Shown: in pieces, positions 1-64,000 of the stretch
Position numbering within the stretch: position 1 is the first letter of the stretch
Layout of the letters: each line of letters opens with the position of its first letter
Translations under genes and position numbers: made by a program
The notes under the pieces: generated by a model
What the model was told of the DNA's origin: nothing
Seen by the model: only the letters and a program-made list of their open reading frames with translations
Databases searched by the model: none
Source of the DNA: Collinsella sp. zg1085
Lineage (GTDB): Bacteria > Actinomycetota > Coriobacteriia > Coriobacteriales > Coriobacteriaceae
Direction of reading: 5' to 3'
Assembly: GCF_018889955.1 (NCBI RefSeq)
Contig: NZ_CP076545.1
Span: 682,001 to 746,000, forward strand
Length of the DNA stretch: 64,000 nucleotides

Positions 1-1663
1 CTCGCGTTTCGTCATCTTTAAGCTCTTGGACGCGCTTTTCATATGGGTCGTCAGGGTCTTCCATCACTTCAAGTTCAGCAGCTGTATCAGCGAGCAACAT
101 ATCTCGTAAGCCTTGAGGCAGCGCGCGCGCATCGTCGCGCGGCATATAGCCCTCAGGGCGTAACTCTAAAAGCTCACTCATAAGGGGGTCATCGTGCTGT
201 AGGGCATGGTTATCTAAGAGTTTATTGGTTTGCTGGTCAAGTAATTTGCTGCCAGCCATGACTTGAGTAAGCTGAACTGTCTTTGCTAAAAATTCCGTCC
301 GCTCAAATTTGAAGTGCAAGCTAGCATTTTCAGGAGCCATGGGATGCGTACTCACCACAACAGTCTTGACGCGTTGACCGGCGGAAAAGCATGCAGCAGC
401 ATAGATAAGCGCCATACGAGCGGTAAACTCTTTTGCCATAATTACGCGCTCGTCGTCAGAGTATGCAGTCCAGCGTTTATCTGTTTTTGACATGTATTCA
501 TACGGCATGGCATCAGAGCTGGCGGGAATAAACTCAAGAACAATTCGTTGAGCGTCGGCGTCATAGCGGTATACATAGCTCAGGCGATAGATGATATTGA
601 GACGTTCACACAAATCGGCGATACGCGTCATAATGTCCCAAGCGCCACCTGTTTGACAGCGCACGCTACCAGGTACCATCCAGGGATTTGGTGCTTCAGT
701 TTGATTAATAATTTCACGAGCTGTGCCGACGATACTTCTTAGGTCAGTGAGGTCGTGTAGGGCGCAATAATATGCTGAGGGAGATTCACGTGCGGGTGAT
801 AGTCCGCAACCGATATGCGTCAGAATGCGTGAGATACGATTTAAGACCGTTTCAACTCCGTGTAAGAAATAAATCTCAGCCTCATCGAGCTCGCTGTGGT
901 TGTAGTTGAGATAGAACATGTGCACATGCTCAATGCGCGCTACATGAATCTCGGCACGTTCGTTGATGTTACGCAGTCTCTCAAGGTCGATATGCGAGAG
1001 TAGATGCTCGGCAAACTCTTCAAGCCCTGATACAACGTCTTTATCGCGAATACGATAGAGCGCGCCATCTATGGCATCAGGCAAGGGTAGAGAATGAAAG
1101 TTCTCAAAAATTTCAACGGGTTCTTCAAGGGGAATAAATGCATATTCATTAGGTTCTGCCTCAATATCGCCCCCGATGCCTCTAAATACGAAATAGCGTA
1201 GATACATAACATAAACAAATTCTTCAATTTCATATTTAGCGATGGCATATTCGGGTTCAAGGGGAATCTCAGTGACCATATTGTTTTGATCGGGGCCTAT
1301 GAAGCGCGATACACGCAAGTTTTTGCCATCTTCTCCTGCGCCATGCAGGACAACCATACCGTCGATGCCTTCTTCATTCCATTCGTTGTGCTCATCAAGA
1401 TATACGCCAAGAGCTGGCTCTTCATCAGGAATTGTCTTTATCGGTTCAAAAACGGTATAGGCTTTTCCGCCTTTGGCTATGAGCGCGAGATAGCGGATAT
1501 GTTCTTCGTCAACCAGTTCGGCAAGGTAACCCCAACTTCCGCGCGGCTTTGTCACACCACGCTCAACTAAAACATACACTTTTCCATGCATCTGTCCTGT
1601 ATATCGGGGGAGTTTCTTATACTTCATGCGCTTGGTGATGGCGACAATGCGCGAGTTAGACAT
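1..1663 (-). CDS. Large hypothetical protein, 5' part only (cut by window edge)
   Basis: An open frame of 554 codons runs without a stop from an ATG at 1663 to the window edge, so the C-terminus is missing. GGAG lies 8 nt before the ATG, which supports the start (MSNSRIVAITKRMKYKK). The protein is acidic and soluble-looking, with no signal peptide or clear membrane segment. The N-terminal 60 residues are basic and Tyr-rich (around KMHGKVYVLVERG). A middle region near residues 190-260 is helical and charged, and a later part contains PASSDAMPYEYMSKTDKRW. I recognise no family and assign no function. It is transcribed divergently from the tRNA. Confidence is high that it is a gene, nil for its role. 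Confidence 0.8.
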   Translation of the reverse strand, partial: MSNSRIVAITKRMKYKKLPRYTGQMHGKVYVLVERGVTKPRGSWGYLAELVDEEHIRYLALIAKGGKAYTVFEPIKTIPDEEPALGVYLDEHNEWNEEGIDGMVVLHGAGEDGKNLRVSRFIGPDQNNMVTEIPLEPEYAIAKYEIEEFVYVMYLRYFVFRGIGGDIEAEPNEYAFIPLEEPVEIFENFHSLPLPDAIDGALYRIRDKDVVSGLEEFAEHLLSHIDLERLRNINERAEIHVARIEHVHMFYLNYNHSELDEAEIYFLHGVETVLNRISRILTHIGCGLSPARESPSAYYCALHDLTDLRSIVGTAREIINQTEAPNPWMVPGSVRCQTGGAWDIMTRIADLCERLNIIYRLSYVYRYDADAQRIVLEFIPASSDAMPYEYMSKTDKRWTAYSDDERVIMAKEFTARMALIYAAACFSAGQRVKTVVVSTHPMAPENASLHFKFERTEFLAKTVQLTQVMAGSKLLDQQTNKLLDNHALQHDDPLMSELLELRPEGYMPRDDARALPQGLRDMLLADTAAELEVMEDPDDPYEKRVQELKDDETR

Positions 1664-1783
1664 ACAAGCTCCAATCAAAACGAAATGAGTGGTTCTATTG
1701 TCTCGTATTTACACAAGAACGGAGTCTAAAAACGCTGCTTATTCGCGCGTCACAAACTTTTTTAACAAATTTCAAATTTCTAC

Positions 1784-1815
1784 TTGACGAGTGCGGGGTT
1801 GAGTGACATTATAGT
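1784..1815 (+). promoter_or_regulatory. Probable promoter of tRNA-Arg
   Basis: TTGACG (1784-1789) and CATTAT (1807-1812) are 17 bp apart; an overlapping TATAGT is at 1810-1815. The mature tRNA begins 13 nt after the -10, as expected for a short tRNA leader. Inferred by match to the vegetative consensus. Confidence 0.55.
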
Positions 1816-1824
1816 TCGTGCGTT

Positions 1825-1901
1825 GCGGCGTTACCTCAGCTGGATAGAGGGTCTGACTACGAATCAGAACGTCAGAGGTTCGAATCCTCTACGCCGCACC
1901 A
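1825..1901 (+). tRNA. tRNA-Arg (anticodon ACG)
   Basis: A 77-nt cloverleaf. The acceptor stem GCGGCGT (1825-1831) pairs with ACGCCGC (1891-1897), followed by discriminator A and an encoded CCA (1899-1901). The anticodon stem TCTGA/TCAGA encloses the loop CTACGAA, giving anticodon ACG at 1859-1861, which reads CGN arginine codons after A34 deamination to inosine. The T-arm has GGTTCGAAT. No integration or truncation is visible at its 3' end. Confidence 0.95.
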
Positions 1902-1912
1902 GTTGAACTTTG

Positions 1913-1940
1913 AACCGGGTCTTGTGCCCGGTTTTCTTTT
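1913..1940 (+). terminator. Rho-independent terminator after tRNA-Arg
   Basis: AACCGGG (1913-1919) pairs with CCCGGTT (1927-1933) around a 7-nt loop, followed by TTCTTTT. It lies 11 nt after the tRNA CCA end. Confidence 0.85.
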
Positions 1941-2247
1941 ACGTATCCGAATTTGCATGGTGGTGTTTGAGAGATTTGGTCTTTCGCCGTTCAGCTTCTC
2001 TGGGTATGGGGTTCTGTCTCGCACACGCACGAAGCTTCTTCCGCGCTCATATTGCCGCTAAAGCACAAAGGGTATCCATCAAGCGTGAGGTTTCACACGC
2101 TATGCCTGCCGCCAGAAGAACCATATAAGTTCATCGGATTCGTTGGTCTTGTGCCAAAATGTTGCGCCGCGAAATAGCGCGTCATAGACGGGTATAAAGG
2201 GCAGGTATCAATGAGATATGCCGATGGCATATGTTAGAGGGGTTTTT
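1941..2247. other. Non-coding gap with a palindrome upstream of ferritin
   Basis: About 300 bp without a convincing gene. A TATAAA at 2193-2198 may be a -10. ATATGCC (2216-2222) and GGCATAT (2226-2232) form a perfect 7-bp inverted repeat with a 3-bp centre, 15 bp before the ferritin start codon. This is where an iron- or redox-responsive repressor could bind, but which protein binds is unknown. Confidence 0.5.
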
Positions 2248-2766
2248 ATGTCAATTCATGAGAAGGTTTCTTCTATTCTTGAGAAGCAAATTCATGCAGA
2301 GCTTGAGAGCGCATATTTGTATCTAAGCTTTGCTGATTATTATGAAGATCGTGGCTTAAAGGGCTATGCAAACTGGTACACCATTCAGGTGAAAGAAGAG
2401 CTTGACCACGCAATGGCAATTCGTCGTTATTTGCTTGATAACGATTTTAAGCCCACCATGGAGACAATTGCCAAGCCTGAGATGAGCTTTGAAGATGATT
2501 TAGCGCCGCTCAAGGCAGGGCTGGCTCACGAGGAGTATGTCACCGAGCTGATTAATCAATGCTATTTGGCAGCTCATGAGGTGCATGACATTCGCGCTAT
2601 GAAGATGCTCGATTGGTTTATTACTGAGCAGGGCGAGGAAGAAACCAATGCCCGCGATATGATTACCAACTACGAACTCTTTGGGCGCGACCCTAAGGGT
2701 TTGTTTGAGCTTGACCGTGAGTATCAGGCTCGCAGCTATACGCAGCTAACCGCTCTGCCAATGTAG
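2248..2766 (+). CDS. ftnA: Bacterial non-haem ferritin
   Basis: 172 aa, the usual length for FtnA-type ferritins, which oxidise Fe(II) and store ferric mineral in a 24-subunit cytoplasmic cage. Ferroxidase ligands are visible: Glu18 in the first helix (HAELESAYLYL), Glu51 and His54 in EELDHA, and later acidic residues in the third and fourth helices (QGEEE). The start at 2248 (MSIHEKV) has AGAGGGG 6 nt upstream and matches family N-termini; an upstream in-frame ATG at 2218 would add ten unlikely residues and overlap the palindrome. It is monocistronic, with a terminator about 125 bp downstream. Confidence 0.93.
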   Translation: MSIHEKVSSILEKQIHAELESAYLYLSFADYYEDRGLKGYANWYTIQVKEELDHAMAIRRYLLDNDFKPTMETIAKPEMSFEDDLAPLKAGLAHEEYVTELINQCYLAAHEVHDIRAMKMLDWFITEQGEEETNARDMITNYELFGRDPKGLFELDREYQARSYTQLTALPM

Positions 2767-2889
2767 GCTGATAGGGGAGCTTCGTTGCTGCTCGTTACGC
2801 CAGCCTCTATGCGATGCATGGAGGCTGTAGGCAAGATTAGACTCAGGCACATGACTTGCGCTTCTTAGCTACCACTATAAATTTATATG

Positions 2890-2916
2890 AAACGGGCTCA
2901 TATGAGCCCGTTTTTT
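2890..2916 (+). terminator. Rho-independent terminator downstream of ferritin
   Basis: Perfect palindromic stem AACGGGCTCA/TGAGCCCGTT followed by TTTTTT. It can also terminate on the other strand, because A residues precede the stem. Confidence 0.88.
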
Positions 2917-3024
2917 ATGATGCTTACGTTTTGCCCATAGAAAACTAAGCGCACATCTGTCAGTACCTAAGATGTTCTTAGACCCTGTATATCAGCATTG
3001 GTAGGGTGTTCTTACATATTGCAC

Positions 3025-3095
3025 TCACAGCTTTGTAACGTAAAACACAGAAATCTGTGGAAAAATAAGCGCATCACCTATTACAATCTGTGAAA
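3025..3095. promoter_or_regulatory. Candidate DeoR operators at the repressor's own promoter
   Basis: CACAGA-AA-TCTGTG (3046-3059) is a 6-bp perfect inverted repeat with a 2-bp centre. TCTGTGAAA at 3087-3095 overlaps the 3' base of the TACAAT -10, and TCACAG occurs at 3025-3030. The same core recurs in the longer inverted repeat upstream of the catabolic operon at 4216-4256, which suggests one regulator acts at both promoters. Inference from shared motif only. Confidence 0.55.
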
Positions 3096-3137
3096 CACAC
3101 GTATGCTATTTCGTAGATTTTTAAACGAGAGTGTGAG

Positions 3138-3905
3138 GTGCTTGAGGTGCGCGGTACAGACAGACAGCTTGAGGTAAAGAATTATATTCGCACTGCCGAT
3201 AAGGTAAGCGTTGCTGAGCTTGCAGGTAAATGGAACATTACAGAAGAGACGGTTCGACGCGACCTCGATAAGCTTGAAGAGCAAGGCTTTATCACGCGTG
3301 TTCGAGGCGGGGCAATTTGGAATGAATCGATTGATCGCGGTGGCGTTTGGTTTTTTGAGCGTCAACGTCGCGAAATCGACGCGAAGAAAAAAATAGCTCG
3401 CACTGCTGAATCACTTATACGCTCGGCAGATACTATTTTCGCTGATGCGTCGTCCACGGTACTTGAGGCACTTCGTGTGGTGTACGACCAGAGGAGCTTA
3501 AAGGTTGTTACCAACGGTAGTGGTGCTTTAGTTTTACCAAGCGACACGTCATTTCAGCTCATCTCTACAGGTGGGATATATAACCGCAATTCTATGTCGT
3601 TTCAAGGGGAGCCTGCGGCTCAAATGCTGCGGCGTTATCACGTTGATTTAGCTGTTATTAGCTGCGTTGGTATTGACAGGGAACGCGGTGTGATGGATTC
3701 AAACGACAACGAAGCAAGCATTAAGCGCGTAATGGTTGCTCAAGCTGACCGTGTAGCGGTGCTTGCCGATCACACCAAATTTGGACGTCTTGCTTTCTTA
3801 CACCTTATTGACTTTTCAGAAGCCTCATATTTGATTACCGATGAAAAGCCCGATGATGCGTGGATTGAGTACTGCGAACAACAAGGAATACAGCTCATGT
3901 GGTAG
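3138..3905 (+). CDS. DeoR/GlpR-family sugar-phosphate-responsive repressor
   Basis: 255 aa, typical of the family. The N-terminal 60 residues form a winged HTH (VSVAELAGKWNITEETVRRD, then LEEQGFITRVRGGA), matching the DeoR signature ETVRRDLxxLExxGxIxRxxGGA. The rest is the ISOCOT-like DeoR C-terminal sensor domain (TIFADASSTV, VVTNG, STGG, DLAVISCVGID, ADHTKFG), which binds phosphorylated sugars. The first start is GTG 3138; GTG 3147 is equally possible and has GAGG at a better 8-nt distance. It precedes a polyol/sugar operon on the same strand and most likely represses it and itself. A terminator at 4089-4120 separates the two transcripts. Confidence 0.9.
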   Translation: MLEVRGTDRQLEVKNYIRTADKVSVAELAGKWNITEETVRRDLDKLEEQGFITRVRGGAIWNESIDRGGVWFFERQRREIDAKKKIARTAESLIRSADTIFADASSTVLEALRVVYDQRSLKVVTNGSGALVLPSDTSFQLISTGGIYNRNSMSFQGEPAAQMLRRYHVDLAVISCVGIDRERGVMDSNDNEASIKRVMVAQADRVAVLADHTKFGRLAFLHLIDFSEASYLITDEKPDDAWIEYCEQQGIQLMW

Positions 3906-4088
3906 CGCTTTGCTCAGTTAAAAGTCAAAACAAAAGATAAAGAGCACGGGCTATACGTCATGGCTCAGAGAATACATAGTTCACATAGTATGTGTCTTGA
4001 TAAGCAGTAAGTTTTGAAACTCTTGTAAGCGCTCCCAAGGGTATGCGTGTGCATGTTGCTGGGCAGATATTCGCCTATACGTATTTGT

Positions 4089-4120
4089 AAAACCTGTCCT
4101 CTCGCAAAGGGCAGGTTTTT
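4089..4120 (+). terminator. Rho-independent terminator after the DeoR-family gene
   Basis: AAACCTGTCC pairs with GGGCAGGTTT (one G-U pair) around a 9-nt loop, and the stem runs into a T5 tract. It lies about 185 nt after the stop codon. Confidence 0.8.
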
Positions 4121-4215
4121 CTGGCGGGATACCGTTCACCCGCTTCTTTCGACCGTTCGCGGAAATTATTTGAAACAAAGAAAAATATTCTGAAACACAG
4201 AAGTAAACTACGTAA

Positions 4216-4256
4216 TCACAGAAATATTTCGTTCAAACACTCAAATATTTCTGTGA
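4216..4256. promoter_or_regulatory. Perfect 14-bp inverted repeat, candidate operator of the polyol operon
   Basis: TCACAGAAATATTT (4216-4229) and its exact reverse complement (4243-4256) flank a 13-bp spacer, 55 bp before the first structural gene. The outer halves contain the TCTGTGA core shared with the repressor promoter. The size and position suit a tetrameric or looping DeoR-type repressor. Confidence 0.6.
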
Positions 4257-4311
4257 AATACAGGGGAGCTGCTCTTGAGATAGAGACTCAAGGCAATAAG
4301 AGGAGGAGTCT

Positions 4312-5475
4312 ATGAAAGCATTAGCACGGTATTGCGATCACGGTGAGTTTGGTGGCTATCACTATATTGATGTACCAGCTCCCATCTGTGGCCCTGACGA
4401 CGTTATTATTAGGCTCAAGGCTGCTGCTATTTGTGGTGCTGACATGAAACATTGGTTTGCTGATCTTGAGGGGTCTAATACCTCGCAGACCTTCAATTCT
4501 ATTCGTGGTCACGAATTTGCAGGCATAATTGTAAAGGTGGGAGAAAACGTGACCGCCTGGCAGGTGGGTCAGCGTGTTGTCTCCGATAACTCCGGCAATG
4601 CCTGTGGCGTTTGTCCTGCCTGTGAACAGGGTGACTTTATGCTATGCGAGCAAAAAGCCGGTCTTGGTCTTGACAATAATGTTCAGTTTTTTGGAGGGAC
4701 AGGCGGCTTTACAAAATATGCCAAAATTCCCGGTAACATTTTGAAGTTGCATCCCCGCGCCTTATGGGAGATTCCTGAGGGTGTGAAATATGAAGAGGCT
4801 GCGGTACTTGACCCAGTTGCAAATTCGTACAACGCTATTGCGCAGCAGTCTAAGTTGCTCCCCGGTCAAGACGTAGTGGTTTTTGGTACGGGTCCTTTGG
4901 GTTTGTTTGCTGTACAAGTTGCGCGCATCATGGGCGCTGTCAACATTGTGATGGTTGGTCTTGCCGAAGATGTTGAAACGCGCTTTCCGATTGCTCGCGA
5001 GGTTGGCGCAACTCACTGCGTGAACGCATCGAGCGAAGATGTTGTTGCGCGTTGTCTTGAGATTTGCGGTCGCGATAACTTGGGTTTGGTTGTTGAGTGT
5101 TCCGGCGCCAACATTGCGCTAAAGCAGGCTCTTGAGATGCTGCGTCCAAACGGTGAAGTTGTGCGCGTTGGCATGGGATTTAAACCACTTGAGTTTTCAA
5201 TCAATGTCATTACTGAGTGGAATAAAAGCATCATTGGCCACATGGCATACGACTCAACATCTTGGCGTGAGTGTATCCGTCTGATTCAGTCCGGTGCTCT
5301 TAAGATTCAACCCATGATTACTCATCGACTGGGTCTTTCTCAGTGGAAAGAGGGATTTGCTGCTATGGCAGATAAGTCGGCTGTCAAGGTTGTTATGCAC
5401 TACGACGAAGAAGACCGCGAACTAAAGGAATTTGGCGAGCTTGATTATCCTGACGACTACGACTTTTTTGCATAA
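4312..5475 (+). CDS. Zinc-dependent medium-chain alcohol/polyol dehydrogenase
   Basis: 387 aa MDR-superfamily enzyme, slightly long because of an acidic C-terminal tail (DYPDDYDFFA). Catalytic zinc ligands Cys41 and His67-Glu68 (GHEFAG) are present, as is the four-cysteine structural-zinc lobe Cys98, Cys101, Cys104 and Cys112. The Rossmann loop GTGPLGL follows near residue 190. It should oxidise a secondary alcohol of a polyol or sugar acid to a ketone with NAD(P). First gene of the operon, ATG at 4312 with AGGAGGAG upstream. Substrate is not predictable; the neighbouring kinase and aldolase suggest a hexitol or related ketose precursor. Confidence 0.88.
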   Translation: MKALARYCDHGEFGGYHYIDVPAPICGPDDVIIRLKAAAICGADMKHWFADLEGSNTSQTFNSIRGHEFAGIIVKVGENVTAWQVGQRVVSDNSGNACGVCPACEQGDFMLCEQKAGLGLDNNVQFFGGTGGFTKYAKIPGNILKLHPRALWEIPEGVKYEEAAVLDPVANSYNAIAQQSKLLPGQDVVVFGTGPLGLFAVQVARIMGAVNIVMVGLAEDVETRFPIAREVGATHCVNASSEDVVARCLEICGRDNLGLVVECSGANIALKQALEMLRPNGEVVRVGMGFKPLEFSINVITEWNKSIIGHMAYDSTSWRECIRLIQSGALKIQPMITHRLGLSQWKEGFAAMADKSAVKVVMHYDEEDRELKEFGELDYPDDYDFFA

Positions 5476-5560
5476 GTTTTAGTAGCGAAATCAATTCTGC
5501 AAATACCACATATGCCACAGCTCCTAGAGCTTATACCTTATTACAGAAAAGAGAAGGTAC

Positions 5561-6955
5561 ATGAATACAATTACTGGTGCAAATATTGGACCGAGGCTTG
5601 ACCGTCTCCCCAATTCTTCTTGGCACACTAAGATGTGGCTCACCGTTGCGTTTGCTCTGCTTGTTTGTTGGTCAAATGGTATCGGTGGTGCTGTCCAAAA
5701 CATTTTGCTAAACGAAATACACTGGCTTGAGCCAGGTAGCACGCTGCTGGCATTATGGGGGACAACCTACACAGTGGGGCAGCTTTTTGGCGCACTTATC
5801 GGCGGCCCCATCGGCGATAAGATAGGCCGCAAAAAATCTATCATACTCTATGAATGCCTGCATATTGCTGTCATGATTGGTGCTGCTTTTGCGCCAAATA
5901 TATACGTACTCTATGTTTTGCGCCTAGCTCAAGGCTTCGCGCTCGGCGCTTTGCTTGTGGTGCTTTTTGCTGGCTTTACCGAGTATGTTCCGGGGCGCAA
6001 CCGTGGAACGTGGTCAAGTCGCACCTCGTTCATTGGTAACTGGGCGCATCCCATATGCAATCTCATTGCGTTTATGCTCATAGCCAGCGGTATGTCTATG
6101 GATTTGAACTGGCGCGTTGAGTTTATGATTCCCTCAGTGCTCTCGATTATTGCAACGCTTTTTCTCAATGCCAAGCTTCCTGAGTCTCCGCGCTGGCTTG
6201 AGGCACAGGGTCGCATTGAAGAGGCTGATGCCATTATGTTGCGCATCGAGCAGGAGATTGAAGCTTCAACGGGGCATGCATTGCCGCCAATTACTGATAC
6301 ACCCGCACCTATACAGAATCTAGCATATACTGCGCTCTTTAGCGGTAAGCTGCTACGTCGCACCATTGTAGGGTCTTTAGTGCTTATTGGTATGAACACT
6401 ATTCAGTACACACTGATGAACTGGATGCCCTCACTCATGAATGGTCTTGGGTACAACACGTCCGACTCTCAGTTTATGACCATGTTTGGTCTTTTTGGTG
6501 CGCCCTTTGGCATCTTTATTGCCTCACTCATTATGGATAAGCTGCCGCGCAAAACCATGGGCATGCTATTGCTTGCTGGCATGGCGATACTTGGTATTGC
6601 AACTGGTGTGGCTACGCAGATGAATTTGGTTAATCTAAACGGTTTAATCGCGTTGACGTTTGCCCTTAATACCATAATTTATATGTATGTTTGCTATGCC
6701 TCGGCTGTGTATGTCCCTGAGATGTGGCCAACGTCTGCCAAGCTTTCTGGGTCTGGTTTTTGTAACGCCGTTGGTCGTGTAAGCAATGTTTTGTTCCCCT
6801 TTGCCGTAACCGCTCTTGCTGCTCAAAGTCCAAGCTACGTATTTGTTTTGCTTGCTGCTGTTGCTGGCGTCATTTTTGTTGGCATTGCATGTTTGGGTGT
6901 TGAAACACGAGGTGAATCAGTTGAATCCATTGGACAGGTTGATGAAGGTCACTAA
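5561..6955 (+). CDS. MFS transporter, sugar-porter-like
   Basis: 464 aa with about 12 hydrophobic segments. MFS loop signatures are clear: GGPIGDKIGRKKSI between TM2 and TM3, RLAQGFALGAL in TM4, PESPRWLEAQGRIEEA before the central loop (a sugar-porter hallmark), and DKLPRKTMG after TM8. It probably imports the polyol or sugar metabolised by the flanking enzymes, by proton symport across the cytoplasmic membrane. ATG at 5561 follows GAGAAGG. It is 85 bp after the first dehydrogenase and 29 bp before the second. Confidence 0.88.
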   Translation: MNTITGANIGPRLDRLPNSSWHTKMWLTVAFALLVCWSNGIGGAVQNILLNEIHWLEPGSTLLALWGTTYTVGQLFGALIGGPIGDKIGRKKSIILYECLHIAVMIGAAFAPNIYVLYVLRLAQGFALGALLVVLFAGFTEYVPGRNRGTWSSRTSFIGNWAHPICNLIAFMLIASGMSMDLNWRVEFMIPSVLSIIATLFLNAKLPESPRWLEAQGRIEEADAIMLRIEQEIEASTGHALPPITDTPAPIQNLAYTALFSGKLLRRTIVGSLVLIGMNTIQYTLMNWMPSLMNGLGYNTSDSQFMTMFGLFGAPFGIFIASLIMDKLPRKTMGMLLLAGMAILGIATGVATQMNLVNLNGLIALTFALNTIIYMYVCYASAVYVPEMWPTSAKLSGSGFCNAVGRVSNVLFPFAVTALAAQSPSYVFVLLAAVAGVIFVGIACLGVETRGESVESIGQVDEGH

Positions 6956-6984
6956 AGTAGCGCGCTGAAAAAGGAGAGATTGCT

Positions 6985-8064
6985 ATGAAAAACTCAAAAG
7001 GTGTTTTGGTAAAGCCCCTGCAATTTGATATTTATGAGGCTCCTATGCCTGAGCCAGGTCCGAAAGAGATTCTGCTCAAGGTTGAATATGTTGGTCTGTG
7101 TGGTTCAGATATTCATGGCTTTGAGTTTGGTCCTTATATTCCACCCAAAGACCCCAATCAAGAAATTGGTCTTGGTCATGAGGTGGCAGGTGAGGTTGCT
7201 GCTATTGGACAAGATGTAACGCGGTTTAAGGTAGGAGATAAAGTTATTATTGAGCCAGGTGTGCCTGATGCTACATCTGCTTATTCGCTTTCGGGTCACT
7301 ATAACGTTTGTCCGACGGTTGACTTTATGGCAACGCAACCAAACTATCGTGGTGCTCTATGTCAATACATGGTGCACCCAGAGGCATGGACGTATCATCT
7401 GCCTAAAAATATGAGCACAATGGAAGGTGCACTGGTTGAGCCGGCGGCAGTAGGAATGCACGCCGCCATGCTAGGCGACGTTAAGCTGGGTAGTCATGTT
7501 GTTATTTTGGGCGGTGGCACGATTGGTCTTATGACCTTGCAAGCTTGTCGAAGTCTTGGCGCAACCGATATTACCGTTGTTGACGTGCTTGATTCTAAAC
7601 TTGAGTTTGCAAAAAAGCTGGGTGCAAAAGAGATTATCAATGGCAAAAACCTTGATGTTGTTGAGTACTTGCGCTCCGAGGAAAAATTTGGCGACCATGG
7701 TGTTGAAGTGGTATTTGAATGCGGTGGCGTACCGTTTTTAGTTGATCAGGCGGTTAAGCTGGTTGCACGCGGCGGCAAAATTGTACTCGTAGGAACTCAA
7801 AGCAAACCGGTGCCCATCGATTTCTTAAAAATCAATCGTGAGGTAAGCATTCAAACTTCATTCCGTTATTGCAACGATTTTCCGCGCACCATCGAGGCCA
7901 TCGCTTCAGGAGCTTTTAACGTGCGCGACATGGTTACGCAAGTATATGACTATCAAGATATTCAAACTGCCTTTGAGGACTGTATCGACCCTGAGAAGAA
8001 AGCATCCATAGTGAAGGCTGTTGTTAAAGTTGCTGGTAGCCCCGGATGCGAGGACGAGGTATAG
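6985..8064 (+). CDS. Sorbitol/xylitol-dehydrogenase-like zinc alcohol dehydrogenase
   Basis: 359 aa MDR enzyme closest in pattern to polyol dehydrogenases (GLCGSDIHGFEFGPY, GLGHEVAGEV, EPAAVGMHA). Cys39, His65-Glu66 and the Glu of VEPAAVG suit the catalytic zinc. Three of the four structural-zinc cysteines found in bacterial homologues are absent; only the one in YNVCP remains, as in sorbitol dehydrogenases that lack structural zinc. The cofactor loop is GGGTIGL. AAGGAG precedes the ATG. A second dehydrogenase in the operon could mean two isomeric polyols are used or a two-step oxidation. Confidence 0.88.
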   Translation: MKNSKGVLVKPLQFDIYEAPMPEPGPKEILLKVEYVGLCGSDIHGFEFGPYIPPKDPNQEIGLGHEVAGEVAAIGQDVTRFKVGDKVIIEPGVPDATSAYSLSGHYNVCPTVDFMATQPNYRGALCQYMVHPEAWTYHLPKNMSTMEGALVEPAAVGMHAAMLGDVKLGSHVVILGGGTIGLMTLQACRSLGATDITVVDVLDSKLEFAKKLGAKEIINGKNLDVVEYLRSEEKFGDHGVEVVFECGGVPFLVDQAVKLVARGGKIVLVGTQSKPVPIDFLKINREVSIQTSFRYCNDFPRTIEAIASGAFNVRDMVTQVYDYQDIQTAFEDCIDPEKKASIVKAVVKVAGSPGCEDEV

Positions 8065-8189
8065 AGACAAGAGGAGTACCGCGCTCGTAGTTCTTTGGAC
8101 GTGTAACACGCATGAGCTGTTTTATGTAGGCATACAGCGCGGTTAACAAGCATGACAAATTACTGTTACTACAACTTACTACGATTTGA

Positions 8190-9050
<861 letters not shown>

Positions 9051-9059
9051 GAGCAGCGT

Positions 9060-10028
9060 ATGAGCAGGCCTTTTGATGTTGTTTGTGTGGGAGCAGCTCT
9101 TGTTGATGTGCCGCTTCAGCCGGTGAGTCGCGATATATTTGATTACGATTCGTATCCACTTAACCAAATTGCTATGACGATTGGTGGTGATGCGATTAAC
9201 GAATCAACTATTTTGTCTCGCCTTGGTGCACGTGTTGAGCTTCTATCTATGGTAGGCGATGATGCGGCGGGAGCTTATATCCTGAAGCATTGTGAGCGCG
9301 AGGGGATTGACTACACTGGCGTGCAGCAACGCGCAGGTATAGATACCTCCATTAACGTAGGACTAATTAGCGCAGATGGCGAGCGCAGTTTTGTTACCAA
9401 TCGAAACGGTAGTCTTTGGAAGCTCTCAATCGATGATATTAATCAACGCTTGATAGCTCGCGGCAGCATTCTTTCGATGGCAAGCATCTTTAATAGTCCT
9501 TTACTCGATAACGATGCCATGGTTGCTATCTTTAAGGTAGCCAAAGCAGCAGGTATGACTATCGTTGCTGATCTCATTAAGCCGCGCCTTGGTGAAACGC
9601 TCGATGATATTGCTGAGGCCTTGTCCTACGTTGATTATTTCTTCCCCAATAATGCTGAAGCAGCATATATGACTGGTAAAGAGCGCGACGAGGATATTGC
9701 TGATGTAATAATGAGTTATGGCGTGAGGCACCTTGCCATGAAAGTAGGTAGACGCGGTGCCTACGTGTGTGGGCTTGATATGCCCGGCGTGATTGTGCCG
9801 GCTATGCCAGGGATTGTTCCTATTGATACAACGGGTGCTGGAGATAACTTTGCATCGGGCTTTATTACTGGTTTGCTTGAGGGCTTAGACCCTAAAGAGT
9901 GTGCAGTGTATGGCAACGTGGCGGCATCGGTGGCGATAGAGTCAATTGGCGCAACAACAGGTATTACGAGTCGTGAAGTTTTTGATGAGCGCCTATATGC
10001 CTATCGAGCACAACATGGTGCGCATTAA
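9060..10028 (+). CDS. PfkB/ribokinase-family sugar kinase
   Basis: 322 aa. Both PfkB signatures are present: GGDAINESTILSRLGARVEL near residue 40, and DTTGAGDNFASGF at 256-268 with catalytic-base Asp262 in the anion hole GAGD. It phosphorylates a ketose or similar sugar with ATP, supplying the aldolase encoded 9 bp upstream. ATG 9060 uses a GGAG site that abuts the aldolase stop codon, so translation is probably coupled. Exact substrate unknown. Confidence 0.88.
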   Translation: MSRPFDVVCVGAALVDVPLQPVSRDIFDYDSYPLNQIAMTIGGDAINESTILSRLGARVELLSMVGDDAAGAYILKHCEREGIDYTGVQQRAGIDTSINVGLISADGERSFVTNRNGSLWKLSIDDINQRLIARGSILSMASIFNSPLLDNDAMVAIFKVAKAAGMTIVADLIKPRLGETLDDIAEALSYVDYFFPNNAEAAYMTGKERDEDIADVIMSYGVRHLAMKVGRRGAYVCGLDMPGVIVPAMPGIVPIDTTGAGDNFASGFITGLLEGLDPKECAVYGNVAASVAIESIGATTGITSREVFDERLYAYRAQHGAH

Positions 10029-10137
10029 GCAGTGGTAATTGCTGTTTTTTGAGTGAGGGTAAGCAGGCGTAGTTTGAGAGTGCCTGCTCATTCATACCTG
10101 CCTGAGAGTACAAACGCTCCACGAAAGAAGGATATAC

Positions 10138-11136
10138 ATGAGATATATGCAATTGGGAAATTCAGGTATACAAGTTTCAAAAATGGGATTGGGAACTTGG
10201 GCAATTGGAGGAGGTCCTGCTTGGAGTGGCGGTCCTGATGAACAAAATGCTATAGACACCATTGTTGAGGCAGTTCAGCACGGCATTAATTTGATTGATA
10301 CGGCTCCAGCATATAATTTTGGCAACTCGGAGCGGCTGGTTGGGCGCGCGCTTAAGCAGGTACATCGAAATCAGGTTGTTTTAGTGACCAAGTGCGGTGT
10401 GGTTTGGAATCGTGAGGGTTCGCCGTGGAATATCGTGGGTAACCGTCAGCTCTATAAGAATCTAACGCCACAATCAGTGCGGCTTGAGCTTGAAGAATCG
10501 CTCAGGCGTTTAGGTACTGATTATATTGATTTATATATGACGCATTGGCCCTCTGTTGAACCATGCTATACCCCCATCGCAGAGACGGTGGCTGAGCTTA
10601 ACCGTTTGAAAGAAGAGGGTAAGATTCGCGCGCTTGGTGCCGCAAATGTCAGTATTGCTCAGATTAAAGAGTATCTTGCGTGTGGTGAACTTGATTTGGT
10701 GCAAGGCAAATACAGCATCCTTGATAGGGCGGTTGAAGACGAGCTGTTACCTTTGTGCCAGCAGAACAATATTGTCATGCAGGCATATTCTCCTCTTGAG
10801 CAGGGGCTTTTAACAGGCACGATTGCACGCGATTATCGTCCTGAACCAGGAAATGCGCGGAGCAATAAAAAGTGGTGGCAACCTGGTCGTATGGAGCGCG
10901 TTATCGATATGCTTGATGCGTTTAAGCCACTTTGCAAAAAATATCATTGCACTATCCCGGCGCTGTGCCTTGCATGGATTATGAACCAAGGGGATGAAAT
11001 AAATCTGCTTACTGGTGCCACAGCCCCTGAACAAATTGGGATGAATGCGCTTGCAGCTAGCCTTGAGCTTGAAACAGCAGATATGCAGTACATGCGTGCT
11101 ATGGCTGAAGCCTTAGATGATGAAGCGTGCATGTAG
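10138..11136 (+). CDS. Aldo/keto reductase
   Basis: 332 aa (beta/alpha)8 NADPH-dependent oxidoreductase. The AKR tetrad is visible: Asp54 and Tyr59 (NLIDTAPAYNFGNSE), Lys85 (LVTKCG) and His136 (YMTHWPS). The C-terminal cofactor-binding segment (LLTGATAPEQI) is intact. In this operon it could reduce an aldehyde released by the aldolase, such as glyceraldehyde, or interconvert the sugar substrate; that is inference. It starts at ATG 10138 after AGAAGGA, 109 bp downstream of the kinase. Confidence 0.87.
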   Translation: MRYMQLGNSGIQVSKMGLGTWAIGGGPAWSGGPDEQNAIDTIVEAVQHGINLIDTAPAYNFGNSERLVGRALKQVHRNQVVLVTKCGVVWNREGSPWNIVGNRQLYKNLTPQSVRLELEESLRRLGTDYIDLYMTHWPSVEPCYTPIAETVAELNRLKEEGKIRALGAANVSIAQIKEYLACGELDLVQGKYSILDRAVEDELLPLCQQNNIVMQAYSPLEQGLLTGTIARDYRPEPGNARSNKKWWQPGRMERVIDMLDAFKPLCKKYHCTIPALCLAWIMNQGDEINLLTGATAPEQIGMNALAASLELETADMQYMRAMAEALDDEACM

Positions 11137-11203
11137 GTAGCACATTGGGTGTTCTCATCGGTTGCTCGACAGAAAGTTAATAGCTGAGAGGGGGAGTGTG
11201 ATT

Positions 11204-12544
11204 ATGCCACAGGCAGGCAAAAAGCCCTCAATCGTAAAGAAGATGTTTATCGCAGTGTTATGTGGTATCGCGTTGGGTGTGGGCGGCATTGTGCTGCGTG
11301 ATACGCTGGGTGCAGATAGTTCAACCTGGCAGCTGATACACTCCCTGCTACTTGTTGACATCACCAGTTCTGAGGGCATACAAGGCATTGGCCTTTTCTT
11401 TATCGTGAGCCAACTCTTTATGCGTTCATTACAGCTTGCTATTGTGCCTTTAGTGCTAACGTCTCTGGCTTTATCGCTTTGCAATTTGGCACAGCCGGCA
11501 AAGTTGGGACGTATTGCCATGCGTACCCTGTTGGGCTTTGTGGGCTTTTATCTTGCATCAGCGGCGGTTGGTGCAAGCTGTGCATATATTGTAAGTGAGC
11601 TTGGCGGCTTTCATGTGGCGCTTCCGGAGTCTGAGGTAACAACACTCACACCGGTTGATGCATATAATCCGCTTGCAACCATCATCAATATTGTTCCAAA
11701 TAACGTGCTAGCAGTTTTATCAAATAACACTTCAATTTTGGCAGTTTGTTTTGTTGCTGTTGTCATGGGCATTTGCATGGCACGTATGGGCAATAATGCG
11801 CAATCACTTAAGAGTTTGATGCAAGCCATTGAAGAGCTTATTCAGATGGCACTCAAGGTTGTGATTGAAAAGATGGGTCCTGTTGCTATTTTTTGCATGG
11901 TATCACGGAGTCTAGCGGTATATGGTACTGAGTATATTCAACCGGCAATTGTTTGGATGCTTACAACGGCGCTGGTATGTTCGTGTCTGGCTTTCTTGCT
12001 GTATCCCTTGGGTATTGCACTTACAACCAAACTCGACCCATTGCCGTTTATGAGAAAAGCCATCAAGATTGCGCTCTTTGGCGCAGCAACGCAATCCTCG
12101 GCTGCAACTTTACCGCTGAATATGCGCACCTGCATTGATGAATTGGGTTGTTCGCCTGAAATTTCGAGCTTTGTTATGCCAACTGGTATGAGTATTCATA
12201 TGAATGGTACAACAACCATGCAAATTATTGCTGTTACCTTTATTGCTGGGGCTGCAGGAACGCCTTTATCACCAATGAGTCTACTTATTGCGGCACTTCT
12301 TGCTATCACCGTTGCGTTAGGGACGCCTCCTATTCCAGCAGCAGGTGCAACTTTGGTCTATGTGGTGATGCTCGGTGTTGGTCTCACCTCCCCACTTGCC
12401 CAAGTAGGATATTCGCTGGTATTGGCAATGAGTTATGTTCCTGGTATGGCTGTTATGCCTATGAACGTGGTGGGAGATGCGGCAGTCAATGTGATTGTGT
12501 GTCATAAAGAAGGCGAACTTGATGCGCAACGTTATCTGCACTAA
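11204..12544 (+). CDS. DAACS-family sodium:dicarboxylate-type symporter
   Basis: 446 aa with eight or more hydrophobic segments. The family core is clear: the serine-rich reentrant loop SSAATLPLNMRTC followed by FVMPTGMSIHMNGTTTMQ, matching the DAACS SSxxTLP and PxGxxxNxxGT motifs. The usual Asn of the second motif is His here (SIHMNGTT). It imports C4-dicarboxylates or acidic/neutral amino acids with sodium. The start at ATG 11204 follows GAGGGGGAG; an upstream TTG at 11162 lacks a site. Last gene of the apparent operon; its link to polyol use is unclear. Confidence 0.85.
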   Translation: MPQAGKKPSIVKKMFIAVLCGIALGVGGIVLRDTLGADSSTWQLIHSLLLVDITSSEGIQGIGLFFIVSQLFMRSLQLAIVPLVLTSLALSLCNLAQPAKLGRIAMRTLLGFVGFYLASAAVGASCAYIVSELGGFHVALPESEVTTLTPVDAYNPLATIINIVPNNVLAVLSNNTSILAVCFVAVVMGICMARMGNNAQSLKSLMQAIEELIQMALKVVIEKMGPVAIFCMVSRSLAVYGTEYIQPAIVWMLTTALVCSCLAFLLYPLGIALTTKLDPLPFMRKAIKIALFGAATQSSAATLPLNMRTCIDELGCSPEISSFVMPTGMSIHMNGTTTMQIIAVTFIAGAAGTPLSPMSLLIAALLAITVALGTPPIPAAGATLVYVVMLGVGLTSPLAQVGYSLVLAMSYVPGMAVMPMNVVGDAAVNVIVCHKEGELDAQRYLH

Positions 12545-12812
12545 CAGTTCTTTGTTGCTTATCTAGGTAGAGATGTAGCTGATTAATTGCTTGGTGCGCT
12601 GTGGTCTGTATTACGCAGCTTAGTGTATAGCGCTATCAATATAGCGCGTTTGTGTGGCGCGGTTTGGCACAGTATGGCGCGGCTTGGCGCAAACGAACAA
12701 GTTCTCATTGCGTCCTTGCCGAGTCAGTTGCGTTTGGCGAGGTGCAAAAACCAGACCCCGATAGTCTTCGTTGAAGGCAATCTGCCTACGCGCGCAAATC
12801 GTTCAACTGCGT
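12545..12812. other. Gap with hairpin and a pair of 20-bp tandem repeats
   Basis: No gene is seen. GCGCTAT-CAAT-ATAGCGC (12630-12647) is a 7-bp hairpin. Two adjacent 20-bp units (12653-12672 and 12673-12692) match at 16 of 20 positions (both contain TGGCGCGG). No T-run follows, so a Rho-independent terminator is not evident. Confidence 0.5.
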
Positions 12813-12818
12813 TATAGT
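12813..12818 (+). promoter_or_regulatory. -10 element positioned for a leaderless gluQ mRNA
   Basis: TATAGT ends 7 nt before ATG 12826 and there is no Shine-Dalgarno sequence between them, so transcription would start at or next to the start codon. Confidence 0.4.
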
Positions 12819-12825
12819 GCTTGGT

Positions 12826-13821
12826 ATGGATACAGCAGAAGCTAACATATCAACACAACAAGAAACGCCATCGAGCAAATTTGGGCCTACGGTGCCGGTT
12901 GGTCGTTTTGCACCGTCGCCCTCTGGTCGCATGCATCTGGGCAACATATATGCCGCGCTCCTAGCTTGGCTGAGCGTTAAAAGCCAAAACGGCCGCATGC
13001 TCATGCGCATCGAAGACCTAGACCCGCGCTCGGCACGCTCTGAGTATGCTGCGCAGCTATTGCGTGACCTTGAATGGTTGGGTCTTACCTGGGATGGTGA
13101 GGTTGTATACCAGCATAATCGTCTTGAGTACTACGAAGCAGCCTTTGATGAGTTGCAGCAGCTGGGGTTGTTGTATCCGTGTTTTTGTACACGCGCTGAG
13201 CTGCATGCCGCAAGCGCGCCTCATGCAAGCGATAACACGCCGCGCTATCCGGGTACCTGCGCCCATCTAAGCCCTGCTGAGCTGGCTGCGCGCACGCAAC
13301 TTCGGTCGCCTGCCTATCGGTTGCGCGTTCCTCAGGCTGTCTATAGCGCACACGATGCTGTACAAGGACAGATTGCTACTCATCTTGCACAGTGCTGTGG
13401 TGACTTTTTGGTGCGCCGAAGCGATGGGGTCTTCGCGTATCAGCTTGTTGTTTGTGTCGATGATGCAGCTATGGGTGTAACCGATATTGTGCGCGGGCGC
13501 GATTTGCTCGATTCTGTCCCTCGTCAGCTCTATCTGCAAGAATTACTCGATTTGCCGCATCCACGATATGCTCATGTGCCCTTACTTGTGGCACCCGATG
13601 GTCGCCGCCTTGCCAAACGAGACCGTGACCTTGATATGGCTGCTTTGCGCGAGCGCTTCAAAACGCCGCAAGCGCTTCTGGGTTGGCTGGCCTATATCAC
13701 GGGGATGGTTGACGTGAATGAGCCGCTCTTGGCAACAGACTTACTTCAAGGCTTTAGTTGGGACGCAATGTGTAAGCGCAGGCACGATATTGTTATTGAT
13801 GGGTCATTGCTGTTCGCATAA
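12826..13821 (+). CDS. gluQ: Glutamyl-queuosine tRNA(Asp) synthetase
   Basis: 331 aa, about two-thirds of a GluRS, lacking the anticodon-binding domain as expected for GluQ-RS (YadB). It attaches glutamate to queuosine at position 34 of tRNA(Asp). The class I HIGH-type motif is PSPSGRMHLGN (30-40), and the zinc site is Cys119-x-Cys121 with Tyr141 and Cys145 (YPGTC). The second motif is RRLAKRDRD in place of KMSKS. The start is ATG 12826 (MDTAEAN), or GTG 12817 just upstream; neither has a good ribosome-binding site. Confidence 0.9.
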   Translation: MDTAEANISTQQETPSSKFGPTVPVGRFAPSPSGRMHLGNIYAALLAWLSVKSQNGRMLMRIEDLDPRSARSEYAAQLLRDLEWLGLTWDGEVVYQHNRLEYYEAAFDELQQLGLLYPCFCTRAELHAASAPHASDNTPRYPGTCAHLSPAELAARTQLRSPAYRLRVPQAVYSAHDAVQGQIATHLAQCCGDFLVRRSDGVFAYQLVVCVDDAAMGVTDIVRGRDLLDSVPRQLYLQELLDLPHPRYAHVPLLVAPDGRRLAKRDRDLDMAALRERFKTPQALLGWLAYITGMVDVNEPLLATDLLQGFSWDAMCKRRHDIVIDGSLLFA

Positions 13822-13907
13822 GAGTAACATTGCTTAAGACGCTGTTTAATACAGAAGTGGTATCAGGTTACAATAGAACTGTCTATACCAGTATCGAAGG
13901 GCTTTGC

Positions 13908-15842
13908 ATGAGTGCACAACAGCTGCATACGCGGTTATCTTTGTGGTCGTATATCAAGTTTTTAGCGGCATTTGTTGTGGCGTTCATAACGTGCGCTGCG
14001 CCTATTGTCGCGCAGGCTGAAAGTTTTACCGTTCCAAAAGTTGCTATCTCTGCAGAAGTTCAGCAGGATGGAAGCTTGCGCGTGAGCGAAGCGAGAACCT
14101 TTTCTTTTAACGATGATGTGAACGGCGTGTTCTGGACGATTCCTTTGAAGGCTAATCAGCAGGGACAGACCTCAAGCATTGATGATATTGGCATTGTTGA
14201 AGAATCTCCTCAAGCAAACTCAGAGCGCACAACCTTTAGCGTGGCTGATTTTGCAAGTCCTGGTCAGCGCGGGGTGTATACCGTTGAGAAGGAGTCTGAC
14301 GGCATTAAGCTCAAAGTATTCTCTCCACACAAAGCCTATGACGAGGTAACATACACCCTGTCCTATACCCTACATGGTGCAGTTATGGCATGGTCAGATA
14401 CTGCCGAGCTGTACTGGAAATATATCGGGTCTGGTTGGGAAGTTCCTTCTGAGCATGTTGAGTTAACGGTGAGTTTTGCCGGTGCTAAGGCTTCGGGTGT
14501 TGCGGCAACAACAGGCGATAGCAATGCAAATTTGCGCGCATGGGGACACGGTCCGCTTAATGGTAGTTTAACCTTGTCATCAGGTGTTCCATCGGTTACC
14601 TATACCGTTGATGCGGTTAACCCTGGTGAGTATGCTGAGGCGCGTGTTAGTTTTCCAGCAGAGTGGGCTTCGCAGCTTGAGCCGGTGAATGAGTCACGTT
14701 TGTCGCAAATTCTGGGAGAAGAACAAGTGCGGGCAGACTACGCTAATGCTAAGCGTGAGCGTATGCGCAAGTGGGTGAATACCCTTCTTATTTTAAGTTT
14801 TGCTGTTCCTGCTGTGTTTTTGGCTGTTATGGCACTTGCTAAGCTCAAAACCGGTTCTGGCCCGGTGTCAAGTTTTCAGGAAAGCTATTTTCGTGATGTG
14901 CCATCAGATGACCATCCGGCTGTGTTATCAGCATTTATGAATGATGAGCATGTTGATAACAAAGCAGTAGTAGCTACTCTGATGAAGCTCACTGATGAGC
15001 GTATTGTGCGTATTGAGCGTGAAACTACCAGCTCACGGGGTATGTTTGGCAAAAAGCAAAAGGAAGACTACACCTTGGCGGTAACCCCCGGGGGAGCGGA
15101 GCGCATCACAAATAAGATTGACCGCCTTGCGCTTGATTTGTATGACATTGACGAGCAAGGCGTGAGTTTTAAGGGCATGCGCTCGTATGTCAAAAAGCAT
15201 GAGTCTGAAGTAGCCTCTGCATGGGGAGATTTTACATCTGAGGTACAAGCTAGACTCGACGCGCGTAATCTGGTTGCAAGCACCGGTATGCTGGCAACAG
15301 TTCTTGGTGCTATAGGCGCACTTGGGTGCATAGCTTTTTGCGTCGTGTGCATATTCATGACAGAGAATCCATTGGCTGCGGTGGGTATCGTGCTGGCAGT
15401 TATTGGTGGGGCTATAGGCACAACCTTCAAGCGTTATACACAAGAGGGTATTGACCTCAAGACGCGCTGTGAAGCTCTTAAACATTGGCTTGAAGACTTT
15501 ACGCGCTTGGGTGAGGCAGTGCCGGGCGATATTGTGCTCTGGAATAAGCTGCTGGTGATGGCAGTGGCGCTGGGCGTGTCGCAGTCTGTGCTTGAAGAGC
15601 TGGCTGCAGCAACACCTTCGGAGTTTGAAGAGGCCTACCAAGATTCAATGTATTATCCCGTCTGGTGGTGGTGTCGTCCGCATCATGGTTTAGGTTTGCC
15701 AACTGCATCTTTGCATGAGGTGAGTAACCTAACGATGTCCACCATAGCAAGTAGTTTCGACAGCTCAGGGGACGGCTTTGGCGGTGGCTTCTCAGTTGGC
15801 GGCGGAGGTGGTGTCGGCGGCGGAGGCGGCGGTAGCTTCTAG
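13908..15842 (+). CDS. DUF2207 family exported membrane protein
   Basis: 644 aa. An N-terminal signal segment (FLAAFVVAFITCAAPIVAQAES) precedes an extracytoplasmic beta-rich DUF2207 domain of about 280 residues. A transmembrane helix follows (LILSFAVPAVFLAVMALAKL), then a cytoplasmic region with two further hydrophobic segments (TVLGAIGALGCIAFCVVC, AVGIVLAVIGGAIG). The protein ends in a glycine-rich tail finishing GGGGSF, a hallmark of the family. GAAGGG lies 6 nt before ATG 13908. Function of the family is not established. It ends at the left boundary of the accessory island. Confidence 0.85.
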   Translation: MSAQQLHTRLSLWSYIKFLAAFVVAFITCAAPIVAQAESFTVPKVAISAEVQQDGSLRVSEARTFSFNDDVNGVFWTIPLKANQQGQTSSIDDIGIVEESPQANSERTTFSVADFASPGQRGVYTVEKESDGIKLKVFSPHKAYDEVTYTLSYTLHGAVMAWSDTAELYWKYIGSGWEVPSEHVELTVSFAGAKASGVAATTGDSNANLRAWGHGPLNGSLTLSSGVPSVTYTVDAVNPGEYAEARVSFPAEWASQLEPVNESRLSQILGEEQVRADYANAKRERMRKWVNTLLILSFAVPAVFLAVMALAKLKTGSGPVSSFQESYFRDVPSDDHPAVLSAFMNDEHVDNKAVVATLMKLTDERIVRIERETTSSRGMFGKKQKEDYTLAVTPGGAERITNKIDRLALDLYDIDEQGVSFKGMRSYVKKHESEVASAWGDFTSEVQARLDARNLVASTGMLATVLGAIGALGCIAFCVVCIFMTENPLAAVGIVLAVIGGAIGTTFKRYTQEGIDLKTRCEALKHWLEDFTRLGEAVPGDIVLWNKLLVMAVALGVSQSVLEELAAATPSEFEEAYQDSMYYPVWWWCRPHHGLGLPTASLHEVSNLTMSTIASSFDSSGDGFGGGFSVGGGGGVGGGGGGSF

Positions 15843-16015
15843 GCGCAAATAAGTTACATCTGTTGTTTTGGCAAAAATGACGAAAAAGTACTCTCTATAA
15901 CCCAGCGGGTCAAAAATTTATCAGCAAAAGTGCAGGTAGATGAGGTATACGTAAAGTTACAATTGTCTCTTTATGCCAAATTAGTCAAAAATGACAGTTT
16001 ATTGCGTCAAATTAG
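15843..16015. other. Island boundary region, no gene recognised
   Basis: AT-rich sequence with several near-repeats of GTCAAAAATgACA and CAAATTAGTCA, between the host DUF2207 gene and the first island remnant. The left attachment site could be here, but I found no convincing partner repeat at the right-hand end. Confidence 0.35.
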
Positions 16016-16135
16016 TCAGTTTTGCCAAATCGACAGGTGTTCATTTTCGTTTGGGAGCAGAAACAAATTGCAGCATATGTTTCTAACCTCGACAAGCTCA
16101 TCATCCTTCGTTGGCGTAATCTCGATATACTCTAA
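16016..16135 (+). pseudogene. 3' remnant of a type I restriction specificity gene (hsdS)
   Basis: A 39-codon open stretch ending in TAA at 16133 reads EQKQIAAYVSNLDKLI. This matches the conserved HsdS C-terminal helix motif (EQxKIAxxLSxLDxLI). The rest of the gene and the hsdR and hsdM genes are absent, and the upstream codons (before FVWEQ) no longer look like HsdS. I read it as a leftover of a lost restriction locus; recognition rests on one motif. Confidence 0.5.
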
Positions 16136-16191
16136 AAAACAAGCAATCTAAGCCTGTGTACTCTAAACTGCATGAATTAGAAGATGGTTTA

Positions 16192-16326
16192 ATGGCGGTT
16201 CGGTATGCTGAGTTTAACGAAAAGTATAATCAGCGTGATATTTCTGCAAGACAAAAAATGAGAGAGCTTGTTGACTCCGACGCTAATAAGGTAACTAAGG
16301 TGTTCAGTACGCTTTTTAAGGGGTGA
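16192..16326 (+). pseudogene. Short conserved-looking fragment, probably C-terminus of a lost gene
   Basis: 44 codons from ATG 16192 (MAVRYAEFNEKYNQRD), open further upstream to a stop near 16119 without a start. No ribosome-binding site is evident. The highly charged helix (ISARQKMRELVDSDANKVTK) looks coding and ends 5 bp before the next reading frame, suggesting it was the first gene of the cassette that follows. Family not recognised. Confidence 0.4.
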
Positions 16327-16331
16327 TGATT

Positions 16332-16750
16332 ATGAGAGCGTATCCACAGGATTATTTGAATGATGTGGTGGAAAATCAGGGAAAACTCTTTGACTTCGTT
16401 GCTCAAAATTTTCCGAGGAAAGACACCGAGGATTTTATTAAGACTTATATGCAAAGCAAAACAAGAAAAAGCATCGATGAAGCACAAGCTTATGTCAATA
16501 CCATGAGTGCTATAGAGTTGTGGGCTACTTTATCAAAACAGAAAATTATGTTTTGAAGCCTGGTAAACCTCTTGCTGGTTTTATGCCTGATTGGATTGGT
16601 GAGTTTTATGCGTATTATCAGTGGTACTACAATATTTCGAGTTCGGAGGTACTGAAAAGAGTACCGCTTGATTTTTTGAAGAAGGCATATCACGGCTTGC
16701 ACGACTTGGAACTTGATTTAGCGGTGCAAAAGGTTGGAGATGAGCGATGA
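16332..16750 (+). pseudogene. Frameshifted cassette gene preceding NADAR, function unknown
   Basis: Two overlapping frames make one protein. The first runs from ATG 16332 (MRAYPQDYLNDVVENQGKL) to TGG at 16521-16523. The second resumes one base out of phase (GYFIKTENYVLKPGKPLAG) and ends at 16750. One G appears lost in the TGGG run at 16521-16524. The joined product is about 138 aa, rich in aromatic residues (WIGEFYAYYQWYYN). Its stop overlaps the NADAR start (ATGA), so the two were translated together. I recall similar proteins beside ADP-ribose-related genes in Firmicutes but cannot assign a function. Confidence 0.6.
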
Positions 16751-17148
16751 GTATAATATGCTTTCACAATCCAAATGAAGAAAATGGTTATTTAAGCAAT
16801 TGGTATTTATCACCTTTTACAGTAGACAAAAAGAGCTTTTCATCAATGGAACAATTTATGATGTATCGCAAGGCGATTTGCTTTGACGATGAGGCGGTAG
16901 CAACAAATATACTTGCAATTGATGATGTTGCGGAAATCAAAGCACTTGGAAGACAAGTATCAAATTATGATGAGCATATTTGGAATGGTATTAGGCAGAT
17001 TGTCGTTTATGAAGGGCTTTTGGCAAAATTCTCACAGAATGAGGATTTGAAAGATAAGCTTAAGTCCACTGGAGAAGCAGTATTAGCAGAATGTGCGGTT
17101 AAAGACTTAATTTGGGGTGTTGGATTATATAGCCCCGTTCTCTCCTAA
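16747..17148 (+). CDS. NADAR-family protein, apparently C-terminally shortened
   Basis: 133 aa. It matches the NADAR (YbiA/DUF1768) fold: an N-terminal FSNxxxSPF-like segment (YLSNWYLSPF), SSMEQFMMYRKAICF, IKALGRQVSNYDEHIW, VYEGLLAKFSQN and DLIWGVGL. NADAR proteins remove ADP-ribose from modified guanine and can act as antitoxins to DarT-like enzymes. The usual C-terminal block with a conserved Trp and GxNxLG is missing: the protein ends ten residues after IWGVG, so activity is uncertain. Start overlaps the previous stop. No ADP-ribosyltransferase gene is seen nearby. Confidence 0.75.
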   Translation: MSIICFHNPNEENGYLSNWYLSPFTVDKKSFSSMEQFMMYRKAICFDDEAVATNILAIDDVAEIKALGRQVSNYDEHIWNGIRQIVVYEGLLAKFSQNEDLKDKLKSTGEAVLAECAVKDLIWGVGLYSPVLS

Positions 17149-17163
17149 TATAAGGAGGAACTA

Positions 17164-17601
17164 ATGCTGTATACCTATGAGTTTGAGGTTATAAATCGAG
17201 ACGGTATGTTTGTATCAATGCCCTTTGGACTAGACGGAGGAACGCAAGGAACTTCTTTGACTGATGCCATCAAAATGTCAGCAGACTGGTTATTTACTAA
17301 AGCAGTCTCTGAGCTTGAGTTTGGGCGCGAGCTCCCTCAATGTGGCTCGCTTGGGAATGTTCCTTGTGAGGGCGGCACGGTAATAGTGGTAGCAGTGAGT
17401 GCATCGATGCATGATGTTGAGAGCGTGAGCGCCGCAGAAGCCGCCAAGCGCTTAGGCGTGAGTACCGCGCGTGTAGCTCAGCTTTGCCAAGCAGGCAGCC
17501 TTGTGTCATGGTCAATTGGTTCTACGCGCATGGTCTCAGTGGCTAGTATTGAATATAGATTAGAACTTGCCCCTCAGGCAGGACGGCCAAAAGAAGACTA
17601 G
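17164..17601 (+). CDS. HicB-like/HTH DNA-binding protein, probable excisionase or integrase regulator
   Basis: 145 aa. Residues 1-60 resemble a HicB-type partial RNase H fold (YEFEVINRDGMFVSMP, TSLTDAIKMSADWL). Residues 88-135 form an HTH_17/MerR-like helix-turn-helix (VSAAEAAKRLGVSTARVAQLCQAG, then SWSIGSTRMV) as in excisionases. Strong AAGGAGG before ATG 17164. It lies 10 bp before the integrase gene, so it likely directs excision or regulates int. No HicA toxin is adjacent. Confidence 0.7.
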   Translation: MLYTYEFEVINRDGMFVSMPFGLDGGTQGTSLTDAIKMSADWLFTKAVSELEFGRELPQCGSLGNVPCEGGTVIVVAVSASMHDVESVSAAEAAKRLGVSTARVAQLCQAGSLVSWSIGSTRMVSVASIEYRLELAPQAGRPKED

Positions 17602-17611
17602 GGGCACGATT

Positions 17612-18700
17612 ATGGCCATCTACAAAACACCAAGCGGTAAATGGCGCGTACAGGTTGATTTGGGTGCTGGCTTAGACGGAAAGCGTAAGCGCAAAACGGG
17701 GACCTTTCCCACAAAGCGAGAAGCTCAAATGGCTGAGCATCATTGGGCAGAGCTTTCAAGAACCAATTCGCTTTCTAAGAACTCAATTACGCTGTTGGAG
17801 TTTACGCGAGAGGTGTATATACCTGCAAAGGAGCAAAAGTTAAGGTACTCAACCTTTAGAAGGTATCTTATTGACATCAATAAACGGATTTTGCCATTAC
17901 TTGGGAATAAGCGACTTGATGCAATTGGCCATTCGGACGTTCAAAAGCTGATTGACGGGTGCAAGAGCCATAAAGTTGCTGTTACAACACGTGCTACACT
18001 TCGCCAGATTTTCAACCTTGCAATTAATATGGGCTTTCTTGTTCAAAATGTTGCCGTGCAATCATACGATATGCCTAAAAACACCGTACACCCTGACGAG
18101 CATAACGGTGATTGGCTTACTACCTTCGATGAGCATTCAGCATTTCTCCAACAGATTGATAATGAGCTCTTTCAAACTAGGGCCTATCTTGGCCTTGGTC
18201 TTGGTTTGCGAAGGGGTGAGATATTTGGTCTTAACTGGGACGATATTGACTTCTCTAAAAAGCTTGTACATATTCAGAGAACATATATACGTGAGAGCGG
18301 CGGCTATGAGCTTATGAGCCCTAAAACATACGAGAGTGACCGATATATTCCGATGCATCCCGCGCTTTTTAGCTTTCTTATGGCGCTGTATGAAAAAAGG
18401 GCTCATCCAACAGGAGCAGTGGTTATTTCGCGTAAAGGCTTAAGAGCTTCGCCAATAAAGACTTCCGCCCGCTGGACTGCGTTTTTGAAGAGACACCCAG
18501 AAATGCCGACAGTCTCAATATTAAACATGCGTCATTCGTTTGCCACGTCGTGCCTTAATGCGGGCATTGATGTTACGAAGGTTTCAAAGATGTTAGGGCA
18601 TACCAACATTACAACAACGGTCAGGCGCTATATTCGCTTTAAGGCAGAAGATTTGGTAGTAGAGTTTGACCAGATAATGGGGCAAAAAGAGGAAGTTTAG
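17612..18700 (+). CDS. int: Tyrosine recombinase/phage integrase (left)
   Basis: 362 aa. The order is an N-terminal AP2-like arm-binding segment (YKTPSGKWRVQVDLG), a SAM-like core-binding domain (residues about 60-150) and the catalytic domain. Arg of LGLRRGEIFGL, Lys in the beta-hairpin, Arg of NMRHSF, His of LGHTN and nucleophile Tyr of RRYIRF are visible. Box II reads LNMRH where HxLRH is usual, so the first histidine is replaced by Leu. The start at ATG 17612 is chosen over an upstream frame inside the preceding gene. It probably mobilised the small cargo element to its left. Confidence 0.88.
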   Translation: MAIYKTPSGKWRVQVDLGAGLDGKRKRKTGTFPTKREAQMAEHHWAELSRTNSLSKNSITLLEFTREVYIPAKEQKLRYSTFRRYLIDINKRILPLLGNKRLDAIGHSDVQKLIDGCKSHKVAVTTRATLRQIFNLAINMGFLVQNVAVQSYDMPKNTVHPDEHNGDWLTTFDEHSAFLQQIDNELFQTRAYLGLGLGLRRGEIFGLNWDDIDFSKKLVHIQRTYIRESGGYELMSPKTYESDRYIPMHPALFSFLMALYEKRAHPTGAVVISRKGLRASPIKTSARWTAFLKRHPEMPTVSILNMRHSFATSCLNAGIDVTKVSKMLGHTNITTTVRRYIRFKAEDLVVEFDQIMGQKEEV

Positions 18701-18884
18701 GCGCGTGCCAAATCTGTGCCACAAAATGTGCCCACAAATTATAATGCCTGATAAAAGATGGTAAAGCTTTTAGGAAATTCATCGGCGAGAAATGCAGTCA
18801 ATTACTATATTTCAGCAGGTAGATGATAGTATTTTCAACAAAACAAGGTGGTAGGGATGTTGGATTACATATGCAGAGCCAACA
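18701..18884. other. Junction between left integrase and truncated prophage
   Basis: 184 bp without a gene, lying between the integrase stop and the end of the tail-chaperone frame. An attachment site often follows int, so attR of the small element may be here. The tape-measure gene expected next on the minus strand is absent, so this segment also contains a deletion or recombination breakpoint. Confidence 0.4.
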
Positions 18885-19277
18885 TTAGCCATCTTGTGCC
18901 ATCCCTAATATCTGGTCAATCTCAGCGCGAGCTTTAAGCGCGTTGCTGCGCCGCCGCTCTGCTTCTAAGCGTTGCGCGGGAGAGAGCAATGGTTTTGGTT
19001 GGGGCAGCGGGTGCTGCTTGGTGTTGCCCAACAAGTAAAATAACCTTTGCAAATGAAACTCGATTCTCCATAAAAGATACGAGCCTGTTTCCCACTCAAG
19101 GCTTGGGTCTTGTAGCTTTGCCACGCGCGATGTAGCAGGTAGTTGCTGCCATAAAATTGCCATGCGCTCAAGTTCTATGCCGTCGCCTGAAAGAGGGAGT
19201 GCGACGGTATAGAACTGTTGAAAATCAGCAATTACTTCGTCTCGGTGTTCTTCAAAACAGGAGACGAAGCCAAGGAG
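18885..19277 (-). CDS. Tail assembly chaperone gpT part (made by -1 frameshift from gpG)
   Basis: The frame after the slip reads LLGFVSCFEEHRDEVIADFQ and continues to LEAERRRSNALKARAEID, 130 aa; the middle part resembles DUF5361. It has no good start of its own; an internal ATG at 19163 would lose the conserved N-terminal part. It enters frame by a -1 shift on A-AAA-AAC at 19283-19277 inside gpG, giving a fused gpGT of about 211 aa. Such fusions help load the tail tube onto the tape measure. The downstream partner, the tape measure gene, is missing. Confidence 0.75.
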   Translation of the reverse strand, partial: LLGFVSCFEEHRDEVIADFQQFYTVALPLSGDGIELERMAILWQQLPATSRVAKLQDPSLEWETGSYLLWRIEFHLQRLFYLLGNTKQHPLPQPKPLLSPAQRLEAERRRSNALKARAEIDQILGMAQDG

Positions 19278-19519
19278 TTTTTTACACGCGCCGCCTCAAG
19301 AGCTGCATCATTTAGTTTGGCAAGCCCTGTAAAACCGCCTACGCGCTCAACATAGTCTTCGTCGTGACCCATGTAGATGCGCTCAACAGCTTCAAACAGC
19401 CCATCAGGGTGCTTCTCAGACAGTGCCAACTGCTTCATGGTCTTATAGCTTTTTAGCTCATCAGCATCGCAGTAGAACTTGCCCTCAATCCCCTCAACGG
19501 TAAAGCTAATCTTATCCAT
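19232..19519 (-). CDS. Tail assembly chaperone gpG-like
   Basis: 95 aa acidic protein directly after the tail tube gene, the classical gpG position. ATG at 19519 (MDKISFTVEGIEGKFY). The slippery heptamer AAAAAAC is in the correct register (codons AAA AAC) 14 codons before the stop. Normal termination gives gpG; -1 slippage gives gpGT. Assignment rests on position, size and the frameshift signal. Confidence 0.75.
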   Translation of the reverse strand: MDKISFTVEGIEGKFYCDADELKSYKTMKQLALSEKHPDGLFEAVERIYMGHDEDYVERVGGFTGLAKLNDAALEAARVKNSLASSPVLKNTETK

Positions 19520-19532
19520 GTAAACTCACCCC

Positions 19533-20123
19533 TTAGACGTTTGCGCGATCAGTCTCGGTGGACTCGATATACTCATAGCAAGTGTTGCCATGTTCATCGG
19601 GGACATATTTAATGGTGATAGCACGTGCTCCCAGCTCGCTTGCTGCCATAGTTAGGTCATCAAGCTCGCTTGACTGGCCATTAGGCACGACACGACGACA
19701 ACGCCGACCATTTTTAAGAACAAGATCAAGAGCATAGGAGCGCGTGGTTGCGCTGTTGGCATTATGCTTAACTGTAATAAGACCGTTTTCATCGGTTACA
19801 TTGTCATCGCCATACATAATCTTGAGCGTTTCAGCCTTAATTTCTGCAGGCGTAAACTGAGCCGACTCAACCAAACTGGTCTGCTCCTCAGCCATAAGGT
19901 CACCGTTCATGTCCTTAAGCTCTTCCGAGTCACCTTCACGCGTTTCGGTATACCCATCTTCGCTCAAAAACCCAAGCACGCTAAATGCTGCATCAAGCTT
20001 TGACCAGCAATCCGTTGGAAGTGGGGTGCCCACTGGTGCAGTAAAGATGTATCCGCCGCGAATACCTTTAATTGCGCTAACGTTTTCAGTGTTATTTGTT
20101 GTCGCTTTTTTATTTTTGGGCAT
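19533..20123 (-). CDS. Phage major tail (tube) protein
   Basis: 196 aa, minus strand, between the tail terminator and the tail assembly chaperone. It has the pattern of siphophage tube subunits (GGYIFTAPVGTPLPTD, LGFLSEDGYTETREGDSEELKDMNGD), in which a flexible N-terminus precedes a beta-sandwich. Subunits would stack as hexamers to form the non-contractile tail tube. Start ATG 20123 follows AAAGG. Confidence 0.78.
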   Translation of the reverse strand: MPKNKKATTNNTENVSAIKGIRGGYIFTAPVGTPLPTDCWSKLDAAFSVLGFLSEDGYTETREGDSEELKDMNGDLMAEEQTSLVESAQFTPAEIKAETLKIMYGDDNVTDENGLITVKHNANSATTRSYALDLVLKNGRRCRRVVPNGQSSELDDLTMAASELGARAITIKYVPDEHGNTCYEYIESTETDRANV

Positions 20124-20136
20124 GATATAAACCTTT

Positions 20137-20478
20137 CTACTTGCAAATTGTTATTTGAATTGATGTTTGATAGCGCTCTTGGCGCGATTCAGGGTCTGCC
20201 CATCGATAGGTGCTCCCAAGCTCTACACCAAAGACCACAGGCTCATCCATAAGGTCAAACACCACGTCTTCAACCTTGCTAATAAGCTCATAGGCACGCC
20301 GGCGTGAGTGTGCCCACGCCTGAATAGCAAAGCCAATGCGCCGCACAAAGCGTGTGCCAACAGCGCCTGTCTGCTCAACCAGAATAAACTCATCAGGGCG
20401 CTCGCGGGCAACTTCAAGCATCACGTTTACGCCTAGTGCCTGCTCTAAGTGCAGAGCAACCATACGCTCTAAATCCAT
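20137..20478 (-). CDS. Phage tail terminator/minor tail protein
   Basis: 113 aa, located between the HK97-gp10-like gene and the tail tube, where tail terminators sit. MDLERMVALHLEQALGV begins a helix, followed by a beta-rich region (FVRRIGFAIQAWAHSRRRAYELISKVEDVV) typical of the family. It caps the tail tube and joins it to the head. Its first codon meets the last codon of the upstream gene (20478). Assigned mainly by order. Confidence 0.6.
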   Translation of the reverse strand: MDLERMVALHLEQALGVNVMLEVARERPDEFILVEQTGAVGTRFVRRIGFAIQAWAHSRRRAYELISKVEDVVFDLMDEPVVFGVELGSTYRWADPESRQERYQTSIQITICK

Positions 20479-20783
20479 TATGAGCTGCCCTGAGAATGGA
20501 GCGCACGGAGGAGCCTGTTGTGCTTGCGCTCGCTATAGTGGGCATGCGGGCTTGCCGTAGACACACGATAGCCTCGAGCTAAACGACCCTTAACGGCGCG
20601 AGCAACATAGCCCTTACCTGTCTCATTTGGCGCTGGTGTAAATGTATCGTTACAGCTCTCCTCAATTGACTTGGCGGGTTGTGTGAGAAGCGCCTGAACA
20701 TCTTCTGAGCTCATAAGCTCGGCGTATCCTGCGCGGTCCCAGCGAAACCGCCCAAAGCTAATCTCGCATTTTGCTCTAGCCAT
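20478..20783 (-). CDS. HK97 gp10-like tail component
   Basis: 101 aa basic protein. It begins MARAKCEISFGRFRWDRAGYAELM and contains GKGYVARAVKGRLARGYRVSTASPHA, which resembles the gp10/minor tail family (small, basic, C-terminal region rich in His/Arg). It overlaps the upstream connector gene by 8 bp. Role: head-tail joining. Confidence 0.6.
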   Translation of the reverse strand: MARAKCEISFGRFRWDRAGYAELMSSEDVQALLTQPAKSIEESCNDTFTPAPNETGKGYVARAVKGRLARGYRVSTASPHAHYSERKHNRLLRALHSQGSS

Positions 20784-21123
20784 CTATATGCTCCACATCA
20801 ACGGTTAAATTCCAAGGACCTGGTACATTTGACTCGGTATAGCGGCGAGGAGACCCTATGACCCTACAAATTTGTCCTCTCACCTCTATTTGTGCGCCCT
20901 GCAAATCTGCTGTATAGGTTTTAGGGAAGCAAAGCGTATATGCGCGGCGAGAGCCTTGAGGGCGCGATGGGTCTAAGTCATCAGTGGGGCTAGGTGCTAC
21001 AACAACGTTTTCTACGTGCTCACGCTCAATCCGCTCAGACAAAATATCGCCTAGACGGTCACGCTGAACTACTGGATGGAGCACCACCACACGCTCACCT
21101 GCAATAAGAGAAGCTCCAAACAC
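20776..21123 (-). CDS. Phage head closure/head-tail joining protein
   Basis: 115 aa, beta-rich. VVLHPVVQRDRLGDILSER and the C-terminal RYTESNVPGPWNLTVDVE suit the small barrel-fold stoppers that close the portal after packaging. It follows the connector gene with no gap and precedes the gp10-like gene. Family call by position and general pattern. Confidence 0.55.
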   Translation of the reverse strand: MFGASLIAGERVVVLHPVVQRDRLGDILSERIEREHVENVVVAPSPTDDLDPSRPQGSRRAYTLCFPKTYTADLQGAQIEVRGQICRVIGSPRRYTESNVPGPWNLTVDVEHIDG

Positions 21124-21528
21124 TTATGCCTCGTCTCGTTCATAGGGGGTAAGAACGTTTAAGCGCTGTCCTACAAGACCCAATCGTTTGAGATCGGATT
21201 TGCCTAAATACAGCTCGCCTAGCCCTGCCCCATAACTTACACTCGCTGAGTAGCCGCCGGCTGCCTGTGTAAACTGGGTAGCCCCTGCAATAGAGATAGG
21301 AGCACTTAGGACACGGTTGGCAAGCATGCATGCAACTGAGGTAGCCGAGCGGTCAAAAGATGGGTGAGCTCCAGCTGTATACTCATCTCCATAAAAGTCC
21401 TCATAGGCATTTATAAGAACTGCGCTCGCATCACCTAAAAGCGCTTCTGCACGCGCTACATCTGTAGGCGCGCCAAAACGAAGGCTATACTCATCAATTG
21501 ATGCAAAACTTGCCAACATATCCGGCAC
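21124..21528 (-). CDS. Phage head-tail connector (gp6/gp15-like)
   Basis: 134 aa helical protein immediately after the major capsid gene. The N-terminus (MLASFASIDEYSLRFG) and short helices (ARAEALLGDASAVLIN) are characteristic of gp6/gp15-like adaptors that dock under the portal ring. ATG 21528; 3 bp after the capsid stop. Confidence 0.7.
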   Translation of the reverse strand: MPDMLASFASIDEYSLRFGAPTDVARAEALLGDASAVLINAYEDFYGDEYTAGAHPSFDRSATSVACMLANRVLSAPISIAGATQFTQAAGGYSASVSYGAGLGELYLGKSDLKRLGLVGQRLNVLTPYERDEA

Positions 21529-21531
21529 CCC

Positions 21532-22428
21532 TTAGGAAATGGTGCCGTTTTCAAGTCGGACAAATTCTGACGCGCTGCGGATAACAAAGCCAATTTCAAG
21601 CTCAATGCGCACCGCAAACATGTTGCGCTGGAAAAGGTTGAGCTGAACCGTCTTTGAACCATCCTTCACACTTAAGGATGCTTGGTCTGCAATGGCTATA
21701 TTGATGTCTTGAACAATGCCATAGCGTGCGCCACTCCAATCACCGCCAAAGCCTACAACCTCGACAGATTTTGAAGTAACTGCAGGCTTGTAAGCATGAC
21801 GTGAGAAGTGCGCAGGAATTGAAAGCACTGAGTTTGGAGCGCCTTCAACAGATGCATTACTAATAAAGAGTGGGCGGTTATTTGAGTCTTTTGCTTTCAA
21901 AAGCACCGTGCGAGCTGCTGGAGAAAGCACCCAGTGGTTAAGGTCTGCCTCAGCTTTGCTAACTGTACCTATTGCGTCCACAAACGCGTCATAGGTTTTT
22001 ACCGAGACATCGAGCGCAGGGGCTTGAGCGAGCGTATCAAAGCTCTCACCTGGGGCATCTTGAAAACCAAAGACCGTCTGGTCAAACACCTTAGCAATAC
22101 TCATAGGCAAACGCCCAACGAGTGCCTCATAAAGCGCTTCGTTGTTTGCCCTGAACTGGTTTGAGAACGGCTCAATCAAAGCAACGGTATAGCCCTTCAT
22201 AGTTTTGGTTGTCAGCGTATGCTTGCCAACCGGTTTTTCTTCGGTCTCAGCTGTCCAGGCAGCAACTGGGTCGCCGGTCACCACAGGAATGGTAAGACCG
22301 TTTCCCGGCAGGGTGATGCGCTCCGCGAGCTTCATCACAACTGAAGACTCTTGTGCCTTGGCCCAAATCTCAGAAGAGACTGATTGAGGCAAGGTCAAGC
22401 TTTTTGTGTTCATAGAATCAAGTGCCAT
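21532..22428 (-). CDS. Major capsid protein (HK97 fold)
   Basis: 298 aa, without a visible N-terminal delta domain, consistent with the separate scaffold gene upstream. The HK97-type pattern is clear: SVSSEIWAKAQESSVVMKLA, then ITLPGNGLTIPVVTGDPVAAWTAETEEKP, and the helix containing LPMSIAKVFDQTVFG. It would form the icosahedral head. Start ATG 22428, 14 bp after the scaffold stop. Confidence 0.88.
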   Translation of the reverse strand: MALDSMNTKSLTLPQSVSSEIWAKAQESSVVMKLAERITLPGNGLTIPVVTGDPVAAWTAETEEKPVGKHTLTTKTMKGYTVALIEPFSNQFRANNEALYEALVGRLPMSIAKVFDQTVFGFQDAPGESFDTLAQAPALDVSVKTYDAFVDAIGTVSKAEADLNHWVLSPAARTVLLKAKDSNNRPLFISNASVEGAPNSVLSIPAHFSRHAYKPAVTSKSVEVVGFGGDWSGARYGIVQDINIAIADQASLSVKDGSKTVQLNLFQRNMFAVRIELEIGFVIRSASEFVRLENGTIS

Positions 22429-22442
22429 AAGATATGTCCTTT

Positions 22443-22904
22443 CTACTTCATAGCGTCATTCATAAACTTAGAAAAATCTGTGGCAGGAGATGAGTTGGTA
22501 CTTGCCCTGTCAAAGGTGCCTGGCGCGTCGAGTTTGGCGGCTGGCTTTTGCTTAAACGCTTGGAGCATCTCATCAGCCCATGCCTCCATAGCCTCGCGCG
22601 TATCGCCCACCAAAAGCTGTGCTGGTACATGCTTTGCTTTTGCAACCTCATCAGCAAGTGTGCGTCTTGCTTCAGCGCGCTCTTTTGCACTCAAGCGCTC
22701 TTCAAGCGCGGCAATCCTCTCAGCATCGGTTTTGCTTGCAGCACGAGTGCTCTCAAGCTCAGCCTGAGCATCCTTGTTTGCCTTTGCGCGGGCTTCCCAT
22801 TTACGAGCGTTTGCCTTTGCCTCTTCATACAATGCTTTGTAGTTGGGCTCTTTGTCAGTACCCTTTTGCTCTTTGTCCACCTGATTGTCACCAAGCTGTT
22901 CCAT
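22443..22904 (-). CDS. Phage capsid scaffolding protein (gp20-like)
   Basis: 153 aa, strongly predicted coiled coil between residues 20 and 90 (YKALYEEAKANARKWEARAK, ALEERLSAKERAEARR), with a low-complexity C-terminus ending in FSKFMNDAMK. It lies directly upstream of the capsid gene, the usual place of scaffold proteins that template shell assembly and are removed before packaging. Confidence 0.78.
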   Translation of the reverse strand: MEQLGDNQVDKEQKGTDKEPNYKALYEEAKANARKWEARAKANKDAQAELESTRAASKTDAERIAALEERLSAKERAEARRTLADEVAKAKHVPAQLLVGDTREAMEAWADEMLQAFKQKPAAKLDAPGTFDRASTNSSPATDFSKFMNDAMK

Positions 22905-23311
22905 CTCTTACCAATCCTTTCTCACGCTGTGCAGCGTGCGCCACGCTACTTTGCAGTGCGTAGCTCATAGAGGTAGTTACCTGCCGTGCGGCAGCGTATG
23001 GTGGGCATTGTCTGGTATGCGTGAGATTTAGCGCTCAAAGGTGTATTTAGGCGTGTTAAGAACGGCATATAACTCATTTTAAGCAAGATACACAGTGGCC
23101 TTGTTGCATTTATGTAAAACGCCTGAAGCAAGGAGTAGCTCCGTATCTCTGTCTATAAGCTTAGAAATTAAGGTACACTTACTTATGGAGTACGCCCAGA
23201 CCTACGAATCGGGAAACGGCTCCATTTATTTTTTGAAATGAAGTATTTATGACCAGCTTTTTCAAAATATGTATAAGGTTTGAATTAGCGTGTGCTATGG
23301 TATCTTTCAAT
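22905..23311. other. Gap between MuF-toxin locus and scaffold; no immunity gene found
   Basis: About 400 bp. An immunity gene for the toxin domain would be expected near here, but no convincing frame exists on either strand. A plus-strand 18-codon frame (MEYAQTYESGNGSIYFLK, 23185-23241) coincides with a stem ATGGAG/CTCCAT followed by a T-rich run, so it may be a terminator or an N-terminal gene remnant. Confidence 0.4.
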
Positions 23312-23367
23312 AAAGAAGGGGTTTCCCCGCCGACCGTTTTCACGGGGGGGTCTAACCCCTTCTTTTT
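23312..23367. terminator. Bidirectional terminator at the end of the toxin frame
   Basis: AAAGAAGGGGTT pairs with AACCCCTTCTTT across a GC-rich inner region (CCCCG/CGGGG), with T-runs on both outer sides. It overlaps the toxin stop codon at 23352-23354. Confidence 0.75.
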
Positions 23368-23884
23368 ACTCTTAAAATATATTCGTCTTTTAAGATTAGA
23401 ACTTGGTTAAACTGCTTTTTATCTTCTCCATAGCGCCAGTGTATATATCGCCTTGTCGATTGAATAATCTCGTCTCGGCTCCATTTTCCCTCAGACGGAG
23501 AAACCTCAAACTCTCGTATATCAAGAATGAGGTTATCAGCTTGCTCGGCTGCTTCTTCAAATTGATGGTAGAGCGTTTGTTTGCCTTCACCTATTGGTTG
23601 CTTTATCTCCCAAGCTGCCCCATTAATCCACAAGTCAGAGGTTGATTGATGCTCATCTGAACGGGTTGTTCTAAAAACTGATGGGATACCGTGCTTTTGA
23701 CTCAAAGCCTCAACTACTTCTAACTCCTTCGGCTTAGGTTTTGCCCCCTTTTCTAGTGTTTTTTCTGCAGCTTCTCCCGTCAAAAACCACTTCGCATCAC
23801 GGGTTTCTATCTCTTGTGAGATGCGCTTAGAGCTAAAGTGCTCAAATGCCTTACTTGGGGTTCCACCATGGCGTTTAATATAGG
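23352..23884 (-). CDS. CdiA/PD-(D/E)XK-like toxin domain, C-terminal part of a MuF polymorphic toxin
   Basis: The frame is open from the A6 run at 23890-23885 to 23352. From a TTG at 23783 it codes for 143 aa, but there is no ribosome-binding site there, and upstream codons in the same frame are clearly coding (RHGGTPSKAFEHFSSKRISQ). The domain shows TSDLWINGAAWEIKQP, an Asp followed by ExK, the core of PD-(D/E)XK nucleases of CdiA-CT type, with flanking Arg/Lys-rich strands. It most likely attacks tRNA or DNA. Joined to MuF by a -1 shift it gives a protein of about 415 aa. Confidence 0.65.
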
Positions 23885-24598
23885 TTTTTTCTCTTCAGAT
23901 GATAGGCGGTCCCATTCTTCTCGTATTGCAACACGTCCACCAAGCGCAGAAACGCAGCTCTGATAGCGTTCATACATTGCGTCTGGGTCATAGCCCTCAA
24001 TTTGCATATGCCCATAGTTTTGTACAACACGGCAATCACAGCCCTTATGGGCATGGCTTGCCGCCTCTTCGGTGTTATAGGTATAGCCAAATGAAGAGAG
24101 CATAAGACAAAATCCACAGGTTTCACGACCTGCAGGGACACGAGCAAACTTAGGTTTTTTAGGGTCAATACGCGCATTGTAGGCCGCGCATCTATTTGCC
24201 GCTAGGCGACACTCTGTGTTGATACGGGCTACGCAAGTTTTTTTGAACGTGTCGGTATCACCTGTTTTAACCACACTATTAAGTGATGCGCGTACAGCGC
24301 CAGCAAGCGCATCAGGGTTTCTTCTTGCATCAGGGACAGCTCGAAACATATCATGGACGCCTTGGAGTTCGCGCACGCTATCGTAGGTTTCAGCAGCGCG
24401 AGCGGCGGCGAGACTAGTGCTGCCCTCGCAAATCGTTTCAAGTGCCTCAATTGAAGCTTCTCGAAGCGCGGGGACATCTCTCCCGTCCCACTCAGCAATC
24501 ACTTCAGTAAGGGAGCGCTCAGCCATACGTTCCGAGCGTGAAGAGATATAGTTGATTTCCTTGTTGAGCTTATCTAGTGGCTTACGCGAGATTTCCAT
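23807..24598 (-). CDS. Phage minor head protein, MuF/SPP1 gp7-like
   Basis: 263 aa as read. N-terminal helices (NKEINYISSRSERMAERSLTEV) lead into the MuF domain with the Cys/His cluster RVPAGRETCGFCLMLSSFGYTY then SHAHKGCDCRVV, a hallmark of the family. MuF proteins sit inside the capsid near the portal and can be injected. After codon 238 (EEKK) the reading becomes PILNAMVEP and stops; shifting back one base at the A6 run gives continuous similarity-like sequence into the toxin domain. It overlaps the portal gene by 17 bp. Confidence 0.85.
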   Translation of the reverse strand: MEISRKPLDKLNKEINYISSRSERMAERSLTEVIAEWDGRDVPALREASIEALETICEGSTSLAAARAAETYDSVRELQGVHDMFRAVPDARRNPDALAGAVRASLNSVVKTGDTDTFKKTCVARINTECRLAANRCAAYNARIDPKKPKFARVPAGRETCGFCLMLSSFGYTYNTEEAASHAHKGCDCRVVQNYGHMQIEGYDPDAMYERYQSCVSALGGRVAIREEWDRLSSEEKKPILNAMVEPQVRHLSTLALSASHKR

Positions 24599-26000
24599 GA
24601 GGCTCGTCTTTCTCGCTCAACAAAGACATAAAGGTTTTGCGGGCTTGAGCTTTTTTAGCATCAGAGTTGATACGCTGCATTTGCTCATCGGTGTAGTCCA
24701 GTAATTCCAGCATGACATCAGAGTCTGCCAACTTAGGAATAGCTTGAATCTGCTTGAGTACCGCGTCACTTTGCGAGACCGTTGAGGGGTAGGCAGGTGA
24801 CATAAAACGCGGATTAATGTTTGCGCCACGGTCGCGCTCGAGGGCAAAGTTAGTTCCTCTAGCCACAGCAAGTGCCATATAAGCCACGTTGCGAAGGGCG
24901 CGACCATTATCACGGTTGAGGTTTTTTGCCTCAATTACGAGCGGCTCTAAGCTAGCCGCTATAGCATCTGCTGAGCTTGGATTATCGCTTGACACACCAA
25001 AAAAGGAGACTGGAACATTAGTTACGCTTGACATCTGCGATGCAAGCGAGCGGAAATACTCATTAAGAGGTGTCATTTGTAGCTGTGCGCCTTGCCAGAT
25101 AGTCGGCGAATCACCATCAATATCTTTTGTAATCTCGTTAATCGCGCCCATAGAGGCATCGTATCGGTTGTTGTCATTAATCACGCGCTTATAGGTGCCT
25201 AAAAGCCACATCTGGGGAAGCGCTGAGGACTCTGCGGCAACTTCCATGCGGGCACGCTGCCGAATAGCGTCGTCTGTGATGCTCATAACTGAGCGTGTAA
25301 TGCGACTCATACCAAAGGGACGCTCAAGGGTGGCGCTGTAGGCCATAGGCTCAATCAAAGGCCGTCCCATGCTGTGGTAGCGATACTCTGCCACCCATGT
25401 ATTTTCACACCGGCGCAAAACAATGACAGCATCTTGTGTAAATATATTAACGACAGAGGGTGTATGCGTGCGTTGTATAGGAGAAAACTTAGACTCTGCC
25501 ACTACAAGCCCTGCGGCAATGCATTTTTGTGCGTCATCCCAAAGGGCGGCAGCAGCAGTTGCTGGGTATGCGCTTATAACAGGCTCACCTGCTGCGCCAT
25601 AGCTTACTGTCCAAAAGCCGCAGCAATGCTTTAGCTCGCAGATAAGGTTTTTTCGATAGAGAGAATCAAGCCCGTTGGCAATATAGATATGTCGTAAAAG
25701 CTCTGTTGTCTCATCATCATCGGTTGTAAAACCATTGAGTACTGAGCGGTCAGCTAGAGCATGTACGGCCTTTTTTGGCCAATCAATACGAGGGTCAATC
25801 TTTTTAGCTAATGATGAGGGCATAGCAATGCCTAAATCTTTGACCTGCACATGCCCGAGATAGTATTTTTCGCGCAATATATTGCGCTCTTTGCAGTTTT
25901 GCCACACGCTCATGAGCTGCTTTACTATCAAAGCGTCTGCTGGCTCTAAACCATCGGCACAAGCAATATCTCCTGCTAGGTTAATCGAAAAAATACCCAT
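24582..26000 (-). CDS. Phage portal protein
   Basis: 472 aa, between large terminase and MuF as in SPP1/HK97-like modules. YYLGHVQVKDLGIAMP near residue 45, KRVINDNNRYDASMGAINEITKD and the stem region QSDAVLKQIQAIPKLADSDVMLELLDYT are typical of the SPP1-type portal family. The dodecameric ring forms the DNA entry pore. Its ATG at 26000 shares a base with the terminase stop. Confidence 0.87.
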   Translation of the reverse strand: MGIFSINLAGDIACADGLEPADALIVKQLMSVWQNCKERNILREKYYLGHVQVKDLGIAMPSSLAKKIDPRIDWPKKAVHALADRSVLNGFTTDDDETTELLRHIYIANGLDSLYRKNLICELKHCCGFWTVSYGAAGEPVISAYPATAAAALWDDAQKCIAAGLVVAESKFSPIQRTHTPSVVNIFTQDAVIVLRRCENTWVAEYRYHSMGRPLIEPMAYSATLERPFGMSRITRSVMSITDDAIRQRARMEVAAESSALPQMWLLGTYKRVINDNNRYDASMGAINEITKDIDGDSPTIWQGAQLQMTPLNEYFRSLASQMSSVTNVPVSFFGVSSDNPSSADAIAASLEPLVIEAKNLNRDNGRALRNVAYMALAVARGTNFALERDRGANINPRFMSPAYPSTVSQSDAVLKQIQAIPKLADSDVMLELLDYTDEQMQRINSDAKKAQARKTFMSLLSEKDEPHGNLA

Positions 26001-27451
26001 TAAAAACTTGCCCCCTGTTCCCGCTCGGGATCTCGTTTGGTTGTACGAATGGCATATAGTGCGAGCGCTGCTGACTCAATTGGAGCTGAGATGCTATCTT
26101 CGCCGTCTCCAAAGCTCCATCCGCCAAAATCTCCCACTTTTCGCCGAATTGATTTAGTTGCAGACACATCAAGCGCTGGTGATGCAATGTGTTTTATGGT
26201 CTGCGCGTTCACCTCATCGCACAGCATGGCGGCAGCCGATTGCACAATAGAAGAGCTGCCCTGAATAATTGCTTTTTTAGGGAATGAAGCGTCATGCAGG
26301 CGCTGAATAAGTGCTCCCGACCCTGATTTTCCATCGATACACACCGCGGCAATTCGGTCTTGGTTGCGCGTAAGCATCTCTGAGATGCCAACCGTGCCAC
26401 CATAGGCGGATTGAACGTCGTAGAGCTCAATATATGCCTCACACCCGCGCTTTGCACGTGCCCAAGACACAGCAACTGTTTGTCCATCTGGGCTAAATTT
26501 GACGCCAAAAGCGATCTTGCCGTCTCGTATAGGCTCATCCACACAGCAACGTTCCCAGTTAGGACCACTCAAGGCGAGGTTGGCAGCATTGGTGCTCGCC
26601 GACCACCAACCCAAGCGCTCACGGGCAAATACATCTGAGGGCATTTGAGAGGCTTCGGTTTCAACAGCGGCATAATTGAGCTGTGTCCCAAGAGACGGGT
26701 TGTATTCATACCAGCGTGTTTTATCGTGTATATCTCCAATTTCTGGTGCCGCCCACTCAATCCAAGCGGCATCTGTTGTACCTTCGTGAGCACGCTTGTG
26801 AAGGTCCTTAAAGATAGTGCCAATATTTTCGGGTGCAGGAGGTGTGCCTAGATAGATGGTCTGCGGGTTATTCATGGGACCTGCTGATATAGCTGGCAAT
26901 GATGCCGCTTGTTGGCGTGCAGTTAGGTCCTGTGCCTCATCGTAGATAAGTACGTCATAGGTGCGCCCGCGCGCTAGCGAGTCGGTGCGTGTCGTAAAGC
27001 GGATAAGCCCGCCGCCCAAATCGTCTGAGTCTTGCTTTTTCTTCAACCGGATAGATTGTTGACCATTTGTTTTGCGCACGCAATCAAGCAAGCTATGTAG
27101 CTCGGGTAAATTCTCATCTTCAAAAGGAGCAGCAAGCTCTTCAAACATCTGCATAGCTGTATCGCCGTGCTGACAGGTAAAGAGTATTTTTTCTCCGGCA
27201 AGCGCACCGTAGAAACAGCGTGCTCGCACGACCCAGCTTTTACCATTTTGCCGAGGGATTGAGATACCAAGCGTGCGCAGCAAATATTTATCTGCATCAT
27301 CTCGCGCTAGCATGGCATGCAAGAGATAGGGCTGCCATGGAAGGGGTTTTCCAAAATAGGCGCCTGCAAGCTCAACCGCCATAGCGCCATCACCATCTAA
27401 GTGCTCAGGGATATTAGCAACAAATGTTGGGGTTAGGCGCGGGCTTAACAT
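26000..27451 (-). CDS. terL: Terminase large subunit
   Basis: 483 aa. The ATPase half has an atypical Walker A (SIPRQNGKSWVV) and Walker B DVLIYDEAQDL, followed by the coupling motif (IYLGTPP). The RNase H-like nuclease half contains FGVKFSPDGQTVAVS, CIDGKSGSG and a late Asp. It drives packaging and cuts concatemers. It overlaps terS by 7 bp, so the two are translationally coupled. Confidence 0.9.
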   Translation of the reverse strand: MLSPRLTPTFVANIPEHLDGDGAMAVELAGAYFGKPLPWQPYLLHAMLARDDADKYLLRTLGISIPRQNGKSWVVRARCFYGALAGEKILFTCQHGDTAMQMFEELAAPFEDENLPELHSLLDCVRKTNGQQSIRLKKKQDSDDLGGGLIRFTTRTDSLARGRTYDVLIYDEAQDLTARQQAASLPAISAGPMNNPQTIYLGTPPAPENIGTIFKDLHKRAHEGTTDAAWIEWAAPEIGDIHDKTRWYEYNPSLGTQLNYAAVETEASQMPSDVFARERLGWWSASTNAANLALSGPNWERCCVDEPIRDGKIAFGVKFSPDGQTVAVSWARAKRGCEAYIELYDVQSAYGGTVGISEMLTRNQDRIAAVCIDGKSGSGALIQRLHDASFPKKAIIQGSSSIVQSAAAMLCDEVNAQTIKHIASPALDVSATKSIRRKVGDFGGWSFGDGEDSISAPIESAALALYAIRTTKRDPEREQGASF

Positions 27452-27891
27452 GCGCGGCGAGCCTTTTGCTTTTGGGCTCGGTCGCGCAATACGAGCTGCA
27501 ATACCTGTGCGCTATCGGTTTTTTGGGCTTTGGTTGTATGTATCATATCAACGCGAGCCTTAGGCGATATGTTTAAAAGCTCGCTTAATGCTCGAATCTC
27601 GGTAGTTGCCTCTTTAAGTACGGCAAGGGCTGGGTGCTTTCGGTGAAGCGGCATTGGGTTGCCTGAAATATCCTCTAAGTCCTTATAGCCAATTTGCTCG
27701 AGCACCTCTAAGGTGTCCTCACCGCGCACAAGCGCAGCTCTTGCTTCTATGGCGACATGGTGCCAAAAGCACAGAAGGCGAAGTGCTGGCACATCTTGTT
27801 TGGTAAACGTATTGCCCTTAGGAACAAGGGCTTTCCAGATGAGTTTTTCGCATTCATCGGCTCGTACGTCTTTTGGCATGGAAATACCCAT
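27445..27891 (-). CDS. terS: Terminase small subunit, P27-like
   Basis: 148 aa. ALVPKGNTFTKQDVPALRLLCFWHHVA and NPMPLHRKHPALAVLKEATTEIRALSELLNISPKARV match the P27 small terminase pattern. It recognises the packaging site. ATG 27891 (MGISMPK) follows AAGGAG. It lies after an AT-rich gap containing the probable cos region. Confidence 0.83.
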   Translation of the reverse strand: MGISMPKDVRADECEKLIWKALVPKGNTFTKQDVPALRLLCFWHHVAIEARAALVRGEDTLEVLEQIGYKDLEDISGNPMPLHRKHPALAVLKEATTEIRALSELLNISPKARVDMIHTTKAQKTDSAQVLQLVLRDRAQKQKARRAC

Positions 27892-28131
27892 AGCAACTCC
27901 TTTCTGATAGGGGAGATACTATTCGGCACGTGAGATAGTGATAATTTGTTGAAAAATGTCGGGGGGAAATTAGCCATAATGCCGCGGTTTCTCGACTGAC
28001 CCCCTAGGAGGGGTAACATCCCCTCTAAAAGAATATTAATTATTATTTTTATTTATAAAATATCAATTAATTACATAATTATGTATTATTTTATAAGTAT
28101 TTATTCGTATAATTATTAATAAATTAAGTAA
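27892..28131. other. AT-rich segment and possible cos region between HNH and terS
   Basis: 28020-28140 is almost pure A/T with many TTAATTA/ATAATTA strings, far from the island average. Next to it lies a G/C block (GGGGGG near 27961 and CCCCTAGGAGGGG near 28011-28023). In HNH-terS-terL phages the cos site usually lies here. No gene. Confidence 0.5.
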
Positions 28132-28428
28132 TTAAAATAGTTCAGTGCGCTTAATTACAAGTTGAGCTTTATCTCCAGGCATGCGGGCGCCTTTGCGTCT
28201 GTTGCAGATGCGATGAGCAGGCGCTGCATTAGCATAGTCATAGGGTTCACCACCACGAGCTATTGGAATGATATGGTCTAGCTCAAAACTATAGGGATGA
28301 CCTGCAGGTAAATCATAATCAATAGGGGCACCGCATAAATGGCAAGCCCTTCCCTCGGCCCTGAGGCGTGCCCTCATCTTCTGGCGGACACTACCGTTTT
28401 TTGTCCATATGCTCCGGGGCTTAACCAT
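28132..28428 (-). CDS. HNH endonuclease
   Basis: 98 aa from ATG 28428, which has AAAGGAAG upstream; an earlier frame start at 28461 has none. A zinc knuckle CHLC, the ELDHIIPIARGG catalytic loop and APAHRICNRRKG form a complete HNH domain. In this position HNH proteins assist terminase at cos, so it is probably a packaging accessory rather than a homing enzyme. Confidence 0.88.
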   Translation of the reverse strand: MVKPRSIWTKNGSVRQKMRARLRAEGRACHLCGAPIDYDLPAGHPYSFELDHIIPIARGGEPYDYANAAPAHRICNRRKGARMPGDKAQLVIKRTELF

Positions 28429-28546
28429 GGGGCTTCCTTTCTTGCAATAGGGGGGGTACATGTTCTATATACACCCAGGCAGCTGTAGGTATTAAGGAAA
28501 GGATAGCGTCGCCCTGAGAATTGTTTATTTTTCAGTGAATATAGGG

Positions 28547-28637
28547 TACAATGGCATCGACGGCAGCCCACGTTGTGGATAGCTGGGCAGCGCCGTTGTT
28601 TGTTTGAGAAAACCGCCGCTCTAACGGCGGTTTTTCT
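28547..28637 (+). ncRNA. Putative antisense RNA of a type I toxin-antitoxin module (module 1)
   Basis: TACAAT at 28547-28552 predicts a start near 28559. The RNA would be about 80 nt with a hairpin (CAGCCCAC/GTGG..GCTG, 28564-28585) and end at a perfect terminator. It converges on the small hydrophobic gene transcribed from the other strand and overlaps its 3' end. It also shares GCTGGGCAGCGCC (28582-28594) with the toxin leader (28773-28785 on the other strand). No -35 of quality. Confidence 0.45.
28609..28635. terminator. Bidirectional terminator shared by module 1 RNAs
   Basis: AAAACCGCCG-CTCTAA-CGGCGGTTTTT. T-runs occur on both strands, and the stop codon of the small minus-strand gene lies in the loop. 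Confidence 0.8.
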
Positions 28638-28746
28638 TTACCTTACAACGGGACTGACCCCGCGCTTTGGTATGAAGTCTAATTAAAGCTGTTGCTAGTC
28701 CAACTAACGCTGTAGCTAGCTTGAGCAATTCAATCAATAACTCCAT
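28621..28746 (-). CDS. Small hydrophobic peptide, candidate type I toxin (module 1)
   Basis: 41 aa (MELLIELLKLATALVGLATA and a basic tail). AGGAGG lies 8 nt before ATG 28746, an excellent site. One hydrophobic helix of about 22 residues precedes a Lys/Arg-rich C-terminus, the layout of Fst/holin-like toxins. The TAG stop lies in the terminator loop. A TACAAT at 28835-28830 on the minus strand could start a leader of about 75 nt. Too short for most gene callers. Could instead be a phage membrane peptide. Confidence 0.55.
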   Translation of the reverse strand: MELLIELLKLATALVGLATALIRLHTKARGQSRCKVKKNRR

Positions 28747-29121
28747 GAGCATCACCTCCTCTCTAAAGAGCAGGCGCTGCCCAGCACGTGGTTACCTACT
28801 TAAAGGTTGCTGCGTCTTTGCCGTTAATTATTGTAGCTCAAACCATAGCTGAAGCCCTGGTATTTACTCCCTCAATATATATAATTACTTCTTATCAATC
28901 TGGGTATCTGAACATGAAAAGCATGTAGTGCCTGAGCTGGAATAACTTATTGCTTACTACTTTAGTGCCCTAATCTATTGACACTCTATTGGCATAGCAT
29001 TTGAGCGCTTAGGCAACGAGTAAAAATCACTGCGTTTGCGCGCAAATAGACCAAGCGCAAAGCACGGTTACTTTTAATTGTGGGGTATATATGTTGCTCT
29101 ATATTCATATAGGAATTTTGC
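28747..29121. other. Leader/control gap between the two small-peptide modules
   Basis: No gene is seen. It holds the leader and promoter of module 1 (minus) and the upstream region of module 2 (plus). TTGACA at 28978-28983 has no good -10 at the right distance. TTTTAATTG and ATATAT runs lie before 29122. Confidence 0.4.
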
Positions 29122-29127
29122 TATAAT
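29119..29127 (+). promoter_or_regulatory. Extended -10 promoter of module 2
   Basis: TGCTATAAT is a perfect extended -10 (TGnTATAAT), about 38 nt before the small gene's start codon. No -35 is needed for such promoters. Confidence 0.65.
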
Positions 29128-29164
29128 AGTCTTGTCCACAGGATAAGAAAGGAGGTTGATTGAA

Positions 29165-29281
29165 TTGGACAGCTTGATTGAGTTCCTGAAGATGATTAGT
29201 GCAGCACTAGTTGCTATGGTCATTGAAAGGAGGTTCGGTTGGTTTCTCGATGACATACTAGGAACCAAAAAGCCCCGCTAG
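29165..29281 (+). CDS. Small hydrophobic peptide, candidate type I toxin (module 2)
   Basis: 38 aa from TTG 29165, 9 nt after AAAGGAGG. The N-terminal half (MDSLIEFLKMISAALVAM) matches the module 1 peptide in the pattern LIExLKxxxxALV. A charged tail (GTKKPR) follows. Its TAG stop lies in the loop of a hairpin AGCCCCG/CGGGGCT. The start codon is weak, as in many toxins held at low expression. Alternative: small phage membrane protein. Confidence 0.5.
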   Translation: MDSLIEFLKMISAALVAMVIERRFGWFLDDILGTKKPR

Positions 29282-29345
29282 CCTGAAAACGAACGGGGCT
29301 GAGCTCAAGGGAGGGCGGTTGACCGCCGCTCTTCCACTCATCGAT
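29266..29345 (-). ncRNA. Putative antisense RNA of module 2
   Basis: On the minus strand a hairpin GGCGGT-CA-ACCGCC is followed by AGCCCCG...CGGGGCT and TTTTT (29270-29266), a good terminator for an RNA of about 75 nt. AT-rich sequence around 29350-29360 could serve as -10. It overlaps the 3' end of the small gene, mirroring module 1. No transcript evidence. Confidence 0.4.
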
Positions 29346-29373
29346 ATATTACACCTAAATCAAGGAGGAACAC

Positions 29374-29472
29374 ATGATTAACCATGTAATCGACTTTTGT
29401 TTGATGGTACTTGCCGTTCTGGTGGTTCGTATTGGCTTTCGTATCTACGATGCTAGAAAGGGGCGCAAGTAA
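29374..29472 (+). CDS. Tiny single-pass membrane protein, unknown
   Basis: 32 aa (MINHVIDFCLMVLAVLVVRI then a basic end). AAGGAGG lies before ATG 29374. One hydrophobic helix is followed by RIYDARKGRK. It stops 3 bp before the next gene, so the two form a unit. Could be a holin-like or regulatory peptide. Confidence 0.6.
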   Translation: MINHVIDFCLMVLAVLVVRIGFRIYDARKGRK

Positions 29473-29475
29473 GAT

Positions 29476-29661
29476 ATGGCAATCTCAGATGCTCAAAAGC
29501 GTGCAACGCTTAAATACCTGAAGGATAAAACCAAACAGCTGGCTATTCGATTTTACCCGGCGGATATGGAGTTGTTCGAGTGGCTTGACGCTCAAGACAA
29601 CAAACAAGGCTATATCAAGCAACTCATACGTGAGGATATGGAGCGCAAGAAAAGAGACTAG
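29476..29661 (+). CDS. Small phage protein, unknown
   Basis: 61 aa, basic. MAISDAQKRATLKYLKDKTK then IRFYPADMELFEWLDAQDNK and GYIKQLIREDM. This combination is common in short proteins of phages and mobile elements and may be an RHH-like DNA binder, but I cannot prove that. Plus strand, opposite to the structural genes, coupled to the membrane peptide upstream. Confidence 0.7.
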   Translation: MAISDAQKRATLKYLKDKTKQLAIRFYPADMELFEWLDAQDNKQGYIKQLIREDMERKKRD

Positions 29662-29744
29662 AGCGCCTAGCATAGGTGGCCTAATAAGAGCGGGCAAGAG
29701 TGTGCAAACTCCTGCTCACTCTTGCGCGTTTTAGGTACTTGATG

Positions 29745-30059
29745 TTACTCCGTATCTGTATGTTCTGTTTCAAGTTCCAACTGGTCTATATAGTCCCTGA
29801 TAATCTTGTTCATGTTTGCTAAATCGTCGGTGCGTTTATAAGCGTGTGTATTCATAGATTCAAGCTCTTTAATTACGTGGTCTAGTACCTCATATTTTCT
29901 ATCGTCCGAAAAACGAACAGTACTATCACGTATATTTTTCGCTGCTTTTAAGAAGAGGTCAGACGTGCTATATATGCCGAAAAATCGAATCCTAATATCG
30001 AGCACCCCATTGTCAAGACTTTTTAGCCGCCTCATGAACTGGATTGTTGTTCTATCCAT
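29745..30059 (-). CDS. Hypothetical prophage protein
   Basis: 104 aa from ATG 30059 (MDRTTIQFMRRLKSLDN), which has CGGAG 8 nt upstream inside the end of the previous gene; a start at 30113 would overlap it. Helical, no recognisable domain. It ends in TDTE, exactly like the upstream neighbour. Confidence 0.6.
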   Translation of the reverse strand: MDRTTIQFMRRLKSLDNGVLDIRIRFFGIYSTSDLFLKAAKNIRDSTVRFSDDRKYEVLDHVIKELESMNTHAYKRTDDLANMNKIIRDYIDQLELETEHTDTE

Positions 30060-30063
30060 GCGT

Positions 30064-30501
30064 TTACTCCGTATCTGTATTAAGTTTTCTCTCTGCGTAT
30101 TCACAATGCTCAAGAGCGTAATGTGTGAGCGCCCTAAACGATTTTAGGTTCCCAATAGCGTCACCTAGGCTGTCAGCGATTTGTTTATGTTCAAGGGTCT
30201 GTTTGTAATCATTAATAAAAACGGCTGCATCTATCAGGTCTTTTGCGGCTTCGAGCGCTGGTAAGGTTTTATCTGTAACATCATAGTTCGCAGCGTCATC
30301 TAAAATAAATTTGACAAGATCATATACCCGCAAAAGCATGTCATGTTGAGGAGCATGTAGTGCTTGAGCTAAATACCTTGTTTCAATAAAGCATAAAGCC
30401 TCTTTTGTTTCATCAAGCACACCATCAACGCAAGAATACTCTACATTAGCATCGCTCAATAAAGCGTCCAGTGGAACAATTCGATTTGTATTTTCAATCA
30501 T
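30064..30501 (-). CDS. Hypothetical prophage protein
   Basis: 145 aa, mostly helical (IADSLGDAIGNLKSFRALTHYALEHC), no known domain. It lies 11 bp after ssb on the same strand. The last codons and stop (17 nt, TTACTCCGTATCTGTAT on the plus strand) are identical to those of the next gene and contain the next gene's ribosome-binding site. Confidence 0.65.
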   Translation of the reverse strand: MIENTNRIVPLDALLSDANVEYSCVDGVLDETKEALCFIETRYLAQALHAPQHDMLLRVYDLVKFILDDAANYDVTDKTLPALEAAKDLIDAAVFINDYKQTLEHKQIADSLGDAIGNLKSFRALTHYALEHCEYAERKLNTDTE

Positions 30502-30512
30502 TTTATTTCTCC

Positions 30513-31025
30513 TTAAAATGGAATATCTTCGTCATAGACGTTTACAGGGGCTGTTTGCTTGAATGCTTGGTTGACCACGTTTTGCATAGGCGCTGGCATA
30601 GGCATAGCGGTGCTTGGTGGTTGTGGTTGCTGTACCGGTAAAGGCTGAGGGCTTGGCAGGGGCTGCTGTGCTTGTGTCTGGGCAGATGCGCTTGTTTCAC
30701 GCGGGGACAAAAACTCAATGTCTGCAATGATGACCTCAAGCTTGCTGCGGCGCTCTCCGTCACGCTCCCAAGAGCTGTAGCTAAGCTTTCCGGATAGGGC
30801 AACCTTTGTACCCTTGCTTAAATAGCGCTCTAAGGCTTCAGCGCGGGCACCAAACATCGTGCAATCAACAAAGTTAGCGTAGTCCTCCCACTCTCCCGTG
30901 CGTGTGTTCTTGCGCCGTTCATTGACCGCAAGACCAAACGATAAAACCTGTGTTCCGCTAGCAGTTGCACGAAGCTCAGCATCACGGGTAAGGTTGCCTG
31001 AAAGGCTTACATGATTGATTGACAT
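30513..31025 (-). CDS. ssb: Single-stranded DNA-binding protein
   Basis: 170 aa. OB fold of about 110 residues (MSINHVSLSGNLTRDAELRA, VLSFGLAVNERRKN, YLSKGTKVALSGKLSYSSWE) followed by a Gln/Pro-rich linker and the acidic tip DEDIPF, which recruits partners. Phage-encoded copy in the early region of the prophage. Confidence 0.92.
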   Translation of the reverse strand: MSINHVSLSGNLTRDAELRATASGTQVLSFGLAVNERRKNTRTGEWEDYANFVDCTMFGARAEALERYLSKGTKVALSGKLSYSSWERDGERRSKLEVIIADIEFLSPRETSASAQTQAQQPLPSPQPLPVQQPQPPSTAMPMPAPMQNVVNQAFKQTAPVNVYDEDIPF

Positions 31026-31049
31026 ATATAGCTCTCCTTAATAGTTGCT

Positions 31050-32081
31050 TTAGTTTGACGCGCCTCGGGCTATCGCAGCTGCCTTTGCAAAAGCGTGGGC
31101 TGCAATCGCATCGCGCCCAGGCATTACATGCGCATAAATCCTAAGCGTCGTTGCTACATCAGCATGCCCTAAGCGCTCAGAAAGTGTTTTTATATCTACA
31201 CCATTTGCCAAACACCATGTGGCATGCGTATGGCGAAGGCTATGAAAACTTAGCGATTGAGGTAGCCCCAAGCGCTCATTTAGGTGTCTAAATGAGGAAG
31301 ACATAAGCGTTGGCCGCAAGAAGTTGCCATCCTGTGTAAGGAGCGGGCTGCCTGCACGCAAGTTGGGGATAGACTTGTCTTGTAGCGCCAAAACACGAAA
31401 GACAACATCTATCACATCTTGGGTGACAGCTATATTTCTCGAGCGCCGCCCTTTGGTGGTATTCTTGCGGCGCGGCTTGTGCCCACGCTCTTCAACTACG
31501 GTGCCGCCTACATGGATTTGTAGGCTCACGCGGCTCACATCTTTGCGGCGAAGCGCGCACACCTCACCAACGCGCAGCCCTGTGCGAAGGCTTAACCAAG
31601 CGCCAAGAGCAAATGCCACGTCTAAAAGAGTTGTGCCCTCAGAGGTGCCCCGTTTGAGTTCTCTCTCAAGAGCTGCATCAAGCTCGTTAAAGTCCCACTC
31701 ATCAAGAGAGGCTGCCTCTACGCGCTCAGGGGTTGGCTTAGTTACATACACCAGAGGGTTTTGCGTGCAAACACCAGCATTGACAAAGTGGTTAAATGCT
31801 CCGCGTAAAAAGTGATGCACCGCCAAAACCGAATTTCTGGATAAGCCTTGTCCACCAGCTCTTTTTGGGGTTAAAAGGCGTTGTTCAAAGCGGTTAAAGT
31901 CCATGACCGATAGCGTACTTATAAGCGGAGTACCTAGATAGCGCTGCACATAGCGCACAAAGAGCTTATAGCTCCTGATGGAGTTAGGGCTTGCTCCTGT
32001 GCGCTCGCGCAGACCCACATACTCACGCAGCATAGCAGTGTAATTATCTGTGGAGCTAATACTACCACGGTGTCTGGACAT
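31050..32081 (-). CDS. int: Tyrosine recombinase/prophage integrase (right)
   Basis: 343 aa. SAM-like domain (TASPNSIRSYKLFVRYVQRYLG region, residues 30-110) then the catalytic domain with Arg of LRTGLRVGEVCAL, HxxR in FHSLRHTHATWC, His of LGHADVATT and Tyr of RIYAHV. All catalytic residues are present, unlike the left integrase. It lies at the right end of the prophage, pointing inward, which suggests the attachment site is between 32082 and about 32200. Confidence 0.9.
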   Translation of the reverse strand: MSRHRGSISSTDNYTAMLREYVGLRERTGASPNSIRSYKLFVRYVQRYLGTPLISTLSVMDFNRFEQRLLTPKRAGGQGLSRNSVLAVHHFLRGAFNHFVNAGVCTQNPLVYVTKPTPERVEAASLDEWDFNELDAALERELKRGTSEGTTLLDVAFALGAWLSLRTGLRVGEVCALRRKDVSRVSLQIHVGGTVVEERGHKPRRKNTTKGRRSRNIAVTQDVIDVVFRVLALQDKSIPNLRAGSPLLTQDGNFLRPTLMSSSFRHLNERLGLPQSLSFHSLRHTHATWCLANGVDIKTLSERLGHADVATTLRIYAHVMPGRDAIAAHAFAKAAAIARGASN

Positions 32082-32322
32082 ACTTGTTTAAGCACTCACA
32101 AGGTTTTTTGGCAGCCGGCGTTTATCGGCTCCGCCGATCTCTGCAATAAATCTGAGTGTTTTAGTAGGAATTGCAATAAAGGCGGTTGACCAGTTTTACA
32201 ACATGGGTATCCTTATTCCGAGAAATTTAGTATGTTTTACGTGCCTGCTTATGATGAGCCGTGTTGATTTGTACTTCGATGAGCTCGGTAGCAGGCGCGT
32301 TTTGAGGGGAAAGAGAGTCGGT

Positions 32323-33138
32323 ATGACCGCTTCTGCGTCTACGACGGGGTCTTTGATAACATCAACAGAGCCCTTGCTCCAACTGATGGGAGTGAAAGCC
32401 TCAGTTGATGAGCAACTCATTTTACATGACATTAACCTGTCTATTGGACACGGTGAAACCCACGTTGTTATGGGTCCCAACGGTGCTGGCAAGTCAACGA
32501 TGGGTCACGTTATTATGGGCAACCCCGTGTATGACCTCAAAGCTGGCTCCATACACTTTGATGGCGAGGACATCACCGAGCTTTCAAGTGATAAGCGTGC
32601 ACGCGCTGGAATCTTTCTCTCGTTTCAGGCGCCAGTTGAGATTCCCGGCGTACCGCTGTCGAGTTTTTTGCGGGCACTTGTTGCCAATCGTCCCGGTTTT
32701 ACCATGAAAGGAAAAGAGTTTCGTCGTCGCGTTAAAGAGCTTGCCGCCAGTCTTGACATGGATGCGGCATATCTCAATCGCGAGCTAGGCGTGGGTTTTT
32801 CAGGCGGTGAGAAGAAGAAAGTTGAAATGCTGCAACTCTTACTTCTTGAGCCCAAGCTGGCAATTCTTGATGAAACTGATTCTGGTCTTGACGTTGACGC
32901 GCTCTCAGTTGTTTCACGAGGCATGGATGAATACCGCCGCGCCACTGATGGGTCGCTGGTTATTATTACACACAACACCCGTATCCTCGAACATGTTCAG
33001 GTTGACCGGGTTCATGTGGTAGTTAACGGTCGCATTGTGCGCGAGGATGATGCATCGCTCATCTCGTGGATTGACGAGCATGGCTACGAGTCCTTTGAAC
33101 ATGCAAATACCGCTTCTACCTTGGTTGCGGAGGCTTAA
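32323..33138 (+). CDS. sufC: Fe-S cluster assembly ATPase SufC
   Basis: 271 aa ABC ATPase. Walker A GPNGAGKS, Q-loop LSFQAPVEIPGV, signature FSGGEKKK, Walker B LAILDETDSGLD and switch ITHNTR are all present; FSGGEKKRxE and ETDSGLD are SufC-specific. It energises the SufBCD scaffold in the cytoplasm. ATG 32323 (MTASAST) follows GAGAG; longer frames reach 32203 but read through the promoter region. First gene of sufCBDSU. Confidence 0.93.
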   Translation: MTASASTTGSLITSTEPLLQLMGVKASVDEQLILHDINLSIGHGETHVVMGPNGAGKSTMGHVIMGNPVYDLKAGSIHFDGEDITELSSDKRARAGIFLSFQAPVEIPGVPLSSFLRALVANRPGFTMKGKEFRRRVKELAASLDMDAAYLNRELGVGFSGGEKKKVEMLQLLLLEPKLAILDETDSGLDVDALSVVSRGMDEYRRATDGSLVIITHNTRILEHVQVDRVHVVVNGRIVREDDASLISWIDEHGYESFEHANTASTLVAEA

Positions 33139-33141
33139 GCC

Positions 33142-34554
33142 GTGGTAAAGAAAAGAACCGAGGTTGCCGACATCAACCGAAGCCTGTATGACTTTTCTTA
33201 TGGCGAAGAAGGCTTTGAACGCACCGATGCCGGATTGACCTCTGAGATTGTAGTAGAGATTTCAGAGCGCAAACATGAGCCTGGCTGGATGCGCGATTTT
33301 CGCCTCAAGTCATTAGAGATGTATCAACGCATGCCGCGTCCTGTTTGGGGTCCTGACATTTCAGGGCTCGACATGGACAATATTGTGACCTACGTTAAGC
33401 CCAATACTAACCAGCAGGCTAACTGGGACGATGTACCTGATGATATTAAAAACACCTTTGAGCGCCTAGGTATTCCGGAGGCGGAGCGCAGCTATCTTGC
33501 AGGTGTGGGTGCGCAGTATGACTCTGAGCTGGTTTATCACAACATGCAAGATACGGCAGCTCAGATGGGTATTGTTTATTCAGGCATAGAAGAAGCGCTT
33601 CAAGAACCCCAGTGGGAAGCGCTGATTCGCGAGAAATTTATGACGCTTATTCCGCCTCAAGATCACAAGTTCGCAGCACTGCATGGCGCGGTGTGGAGCG
33701 GCGGGTCTTTTGTGTATGTACCGCGCGGTACCAAGCTTGATTTTCCGCTTCAGAGCTATTTTCGCTTAAATGCTAAGGGCGCTGGACAGTTTGAGCATAC
33801 GCTTATCATTGTTGAAGATGATGCTGACCTACACTTTATTGAGGGTTGCTCGGCTCCTAAATACAATGTTGCTAATCTACATGCCGGTGCGGTTGAGCTT
33901 TTTGTGGGTAAAAATGCTCATCTGCGCTATTCAACCATCGAAAACTGGTCAAAGAATATGTACAACCTCAATACCAAGCGTGCGCGCGTTGAGGCAAACG
34001 GTGAGATTGAGTGGATTTCAGGTTCTTTTGGCAGCCATGTTGGTTACCTCTATCCTATGAGTGTGTTGGCGGGACGAAGAGCTAAAAGCTCATTTACTGG
34101 TATTACCTTTGCTGGTGCCGGTCAAAACCTTGATACGGGCTGCAAGGTGGTACTAGCAGCTCCTGAGACAACAGCAAGCATTGAGACCAAGGGTATCTCA
34201 AAAGGCGGCGGCATTCAGACCTTTAGAAGCTCAATTGTGGCTACCCCTGCTGCTACGGGCTCTGCGGCAACGGTTTCGTGCTCTTCACTCATGCTCGATG
34301 ACCAGTCACGCTCAGACACTATTCCGGCGATGGATATTAGGGCAAAGCACGTTTCGGTAGGTCATGAGGCAACGATTGGTCGCATTGGTGATGACAAGAT
34401 TTTCTATCTTATGAGCCGGGGTATTTCTGAAGAAGAAGCACGCACCATGATTGTTAATGGTTTTGCGAGCCCCGTGTCTAAAGAACTGCCGCTTGAGTAT
34501 GCCGTTGAGATGAATAATCTCATTAAGCTCGAGATGGAAGGGGCGATTGGATAA
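33142..34554 (+). CDS. sufB: Fe-S cluster assembly protein SufB
   Basis: 470 aa, full length. GTG start at 33142, 8 nt after GGAGG. YSGIEEALQEPQW, HGAVWSGGSFVYVPRGT, FEHTLIIVEDDADLHFIEGCSAP and the C-terminal HEATIGRIGDDKIFYLMSRGISEEEA are SufB landmarks. It is the scaffold subunit that receives sulfur from SufS/SufU and assembles the cluster. 3 bp after sufC. Confidence 0.95.
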   Translation: MVKKRTEVADINRSLYDFSYGEEGFERTDAGLTSEIVVEISERKHEPGWMRDFRLKSLEMYQRMPRPVWGPDISGLDMDNIVTYVKPNTNQQANWDDVPDDIKNTFERLGIPEAERSYLAGVGAQYDSELVYHNMQDTAAQMGIVYSGIEEALQEPQWEALIREKFMTLIPPQDHKFAALHGAVWSGGSFVYVPRGTKLDFPLQSYFRLNAKGAGQFEHTLIIVEDDADLHFIEGCSAPKYNVANLHAGAVELFVGKNAHLRYSTIENWSKNMYNLNTKRARVEANGEIEWISGSFGSHVGYLYPMSVLAGRRAKSSFTGITFAGAGQNLDTGCKVVLAAPETTASIETKGISKGGGIQTFRSSIVATPAATGSAATVSCSSLMLDDQSRSDTIPAMDIRAKHVSVGHEATIGRIGDDKIFYLMSRGISEEEARTMIVNGFASPVSKELPLEYAVEMNNLIKLEMEGAIG

Positions 34555-35861
34555 TGAGTACACAAACACAAGCCGTGCGATCGCTCAAACAGGTAAACGC
34601 TATGCCGGCTCCTACCTGGAGCTGGCTTAAGATGAATAGTGCCGGGCTTGCGATACCCGAAGGACTTAAAGCTGCCTCTAAAAACCAGATAAGTTTGAGC
34701 ATACTTGAGGGCTCTGAGCGCGTGCTATCGGGTAACGCTGATGCCTTTGATGATGCGCTTGTTCGTGCCAATAAACGTTTTAGCGCCCGTAGTCGTAGTT
34801 CTGCGCCAGGAGACGCTACAGAGCGCAAACTCCTTGCTGAAGGTGCGCTTGATGCTATGGATGTGCCGGCGCTTTCACGCTACCAACAAGGTGCTCTTGA
34901 GGTGCAAGAAGAGCTTTCGGTGGGCGCGGCCTTTTTGACTGGTATGGGTCATGAGGCCTATAGCTATCTGCGTGGTGTGGCAAAGTCGCCGCATGTTATT
35001 GATATTGCTACGGATTCTGTGGCATCGCTGGCTCTCAACATAGGAGGGGCACTAGGCAGCGCTGCTGTGGCTTCGGTTGATGTGGTAGTTCGTCGTGGTG
35101 CTCATCTCAAGCTCAAGGTGTTGATGGATTCTCCTGGTAGCGCGCATGTAGCAGCTGATGCACCAAGCCCTGTGGTGGGTCTTGCTATGCGCGTATATGT
35201 GGGTGAAGATGCTTGCTTTGAGCTCGATAATACGCAGGCGCTCTCAGATGCCTATCTTGCCCTTGATGATATGGGTCTATTTATGGATACCCGCGCAAAG
35301 GTTCAGGTCCGCCATACCGTTCTTGGTGCGGGTGCCGCCTATACCGGACTTGCAGCCGATGTGCGTGGTGATAACGCAAAGATAGAGGTCACAACCAGCT
35401 ATTTGGGAATGCGCCGGCAGTTGCGCGACTTCAATTATCAACTGCGCCATTTGGGTCAGCGCACTGAGTCTCATATGCAAGCAAATGGCGTGCTTGCCGG
35501 AACAAGCTCCAAAGTACTGCGCGGCACAATTGATTTGATGCACGGCTGCAAGGGGAGTGCGGGCTCTGAGCAAGAGACGGTGCTTTTGGTTGATGAGGGT
35601 GTTGACAATAAAACGGTACCGGTTATTTTGTGCGATGAGGATGATGTTCAGGGTAATCACGGCGCTACTATTGGCCATGTGCGCCCTGAGCAGCTGTTCT
35701 ATCTTGCCTGTCGAGGCTTTTCTCCTGAGGCAGCCGAGGCACTTTTTGTGGGCGCTAAGTTTGAAGAGGCCTATCTACAGGCTTCAGATGATGCAACTCG
35801 TGCAGCTGTGATAGAGCTCGCGCAGGAAATAATCCCTAGTTTTGAAGAGGATATGGCATGA
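34554..35861 (+). CDS. sufD: Fe-S cluster assembly protein SufD
   Basis: 435 aa, same beta-helix fold as SufB, with a more variable N-terminus. The conserved C-terminus GNHGATIGHVRPEQLFYLACRGFSPEAAEALFVGA contains the His of the SufB-SufD cluster interface. ATG 34554 overlaps the sufB stop by one base, so translation is coupled. Confidence 0.92.
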   Translation: MSTQTQAVRSLKQVNAMPAPTWSWLKMNSAGLAIPEGLKAASKNQISLSILEGSERVLSGNADAFDDALVRANKRFSARSRSSAPGDATERKLLAEGALDAMDVPALSRYQQGALEVQEELSVGAAFLTGMGHEAYSYLRGVAKSPHVIDIATDSVASLALNIGGALGSAAVASVDVVVRRGAHLKLKVLMDSPGSAHVAADAPSPVVGLAMRVYVGEDACFELDNTQALSDAYLALDDMGLFMDTRAKVQVRHTVLGAGAAYTGLAADVRGDNAKIEVTTSYLGMRRQLRDFNYQLRHLGQRTESHMQANGVLAGTSSKVLRGTIDLMHGCKGSAGSEQETVLLVDEGVDNKTVPVILCDEDDVQGNHGATIGHVRPEQLFYLACRGFSPEAAEALFVGAKFEEAYLQASDDATRAAVIELAQEIIPSFEEDMA

Positions 35862-37207
35862 TTGATACCGAAAACGTCTCTTGCGATACCTGCATGGCTC
35901 CCGGAAGCTTGGTGGTAGATGCAAGTGATGCATCGTCGCGTGCATGGCCCAAGATTGATATTGCTCATAACCCGTTTAAGGCTGATTTTCCGCTGCTTGC
36001 GGCTCACCCCGATATTGCCTTCTTAGATAGTGCAGCTACAGCACAGCGCCCTCAGGTGGTGCTAGAGGCTACAACGCGCTTTTATGAGACGATGAATGCT
36101 AATCCGCTGCGCGGCCTATATTCGCTTTCGGTCAAAGCAACTGAGGCCATCGCTCAGGTACGTGCACAAATTGCATGCGCTATTGGTGCGCCTGAGCCGT
36201 CTGATGGCCAAGCAACAGCGGCGCAAGACATTATTTTTACGCGCAACACCAGCGAGTCACTCAATATTGTGGCACGCTGCTTTGCACCGCTCGTGCTTGA
36301 GGCCGGTGATGAAATTGCTATCACCATTATGGAGCATCATTCAAACCTGATTCCGTGGCAGCAAGTTGCACGTGCGAGCGGGGCAAAGCTGGTATATCTG
36401 TATCCCACCAAGACCGGAGCGCTCAGCGACGAAGAAATTGCCGCCAAGATAGGTCCAAATACCAAGATTGTGGCAACAACACAGGTTTCAAACGTGTTAG
36501 GTGTTGAGCTGCCTGTTCAGAAGCTTGCCGCTGCCGTGCATGCGCAAGGCGGGTATCTGGTTGTTGATGGTGCGCAGTCAATTCCGCATATTCCCATCAA
36601 TGTAGAGGCGCTTGGTGCAGATTTCTTTGCCTTTTCAGCGCATAAGGCGTTAGGACCTATGGGCATTGGGGTGCTCTGGGGCAAGCATGAGCTGCTTGAA
36701 GCTATGCCACCGTTTTTGACGGGCGGTGAAATGATTGATTCTGTGACCGAGCAAGATGCAACGTGGGCTTTATTGCCTGAAAAATTTGAGGCAGGTACGC
36801 AGGATGCAGCAGGTATTTATGCCACCGGTGTAGCCCTAGACTATCTTATGAATACCGTTGGACTAACATCCGTGCAAGAGCGTGAACAGGCGCTTATACA
36901 TTATTTGATGAGCCGCTTGAGCGAGTTAAGCTTTGTTGAGATTATCGGTTCAATTTATTGGGACTGTCATCACGGGGTTGTAAGTTTTAACGTGCGCGGT
37001 ATTCACCCTCATGATGTAGCGAGCTTGCTTGATATGAAAGGCGTATGCATTAGAGCTGGTCATCATTGTGCGCAACCTCTGCTTACGTGGCTTGGTGTAG
37101 AAAACCTGGCTTGCTGTCGCGCGAGTGTGGCATTCTACAATGACCAGTCTGATATTGATGCGTTAATTGATGGCTTAACCTATGTTTGGAGCACCTTTCA
37201 TGGCTAG
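35858..37207 (+). CDS. sufS: Cysteine desulfurase SufS
   Basis: 449 aa PLP enzyme (class V fold), with an N-terminal extension of about 40 residues. Landmarks are FLDSAATAQRP, TRNTSESLN, MEHHSNLIPWQ, VDGAQSIPH, the PLP-Lys in FSAHKALGPMG and catalytic Cys404 in RAGHHCAQPL. It converts cysteine to alanine and a persulfide passed to SufU. ATGA overlap with sufD. Confidence 0.95.
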   Translation: MIDTENVSCDTCMAPGSLVVDASDASSRAWPKIDIAHNPFKADFPLLAAHPDIAFLDSAATAQRPQVVLEATTRFYETMNANPLRGLYSLSVKATEAIAQVRAQIACAIGAPEPSDGQATAAQDIIFTRNTSESLNIVARCFAPLVLEAGDEIAITIMEHHSNLIPWQQVARASGAKLVYLYPTKTGALSDEEIAAKIGPNTKIVATTQVSNVLGVELPVQKLAAAVHAQGGYLVVDGAQSIPHIPINVEALGADFFAFSAHKALGPMGIGVLWGKHELLEAMPPFLTGGEMIDSVTEQDATWALLPEKFEAGTQDAAGIYATGVALDYLMNTVGLTSVQEREQALIHYLMSRLSELSFVEIIGSIYWDCHHGVVSFNVRGIHPHDVASLLDMKGVCIRAGHHCAQPLLTWLGVENLACCRASVAFYNDQSDIDALIDGLTYVWSTFHG

Positions 37208-37622
37208 TTTGTATAGTTCAACTACCTTTATGGAGCACAATTCGCACCCTGATTACAAGTATGCCATGGATGCGCCAACGCATGAACATGCGGGCATCAA
37301 CCCTAGTTGTGGCGATGAGCTAACCTTACAGCTGCGGGTTGAGGACGGCATAATTGAAGAGGCAAGCTTTTCTGGTACGGGTTGTGCAATTTCGCAGGCA
37401 TCGGCCGATATTATGGCTGAGCTTGTGAGTGGCGAGTCAATCGAGGAGGCTAAGCGTTTGACCGCGCTCTTTCTAGGCATGATTCAGGGTAGGGAACTAT
37501 CAGCTCAAGATATTGAAGACCTAGATGAGGCAGCTGAGCTCAAAGATATTTCGCATATGCCGGCGCGGGTTAAGTGTGCAGAGCTTGCATGGCGCACCCT
37601 TGATGGCATGCTCAAGATGTAG
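37200..37622 (+). CDS. sufU: Sulfur-transfer protein SufU
   Basis: 140 aa from ATG 37200 (GGAG 9 nt upstream). Zinc ligands Cys37, Asp39 (SCGDELTL), Cys62 (SGTGCAISQAS) and Cys126 (VKCAELAW) are all present, with the GEL-type insertion typical of SufU rather than IscU. It accepts persulfide from SufS. It overlaps the sufS stop by 8 bp. Confidence 0.93.
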   Translation: MASLYSSTTFMEHNSHPDYKYAMDAPTHEHAGINPSCGDELTLQLRVEDGIIEEASFSGTGCAISQASADIMAELVSGESIEEAKRLTALFLGMIQGRELSAQDIEDLDEAAELKDISHMPARVKCAELAWRTLDGMLKM

Positions 37623-37657
37623 CGCTATGTGCTCAATGGGCTGAGGGGAAGATAGCT

Positions 37658-38113
37658 GTGCTGGTAACTTCAAAGGGACGTTATGCTTTGCGCCTGATGG
37701 TGTATTTGGCAGCCTTTGGCGAGCGCGACGGTACCATAACCTTGCGTACAGTGTCGGAGCGTGAGCAGATTTCACTCAAGTATCTTGAGCAGCTGGTGCG
37801 TCCGCTTATGCATGCGGGGCTTCTTGTGGGTCGGCGCGGCAAGGGTGGCGGCTATATTTTGGGGCGTCCGGCTGAAACGATTACTGCCGGTGATATTTTG
37901 CGCGCTGCCGAAGGTGATACAAGCTCGGTGGCATGTGAGGGTCTTGAGGGTGCGTGTCTGCGCGCCGATTTGTGCTCAACGGTTAAGTTTTGGACGGGGC
38001 TTGATGAAGCTATAGGAAGCTATGTTGATGCAGTGACGCTGGCCGATCTTTCTCATGCACCAGATTTTGCAATAAATCTTGATAGTATTGCTCATATATC
38101 TAAGAGCTCATGA
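37658..38113 (+). CDS. Rrf2-family Fe-S regulator (IscR/SufR-like)
   Basis: 151 aa from GTG 37658. N-terminal winged HTH (KGRYALRLMVYLA, ISLKYLEQLVRPLMHAGLLVGRRGKGGGY). Three cysteines, Cys93, Cys100 and Cys106, lie in the loop where IscR binds [2Fe-2S] (Cx6Cx5C; IscR has Cx5Cx5C). Located 35 bp after sufU, it probably represses suf when clusters are plentiful. Atypical position at the end of the operon. Confidence 0.88.
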   Translation: MLVTSKGRYALRLMVYLAAFGERDGTITLRTVSEREQISLKYLEQLVRPLMHAGLLVGRRGKGGGYILGRPAETITAGDILRAAEGDTSSVACEGLEGACLRADLCSTVKFWTGLDEAIGSYVDAVTLADLSHAPDFAINLDSIAHISKSS

Positions 38114-38255
38114 GATGTGTAGGCGCAATACGGCTGTGACGTGTGTGTATGTGTGTGCCTAACGCATAGGTAGGCAACTATGTGAGTGAGCCGGTATACT
38201 ATGCATAGCAAGAAGTCGTGCTGGCATTGTGCTAGCGTTTTGGGAGGGCGTTTCG

Positions 38256-38489
38256 GTGCCAAAACAGTTTCGTACGCAAGAGCTTGATAAGCCTACAACG
38301 AGCTTTTTCAAAAAAGATTTGCTTATCTTAATTGTGGGAAGCGTTACCTTCTCGCTTATGAACGACTCAACCAATGCGGCACTAACCTCCATTATTCAAG
38401 CAGCACCCTTGCTTAAAAAGATACGCATTCATCTTGCGTATGATGGGCGAAGTTGCTGCTGTTTGTGCGGCTTATCGTGCTCAGTTTGA
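38256..38489 (+). CDS. Small membrane ORF, perhaps truncated
   Basis: 77 aa from GTG 38256 with GGAGGG 7 nt upstream. MPKQFRTQELDKPTTSFFKK is followed by one hydrophobic segment (DLLILIVGSVTFSLM). The last 20 residues (Cys-rich) look non-coding, so a longer gene may have been cut here. Not recognised. Confidence 0.4.
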   Translation: MPKQFRTQELDKPTTSFFKKDLLILIVGSVTFSLMNDSTNAALTSIIQAAPLLKKIRIHLAYDGRSCCCLCGLSCSV

Positions 38490-38503
38490 TGCGTGAGGTA
38501 GAT

Positions 38504-39622
38504 ATGTCTGTTACTGCTCATGATATAGCTAAGCAGAGTGTCGCAAATACATCTGATGCTGAGCCGCTTGTGTCTATCATTTTGCCATGTTATGGGGTTG
38601 AGGCTTACTTGGCGGATGCGCTCGCAGCCATTCAAGCGCAAAGCTATAGCCGGTGGGAGTTGTTGGCCATTGATGATGCTTCGCCGGATAAAACCGGAGC
38701 AATCCTTGCGGCTGCTGCTGCTCAAGATTCGCGTATTCATGTATTAACACATGAAAAAAACCAAGGTTTGAGTGCTGCTCGCAATACCGGTTTAGCGGCC
38801 GCACAAGGTGAGTTTGTTTGGATGCCAGATCCCGATGACGTGTATGAACCCGATTTGCTGCGCCGAGCTGTTGCGTTTATAGAGCAAAAACAGGTTGATA
38901 TATTGGTTTTTGGTTGCGTTGAAGAGTATATGAGCAAGCGAGGTAAACTGCGCCATGCTCGCGAGATTTGCCCTGAACAAACTGGGCGGATTGCCCGAGA
39001 AGACTTGCCATATTGTGTCCGGCGGCTTGAGGAGCTTACGCTGTTTGGCTACGCTTGGAACAAACTTTATCGGCGGAGCTGCATTGCCGATATACGTTTT
39101 GAGACCATTCCGCTCATCGAGGACTTTCTCTTTAACTTGGCGCTGATGAAGCAAACGAGCTCTTTAGCAACCCTTGCAGCTCCGCTGTATCACTATCGCA
39201 AACGAGCGGGGGCTAATCTCACCAACCGCTTTGTTGTCAATTACTTTGATGTGCACATGCAGCGTGTATCGTCGCTGTATTATCTGCTGTGCTCGTGGGG
39301 CGATACCAGTGCGGAGACGCATGAGATTTTGGGTGCTCGCCTTGCCCGATATATGCTCTCAACCGTGGTGCGGCTTTTTAGTCCGGGTGTTCATATGCCT
39401 ATGCATGCGCGACATGACTACATAATATATATGTATATCCAGCCGCCCGCACAAGATGTCATTCTTGACATTGCTCCACGAGGAAATTTGCCTACGCGTC
39501 TATGTGCGCGTCTGATTTATTGGTTCCGCCCGTGGGTGTTGCTGGCAGTTGCATGGTTTCTCTCAAGGTTGCAACGCATATCGGCCTTAGGTTTTATGCA
39601 TCTTAAAGAACGAACACTATAA
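38504..39622 (+). CDS. Family 2 glycosyltransferase
   Basis: 372 aa. GT-A fold: LVSIILPCYGVEAYLADALA, LLAIDDASPDKT, NQGLSAARNTGLAAA and the DxD-like PDPDDVYEPD. A C-terminal hydrophobic patch (FRPWVLLAVAWFLSRL) may associate with membrane. It adds a sugar from a nucleotide donor to a surface glycan. ATG 38504 follows GAGG. First of three consecutive transferases. Confidence 0.87.
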   Translation: MSVTAHDIAKQSVANTSDAEPLVSIILPCYGVEAYLADALAAIQAQSYSRWELLAIDDASPDKTGAILAAAAAQDSRIHVLTHEKNQGLSAARNTGLAAAQGEFVWMPDPDDVYEPDLLRRAVAFIEQKQVDILVFGCVEEYMSKRGKLRHAREICPEQTGRIAREDLPYCVRRLEELTLFGYAWNKLYRRSCIADIRFETIPLIEDFLFNLALMKQTSSLATLAAPLYHYRKRAGANLTNRFVVNYFDVHMQRVSSLYYLLCSWGDTSAETHEILGARLARYMLSTVVRLFSPGVHMPMHARHDYIIYMYIQPPAQDVILDIAPRGNLPTRLCARLIYWFRPWVLLAVAWFLSRLQRISALGFMHLKERTL

Positions 39623-39638
39623 GCAAGGACTATAAGCT

Positions 39639-40703
39639 ATGAGCATCGAGTATGCATCTTTGGGGCATGTACCTGTGCAAAAACTGTTGACGATTGTGGT
39701 GCCTGCCTATAACGTGGCAGCCTATCTTGAGCGGGGTCTAAACACTTATTGCGATACGCGCTTGAGTAAAGACCTTGAGATTATTGTGGTAAACGATGGC
39801 TCAACAGATGAAACCCCAGCAATCGCCGAGCGCTTTGTTGAGCGGATGCCCGAGGTCTTTCGGCTCATTTCGCAGGAAAACGATGGCCATGGTGCAGCGG
39901 TAATGACTGGTTTGGCACACGCAAACGGCCGCTATTTTAGGGTGGTTGATGGAGATGACTGGGTAAACACTGAGGGTCTGCTTGAATTGTTGGAAACCCT
40001 TCGCGCAGTGGACACCGATTTGCTTATTGATTGTAAGCGTGAGATTGATATGGTGAGCGGGGAGTCGCGGTTTTTTCCACGTGCCGATACTTTGCCTCAC
40101 AACAAAGTTTTGCCCATGGCAAGCGTTTTAACGGATAAGCGCCTAATTCCGCAGATTATGATACATACCCTTACCTGCAAGACGAGCTATCTGCGTGCGC
40201 AGCAGATTGAGCTTTTGCGCCATACCTTCTATGAGGACTATGAGTATGTGCTTAAAGCAACAAGTCCAGCGCGCACGATTGTCTTGCTGGATACTGAGGT
40301 ATATCAGTACCTTGTGGGTAATGTTAACCAAAGTGTGAGCCGGGCAAGCTATGTTGCGCGCTGGGAAGACCATACGCGTGTTGTCAATGAGCTGCTGCGC
40401 TATTACGAGCGCACGGTTTTTCATGAGAACCATGAAAAGACAGGTCTTAACCAGGCACTCGAGGCCTATCTTGTGATGCGTCTTTGTTCGCTTATTCGGT
40501 CACACTATAATATTGCGCTTTTGTTTGATGATGACCGTCGGCGTGGTCGCGACCGCGCACGAGCTTTTCGCACGCGGCTCAAGAGCGAGTATCCCCATCT
40601 TTGGAAGCTAACTGAGCGCCGGTATCTTGCAGCTCTTGTGTTGCATCGCATGAGAATATCGTTTGATACGATTGAGCGCTTGCGTGCGATGCGTCGGCGA
40701 TAG
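39639..40703 (+). CDS. Family 2 glycosyltransferase
   Basis: 354 aa GT-A enzyme: LTIVVPAYNVAAYLERGLN, IIVVNDGSTDETPAIAE, NDGHGAAVMTGLAHANG and VDGDDWVN with the metal-binding DGDD. The C-terminal 100 residues are basic (DDDRRRGRDRARAFRTRLKS). Only 16 bp after the previous gene. Confidence 0.88.
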   Translation: MSIEYASLGHVPVQKLLTIVVPAYNVAAYLERGLNTYCDTRLSKDLEIIVVNDGSTDETPAIAERFVERMPEVFRLISQENDGHGAAVMTGLAHANGRYFRVVDGDDWVNTEGLLELLETLRAVDTDLLIDCKREIDMVSGESRFFPRADTLPHNKVLPMASVLTDKRLIPQIMIHTLTCKTSYLRAQQIELLRHTFYEDYEYVLKATSPARTIVLLDTEVYQYLVGNVNQSVSRASYVARWEDHTRVVNELLRYYERTVFHENHEKTGLNQALEAYLVMRLCSLIRSHYNIALLFDDDRRRGRDRARAFRTRLKSEYPHLWKLTERRYLAALVLHRMRISFDTIERLRAMRRR

Positions 40704-40712
40704 GGGAAGTGT

Positions 40713-41963
40713 ATGAGTGCATCAAAAAAAATTGCTATCGTTAGCGCAGATGCTAAGCTGGGTTCTGAGCTTAAGGGCGCAACGCGCTATGTATATCTGG
40801 CAGAGCGTTTGAGTGCCGCCGGGTATCAGGTTGATTTTATCACCGCATCGTTTCAGCATTGGGAAAAGCGACAGCGCGATGTGTCTCACACCGATTATCA
40901 AGCTCATAGCTTTAATCTGGTGTTTCTTGATGAGCCAAGCTATCCAAATAACATGTGCGTGCAACGCATTTGGGCACATCACGTACTAGCCCGCCGTGTT
41001 GCGGCATATTTTAAGACGCATACTGACTATAATCTTATCTATTGTCAGATTCCCCCTAATGACGTAACTCGTGCGGCAGGGCGCGCAGCCCATCGGTTAC
41101 ATATCCCCTTTGTGGTTGATGTTAATGATGTATGGCCTGAGGCATTTGAGATTGCCTTTTCGGTGCCGGTTCTTTCGCGCGTGCTGTTTGCACCCTTTGC
41201 TGCGCAGGCACGTGCTGCCTATCAACTCGCTAACGCAGTTGTTGGAACCTCTGAGGAATATACTCATCGAGCCTTTCAAGACCGTGCAGAAGATATTCCT
41301 AAGCGGACGGTGTATGTAGGCAACGATTTGGCGGTGTTTGACGCGGGTGCGGCTCAATATGCTGCGTCGGTTATAAAGCCTGATGATGAGTTTTGGGTAA
41401 GTTATGCCGGCAATATTTCAAAGCTCTATGACTTGAGTACCTTGGTGTTGGCAAGTGTTAAGGCGGCATCTGAGGTGCCAGGGCTTAAAGTTAAGCTCTT
41501 AGGTGATGGTCCTACACGCGCTGAGCTCGAGGCTTTGATAGGGGAGAGTGGCGCTCCGGCTGAGTGTTTGGGTTATATGCCGTATGAGCAAATGGCGGCA
41601 TATCTGGTGGCATCTGATGTGGTGGTTAACTCACTTGTTGCTCATGCTCCGCAAAGTGTGCCTACCAAGATTGGGGACTATCTGGCAAGTGGCTCGGTGC
41701 TCGTCAATACGTCTTTGAGCCCAGAGTTTTGTGCCAAAGTAACAGCTGATGGCTTTGGTGTGAACGTGTATCCGGGTGACGTTGATGCGCTCGCTCGTGT
41801 GTTGGTCAATGTAGCTCGCGATGACGCGGCACGAGCGCGTATGAGCACCTGTGCACGACATGTTGCTGAGGCAGAGTTTGACCGTGCGAGCTCATATACC
41901 ACCATTGTTGAGCTTATTGACGAGTTGGTGGGTGGTCCAGAGCTTGACGTAGCCAAGCTATAG
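40713..41963 (+). CDS. Family 4 glycosyltransferase
   Basis: 416 aa GT-B enzyme. The N-terminal domain includes LGSELKGATRYVYLAERLSAAGYQV and DVNDVWPEAF, and the C-terminal donor site reads YAGNISKLYDL, LGDGPTRAEL and VNSLVAHAPQSVPTKIGDYLASG. The pattern is like WbuB-type GlcNAc/hexose transferases. It is the third transferase of the block and 9 bp after the second. Likely an O-antigen-like or teichoic glycan gene. Confidence 0.87.
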   Translation: MSASKKIAIVSADAKLGSELKGATRYVYLAERLSAAGYQVDFITASFQHWEKRQRDVSHTDYQAHSFNLVFLDEPSYPNNMCVQRIWAHHVLARRVAAYFKTHTDYNLIYCQIPPNDVTRAAGRAAHRLHIPFVVDVNDVWPEAFEIAFSVPVLSRVLFAPFAAQARAAYQLANAVVGTSEEYTHRAFQDRAEDIPKRTVYVGNDLAVFDAGAAQYAASVIKPDDEFWVSYAGNISKLYDLSTLVLASVKAASEVPGLKVKLLGDGPTRAELEALIGESGAPAECLGYMPYEQMAAYLVASDVVVNSLVAHAPQSVPTKIGDYLASGSVLVNTSLSPEFCAKVTADGFGVNVYPGDVDALARVLVNVARDDAARARMSTCARHVAEAEFDRASSYTTIVELIDELVGGPELDVAKL

Positions 41964-41979
41964 CTCGCTATAGGAGCGT

Positions 41980-42021
41980 GGGCAGGGGGAACTACACATA
42001 GTCAGCGTCTTCCCCCTGCCC
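41980..42021. terminator. 12-bp GC-rich inverted repeat between convergent genes
   Basis: GGGCAGGGGGAA (41980-41991) and TTCCCCCTGCCC (42010-42021) enclose an 18-nt loop, between the GT4 gene and glf. There is no T-run on either side, so it may act as a barrier or processed terminator. Confidence 0.55.
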
Positions 42022-42060
42022 AAAAGCATGCATGCGTTGCTCCATACGATAATTTATATC

Positions 42061-43185
42061 CTAGTGCTTGGTGGGCTCGATGTTGAGTTCGCGACGAACC
42101 AGACGAAATGCTGCTGCAACTGCCTTATCCATATCATAATAGCGATACTCACCAAGACGACCAGCAAATACCACCTTGCCTTCTTGTTTGGCAAGTTTGG
42201 CATATGCCTGATAGAGCTCCATATTACGCTCGTTGTTGAGAGGGTAGTACGGTTCATCTCCCGGCTGCCAGTCAGCTGGATATTCGCGCGTAATGAGCGT
42301 GGTGTCTTGTTCACCAAACTCAAAGTGTTTGTGCTCGATAATGCGGGTATAGGGCACCTCACGTTCGGTGTAGTTAACAACCGCAACGCCTTGGTAGTTT
42401 TGCGACTCAAGCTCTTCGGTTTCAAAGCGAAGGCTACGATATTCAAGTGTGCCTAGTTGGTAGTCATAAAAGGCATCAATAGGTCCGCAGTAGATGATGC
42501 GCTCAGCAATGTCGGGTATCTCGGCAATAAGCTCTTTATATTCAACACCGAGCCGTACGTCGGTGTTATCGAGCATTTTAGCAATCATGTTGGTATAGCC
42601 GCCAATAGGGATACCCTGGAAGCGGTCATTAAAGTAGTTATTATCAAAGGTAAAACGGCAGGGAAGACGGCGAATAATGTGAGCGGGAAGCTCGCTACAA
42701 TCACGACCCCATTGCTTTTCGGTGTAGCCTTTTACCAGCTTTTCAAAGATGTCGCGGCCAACAAGTGAAAGCGCCTGTTCTTCGAGATTGCTTGGTTCAG
42801 CGATGCCCTCAGCGGCAATCTGTGCATCAATTTTTGCTCGCGCATCGGCTGGTGTAATAACGTCTGGCCACATTTTGGTAAAGGTGTTCATATTGAACGG
42901 CAGGTTGTAGAGCTCGCCTTTATAGTAGGCAACAGGTGAGTTAACGTAGTGGTTAAACTCGGCAAAGCGATTGACATAGTCCCAAATCTCGCGCTCTGAG
43001 GTATGAAAAATATGCGCACCATAAACATGCATATTGATACCGTTGATGGTCTTAGTGTGCATATTGCCAGCAATATGATCGCGGCGGTCAATAACGAGGC
43101 AGCGCTTGTTTGCGCGCCGTGCTTCATGTGCAAAAAGAGCTCCAGTAATACCAGCGCCTACAATGAGATAGTCATAGCGTGACAT
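42061..43185 (-). CDS. glf: UDP-galactopyranose mutase
   Basis: 374 aa flavoenzyme making UDP-galactofuranose. The FAD dinucleotide motif is YDYLIVGAGITGALFAHEA, followed by DHIAGNMHTK and the long conserved stretch VYGAHIFHTSEREIWDYVN. FTYTEKQWGRD-like and RIIEHKHFEF-like segments (YTRIIEHKHF) and the C-terminal VFAGRLGEYRYYDMD are present. It implies galactofuranose in the surface glycan built by the convergent transferases. ATG 43185 has GGAG upstream. Confidence 0.94.
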   Translation of the reverse strand: MSRYDYLIVGAGITGALFAHEARRANKRCLVIDRRDHIAGNMHTKTINGINMHVYGAHIFHTSEREIWDYVNRFAEFNHYVNSPVAYYKGELYNLPFNMNTFTKMWPDVITPADARAKIDAQIAAEGIAEPSNLEEQALSLVGRDIFEKLVKGYTEKQWGRDCSELPAHIIRRLPCRFTFDNNYFNDRFQGIPIGGYTNMIAKMLDNTDVRLGVEYKELIAEIPDIAERIIYCGPIDAFYDYQLGTLEYRSLRFETEELESQNYQGVAVVNYTEREVPYTRIIEHKHFEFGEQDTTLITREYPADWQPGDEPYYPLNNERNMELYQAYAKLAKQEGKVVFAGRLGEYRYYDMDKAVAAAFRLVRRELNIEPTKH

Positions 43186-43551
43186 ATATCCTCCGGGTTA
43201 GAGCGTAAATTCATTGCTCGGTAATGGTAGCAGAGCGGACTGAGTCTCATATAGACCGGTGCACTAAAAGGGGATATTCAGCATACATCTCAATTTTTTA
43301 GGCTGCTTTTTGGTGATGATTGACAGCGCGATATATCAAAAGAATCTATGCAGATATAGGTTAATACTTAAAAAACGTCCTTCAATTAAATACGTTTTAC
43401 AAGTGGGGCAGTGGCATAGCAAAACACAAAAACCAGTTGAGCCACAAAACTCGCCCTAAACCCACCTTTACATCCTCTTGAATGCACAAATCAATTTGGT
43501 ACACTACGGTGACATTTCTATTCAATACTTCCCGTATAAAGGAGGATTGTT
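43186..43551. other. Divergent control region between glf and an APC transporter
   Basis: No gene. Inverted repeat AAAACGT (43372-43378)/ACGTTTT (43392-43398) with 13-bp spacer. Promoter candidate for the transporter: TTGAAT (43478-43483), 16 bp, TACACT (43500-43505). AAAGGAGG precedes the ATG. Confidence 0.5.
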
Positions 43552-45000
43552 ATGGCAGAAAAGCTCAAAGGCGTAGGTCTTTTTGGCCTTGTGGGTCTTG
43601 TTGTCAGTTCTTGCATTGGCTCAGGTGTTTTTGCACTTACGGGACAGCTTGCAGGTGCTGCCGCCCCCGGTAGCGCGCTTATTGGCTGGGCGCTTTGCGG
43701 TGCTGGCTTTTTGTTCCTTGCGCTTTCGTTGGCAAACCTTGGTGCTAAAAAGCCCGAACTCGAAGGTCTTACCAATTATGCAACCGAGGGTTTTGGTCCT
43801 TTTGTTGGCTTTATTTCTGGCTGGGGTTACTGGTTGAGCGCTTGGCTGGGAAACATCGGCTTTGGCGTCATGGTAGTTCAGGTGCTTTCTAATCTTTTCC
43901 CCGGTGTCTTTGCCGCCAACATTTCAAGTCCAGCAGGTATCTTGAGTGTTGTGATTGTGTCGGCGTTTCTTTGGATTATCACCTTCCTCGTTATTAACGG
44001 TGTTGAAAGCGCAGCATTCTTAAACGCGGTAGTTATGATTGTCAAAATTGCCTCAATCTTGCTCTTCATTGGTTTTTGCGCTATCAGCTTCAACGCCGGT
44101 GTCTTTACCGAGGATTTCTGGGGAACCATGGCACGCAACGTGACCATCATGCAGGCAAATGATGGCGCGGGCTTGGGCGACCTTAGTCAGCAAATCATCA
44201 ACTGCCTGATTGCCATGATGTGGGTATTTATTGGTATTGAGGGCGCGACAGTTATGTCTAAGCGCGCTGCACATAAGTCCGATGTTGGCAAGGCTACCAT
44301 TTTGGGTCTTATCATTCTTTTGGTGCTCTACATTGGTGCATCGGTCTTGCCATATGGTGTTATGCCCTATGAGCAGCTTGTTGCTGCCGAAAGCCCGGCA
44401 ACCATTACCGTCTTTAATCACATAGCTCCCGGCTGGGGCGGCACCTTTATTTCTATCGCAATCATCATTTCGGTTCTTGGTTCGTGGCTGTCTTTTACCA
44501 TGCTTCCCGCCGAGACATCCTCCAGCATGTCTGATGAGCACCTGCTTCCCGCTTCGTGGAATAAGATGAACAAAAAGAATGCTCCTCAGATGGCGCTTAT
44601 TATTGTTGGTGCATGCACGCAAATTTTTCTGATTGTTGCGTTTGCTGCTGCCGATGCCTACACCTTTGCCATCAGCATGTGTACGGTAACTATCATGATT
44701 TCGTGGGCCCTTGCCGCTGCGTATCAGGTTAAGCTTGGCCTTGAGACAAAAGACTACAAGAACTTGCTCTGGGGCTTGCTTGCTGTATTGTTCCAAGTTG
44801 TTTGCATGGCACTTGCTGGCTGGCAGTTCCTTATCCTTGCCTGCCTAGGGTATATTCCTGGCTTTTTCTTCTATGCGCAAGCACGTAAAGAGGGCGGCTT
44901 TACGCTTAGCACAGCTGAAAAAGCGGGCATAGTGCTTATTAGCATTGTGGGCATCATTTCTATTCCGCTGACCGCCATTGGATTTATTCCGGTGTTCTAA
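43552..45000 (+). CDS. APC-superfamily basic amino acid/antiporter-type transporter
   Basis: 482 aa with about 12 to 13 hydrophobic helices. GLVVSSCIGSGVFALTGQLA is the TM1 substrate motif (SxxGSGxF); EGATVMSKRAAHKSDVGKAT and PAETSSSMSDEHLLPASW match the arginine/ornithine antiporter (ArcD/YjeM-like) branch. It likely exchanges amino acids across the membrane. It is followed by a terminator and then by an aminotransferase gene that may process the same substrate. Confidence 0.87.
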   Translation: MAEKLKGVGLFGLVGLVVSSCIGSGVFALTGQLAGAAAPGSALIGWALCGAGFLFLALSLANLGAKKPELEGLTNYATEGFGPFVGFISGWGYWLSAWLGNIGFGVMVVQVLSNLFPGVFAANISSPAGILSVVIVSAFLWIITFLVINGVESAAFLNAVVMIVKIASILLFIGFCAISFNAGVFTEDFWGTMARNVTIMQANDGAGLGDLSQQIINCLIAMMWVFIGIEGATVMSKRAAHKSDVGKATILGLIILLVLYIGASVLPYGVMPYEQLVAAESPATITVFNHIAPGWGGTFISIAIIISVLGSWLSFTMLPAETSSSMSDEHLLPASWNKMNKKNAPQMALIIVGACTQIFLIVAFAAADAYTFAISMCTVTIMISWALAAAYQVKLGLETKDYKNLLWGLLAVLFQVVCMALAGWQFLILACLGYIPGFFFYAQARKEGGFTLSTAEKAGIVLISIVGIISIPLTAIGFIPVF

Positions 45001-45031
45001 GGCATAGCTTTAAACGTAGCATAGCTGGTAT

Positions 45032-45066
45032 AAGGGGCGGCGGCGGTGAGCTTGCTGCCCTTTTTA
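45032..45066 (+). terminator. Terminator between transporter and aminotransferase
   Basis: AAGGGGCGGC pairs with GCTGCCCTTTT (one G-U pair) and runs into T5. It may be leaky because the aminotransferase start lies 33 nt downstream. Confidence 0.7.
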
Positions 45067-45098
45067 TAAATAGTGACCGAAAGGAGATGTGGTTCACC

Positions 45099-46220
45099 AT
45101 GGACATTAAAACTATTGGCGTCGAGGCGTTTCTCAATGATTATGAGCGTGAAGCAACCTGGGATATTGCGCAGAGTACTATTGCAAGTCTTGAGATGGGG
45201 GAGATTCTCAAGCTTGATGGAAAAGACGGCGAGAGTTTTTATGAGGCGCTTGATAAAGAAAAGATGAACTACGGCTGGATTGAGGGTTCTGACGCCTTTA
45301 AGCAGGAAGTGGCGAAGCTCTATAAGCACGTGGACCCATCCAATGTTTTGCAGATGAACGGCGGTACGGGTGCAAATCTGAATGCCATAATGGCTCTGGT
45401 AAGTCCTGGCGACCATGTAATTGCAGAATATCCAACCTATCAGCCCTTATATGATTTGCCGCGCGCCTTTGGTGCCGAGGTTGAGCATTGGCACATTCAT
45501 GAAGAAGACGGCTGGCAGCCGCGCTTGGATGACCTCAAACGCATGGTACGCCATGACACCAAGCTTATCTGCATCAACAATGCGAGCAATCCTTTAGGCA
45601 CCATCATTACTACTGAAGTGATGGAAGAGATTGTTGAAATTGCGCATTCAGTGGGTGCTTGGGTCTTGTGTGACGAGGTCTTTTTCCCGCTTGAGAATTC
45701 AGAGCGCTGCACAAGTATTGTTGATTTGTATGACAAGGGTGTTGCAACCAATAGCATCTCTAAGGACCTCTCGGTGCCTGCCGCGCGTGTTGGCTGGACG
45801 GTGTCTAACAAAGAGCTTGCAGACAAGATGCGGGTGCTGCGTGATTACACTATGATATGCGCCGGCGTATTTAATGACGTGTTGGCAACCTATGTTTTGC
45901 GTAATCGCGAGAAGGTTGTTGCGCGCAACTTGGAGATTATTCGCAAGAATCGCGACATTGTGAATACCTGGATTGCCGATGAGCCACGGGTGAGCTGGAT
46001 TCCACCCAAAGGGGTTTCGGTGAGCTATATTCGCCTCGATATTCCCGAAGATGATGAGAAGTTCTGTTTAGATTTGCTGCGTGACGAAGGTGTTTTATTG
46101 GTGCCGGGTAGTCGCTTTGAGTTGCCGCGCGGTGCTCGTTTGGGTTATTGCGCCCATGAACATGTGCTCCGTGAAGGTCTTGCGCGTCTGAGCAGCTATC
46201 TTAAGAAATATGACGCCTAG
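45099..46220 (+). CDS. PLP-dependent class I/II aminotransferase
   Basis: 373 aa fold-type I enzyme. YGWIEGSDAFKQEVAKLY, MNGGTGANLNAIMALVSPGDHVIAEYPTYQPLYDLP, NNASNPLGTIITTEV, CDEVFFPLEN and the PLP-lysine segment SISKDLSVPAARVGW are in order. It resembles the capreomycidine-synthase/amino-transferase branch more than AspC. Start ATG 45099 (GGAG 12 nt upstream). Substrate unknown; placement after an amino-acid transporter is suggestive. Confidence 0.85.
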   Translation: MDIKTIGVEAFLNDYEREATWDIAQSTIASLEMGEILKLDGKDGESFYEALDKEKMNYGWIEGSDAFKQEVAKLYKHVDPSNVLQMNGGTGANLNAIMALVSPGDHVIAEYPTYQPLYDLPRAFGAEVEHWHIHEEDGWQPRLDDLKRMVRHDTKLICINNASNPLGTIITTEVMEEIVEIAHSVGAWVLCDEVFFPLENSERCTSIVDLYDKGVATNSISKDLSVPAARVGWTVSNKELADKMRVLRDYTMICAGVFNDVLATYVLRNREKVVARNLEIIRKNRDIVNTWIADEPRVSWIPPKGVSVSYIRLDIPEDDEKFCLDLLRDEGVLLVPGSRFELPRGARLGYCAHEHVLREGLARLSSYLKKYDA

Positions 46221-46262
46221 TAACAGGTAGATAATGCCTGGTAACAGGTAGTTTATCGAGCA
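46216..46262. repeat. Two 21-bp tandem units spanning a stop codon
   Basis: GCCTAGTAACAGGTAG (46216-46231) recurs as GCCTGGTAACAGGTAG (46237-46252), period 21. The first copy contains the aminotransferase stop codon TAG. Confidence 0.7.
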
Positions 46263-46298
46263 CAGGTGTACGTCTTTGTGCACATGCCCTGTTGAGCG

Positions 46299-46328
46299 CC
46301 CCGGTGTAGTTATACATCGGGGTGTTTC
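46299..46328 (+). terminator. Terminator after aminotransferase
   Basis: CCCCGGTGTA-GTTA-TACATCGGGG (one G-U pair) followed by TGTTTCTGT, about 80 nt after the stop codon. Confidence 0.7.
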
Positions 46329-46418
46329 TGTGTTAATCGAGGGTACCCTTCTTCCTGTGTGTGCGCCTGACAGGTGTACAATCAAGAGTATTCATCTAAG
46401 GTGTTGTGAGGAGCTTCT

Positions 46419-47306
46419 ATGTCGTCATATGTTTTGTCCGCCTGTTCAACCGCTGATTTACCACGAGTATTTTTTGAGCAGCATCATGTTTTGTGCATAC
46501 CATTTCATTACACCATTGACGGGCACGTGTATCCGGATGATTTGTATGCAAGTACGAGCCCAGCAGAGTTTTTTGGGCGTATTAAGGCGGGGGATGAGCC
46601 AACAACTTCGCAGGTCTCTGTTGGCGACTACCTCATAAACTGGGAACCTCTACTTCAGGCGGGACACGATATTTTGCACCTTACGCTGTCCTCGGGAATC
46701 TCTGGCACCTACGAATCGGCATGCATAGCGCGCGACCAGCTGAAAGCCGCCTACCCCGAGCGCCGCATCCAAGTTGTTGATTCCTTGTCCGCAAGTGCAG
46801 GCTATGGTTTAGTTCTTCGTTATCTCGTTGAACTTAAGCAAGCAGGTTTGACGTTTGACGAGCTCAGTGCTTGGATTGAGGCTCATAAACTTGACGTTAA
46901 TGCATGGTTTTTTGTATCTGACCTTGAGTGCTTGAAGCGCGGTGGGCGCATTTCAAAAACAAACGCCCTTATTGCAACGGCATTAAAAATTTGTCCCATC
47001 ATTAACATTAATGTTGAGGGAAAGCTGATTCCGCAGTCTAAGGTTCGTACCAAGAAGCGGGCTATTGCTGAGTTAGCAAAGCTCTTCGTGGTTCACGCAG
47101 AAAACGGTGTTGCATATACGGGCAAGTGTTGCATTAGCCATTCTGATTGCCTTGAAGATGCCAAAGAGCTTGCCCGTCAGATTGAGAACCTAGTTCCAGC
47201 ACTTGCGGGTGAGATTATGATTTCTGACATTGGAGCGGTTATTGGCTCGCACACAGGACCTGGAACTGTTGCCTTGTTCTTTATGGGTGATACGCGGGTA
47301 GATTAG
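46419..47306 (+). CDS. DegV-family fatty-acid-binding protein
   Basis: 295 aa. STADLP near the start, the lipid-pocket segments TTSQVSVGDY, LTLSSGISGTYESACIAR and SLSASAGYGL, then FFVSDLECLKRGGRISK and IGAVIGSHTGPGTVALFF are all DegV signatures. FakB-like members hand fatty acids to FakA for phosphorylation; no fakA is nearby. GAGG lies before the ATG. Confidence 0.88.
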   Translation: MSSYVLSACSTADLPRVFFEQHHVLCIPFHYTIDGHVYPDDLYASTSPAEFFGRIKAGDEPTTSQVSVGDYLINWEPLLQAGHDILHLTLSSGISGTYESACIARDQLKAAYPERRIQVVDSLSASAGYGLVLRYLVELKQAGLTFDELSAWIEAHKLDVNAWFFVSDLECLKRGGRISKTNALIATALKICPIININVEGKLIPQSKVRTKKRAIAELAKLFVVHAENGVAYTGKCCISHSDCLEDAKELARQIENLVPALAGEIMISDIGAVIGSHTGPGTVALFFMGDTRVD

Positions 47307-47695
47307 GTTTTATGGCTTCTGCTTAGGCTTGATAGGCTCCGTGCAGGCGCAATATGGCGCTCCTTGGGCGATGACAAAGGCGTTGCAGCTGAAGTGTTTT
47401 ATGATGACCATCACGCAACAGCTGAGTGTGTATAGCTCATAGTGCACAGCTGATACTATGCACGCTTCACGAATAAAATCTTATGGTTTCATGAACTAAG
47501 CTTATGCTGAGCTGAGATAAATTGTGGCGTTGAACTGGCTAAAGTCCCCCTAATTCTTACTTGGGTGACCAAACTGTAAGCATGAGTTTTTATGCATATC
47601 ACACAAAAACAGGTACCATAAAGACCGTCTTTGACCCGAGCTTGTCTCATCACTCGTAAGTGCATCATGCTGATGTTTGTTTCATAGGAGCTTGT
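47307..47695. other. Gap upstream of the LtaS-like gene
   Basis: About 390 bp without a gene. It contains scattered CAGCTGA copies (near 47382, 47420 and 47446) and an AT-rich part near 47590-47640 that may include the promoter. No confident site. Confidence 0.35.
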
Positions 47696-49882
47696 ATGTC
47701 CGTTGCTGTTATTTCCTCGATTGCCCTCGTGGTGTCGCTCGCATTAGCCATCTATGGCTGTCGCGCAGCTATCGGACAAGATACGTCGTTTACAGCGTGC
47801 GCTTGGACTTTCGTCTTTGTACTCATACAACTGTGCGTAGCCATTGCCGCATACATGGGCATGGTTGTTGATGATATAGTTGCGGCGTTAGTGCTCAACG
47901 CAGTACTTGTTGCAGCTGTCGCGCTCTGTGCGTTGCCCAAGCTTCGCGGGCATATAGATAGACCGGTAGCAACAGGCTTTTGTGGCGCGCACCCTCTAGC
48001 ATGCGGTGTTGGCATGGTGTTGCTGGCCAGTATCTTTACGATGCTAGCGCTTGAAATTCCTTCAAATCACGAGCTTTGGCGCATGTATCCTCTTTGTGCT
48101 CTGCTTGAGTGGGCTATCATCGCTCTGCCTATGCTTGGCTTATATCTTATCTTTCAGCGGAGAGGCTCAATACCAGCTATCCTTACTATCGTACTTGCAT
48201 TAGTAGGCATTGCAGAGTTTTTTACTATCAGCTTTAAGTCACAGCCAATTCAGCCAGGTGATTTGTCAGCTCTCACCACTGCCGCAGCAGTGAGCACGCA
48301 ATATGAGTTTGTCCTCTCAGCTTTTTGCCTCTACGGTATTGCCTGCGCAGGCGTGGCACTTGTACTTTTATTTGCAGCCGGCAGACAACGCCCCGCACGC
48401 AATGAACACTCCCGCGCTCGTATGGTGGCCTATGTGGTGTCTGGCTTGGTGTTGATTGGTGCGCTGGTTTCACACGTTAGTTTAATTGACTATTACAACG
48501 CGCTCTATGTACAGGTATATAGCTGGCGGCCTTTGAACAGCTACTATCAACAAGGTTTTTTGCCCTGCTTTATCTCATCAGCGCAAACCATTGCGCCTAA
48601 ACGTCCGCGTGGCTATAAGATTGAAGAAGCGCAACAGCTTATGAAGCGCTACGCCGCCTCATACGATGCTGAGCTGGGAGTTAGCCCAGAACGTGCTCAG
48701 GCTCAAGCACAGTTTGAGGCCGAGAAGCCCTCGGTAGTAACTATTATGAACGAGACCTTCTCAGATTTATCAATGTATCAGCAGATGCATGCTGGCTATG
48801 AAGGTCCACAGTTCTTTAAGTCCTTAAGCGACACGCTGCAGCGCGGTATTTTGTATGTGTCTGCCTATGGTGGTGGTACAGCAAACTCTGAGTTTGAGTA
48901 TCTTACGGGCAATTCTATGGCATATATGGGTGCCGGTGTATATCCCTATACCATTTACGATATGACGCGCACCGAAAACTTAGCACGTCAGTTTAAGGAA
49001 TTGGGCTATGAGACCTTGGCTATGCATCCCAATCACGCAACCAACTGGAATCGCGAAAACGTCTATAAGCAATTTGGCTTTGATACGTTTATGGCAATTA
49101 AAGACTTTGCTCAGGCCGAGCGCTTGCGGGGCATGGTAACTGATAAGGCCACGTATGACAGTATATTAGATGTGCTATCAAAGGGTACCAAGCCGCAGTT
49201 TATCTTTGATGTGACTATGCAAAATCATTCTGGTTATGAAACGCAGCAAATTCCTCCTGCAAAGCAGCTCGACTATCCTATTGATGGACAAAGTGTTCCG
49301 CAGGTTAACGAATACCTTTCGCTCATCAATGAATCGGACAAAGCGCTTGAGTATTTTATTGCTAAGCTTCGCCAGCTTGACCGCAAGGTGGTGCTGGTCT
49401 TTTTTGGAGACCATCAGCCTTTCTTCCCCGATACCTACAACGATGCGTGGTTTACCGGCGAGCCTGAAGCTGTTCATACGGCGCGTTTGTGGCAAACCTC
49501 ATACTTTATCTGGGCAAACTACGATGTTGCCGGTCGCGAGCAGAAAAGCTCCGTGGTTGATTTGTCTACCAACTACTTGAGTGCTAATTTGATGCATCTC
49601 ATTGGTGCGCCGCTGAGCGACTATCAAAAGGCGCATATGGTGCTGCAAAAAGCGATGCCGGCAATTAACATGACAGGCTTTGAAGATGAACAACATCGGT
49701 GGTATTTGTCGAGTGCTGGAAATGACCCCTCTCTTGGGGCATCTGTTGGTGTGGCGCGCAACGATTTGGCAAAGATGCAGTTCTTTGAGATGTTCCGAGA
49801 TGGTAAAAACGTGTTTACTAAGATGGCACAAGCTGCGGCAAACGAGACAAATCCAAACTTAGACCCTAATCCGGCCGACTAA
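47696..49882 (+). CDS. LtaS/MdoB-like phosphoglycerol transferase (sulfatase fold)
   Basis: 728 aa from ATG 47696 (GGAG upstream). Seven or so N-terminal hydrophobic helices (residues 1-270) anchor an extracellular alkaline-phosphatase-like domain. Metal and nucleophile motifs are IMNETFSDLSMYQ (Glu), GGGTANSEFEYLTG (catalytic Thr), MHPNHATNWNRENVYKQFGF and VFFGDHQPFF. It should transfer phosphoglycerol from phosphatidylglycerol to a glycolipid or glycan. A second cell-envelope gene close to the galactofuranose block. Confidence 0.88.
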   Translation: MSVAVISSIALVVSLALAIYGCRAAIGQDTSFTACAWTFVFVLIQLCVAIAAYMGMVVDDIVAALVLNAVLVAAVALCALPKLRGHIDRPVATGFCGAHPLACGVGMVLLASIFTMLALEIPSNHELWRMYPLCALLEWAIIALPMLGLYLIFQRRGSIPAILTIVLALVGIAEFFTISFKSQPIQPGDLSALTTAAAVSTQYEFVLSAFCLYGIACAGVALVLLFAAGRQRPARNEHSRARMVAYVVSGLVLIGALVSHVSLIDYYNALYVQVYSWRPLNSYYQQGFLPCFISSAQTIAPKRPRGYKIEEAQQLMKRYAASYDAELGVSPERAQAQAQFEAEKPSVVTIMNETFSDLSMYQQMHAGYEGPQFFKSLSDTLQRGILYVSAYGGGTANSEFEYLTGNSMAYMGAGVYPYTIYDMTRTENLARQFKELGYETLAMHPNHATNWNRENVYKQFGFDTFMAIKDFAQAERLRGMVTDKATYDSILDVLSKGTKPQFIFDVTMQNHSGYETQQIPPAKQLDYPIDGQSVPQVNEYLSLINESDKALEYFIAKLRQLDRKVVLVFFGDHQPFFPDTYNDAWFTGEPEAVHTARLWQTSYFIWANYDVAGREQKSSVVDLSTNYLSANLMHLIGAPLSDYQKAHMVLQKAMPAINMTGFEDEQHRWYLSSAGNDPSLGASVGVARNDLAKMQFFEMFRDGKNVFTKMAQAAANETNPNLDPNPAD

Positions 49883-49930
49883 AAACTGTTACAGGAGCAC
49901 CTACATAGGCTACTTTGACGAGCTTTTACG

Positions 49931-50007
49931 ATGCTGGCATGAATAGAGCGGCGCTAAAGTGAGCGTGCCAGCATATGCTAGACAGATGCCAGCATACGCT
50001 AGACAGC
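49931..50007. repeat. 21-bp tandem pair plus inverted copy between convergent genes
   Basis: TGCCAGCATATGCTAGACAG (49966) and TGCCAGCATACGCTAGACAG (49987) differ at one base in 20 and have a 21-bp period. ATGCTGGCA at 49931-49939 is complementary to both, allowing alternative hairpins of 9 bp. Probably acts as the transcription end for both flanking genes; no T-run. Confidence 0.7.
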
Positions 50008-50012
50008 GTACC

Positions 50013-51080
50013 TTAGTCTTTGTGGGCTTTTTTGCGCGCGCGAAGTGCAGCAAGGCCACGCGCTACATAGTGGCGCTCGTGGGCACGTTCTTCTTGGGTC
50101 AGCTTTTGCATGATGGACCCAGCTAGAGAAGCCAAAAGCTGTTGAAAAATTGTTCCGCACATGACAGGAAACATAACCGCGTTGGGAAAGTAGCTGCTTG
50201 CAATAACAGCGCCAGATGAAATATTGCGCAGTCCACAGTCAAAGCACATAGTAACTAAGGTTGAAAAAGGTCTTTGCATCAACCGTGCAACCAGAGCACC
50301 CCATAAAAACCCTGAGCCGGTATAGCACACGGTAAAGCAGGCAACCATGACATGTACCCCAGAGAGATGCCGCACCGCATCGCTTAAGGCTGTCGCGTTA
50401 GACGTAATAATAATCATCATGAGAATACGTGCAGCAGGGCTGATGGCAGGTGATAGTTTTTCGTGTGCCCAGCCATGCGTGAAGTCATTTAAGAGTGTGC
50501 CGGCAAGGGCAGGAAGCGCAATCATGAATACCATATCGTGCATCATGCCGAGCGCATCCATATGAACAGCTTCTCCTAAAAATATGCTGAGGCTCAAAGG
50601 GATGCTTATCGGCGATATAACGGTTGAAATCAAAATGACAGCGAGAGCAAGGGGGGTGTTTCCTTGAAACATGCTCACCCACATAAAGCTAACTATACCA
50701 ACAGGCACTGAATAGGCAAGCACTAAGCCGGTAATCAGGTGAATATCTCCAGCAAAAAACAACCGTGCAAGTAGGTTGGCTCCAATGGGCATGAGCACAA
50801 GTGATATTACCAAGATAGCAAGCAAATCAGCGGGATGCCTGAATACCTCAAGTGTTTGATGGAGTGTGTTGCTCAGTGAGCCCTGAAAGGTCATAAAGGC
50901 AAAAAACACGGGCACAAATTGTGCAATACCAGCAAGTTCCTGTGGAAACATAATGCCGGTTGTAACGCATATAAGTACGACATACGGCATTCGCTTGGCA
51001 ATACCACTACCCAGCTTTTGCCACCACATCAATTGAGACTCCTTATCACTAAACCATTGAAGCAGGCTAAGTATAGCCAT
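50013..51080 (-). CDS. BASS-family (bile acid:Na+-like) symporter
   Basis: 355 aa with about ten hydrophobic segments. Hallmark region TMCFDCGLRNISSGAVIASSYFP (fourth quarter), and YSVPVGIVSFMWVSMFQGNTPLALAVILIS. Members carry organic anions such as pantoate, pyruvate or bile acids with Na+. ATG 51080; a TTG at 51089 is possible. No strong ribosome-binding site. Divergent from recJ. Confidence 0.83.
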   Translation of the reverse strand: MAILSLLQWFSDKESQLMWWQKLGSGIAKRMPYVVLICVTTGIMFPQELAGIAQFVPVFFAFMTFQGSLSNTLHQTLEVFRHPADLLAILVISLVLMPIGANLLARLFFAGDIHLITGLVLAYSVPVGIVSFMWVSMFQGNTPLALAVILISTVISPISIPLSLSIFLGEAVHMDALGMMHDMVFMIALPALAGTLLNDFTHGWAHEKLSPAISPAARILMMIIITSNATALSDAVRHLSGVHVMVACFTVCYTGSGFLWGALVARLMQRPFSTLVTMCFDCGLRNISSGAVIASSYFPNAVMFPVMCGTIFQQLLASLAGSIMQKLTQEERAHERHYVARGLAALRARKKAHKD

Positions 51081-51122
51081 CTGCTGCAAGAGATATACAT
51101 GCCCTGCTTATACGTTTACAAG

Positions 51123-51149
51123 TTGAAACGAAAGAGACTTGCGTATAAT
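51123..51149 (+). promoter_or_regulatory. Promoter of the recJ-rel operon
   Basis: TTGAAA (51123-51128) and TATAAT (51144-51149), 15-bp spacing, with transcription starting near 51157 and the first in-frame ATG at 51205. This argues against the earlier starts of the long frame. Confidence 0.55.
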
Positions 51150-51204
51150 GAGGCTGTTCAACAAGTACGGTTGCCGCAGCGACCTTTTCTTATGGGATAT
51201 AGTT

Positions 51205-54200
51205 ATGCCTACCTTAGTTTCTACCAAACGGTGGACGGTTGCTCCACACCACCCTGAGCTTGAAGCACATCTTGCTCATCAGCTCCACGTTGCCCCGCTG
51301 GTGGCGCGCGTGATGATTGCACAAGGTATAAGAAGTGTTGAGGCGGGGCGCGCCTTCTTAACCCCCTCACTTGAACGTGATTGGGCAGACCCCTTTATTA
51401 TCCCTGGCATGACCGAGGTTGTTAGCCGCTTAGAACAAGCACTGCATCTACACCAGACGATTGCGGTTTTTGGCGATTTTGACGTTGATGGTATTACCTC
51501 AACCTGCCTGTTAACTGAGGCGCTGCGTGCGCTTGGAGCAACCGTTCACCCCTTTATTCCTCGGCGCAAAGACGAGGGCTACGGCATGAGCAAAGAAGCG
51601 CTCGATCGCGTGATTGCTTGTTGCTCGCCTGATGTGGTGGTGACGGTTGATAATGGTATTGCAGCCAAGCACGAGGCTCCGTATCTTCTTAATCAAGGTA
51701 TCGATTTAGTAGTAACTGACCACCATGAGCCGTCAAACCTAGTGCCTGTCGGTGTTCCTATTGCTAATCCTAAGTTTGAGTCCACCGGTCCCTCGCGTGA
51801 GCTTGCTGGCGCGGGGGTAGCACTTAAAGTGGTGCATGGTTTGGGCATGCGTTTAGGTGCGCCTCATCTCTGGAAGCGCTATACAGAAGTTGCAGCGCTT
51901 GGCACCGTGGCGGATATGATGCAGCTTACGCCTGAGAATCGCGCTCTTGTTGCAGATGGAATTGCATGCATGCGCACGACATCACGCCCTGGTTTTATCG
52001 CGCTGGCAGCGCTAAGCAATACCGACCTGTCTGCCATTACCACCGAGTCACTCTCGTTTTCGCTCATTCCGCGTCTCAATGCTGCAGGACGTATGTCTGA
52101 CCCGGCACTCGCGTTATCACTGCTTATGGAGACAGACCCGGTATACGCTGGCAAGCTTGCCTCTGAGCTTGAGGCTATCAACCAAGAGCGCCGCGCTATT
52201 GAGGCTGCGCTTACCGAAGATGCTATTCGCTCTGCCGAGTCAGACTTTGATGGGGGTTTATCCCTTGTGGTGGCTGGTGAAGGCTGGCATGAAGGTGTTA
52301 AAGGTATTGTCGCCAGTCGTTTAGCACATCGCTTTCACGTGCCATCAATTTTGTTCTCAATTGAAGATGGGCAGGCGCGCGGAAGTGGTCGCTCGGTTGG
52401 AAACATCAATCTATTTGATGCGGTTGGCCAATGCTCCGATGTGCTGACGCGTTTTGGAGGGCATGCGGGTGCGGTTGGGCTTACCTGTCCTGCAGATAAG
52501 GTACCGGCATTTCGTCATCGACTCAATGAGGTTTTATCTACCTTTTCGCCTGATGACTTTGAAGACCGAGGAGAAATTGCTGGTACGGCTCAGCTGAGTG
52601 AGCTCACCATTGAGACTATCAAACAGCTGTCGTTACTTGAGCCCTTTGGGCAGGGAAACCCGGTTCCTCTGTTTGCAATAACAGGTGTCACCATGTCTGA
52701 TAGGGCGGCGGTGGGCAAAACTGCCGAGCACCTGCGCTTTACTGCAACAGATGGACGCTCTGGCGTGTCTGCCATTATGTTTCGAGCACCCCAGATTCAA
52801 GATATGCTGAGCTATGATGGTGCACTTGATGTGGTGTGTAGTGTTATTGCAGAAACGTGGCAGGGGCGATGCAAACCCAAGCTCATGGTTCGTGACATCT
52901 TAGTACCAGATAGGTTAATCGCGCCTGCTGAGAACGGCTCAACCAGCACAGATGAGGCAGACGAGGCTTGTCCAGCGCTCATGGCATCGTGTACGCGTGC
53001 TACTGCGCTACCTGTGGCGGAGCCTCTTGCAGATGAGCGTCGTTATCGCATGCAACAGTTGTCGTATGAGGAGCTCTCGCGAAGCCTTATTCATGCAGTG
53101 ATTGGGAGCTCAGCGCCACATGCGGCGCAACTTGAGGCTTTGCAGGCGCTTGCAGATGGTCAACACGTGCTCAGTGTCATGGGAACCGGACGCGGCAAAT
53201 CCTTGATTTTTCAGGTTCATGCAGCACGAGAGGCATTGCTGCGCCATCGTGCGAGTATCTTTGTGTATCCCTTGCGTGCCCTTGTTGCAGACCAGGCGAT
53301 GCAGCTTAAAAGGACTGCGGCAAAGCTTGGTTTGCATATTGCGGTGCTCACCGGTGAAAGCTCACCGTCCGAGCGTCAGCGCCTCTATGCCGATTTGTCA
53401 CGCGGTACACTTGATGTTGTTATGACCACACCAGAATATCTGGCACTTCATAGTCATGCCTTTGCTGTAACAGGGCGTGTTGCGTTTGTAGCATTTGATG
53501 AAATTCACCATATTACTGAGGCAGATAGTGGCACTCGCAGCGCCTATGGCGAGCTTGCACGCATCTACGCGGAGCTTCAGGAGCCACAAATTCTTGCCTG
53601 CACCGCCACGGCAACGCCTGCGTGTATGACAGCGCTTGGCAAACTTCCGCTACATCTGCGTTATATCACCGACGAAACCGTACGCAATAATTTGTGCATA
53701 GATGATGATCGAGACCTTGTGCATCGTGACAATCGCTTGGTGTCGGTGGTTGCAACGGGGGAGCAGTGCGTGGTGTACGTGAACGCACGCGAGCAAAGTG
53801 TTGCACTGGTGAGAACCTTGCGCCGTCGGGTATCGGCGCTTGCTCATAAAATTGCCTACTATCATGCAGGCCTTACACGTGCGGAGCGTGCTCAGGTTGA
53901 AGCAGCCTTTCGTGCGGGCGACCTTTGCTGTATTGTCTCAACCTCAGCCTTTGGTGAGGGGGTTAACTTACCTGGTATTCGCCATGTCGTGCTCTATCAT
54001 ATGCCGTATTCAGAGATAGAGTTTAACCAGATGAGCGGACGCGCTGGGCGCGATGGGGAGACCGCGCATATCCATCTTATGTATTCGCCGCGTGACGCTC
54101 GCATCAACGAGCACATCTTATGGCTGCAAGCACCTGAGCGTGAGCGCTTGGTGGTGGTGTATCGGGCACTGAGAACCTTAGGGGCTCGTGTGTCGTCGTG

Positions 54201-54552
54201 CGAGGATGGTTTGCGCGCAGAAAATGAGAGCATTTTGGCACTATGTAAGCAGATTGATGGCAAGAATCTGGTTGATGAGCGCTTGATAGACCCAGCGCTT
54301 GGCATTTTTGAAGAGCTGGGGCTCCTGCAGGTTTATGAAACGCGAGGAGCGCGTGTTATTCAGCTTGCCGAAGCACCTCAACACGTCGATTTAATGCAGT
54401 CGATTCGCTACCTAGAGGGCCTTCGGGCGCGGCGCTCCTTTGAGGCATTTCGTACCTGGGCGCTTAAGGCCTCAGTCCGTGATATGCTAGCTCACGTCAA
54501 TAGACCATTGCTTCCGAGCTTTCCCGAAGGAGGGCGTTTCGATGAGTGCTGA
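51205..54552 (+). CDS. recJ: RecJ exonuclease fused to a RecQ-like helicase
   Basis: 1115 aa, twice the usual RecJ. Residues 1-580 are RecJ: DHH motifs VFGDFDVDGI, VTVDNGI and VTDHHEP, then the DHHA1 motif FGGHAGAVGL and the OB domain. From about residue 620 follows an SF2 helicase: Walker A MGTGRGKS, FVYPLRALVADQA, DEIHHI, CTATATP, STSAFGEGVNLPG and QMSGRAGRDG. A RecQ zinc/HRDC end is not obvious. It should combine unwinding with 5'-3' ssDNA digestion. ATG 51205 chosen because the promoter lies upstream. Overlaps rel by 11 bp. Confidence 0.88.
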   Translation: MPTLVSTKRWTVAPHHPELEAHLAHQLHVAPLVARVMIAQGIRSVEAGRAFLTPSLERDWADPFIIPGMTEVVSRLEQALHLHQTIAVFGDFDVDGITSTCLLTEALRALGATVHPFIPRRKDEGYGMSKEALDRVIACCSPDVVVTVDNGIAAKHEAPYLLNQGIDLVVTDHHEPSNLVPVGVPIANPKFESTGPSRELAGAGVALKVVHGLGMRLGAPHLWKRYTEVAALGTVADMMQLTPENRALVADGIACMRTTSRPGFIALAALSNTDLSAITTESLSFSLIPRLNAAGRMSDPALALSLLMETDPVYAGKLASELEAINQERRAIEAALTEDAIRSAESDFDGGLSLVVAGEGWHEGVKGIVASRLAHRFHVPSILFSIEDGQARGSGRSVGNINLFDAVGQCSDVLTRFGGHAGAVGLTCPADKVPAFRHRLNEVLSTFSPDDFEDRGEIAGTAQLSELTIETIKQLSLLEPFGQGNPVPLFAITGVTMSDRAAVGKTAEHLRFTATDGRSGVSAIMFRAPQIQDMLSYDGALDVVCSVIAETWQGRCKPKLMVRDILVPDRLIAPAENGSTSTDEADEACPALMASCTRATALPVAEPLADERRYRMQQLSYEELSRSLIHAVIGSSAPHAAQLEALQALADGQHVLSVMGTGRGKSLIFQVHAAREALLRHRASIFVYPLRALVADQAMQLKRTAAKLGLHIAVLTGESSPSERQRLYADLSRGTLDVVMTTPEYLALHSHAFAVTGRVAFVAFDEIHHITEADSGTRSAYGELARIYAELQEPQILACTATATPACMTALGKLPLHLRYITDETVRNNLCIDDDRDLVHRDNRLVSVVATGEQCVVYVNAREQSVALVRTLRRRVSALAHKIAYYHAGLTRAERAQVEAAFRAGDLCCIVSTSAFGEGVNLPGIRHVVLYHMPYSEIEFNQMSGRAGRDGETAHIHLMYSPRDARINEHILWLQAPERERLVVVYRALRTLGARVSSCEDGLRAENESILALCKQIDGKNLVDERLIDPALGIFEELGLLQVYETRGARVIQLAEAPQHVDLMQSIRYLEGLRARRSFEAFRTWALKASVRDMLAHVNRPLLPSFPEGGRFDEC

Positions 54553-56929
54553 TGTTCACAATCCAAAAAAAGCGCGCGATTATATTGCCAATGACACGCC
54601 ACTCACCCCCTCAGAACATATGGTGTATTATCGCACAGCATCTGATTTACCGCCTGAGATTTGTGCTGATCGCTGGGATGTGCTCAGGGGGCTTTGCAGC
54701 AAGTATATGAGTACGGCAGACGCTTCTGGGGTTGAAAAAGCGTATTGCTTTGCTGCAGAAAAGCACGCTGACCAGCGTCGGCGCTCTGGCGAGCTCTATA
54801 TCAACCACCCCATTGAGGTAGGCATTATCTTAGCCGAGCTCAAAATGGACCGCGATGTTGTCTGCGCTGCGCTTTTACACGATACCGTTGAAGATACTTC
54901 AACCTCGCTTGACGATGTTTCTGCAATTTTTGGTACAACGGTTTCTGAGCTTGTTGATGGCGTTACCAAGCTAACCAATATTGAAGTTGACAGTATGGAT
55001 GCCAAGCAGGCACTCAATTTGCGCAAGATGTTTTTGGCTATGAGTCGCGATATTCGCGTGGTGATTGTCAAACTTGCAGACCGCTTGCACAATATGCGCA
55101 CGCTCGCTGCGCTTCGCGAGGACCGTCGCCTCTTTAAGGCGCGCGAAACCATGGACGTGTACGCACCGTTGGCTGACCGTCTGGGCATTTCCTCAATGAA
55201 ATGGGAACTTGAGGATTTGTCGTTTTTCTATCTTGAGCCTCAAGCCTATCAGCGTATTGCGCGTATGGTTTCTGAAAGTCGTGAGGCACGCGAACGCTTT
55301 TTAGCAGAAACCATTAAAGCCCTAGATGATGAGCTAAAAGATGCTCGCCTGAGCGGCTATCAAATCAATGGGCGCTCAAAACACTACTGGTCTATCTATC
55401 AAAAGATGCAGCGTAAGGGAAAAGAGTTCTCAGAGATTTATGACTTGGTTGCCTTGCGTGTGATAACCAATTCAGTAGGGGATTGTTATTCGGTTTTGGG
55501 AGCGGTGCACTCCATTTGGCATCCTATGCCTGGTCGCTTCAAAGACTATATTGCCATGCCCAAGTTTAATAACTACCAGAGCTTGCATACCACGGTTATC
55601 GGCCCCACGGCTCGTCCGCTTGAGATTCAAATTCGCACGTATGAGATGCATGAACAGGCAGAATATGGTATTGCAGCACACTGGCTGTACAAGCGCTCTG
55701 GTGGCTCGCAGGCGCACAAACCCGCTGATGCTCAGCGCCTTGATGATCAGATTACTATGCTTAAGCGCTCACTTGACTGGGCCATATCTGATGAGATTGA
55801 AAACCCCAAGGAGTTTTTGCATACCCTCAAGGTTGACCTGTTTGACCAGGAGATTTTTGTTTTTACTCCTAAAGGCGAGGTAATGAATCTACGCGCTGGC
55901 TCAACGCCGCTTGATTTTGCCTATGCAGTTCACACTGAGGTGGGCAATCATTGCGTTGGTGCAAAGGTAAATGGGGCAGTGGCACCGCTTTCGCATGAGT
56001 TAAACATGGGTGACCGTGTTGAGATTTTAACCAATAAGGCAGCAAAGCCCTCGCGTGACTGGTTCTCGATTGTAAGAACACCAAGCGCGCGTTCAAAAAT
56101 TAAGCGCTACTTTACCGCGGCAACAAAAGATGATGACGCTGCTCTTGGTCGTGATGCCTTGGCAAAAGACTTGCGCAAGCGCGGTTATGGCATCTCAACT
56201 CAGCGCACTACGCGCGCTCTTGCCTCAATTGCCACTCAGCTTAATTTTCGCCATATAGACGATTTGTTTGCCGTGCTTGGCGCAGGAAAGCTGGCTGTTC
56301 GGGCAATTGGTAATAAGGTTGAAGCAATTCTTGACCCAAAGCCAGAAGATACCAAGCAAAACCCCGCCTCAACTGAAGAAATTGTCGAAGCGGCAAAGCG
56401 ACAGGTAAGAGGTAGCAATCGCAAACCACGCAATACGAGCCGGCCGGGAAGCTCGGGCGTGGTGGTTTCTGGCGTTGAGGGCGATATGCTGGTGCGTCTT
56501 GCTCACTGCTGCAATCCGGTTTCGGGGGATGATATTGTAGGCTTTATCACACGTGGACGCGGTGTATCGGTTCACCGAGCTAACTGCCCCAATGTTGCCG
56601 ATTTACAGAAAAACCCCGAGCGTATGATTGGGGTTGAGTGGGATGGTGCGGCAGATGCACTCTTTAAGGTTGAGATTGTCATTGAAGGTCTCGACCGCAT
56701 GGGGCTGCTTAAAGATGTCACGATTGCCATTGGTGATGGAGGTGGCAATATCTTGAGCGCTTCAACTTCAACCAATCGTGAGGGAATTGCAAACCTGCGT
56801 TTCTTAATTGAGATTTCTGACGCGAGTGGTCTTGACCCTTTATTGGCACATATCAGCAACGTTGATTCTGTCTATGATGCCCGTCGCATTATGCCAGGTG
56901 AAGGCGCGCGTCAGATGCGCCGGCGTTGA
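54542..56929 (+). CDS. rel: Bifunctional (p)ppGpp synthetase/hydrolase Rel
   Basis: 795 aa, full-length RSH. HD hydrolase domain (YINHPIEVGIIL, CAALLHDTVEDT), synthetase domain with GRSKHYWSIYQKM, EIYDLVALRVI and GRFKDYIAMPK (RxKD, the bifunctional form), TGS domain (FVFTPKGEVMNLRAGSTPLDFAY), conserved-Cys domain (HCCNPVSGDDIVGFI, RANCPN) and ACT domain at the end. It controls the stringent response. GAGG-rich site inside recJ, with 11-bp overlap. Confidence 0.95.
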   Translation: MSADVHNPKKARDYIANDTPLTPSEHMVYYRTASDLPPEICADRWDVLRGLCSKYMSTADASGVEKAYCFAAEKHADQRRRSGELYINHPIEVGIILAELKMDRDVVCAALLHDTVEDTSTSLDDVSAIFGTTVSELVDGVTKLTNIEVDSMDAKQALNLRKMFLAMSRDIRVVIVKLADRLHNMRTLAALREDRRLFKARETMDVYAPLADRLGISSMKWELEDLSFFYLEPQAYQRIARMVSESREARERFLAETIKALDDELKDARLSGYQINGRSKHYWSIYQKMQRKGKEFSEIYDLVALRVITNSVGDCYSVLGAVHSIWHPMPGRFKDYIAMPKFNNYQSLHTTVIGPTARPLEIQIRTYEMHEQAEYGIAAHWLYKRSGGSQAHKPADAQRLDDQITMLKRSLDWAISDEIENPKEFLHTLKVDLFDQEIFVFTPKGEVMNLRAGSTPLDFAYAVHTEVGNHCVGAKVNGAVAPLSHELNMGDRVEILTNKAAKPSRDWFSIVRTPSARSKIKRYFTAATKDDDAALGRDALAKDLRKRGYGISTQRTTRALASIATQLNFRHIDDLFAVLGAGKLAVRAIGNKVEAILDPKPEDTKQNPASTEEIVEAAKRQVRGSNRKPRNTSRPGSSGVVVSGVEGDMLVRLAHCCNPVSGDDIVGFITRGRGVSVHRANCPNVADLQKNPERMIGVEWDGAADALFKVEIVIEGLDRMGLLKDVTIAIGDGGGNILSASTSTNREGIANLRFLIEISDASGLDPLLAHISNVDSVYDARRIMPGEGARQMRRR

Positions 56930-56937
56930 TAGCTTGA

Positions 56938-57077
56938 GTTGAGTTCTACCTTAATGAGCTGAGTTTTACCTTGATAGGCTCAGCTTTACCGCGATAGGCT
57001 GAGCCCTAGCTTGATACGCTCAGCTTAACCGCGATGAGTTGCACCCTAGCTTCACAAGCTCAGCGTTACCACGCCAT
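56938..57077. repeat. Seven degenerate 20-bp tandem repeats after rel
   Basis: Units start at 56938, 56958, 56978, 56998, 57018, 57038 and 57058, all exactly 20 bp. Even units begin GCTGAG or GTTGC, odd ones GCTCAGC, so alternate units form a 40-bp period. GCTGAG is complementary to CTCAGC, so neighbouring units can pair in RNA. No reading frame, no spacer: not a CRISPR. Confidence 0.8.
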
Positions 57078-57332
57078 ACCACACGCTTAAAAACATAATC
57101 CTTGCGAGCGCCTCAATCGAGGTGCTCAAGCATTGCTATGCATTAAGCATGTGTATTGTCTCAACCGTTTATCGGGAAAACCTAACCGTTTATTGGACTG
57201 CCTTTCCTTCGGTCGATGCCTCATAGCTTGCCTCAAATAAGTCCCGTATTGTCTAAGTAGTGAAAACCTGCGTGAGATATTTACGCGGTAAGACGGGTGC
57301 TGCGAGGCATCCATGTTTGAAGGGGGGACGAC
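57078..57332. other. Control region upstream of the APC transporter
   Basis: No gene. A 9-bp stem GAGCGCCTC-AATC-GAGGTGCTC (57107-57128) is followed by paired direct repeats (57163-57196). A weak -10 TATTGT lies near 57248. GGGGGG precedes the start codon. Confidence 0.5.
57163..57196 (+). promoter_or_regulatory. Direct repeats, candidate LytTR operator
   Basis: AACCGTTTATCGG (57163-57175) and AACCGTTTATTGG (57184-57196) are 21 bp apart centre to centre, i.e. two helical turns. LytTR regulators bind two 9-bp direct repeats 12-13 bp apart, exactly this geometry, and a LytTR regulator is encoded 4.6 kb downstream. ACCGTTTA recurs inverted at 60314-60321, before the sensor kinase gene. Confidence 0.55.
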
Positions 57333-58796
57333 ATGGCAGAGACGCATGCCGGACCACAGGCTGCCCAAGGAGGTATGAAGAAAACCCTATCGCTATGGAA
57401 TTTCTTCACCATCGGCTTTGGCGCCATTATTGGTACGGGCTGGGTACTCCAGGTAGGAGACTGGATTGTAGTTGGCGGCGGTCCTGTCCCAGCTATGATT
57501 GCGTTCTTGCTGGGCGCGCTGTTCTTGGTGCCCATCGGTGCCGTATTTGGCGAGCTTACTGCTGCTATTCCTATCTCGGGCGGTATTGTTGAGTACGTAG
57601 ACCGCACCTTTGGTCGCATTCCGTCGTTTGTAACGGGCTGGCTGCTGGCTTTAGGTAACGGCATTTTGTGCCCTTGGGAAGCAATTGCTATCTCAACGCT
57701 TGTTTCTGACATGTTTGGCACAATTCCTGGTCTTGAGTTTTTGCGCTCTGTTGAGCTCTATGAGATTTTGGGTGCAAAGGTGTATTTGTTCCCCACCATC
57801 ATCTCGCTAGCATTTGCGGTATACGTTATCTTCCTAAACTTCAAGGGCGCATCATCTGCAGCTAAGCTTCAGGCCTTCCTTACCAAAGCCTTGCTTTGCG
57901 GTATGTTACTTGCTATGGGTATTTCGCTCTTTACCGGCTCACCGATGCATGCGCTGCATAACGGCGAGATTTTCTCTCAGGTTGCAAATGCTGGTGGCGG
58001 TGTTGCAGCAACGGGTGCCGATAACATCTTTGGCGGCATCATGGGTGTATTGCTGCTCACGCCGTTCTTCTACGCTGGCTTTGATACCATTCCGCAGCAG
58101 GCAGAAGAGGCAGCAGAAGGTCTTAACTGGAACAAGTTTGGCAAAATTATTACGCTTGCCTTGCTTGCATCTGGTGGCTTCTACATGATTTGCATCTATT
58201 CATTTGGCACCATCCTTGACTGGCACACCTTTGTTGAGTCACCGGTGCCTGCTCTTGCATGCTTGAAGAACATTAACTTCTTCTTCTATCTCATCATGCT
58301 TACTATCGCAACGCTTGGTCCTATGGGTCCTATGAACTCGTTCTATGGCGCTACCAGCCGTATTATGCTTGCTATGAGCCGCAAAGGTCAGCTCCCAGCT
58401 CAGTTTGCCGAGGTTGACGAAAAGTCCGGTGCACCTAAGCTGGCCTGCATTGTTCTTGCCATTATTACTTTGGTTGGCCCCTTTATGGGCAAGAACATGC
58501 TTATTCCGCTCACTAAGGTATCGGCGCTTGCCTTCATCTTCTCATGCACGATGGTTTCTTTGGCCTGCTTTAAGATGCGTTTCTCAGAGCCCGACCTTCC
58601 GCGCCCCTATAAGGTGCCGGGCGGCAAGTTTGGTATCTTCCTCGCAATTCTTGCTGGTCTTATCATCATTGCTCTGATTGTATTCCCCATCACAGCTGAA
58701 TCGCTTGACTTCACAGGTTGGGTCATTGTTTTGGGCTGGCTGGTCTTGGGCTTTGTGCTGCTCTTTGCAACGTCTGCCATGAAAAAGACGGCATAA
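57333..58796 (+). CDS. APC-superfamily amino acid permease
   Basis: 487 aa, about 12 helices. FFTIGFGAIIGTGWV is the TM1 glycine-rich motif; GALFLVPIGAVFGELTAAIPISGGIVEYVDRTFG and FYAGFDTIPQQAEEA belong to the glutamate/GABA-antiporter-like APC branch. Cytoplasmic-membrane amino acid carrier. It is 117 bp before an amidohydrolase and likely forms a unit with it, under LytTR control. Confidence 0.87.
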   Translation: MAETHAGPQAAQGGMKKTLSLWNFFTIGFGAIIGTGWVLQVGDWIVVGGGPVPAMIAFLLGALFLVPIGAVFGELTAAIPISGGIVEYVDRTFGRIPSFVTGWLLALGNGILCPWEAIAISTLVSDMFGTIPGLEFLRSVELYEILGAKVYLFPTIISLAFAVYVIFLNFKGASSAAKLQAFLTKALLCGMLLAMGISLFTGSPMHALHNGEIFSQVANAGGGVAATGADNIFGGIMGVLLLTPFFYAGFDTIPQQAEEAAEGLNWNKFGKIITLALLASGGFYMICIYSFGTILDWHTFVESPVPALACLKNINFFFYLIMLTIATLGPMGPMNSFYGATSRIMLAMSRKGQLPAQFAEVDEKSGAPKLACIVLAIITLVGPFMGKNMLIPLTKVSALAFIFSCTMVSLACFKMRFSEPDLPRPYKVPGGKFGIFLAILAGLIIIALIVFPITAESLDFTGWVIVLGWLVLGFVLLFATSAMKKTA

Positions 58797-58913
58797 GCAG
58801 GTTTGTTTCTATCCGCGTCTACGTGACTTGTTGTCACATTGGTTTGTTAAAGAACTCGGGATTAAATCTTAGAGGGAGATTTAGACCGAGCAATTGGATC
58901 CAAAGGAGGAGCC

Positions 58914-60200
58914 ATGGGTAAGAAGTATGCAATTGTTGGTGGTAAGCTGGTCGATGGTACTGGTACAACACCGGTAGAGGATTCGCTGGTACTTGTTGGC
59001 GAAGATGGTAAGATTGAATATGCCGGCAAGCGCGAAGATGTTCCTGCAGATGGTGGCTATGAGGTTATTGATGCAACAGGCAAAACTGTTATGCCAGGTC
59101 TTATCGATACCCATCTTCACTTCTCAGGCAATCTTACCGACAACGACACCGACTGGGTTATGCAGCCGCTGCTCAACAAGCAGGCAGTTGCTGTTAAGCA
59201 GGCGTATGACTGCTTGACCCACGGTTTGACCACCGTATGCGAGATTGGTCGCTTTGGTGTAAATGTTCGCGATTGCATCAACGACGGCGTATTCAAAGGC
59301 CCTCGCGTATTTGCAACAGGTTTAGGTTTTTGCCGGGTAGCAGGGCACGGTGACTCGCATCACTGCAGCCAGCTTGAGAACAAAGAGTCTCACCCTTGGG
59401 GCGATCAGGTTGACGGTCCGTGGGATCTTCGCAAGGCTGTTCGTCGTCGTTTGCGCGAGGACGTTGACGCTATCAAGATTTGGGCTACCGGCGGCGGCAT
59501 CTGGCGCTGGGATTCTGGTCGCGACCAGCATTATTGCGCAGAAGAGATTAAGGCAGTTTGCGACGAGGCAAAGATGGTAGGCATTCCGGTATGGAGCCAC
59601 TCCTACAATTCACATGCTGCGGCCTATGATTCTGTCCGCTTTGGCTGCGAGCAGCTGATTCACGGCTTTGATATTGATGAGCGCACCATGGACCTCATGG
59701 CTGAGCAGGGCACCTTCTTTACGCCCACCATTGGCTTCTTGCCCACATGGTACTCAACCTATCCACCGGTCTATGTGCCAGAGATTCACGATAAGTTCCC
59801 CGGCGAGACCTTGGTAGAAAAAGAGCTTCAGCGCAATTATGACTGCCTGCGTGAAGCCAAGAAGCGCGGCGTAATCTTTACTATCGGTTCTGACTCCTTC
59901 TCATTTGTAACGCCGTATGGCTATGTCACCATCGACGAGATGTATGACTTTGTTGAGAAGGTTGGCATTTCTCCGCTTGAGACCATCACCTGCGCCACGC
60001 TCAACGGTGCCAAGATGGTTCACAAAGAGAACGAGTTTGGTTCACTTGAAGCTGGCAAGTGGGCAGACATCTTGGTGGTAAACGGTGACCCTGCATCCAA
60101 TATCCGTGACCTTACCCCCGATAACATGGACGTCATCATGAAGGAAGGCGACATTGTTATCTCTGGTACTTTCGGCGATGGCAATAAGTATTCTGCATAG
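58914..60200 (+). CDS. Metal-dependent amidohydrolase (prolidase/imidazolonepropionase-like)
   Basis: 428 aa TIM-barrel enzyme. HxH at strand 1 (GLIDTHLHFSG), the carboxylated Lys of IKIWATGGG, His of WSHSYNSHAA, His of LIHGFDID and Asp of TIGSDSFSF provide the binuclear metal site. The pattern resembles Xaa-Pro/Xaa-Arg dipeptidases of the amidohydrolase superfamily. With the adjacent permease it may hydrolyse an imported N-acyl amino acid or dipeptide. AAAGGAGG before ATG. Confidence 0.87.
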   Translation: MGKKYAIVGGKLVDGTGTTPVEDSLVLVGEDGKIEYAGKREDVPADGGYEVIDATGKTVMPGLIDTHLHFSGNLTDNDTDWVMQPLLNKQAVAVKQAYDCLTHGLTTVCEIGRFGVNVRDCINDGVFKGPRVFATGLGFCRVAGHGDSHHCSQLENKESHPWGDQVDGPWDLRKAVRRRLREDVDAIKIWATGGGIWRWDSGRDQHYCAEEIKAVCDEAKMVGIPVWSHSYNSHAAAYDSVRFGCEQLIHGFDIDERTMDLMAEQGTFFTPTIGFLPTWYSTYPPVYVPEIHDKFPGETLVEKELQRNYDCLREAKKRGVIFTIGSDSFSFVTPYGYVTIDEMYDFVEKVGISPLETITCATLNGAKMVHKENEFGSLEAGKWADILVVNGDPASNIRDLTPDNMDVIMKEGDIVISGTFGDGNKYSA

Positions 60201-60220
60201 TCGATAGAGCCCGTTTCTTT

Positions 60221-60256
60221 GCCCCCTGTCTCGGTTGTTGAGGCAGGGGGCTTTTG
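60221..60256 (+). terminator. Terminator after amidohydrolase
   Basis: GCCCCCTGTCT pairs with AGGCAGGGGGC (one G-U pair), then TTTTGC, 20 nt after the stop. Confidence 0.85.
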
Positions 60257-60287
60257 CATATATATGCCGCTTAGATTTCGCTCAACT

Positions 60288-60321
60288 ACCGCTCAGGGGT
60301 GAGGACAATTCGGTAAACGGT
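60288..60321. promoter_or_regulatory. ACCGCTCA and inverted ACCGTTTA upstream of lytS-like gene
   Basis: ACCGCTCA (60288-60295), identical to the E. coli BtsR half-site consensus, is followed by an inverted ACCGTTTA (60321-60314), the core of the repeats at 57163. Possible autoregulatory site. The orientation is not the usual direct repeat, so this is weaker than the 57163 site. Confidence 0.4.
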
Positions 60322-60364
60322 ACCGGTATATGATGGATATGCACACAGTTCTGGGGGAGGTCAT

Positions 60365-61774
60365 GTGGGCAAGTTTTTACATCCTATTAGGTTTACCATG
60401 CGCATGAACCCAACGAAGGTTTTAGGTTCAGCACAATTTGTTATGGCTATGCTGTTAGGGCTTTGTGTCCCCATGCTCTTTTTGCTGCTCATTTGGTTTA
60501 TGACAGCACACATTGCAAATCCTGTTCCTGCTGTTGTCACCATTGCAGGGCTTGTGCTGCTATGTTTTTTCTTCTCCTATGTTTTTGTGCTACCCGACGA
60601 CCTAACGCTGACCTCAACCGATAGAACGCTCGCCATTGCCTCTAAGCTGTTTGCTCATATCCGAAATGGCATGTCATCTGAAGTGGCGCTTGACACCTGC
60701 CAGATTATTCTTCCAGAAACCATGGCATCGGCTATGTGTATTACCGATGGACGGCAGGTATTAGCAAGTTGGGGCGAGGGTTCAGAGCGCTGTTTGCCAG
60801 GCCAGCCGGTTATCTTGCGTCATACCTTGCAGGTTATAGAAACCAAGGATGCAAGTGTTTTTTCACGTGAAAATGATAGCGAAGACCGGCAGTTTTTTCC
60901 GCGTATGGGGGCAGGAATTGCGGTTCCTTTAATTGTGCGTGATGCCTGCGTGGGAACCATGGAGTTTTATTATCCGCGCATGAGTAATATCGACTTGCGC
61001 CAAACGGCACTTGCATCTGGTTTTGCCGACTTGCTTTCAACGCAACTGGCAAGTTTTGAGCTCGATCGCCAGTCTGAGGCTTCTGCGCGCGTTGAGCTGC
61101 GCGCACTGCAGTCCCAGGTTGACCCGCATTTTTTGTTTAATACCATCACAACCATTGTTTCTCTTGTGCGTACCGAGCCAGAAAAGGCGCGTTCACTCCT
61201 TATAGACTTTTCAAAATATTATCGGCAGACCCTTTCTGATTCAGAAAAGCTCACCACACTTGAGCACGAAATTAACCAGGGAGTGCGCTATATCAATCTT
61301 ATGCAGGCACGCTTTGGAGAAACACGCTTACAAGTGCAATCTGCCCTTGCTCATGACGCAATGGATGCCTTGGTGCCTCCCTTTATTTTGCAGCCGCTTC
61401 TTGAAAACTGCATTAAGCACGCTATGCGCGAGACAAAGCCCTTACATATCAGCATTGCAAGCCACCTAACCGATACGGGTGTTGAAATTATTGTGTCTGA
61501 TGATGGTCTTGGTATGTCGCCTGAGGTCCTTGAGCATCTGTTTGATACGCGCAGCCGTGTTGATGAACCAGAAACCATAACCGCCGATGGCTCAATTAAG
61601 CGAGGCTGCGGCCTTGCGCTTAGCAATGTCTTAATGCGTATTCATCTTTTCTTTGGCGAAGAGTCAGGCATACATGTTGAATCAACGGAGGGCGTGGGAA
61701 CCTGCGTCTCGGTAAAACTAGTGGGGGCGCCTCATCAGCCTCCAGCACCCGCCTCAGCACTACTGCATGTTTAG
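60365..61774 (+). CDS. LytS/YehU-type sensor histidine kinase
   Basis: 469 aa from GTG 60365 (GGGGGAGG upstream). Two transmembrane helices (about 21-47 and 55-77) are followed by a GAF-like sensor region (85-235) and the His_kinase domain with QSQVDPHFLFN (His255) and an HATPase_c module (NCIKHAM, DDGLGM, GCGLALSN). It phosphorylates the LytTR regulator encoded 45 bp downstream. The signal is unknown; related systems sense pyruvate or peptides. Confidence 0.9.
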   Translation: MGKFLHPIRFTMRMNPTKVLGSAQFVMAMLLGLCVPMLFLLLIWFMTAHIANPVPAVVTIAGLVLLCFFFSYVFVLPDDLTLTSTDRTLAIASKLFAHIRNGMSSEVALDTCQIILPETMASAMCITDGRQVLASWGEGSERCLPGQPVILRHTLQVIETKDASVFSRENDSEDRQFFPRMGAGIAVPLIVRDACVGTMEFYYPRMSNIDLRQTALASGFADLLSTQLASFELDRQSEASARVELRALQSQVDPHFLFNTITTIVSLVRTEPEKARSLLIDFSKYYRQTLSDSEKLTTLEHEINQGVRYINLMQARFGETRLQVQSALAHDAMDALVPPFILQPLLENCIKHAMRETKPLHISIASHLTDTGVEIIVSDDGLGMSPEVLEHLFDTRSRVDEPETITADGSIKRGCGLALSNVLMRIHLFFGEESGIHVESTEGVGTCVSVKLVGAPHQPPAPASALLHV

Positions 61775-61819
61775 AGGGGGTAGTGCGCATGGTAGAACAG
61801 CATTGTGAGAGGAGCACTG

Positions 61820-62554
61820 ATGGATCACAAGCTAATTAAGGCTCTGATTGTTGATGATGAGCCTCCTATTAGAGCCGAGTTGCGTTATTTGCTTGAGCAA
61901 GATAGCAGAATCGGAGAGCTGATTGAGGCAAGTAGCGGAACTGAGGCAATCGAGCTCATCCTTGCTCATCATCCGCAGGTTATTTTTCTCGATATTCAAA
62001 TGCCGGGCATGAGCGGCATGAAGCTTGCAAGTGTGCTTTCAGGGCTTAAGACACCGCCTGCCGTTATCTTTGTGACGGCATTTTCTGAGCACGCAGCTCA
62101 GGCATTTGGTCTTGATGCAGTTGATTATTTACTCAAGCCTGTTGAGGCAGCTCGCTTGGCACAGGCCCTTGATAAATTGGAAGCAAAACTCAGAATAGAG
62201 CGCGCTACATCAAGTGAGCGGGTTGCGCGTTTAGCGGTTGAGCGCGGGCGTGACCGTGCCTTTATTCCCATAAGTGATATTTGCTATGTTGAGGCACGTG
62301 CAGATTATTCAGCAATTATGTGTCCCAGCGGAGAATATCTAGTTAACGCATCAATTTCTACGCTTGAGCAGCGCTTAGCAAAAGATGGTTTTATGCGGGT
62401 GCATCGGAGCTATTTGGTAAATGTTGATGACGTTCATGATGTTGTTGTCTCGCGAGGCGGACTTATGGAACTGCGCCTCGATAGGGTAGAGGCATCGGTG
62501 CCAGTGAGCCGCCGACGTGCGTTTGAGGTAAAAGAGCGGCTGGGCATTATATAG
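61820..62554 (+). CDS. LytTR-family response regulator
   Basis: 244 aa. Receiver domain with DDE (residues 12-14), phospho-acceptor Asp58 in VIFLDIQMPGM and Lys of LKPVEAARL; LytTR DNA-binding domain from about 142 (RDRAFIPISDICYVEARADY, GFMRVHRSYLVNVDDV). ATG 61820 follows GAGAGGAG. Its operators are probably the direct repeats upstream of the APC permease. Confidence 0.92.
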   Translation: MDHKLIKALIVDDEPPIRAELRYLLEQDSRIGELIEASSGTEAIELILAHHPQVIFLDIQMPGMSGMKLASVLSGLKTPPAVIFVTAFSEHAAQAFGLDAVDYLLKPVEAARLAQALDKLEAKLRIERATSSERVARLAVERGRDRAFIPISDICYVEARADYSAIMCPSGEYLVNASISTLEQRLAKDGFMRVHRSYLVNVDDVHDVVVSRGGLMELRLDRVEASVPVSRRRAFEVKERLGII

Positions 62555-62578
62555 ATGCGCTTGTAATGCTCTTGTTGG

Positions 62579-62630
62579 CACGTGGCAGTCACGTGCTGCG
62601 GTATGGAGGTCCAGCCACGTGCTGCGGTAT
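62579..62630. repeat. Cluster of CACGTG palindromes after the regulator gene
   Basis: CACGTG occurs at 62579, 62590 and 62616; the last two are inside a 15-bp direct repeat (CACGTGCTGCGGTAT) with a 26-bp period. GCACGTG-GCAGT-CACGTGC (62578-62596) is a perfect hairpin. No T-run. Confidence 0.65.
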
Positions 62631-62832
62631 AGCAACCAAATCCTAGTGCGTGGCAGCTACGTGTTGCCATGTGACAACCACGCTCAAGAAATCGTGCGCA
62701 TAAACGCTGTGTCCGGTTGAGGCACAATGGCGCTAGGCCTTGCTTGCGAGGCCTTTAGATAGAGGTTTAGCCCGCACGCAACATCGGGTATATAGAGCTC
62801 AGTTTATCCAGAAGAAAGGACTGTACTCTCTT

Positions 62833-63549
62833 ATGCCATTAGCTCTGCTGCACACTAAGCCACAAGGACACCTCACGGTTGATTGTATAGAAAACGGACC
62901 TATTAACACCAATACCTATGTGCTTATATCGCAAGGGGAAGCCTTAATTGTTGACCCTGCTTGGGACGGTGCAGAACTGCTGCGCCTCATTGCTGAGAGG
63001 CATCCCAACATTTCTATCAAGGGTCTTTTGTGTACGCATGGACACGCTGACCACCTTGGTGGCGTAGCGGGTATACGGCGCATGCTAGGTGAGCAAACGC
63101 CGTATCTTATTTCGGCAATTGATGCTCAATTTGTGCCAGCTGCGCGGGCAAGTATGAAAAGGATGTGGGGTGTTGATGTAGAAGACCCTGGTAAGCCCAC
63201 ACGATTGCTTCATGAGGGAGATGTTATACAGCTAGGAGACGTTGAGCTTCAAGCTATATTGGTCCCCGGTCACACCAAGGGCGGTATGGTGTATTTTGCG
63301 GCAACAAACAACGGCAATTTTGCTTTTGTGGGTGACACGCTCTTTCCGGGAGGACACGGCAGAACCGACCTTGAAGGCGGAAACACGGCCGAAATTTTAC
63401 AGAGTTTGGCAAAAATGGCTCACCTCATGCCCGATGACACACTTTGCCTGATAGGACACGGGCCTACAACAACGATAGGCAAAGAGCGTGCCGAAAATGC
63501 CTTTATGATTCATGCGCTAAGACATTACCCACAGGACAGATATAACTAA
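62833..63549 (+). CDS. Metallo-beta-lactamase-fold hydrolase, glyoxalase II-like
   Basis: 238 aa. Metal motif THGHADHLGG, then PGHTKGGMVYF, FVGDTLFPGGHGRTDLEGG and IGHGPTTTIGKE fit the small glyoxalase II-like branch (Zn-dependent thioester or ester hydrolysis). ATG 62833; AGAAAGGA lies 13 nt upstream, longer than usual. Monocistronic, ahead of the aldolase gene. Confidence 0.87.
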   Translation: MPLALLHTKPQGHLTVDCIENGPINTNTYVLISQGEALIVDPAWDGAELLRLIAERHPNISIKGLLCTHGHADHLGGVAGIRRMLGEQTPYLISAIDAQFVPAARASMKRMWGVDVEDPGKPTRLLHEGDVIQLGDVELQAILVPGHTKGGMVYFAATNNGNFAFVGDTLFPGGHGRTDLEGGNTAEILQSLAKMAHLMPDDTLCLIGHGPTTTIGKERAENAFMIHALRHYPQDRYN

Positions 63550-63601
63550 CACGTGATAGTATTGGGCTGTTTCAATAAACGCGTGAACATGGAGGTTCAC
63601 A

Positions 63602-64000
63602 ATGCTTGTAAATGCCGCTGAAATGTTAGCTCAGGCTGAGGCTGGCAAGTATGCTCTAGGTGCTTTTAACACCAATAACCTAGAGTGGACGCTCGCTTTG
63701 CTCCAGGCCGCAGAAGAGGCAAAGTCTCCGCTCATCATGCAGTGCACCGCAGGTGCTGCAAAATGGATGGGTGGGTTTAAGGTATGCGCTGATATGGTAA
63801 AGGCTGCTGTTGAGGCAACCGGCACCACCGTTCCGGTTTCTTTGCACCTTGACCACGGTACCTATGAGGATTGTCATGCTTGTATTGAGGCAGGCTTTAC
63901 CTCAGTTATGTATGACGGTAGCCATGAGCCAAGCTTTGAAATTAACCTTGAGCGCACAGCAGAAATTGTAAACTTGGCGCACGCCCAGGGTGTTTCTGTA
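63602..64000 (+). CDS. fba: Class II fructose-bisphosphate aldolase, 5' part
   Basis: The first 133 codons, cut by the window edge. YALGAFNTNNLEWTLALLQA, SPLIMQCTAGAAKWMGG and the catalytic/zinc segment VSLHLDHG, followed by SVMYDGS, are typical of glycolytic FbaA-type enzymes. Unlike the operon aldolase at 8202 it has the normal HLDHG. GGAGG lies 7 nt before ATG 63602. Glycolysis/gluconeogenesis. Confidence 0.9.
   Translation, partial: MLVNAAEMLAQAEAGKYALGAFNTNNLEWTLALLQAAEEAKSPLIMQCTAGAAKWMGGFKVCADMVKAAVEATGTTVPVSLHLDHGTYEDCHACIEAGFTSVMYDGSHEPSFEINLERTAEIVNLAHAQGVSV

Follow-up and report, generated by a model that had tools for sequence, protein, structure and literature searches.

A decayed DUF3990-partner-NADAR cassette of the PDC-M42 type in Collinsella sp. 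zg1085

The stretch from 16016 to 17148 of the window (the whole 64,000-nucleotide stretch of Collinsella sp. zg1085 DNA that was analysed) is, judged by homology, a decayed copy of a three-gene cassette of the PDC-M42 type, in which gene A encodes a DUF3990 ADP-ribosyltransferase (ART), gene B a small partner protein and gene C a NADAR hydrolase. The A-B-C trio is already known as the phage-defence candidate PDC-M42 of PADLOC-DB, and the relic in the window is a new decayed case of that candidate kind. With good confidence we read the whole locus as what is left of an ART toxin-antitoxin cassette of this type that formerly lay within a Type I restriction-modification locus; the remnant itself is probably dead. 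The carrier is a gut-type bacterium with a broken ADP-ribosylation module, the toxin gene being nearly gone and the repair gene shortened beside a mobile integrase.

The remnant and its intact relative

Among the phage and plasmid records, the sole DNA match to 15850-18750 was MT837160.1 (hereafter L003), a contig of 8.4 kb from faeces that was deposited as phage. Its genes stand in one run in the order hsdM-hsdS-A-B-C-hsdS'-hsdR, where hsdS' is a second hsdS piece, and its A, B and C correspond to PDC-M42A, PDC-M42B and PDC-M42C in PADLOC-DB (E 1.5e-127, 1.3e-78 and 2.2e-87, respectively). The features of the window locus are the following.

16055..16135, + strand: C-terminal tail of HsdS, 26 residues and the stop (tblastn, shuffle test)
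16144..16326, + strand, open frame 16156-16326: C-terminal 58 residues of the DUF3990 ART (gene A), catalytic domain deleted (tblastn to A of L003)
16332..16556, + strand: first part of partner gene B (PDC-M42B family), residues 1-64 before the frameshift (identity to the L003 partner, PDLC04642)
16526..16750, + strand: second part of partner gene B, residues 67-139, in the next frame (identity to the L003 partner)
16747..17148, + strand: NADAR gene C (PDC-M42C family), 133 codons, C-terminal block lost (Pfam, PADLOC-DB, ADP-ribose contacts)
17114..17131, + strand: left copy of an 18-bp direct repeat, putative att site in the NADAR gene (16/18 identical)
17164..17601, + strand: helix-turn-helix (HTH) protein with a HicB-like N-terminal part, adjoining the integrase (family searches)
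17612..18700, + strand: tyrosine integrase of a putative inserted element (Phage_integrase 2e-21; PHROG 1 6e-59)
18854..18871, + strand: right copy of the 18-bp direct repeat, about 150 bp past the integrase (repeat comparison)

The preliminary description had recognised four parts within 1.1 kb, namely an HsdS tail, a fragment left unnamed, a gene broken by a frameshift and a NADAR gene cut short, and homology confirmed all of them. The homologies of the A fragment, the two B halves and NADAR lie well above chance; the exception is the HsdS tail considered alone. This tail (EQKQIAAYVSNLDKLIILRWRNLDIL at 16055-16132, followed by a stop) is 42% identical to the HsdS C-terminal repeat of L003, with an E of 0.056 on its own (tblastn); in local comparison with two HsdS proteins it outscored all of 2000 shuffles each, and it gains weight because its position fits, hsdS lying immediately upstream in intact copies. 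The rest of hsdS, hsdM and hsdR are absent at the window locus, where the tail stands upstream only and no hsdR follows downstream, and EcoR124_C (HsdR) had no match anywhere in this genome. By the family searches made, the sole other restriction-like locus of the genome lies at about 1.34 Mb and consists of a separate N6 methylase (one N6_Mtase match) with three Methylase_S matches (G000:C1:1340806-1343383, L120-L123); over the methylase stretch compared, L120 gave no tblastn match to the L003 genes.

The fragment that had been left unnamed is real and could be identified as the C-terminal end of a DUF3990 protein, with 16144-16317 aligning to residues 160-217 of L003 A (60% identity, E 2e-20, tblastn). 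Pfam places DUF3990 in its ART clan (PMC7955679), and by sequence DUF3990 has no PDB relative up to E 5. The invariant H, Y and Q of the family map upstream of the surviving 58-residue piece, and the full catalytic domain that a PDC-M42 gene A would need is missing in the window copy. No other DUF3990 (PF13151) was found in this genome.

Breaks in the NADAR gene and in gene B

Gene C overlaps gene B by ATGA at 16747-16750, as noted in the preliminary description, and its loss of the last NADAR block was likewise borne out. The match to Pfam NADAR (1.6e-37) covers profile positions 2-133 of 163, that to PDC-M42C covers residues 1-127 of 158 (E 1e-70, PADLOC-DB), and homology to L003 ends at 17127 (tblastn). 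The lost block, W-x-G-Q-N-L-L-G-x-x-L-M-x-V-R, is kept in full-length relatives, and a complete NADAR fold with this C-terminal block is wanting in the window past residue 127.

The NADAR homology ends inside the left copy of a direct repeat, GGGGTGTTGGATTATATA at 17114-17131, which returns as GGGATGTTGGATTACATA at 18854-18871 (16/18 identical), and the two copies flank the HTH gene and the tyrosine integrase. For this 18-bp repeat, which was picked after looking, the pattern was found twice in the window (up to 3 mismatches) vs 0.06 expected, and 2 of 500 Markov sequences gave an equal repeat score, as did 1 of at most 300 randomly drawn pairs of stretches from the window (those less than 500 bases apart being skipped). 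Because the homology ends in a repeat that flanks the HTH-integrase pair, a small integrative element probably inserted into the NADAR gene and cut it. It is rather unlikely that the gene was instead shortened by an ordinary deletion, independent of the integrase element: past the right copy the sequence is NADAR-like over a few bases only, with no clear resumption of homology, and the phage genes of another remnant start at 18885, as a deletion would allow, but the homology stops in the left copy, a second copy lies just past the integrase, and such a repeat is unlikely to arise by chance.

With regard to the putative element itself, five relatives of the 17612-18700 integrase had no cassette genes in the flanks examined. 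Viral contigs held only integrases distant from that of the window (23-27% identity), and a pattern scan of them gave nothing for the NADAR-integrase junction. The HTH gene at 17164 was considered as a specific partner of the cassette and dropped, since relatives of it occur in 74 of 197 genomes of the order; at 11 loci with relatives of the 17164-17601 HTH gene, no close relative of the window integrase was found within about 1.5 kb. The remnant starting at 18885 is a prophage remnant (18885-32081) with capsid, portal, terminase and SSB genes running right to left and with a second tyrosine integrase at 31050-32081, which adjoins the suf operon. Nothing tail-like was found in it besides the tail-assembly gene at 18885-19163, where it ends. 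No flanking repeat of the second integrase or of the whole insert was found, the best matches being of 8-12 bases, and the sufC loci of 29 relatives had no gluQ or DUF2207 within about 1.5 kb.

Gene B is broken as well. Its first half (16332-16523) is 75% identical to residues 2-65 of the L003 partner and its second half (16526-16744) 74% identical to residues 67-139 (tblastn), and window B matches PDLC04642 (PDC-M42B) of PADLOC with E 7e-31. One base must be missing, because there is one residue fewer than expected together with a change of frame; the DNA alignment over the cassette stretch, which pairs 822 window bases with 823, agrees with the single lost base proposed earlier. The open reading frame that PDC-M42 requires of its PDC-M42B gene is thus absent from the window, the family match notwithstanding. 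We consider it unlikely that the frameshift is a sequencing or assembly error and B really intact: the two halves are equally conserved, B has no further stop and the frameshift sits in a short G run, all of which would suit an error, but the genome was assembled as one contig of 1.72 Mb and both neighbouring genes, A and C, have suffered large losses, which sequencing errors could not produce. The dN/dS of the comparison with L003 was saturated at synonymous sites. B has no Pfam family, and its structure model is all-helical and poor (mean pLDDT 54), with no Foldseek match below E 1; no sequence relative of B was found in the PDB below E 0.4, and protein scans of the viral contigs gave none either.

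What the shortened NADAR could still do was judged from its contact residues and from a model. By alignment, the window protein has the same residue at 12 of the 13 positions through which the solved NADAR 8bau contacts ADP-ribose, the thirteenth being D86 replaced by E76; the contact residues are those given for the Phytophthora NADAR in PMC11543638, and at all 13 mapped positions the chain letter is the one given there. The AlphaFold2 model of the shortened protein is good to about residue 105 and poor over 118-133, which include the active-site residues D120 and W123, and it still matches 8bau (Foldseek E 2e-7) and YbiA. We conclude that the truncated NADAR probably does nothing useful now. 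That it is a still-working orphan eraser, giving immunity to incoming ARTs and kept past the loss of its own toxin, seems distinctly improbable. Its frame is open across 133 codons, its contacts are almost all conserved, its predicted structure resembles 8bau, and B and C are intact without A in two related loci (L008 and L014); against this, the C-terminal block of full-length relatives is gone, the model is poor precisely where D120 and W123 lie, and the ATGA translational coupling would be disturbed because the preceding gene B is broken. That NADAR is a household N-glycosidase of the riboflavin pathway with coincidental neighbours is very improbable: TIGR02464 (ribofla_fusion) does match it (E 2e-33), but the PDC-M42C match is far better, and NADAR or a NADAR remnant adjoins B in 13 of the 14 strongly related B loci.

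Related loci and the family of gene B

The 14 strongly related loci comprise L005-L016, which came from a B scan with one genome per species, together with L003 and a Treponema plasmid locus (L004). A lies directly upstream of B in 12 of them and is missing in L008 and L014, C or a C remnant lies downstream of B in all except L004, and in six (L003, L005 of Bifidobacterium merycicum, L007, L008, L011 and L013) the cassette stands between hsdS and hsdR; in L009, L010, L012 and L016, the few neighbours scanned were ordinary genes. The preliminary description had proposed that B and NADAR could belong to an ADP-ribosylation system related to defence, and had advised a search of intact copies for neighbouring ART genes. 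The DUF3990 genes upstream are such neighbours, and intact loci devoid of ADP-ribosylation or restriction genes, named there as the contrary outcome, are not what these relatives offered. The proposal is thus supported by the PDC-M42A, B and C family matches and by context. The link that it drew to DarT-type toxins would stand by analogy alone, the ART of the intact relative being PF13151 DUF3990 and no DarT.

Two of these loci deserve a separate remark. L006 (7273-8878), from Bifidobacterium catenulatum subsp. kashiwanohense, parallels the window: hsdS survives only as a tail, A and B are intact, and the NADAR lacks its end. In L013 (6393-7995), two different DUF3990 cassettes stand in tandem within one Type I restriction locus, in the order of a DUF3990-like gene, an 86-residue gene and DUF3791, followed by PDC-M42.

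Among 15 relatives (L003-L016 and L092), A is lost or damaged in 6 and B is intact in all, a count with a bias, since a search that starts from B favours loci where B is intact, A is the longer gene, and most loci are metagenome bins. A is absent in L008 and L014 and frameshifted in L016 and L092; in L015 its C-terminal part is short with the catalytic domain kept, and in L013 it lacks 28 internal residues. Gene C is missing from L004, damaged in L006 and L013, and incomplete in L092. Loss of the toxin before the antitoxin is the pattern expected of a toxin-antitoxin pair.

A profile search for B in 395 genomes of the window's order found relatives in 69, the window's own genome counted. We examined 32 B-family loci (L018-L022 and L092-L118), all of them weak matches except L092, mostly with E from 1e-10 to 1e-4. 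A DUF3990-type ORF lies on the strand of B in 29 of these 32 vs 0 of 49 control loci of the same order, and an XRE-type HTH is part of the same ORF as B in 22 of the 32, any match to that HTH profile being found in 2 of the 49 controls. The Pfam families HTH_3 and DUF3990 were confirmed for L019, L020 and L022, and the public annotation of the Collinsella aerofaciens B locus likewise gives a DUF3990 protein followed by a helix-turn-helix regulator. The independent number of B-family loci is lower than 32, because about ten of them share a 232-codon open frame in one genus and look like orthologues. NADAR was present in only 1 of the 32 loci and is absent in L004; we therefore regard it as an accessory of the A-B pair, and not as part of a fixed trio.

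B as a candidate antitoxin and the systems compared

In the classical toxin-antitoxin layout, a toxin-type gene precedes that of a protein which can bear a repressor domain. This layout of two adjacent genes, one of toxin type and one of antitoxin type, is found in the relatives of the cassette, as the counts for A and for HTH-fused B indicate, and for this reason we read B as probably the antitoxin and NADAR as an added eraser.

In an intact cassette, the DUF3990 protein, with its ART clan membership and its invariant H, Y and Q, would ADP-ribosylate an essential target, be it a nucleic acid or something else; B, small and helical, would bind and hold this toxin as its antitoxin, and NADAR would take ADP-ribose off modified guanine bases. 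There would thus be two locks on one toxin, and the trio would act once the first-line restriction system or the antitoxin had been overcome. In this genome the hsd genes of the locus have gone bar the hsdS tail, the ART has shrunk to its last 58 residues, B carries a frameshift, and NADAR ends at the left copy of the repeat flanking the HTH-integrase pair; the loss of the toxin removes the need for B and C, and their decay would be explained by this.

The locus shares with PDC-M42 (PADLOC, PDLC04640-04643) all three gene families, the A-B-C order and, if the HsdS tail is taken as a sign of it, perhaps the embedding in a defence locus, but A is down to 58 residues, B is frameshifted and C lacks its end, and PDC-M42 is itself only a candidate. 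PDC candidates were obtained by looking for genes that lie within immune systems (cited in PMC12255303; for descriptions, PMC12988326 and PMC10855318). No mention of the name PDC-M42 was found in the literature searched, and no published test of anti-phage activity was found under DUF3990, PDC-M (among the matches listed) or PDC-M42.

DarT1-NADAR and YarT-YbiA are toxin-antitoxin pairs in which ART toxins are reversed by NADAR proteins (PMC11543638, PMC11125620). DarTG1 (DarT1-NADAR) resembles the present cassette in that its ART toxin is accompanied by a NADAR hydrolase able to undo the ADP-ribosylation of guanine; unlike it, the window-type ART is DUF3990 and no DarT, a separate gene B stands between ART and NADAR, and most relatives of the A-B pair are without NADAR. 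YarT-YbiA of myxobacteria likewise pairs an H-Y-type ART toxin with a NADAR/YbiA antitoxin, but the ART is a different one, and the portions of the source consulted describe no B partner. In enteropathogenic Escherichia coli (EPEC), DarTG2 lies between hsdS and hsdR in an island that defends against phage (PMC12255303). This RRDM island with RptR is similar in having an ART toxin-antitoxin pair inserted between hsdS and hsdR; it differs in the macrodomain antitoxin of DarTG2 and in being intact, with action against phages demonstrated. Nearest to the A-B pair itself are the DUF3990 and HTH regulator pairs of Collinsella and its relatives, in which an ART gene precedes that of a B-domain protein, whereas in 22 of 32 loci B there forms one ORF with an XRE-type HTH, and NADAR is absent in 31 of 32.

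Neither the reading of B as an antitoxin nor its relatives fused to an HTH were met in the literature under the names DUF3990, PDC-M (among the matches listed) or PDC-M42. We tentatively put forward, as quite possible, a wider proposal: DUF3990-B would be a widespread ART toxin-antitoxin pair and B a new kind of antitoxin domain, in most cases joined to an XRE-type HTH by which the operon is autorepressed; PDC-M42 would be a derived form, in which the HTH was lost and NADAR gained as a second enzymatic lock, under the control of a Type I restriction operon; and decay would proceed toxin-first, leaving orphan B or NADAR as possible immunity.

The relic itself is ordinary genome decay. More useful is the observation that B, a protein without a Pfam family, belongs to a group of proteins found together with DUF3990 ARTs across many genomes of this order and frequently joined to a DNA-binding domain, which makes it a good antitoxin candidate; the B family would thereby offer a concrete way to test the workings of PDC-M42 and of other DUF3990 candidates.
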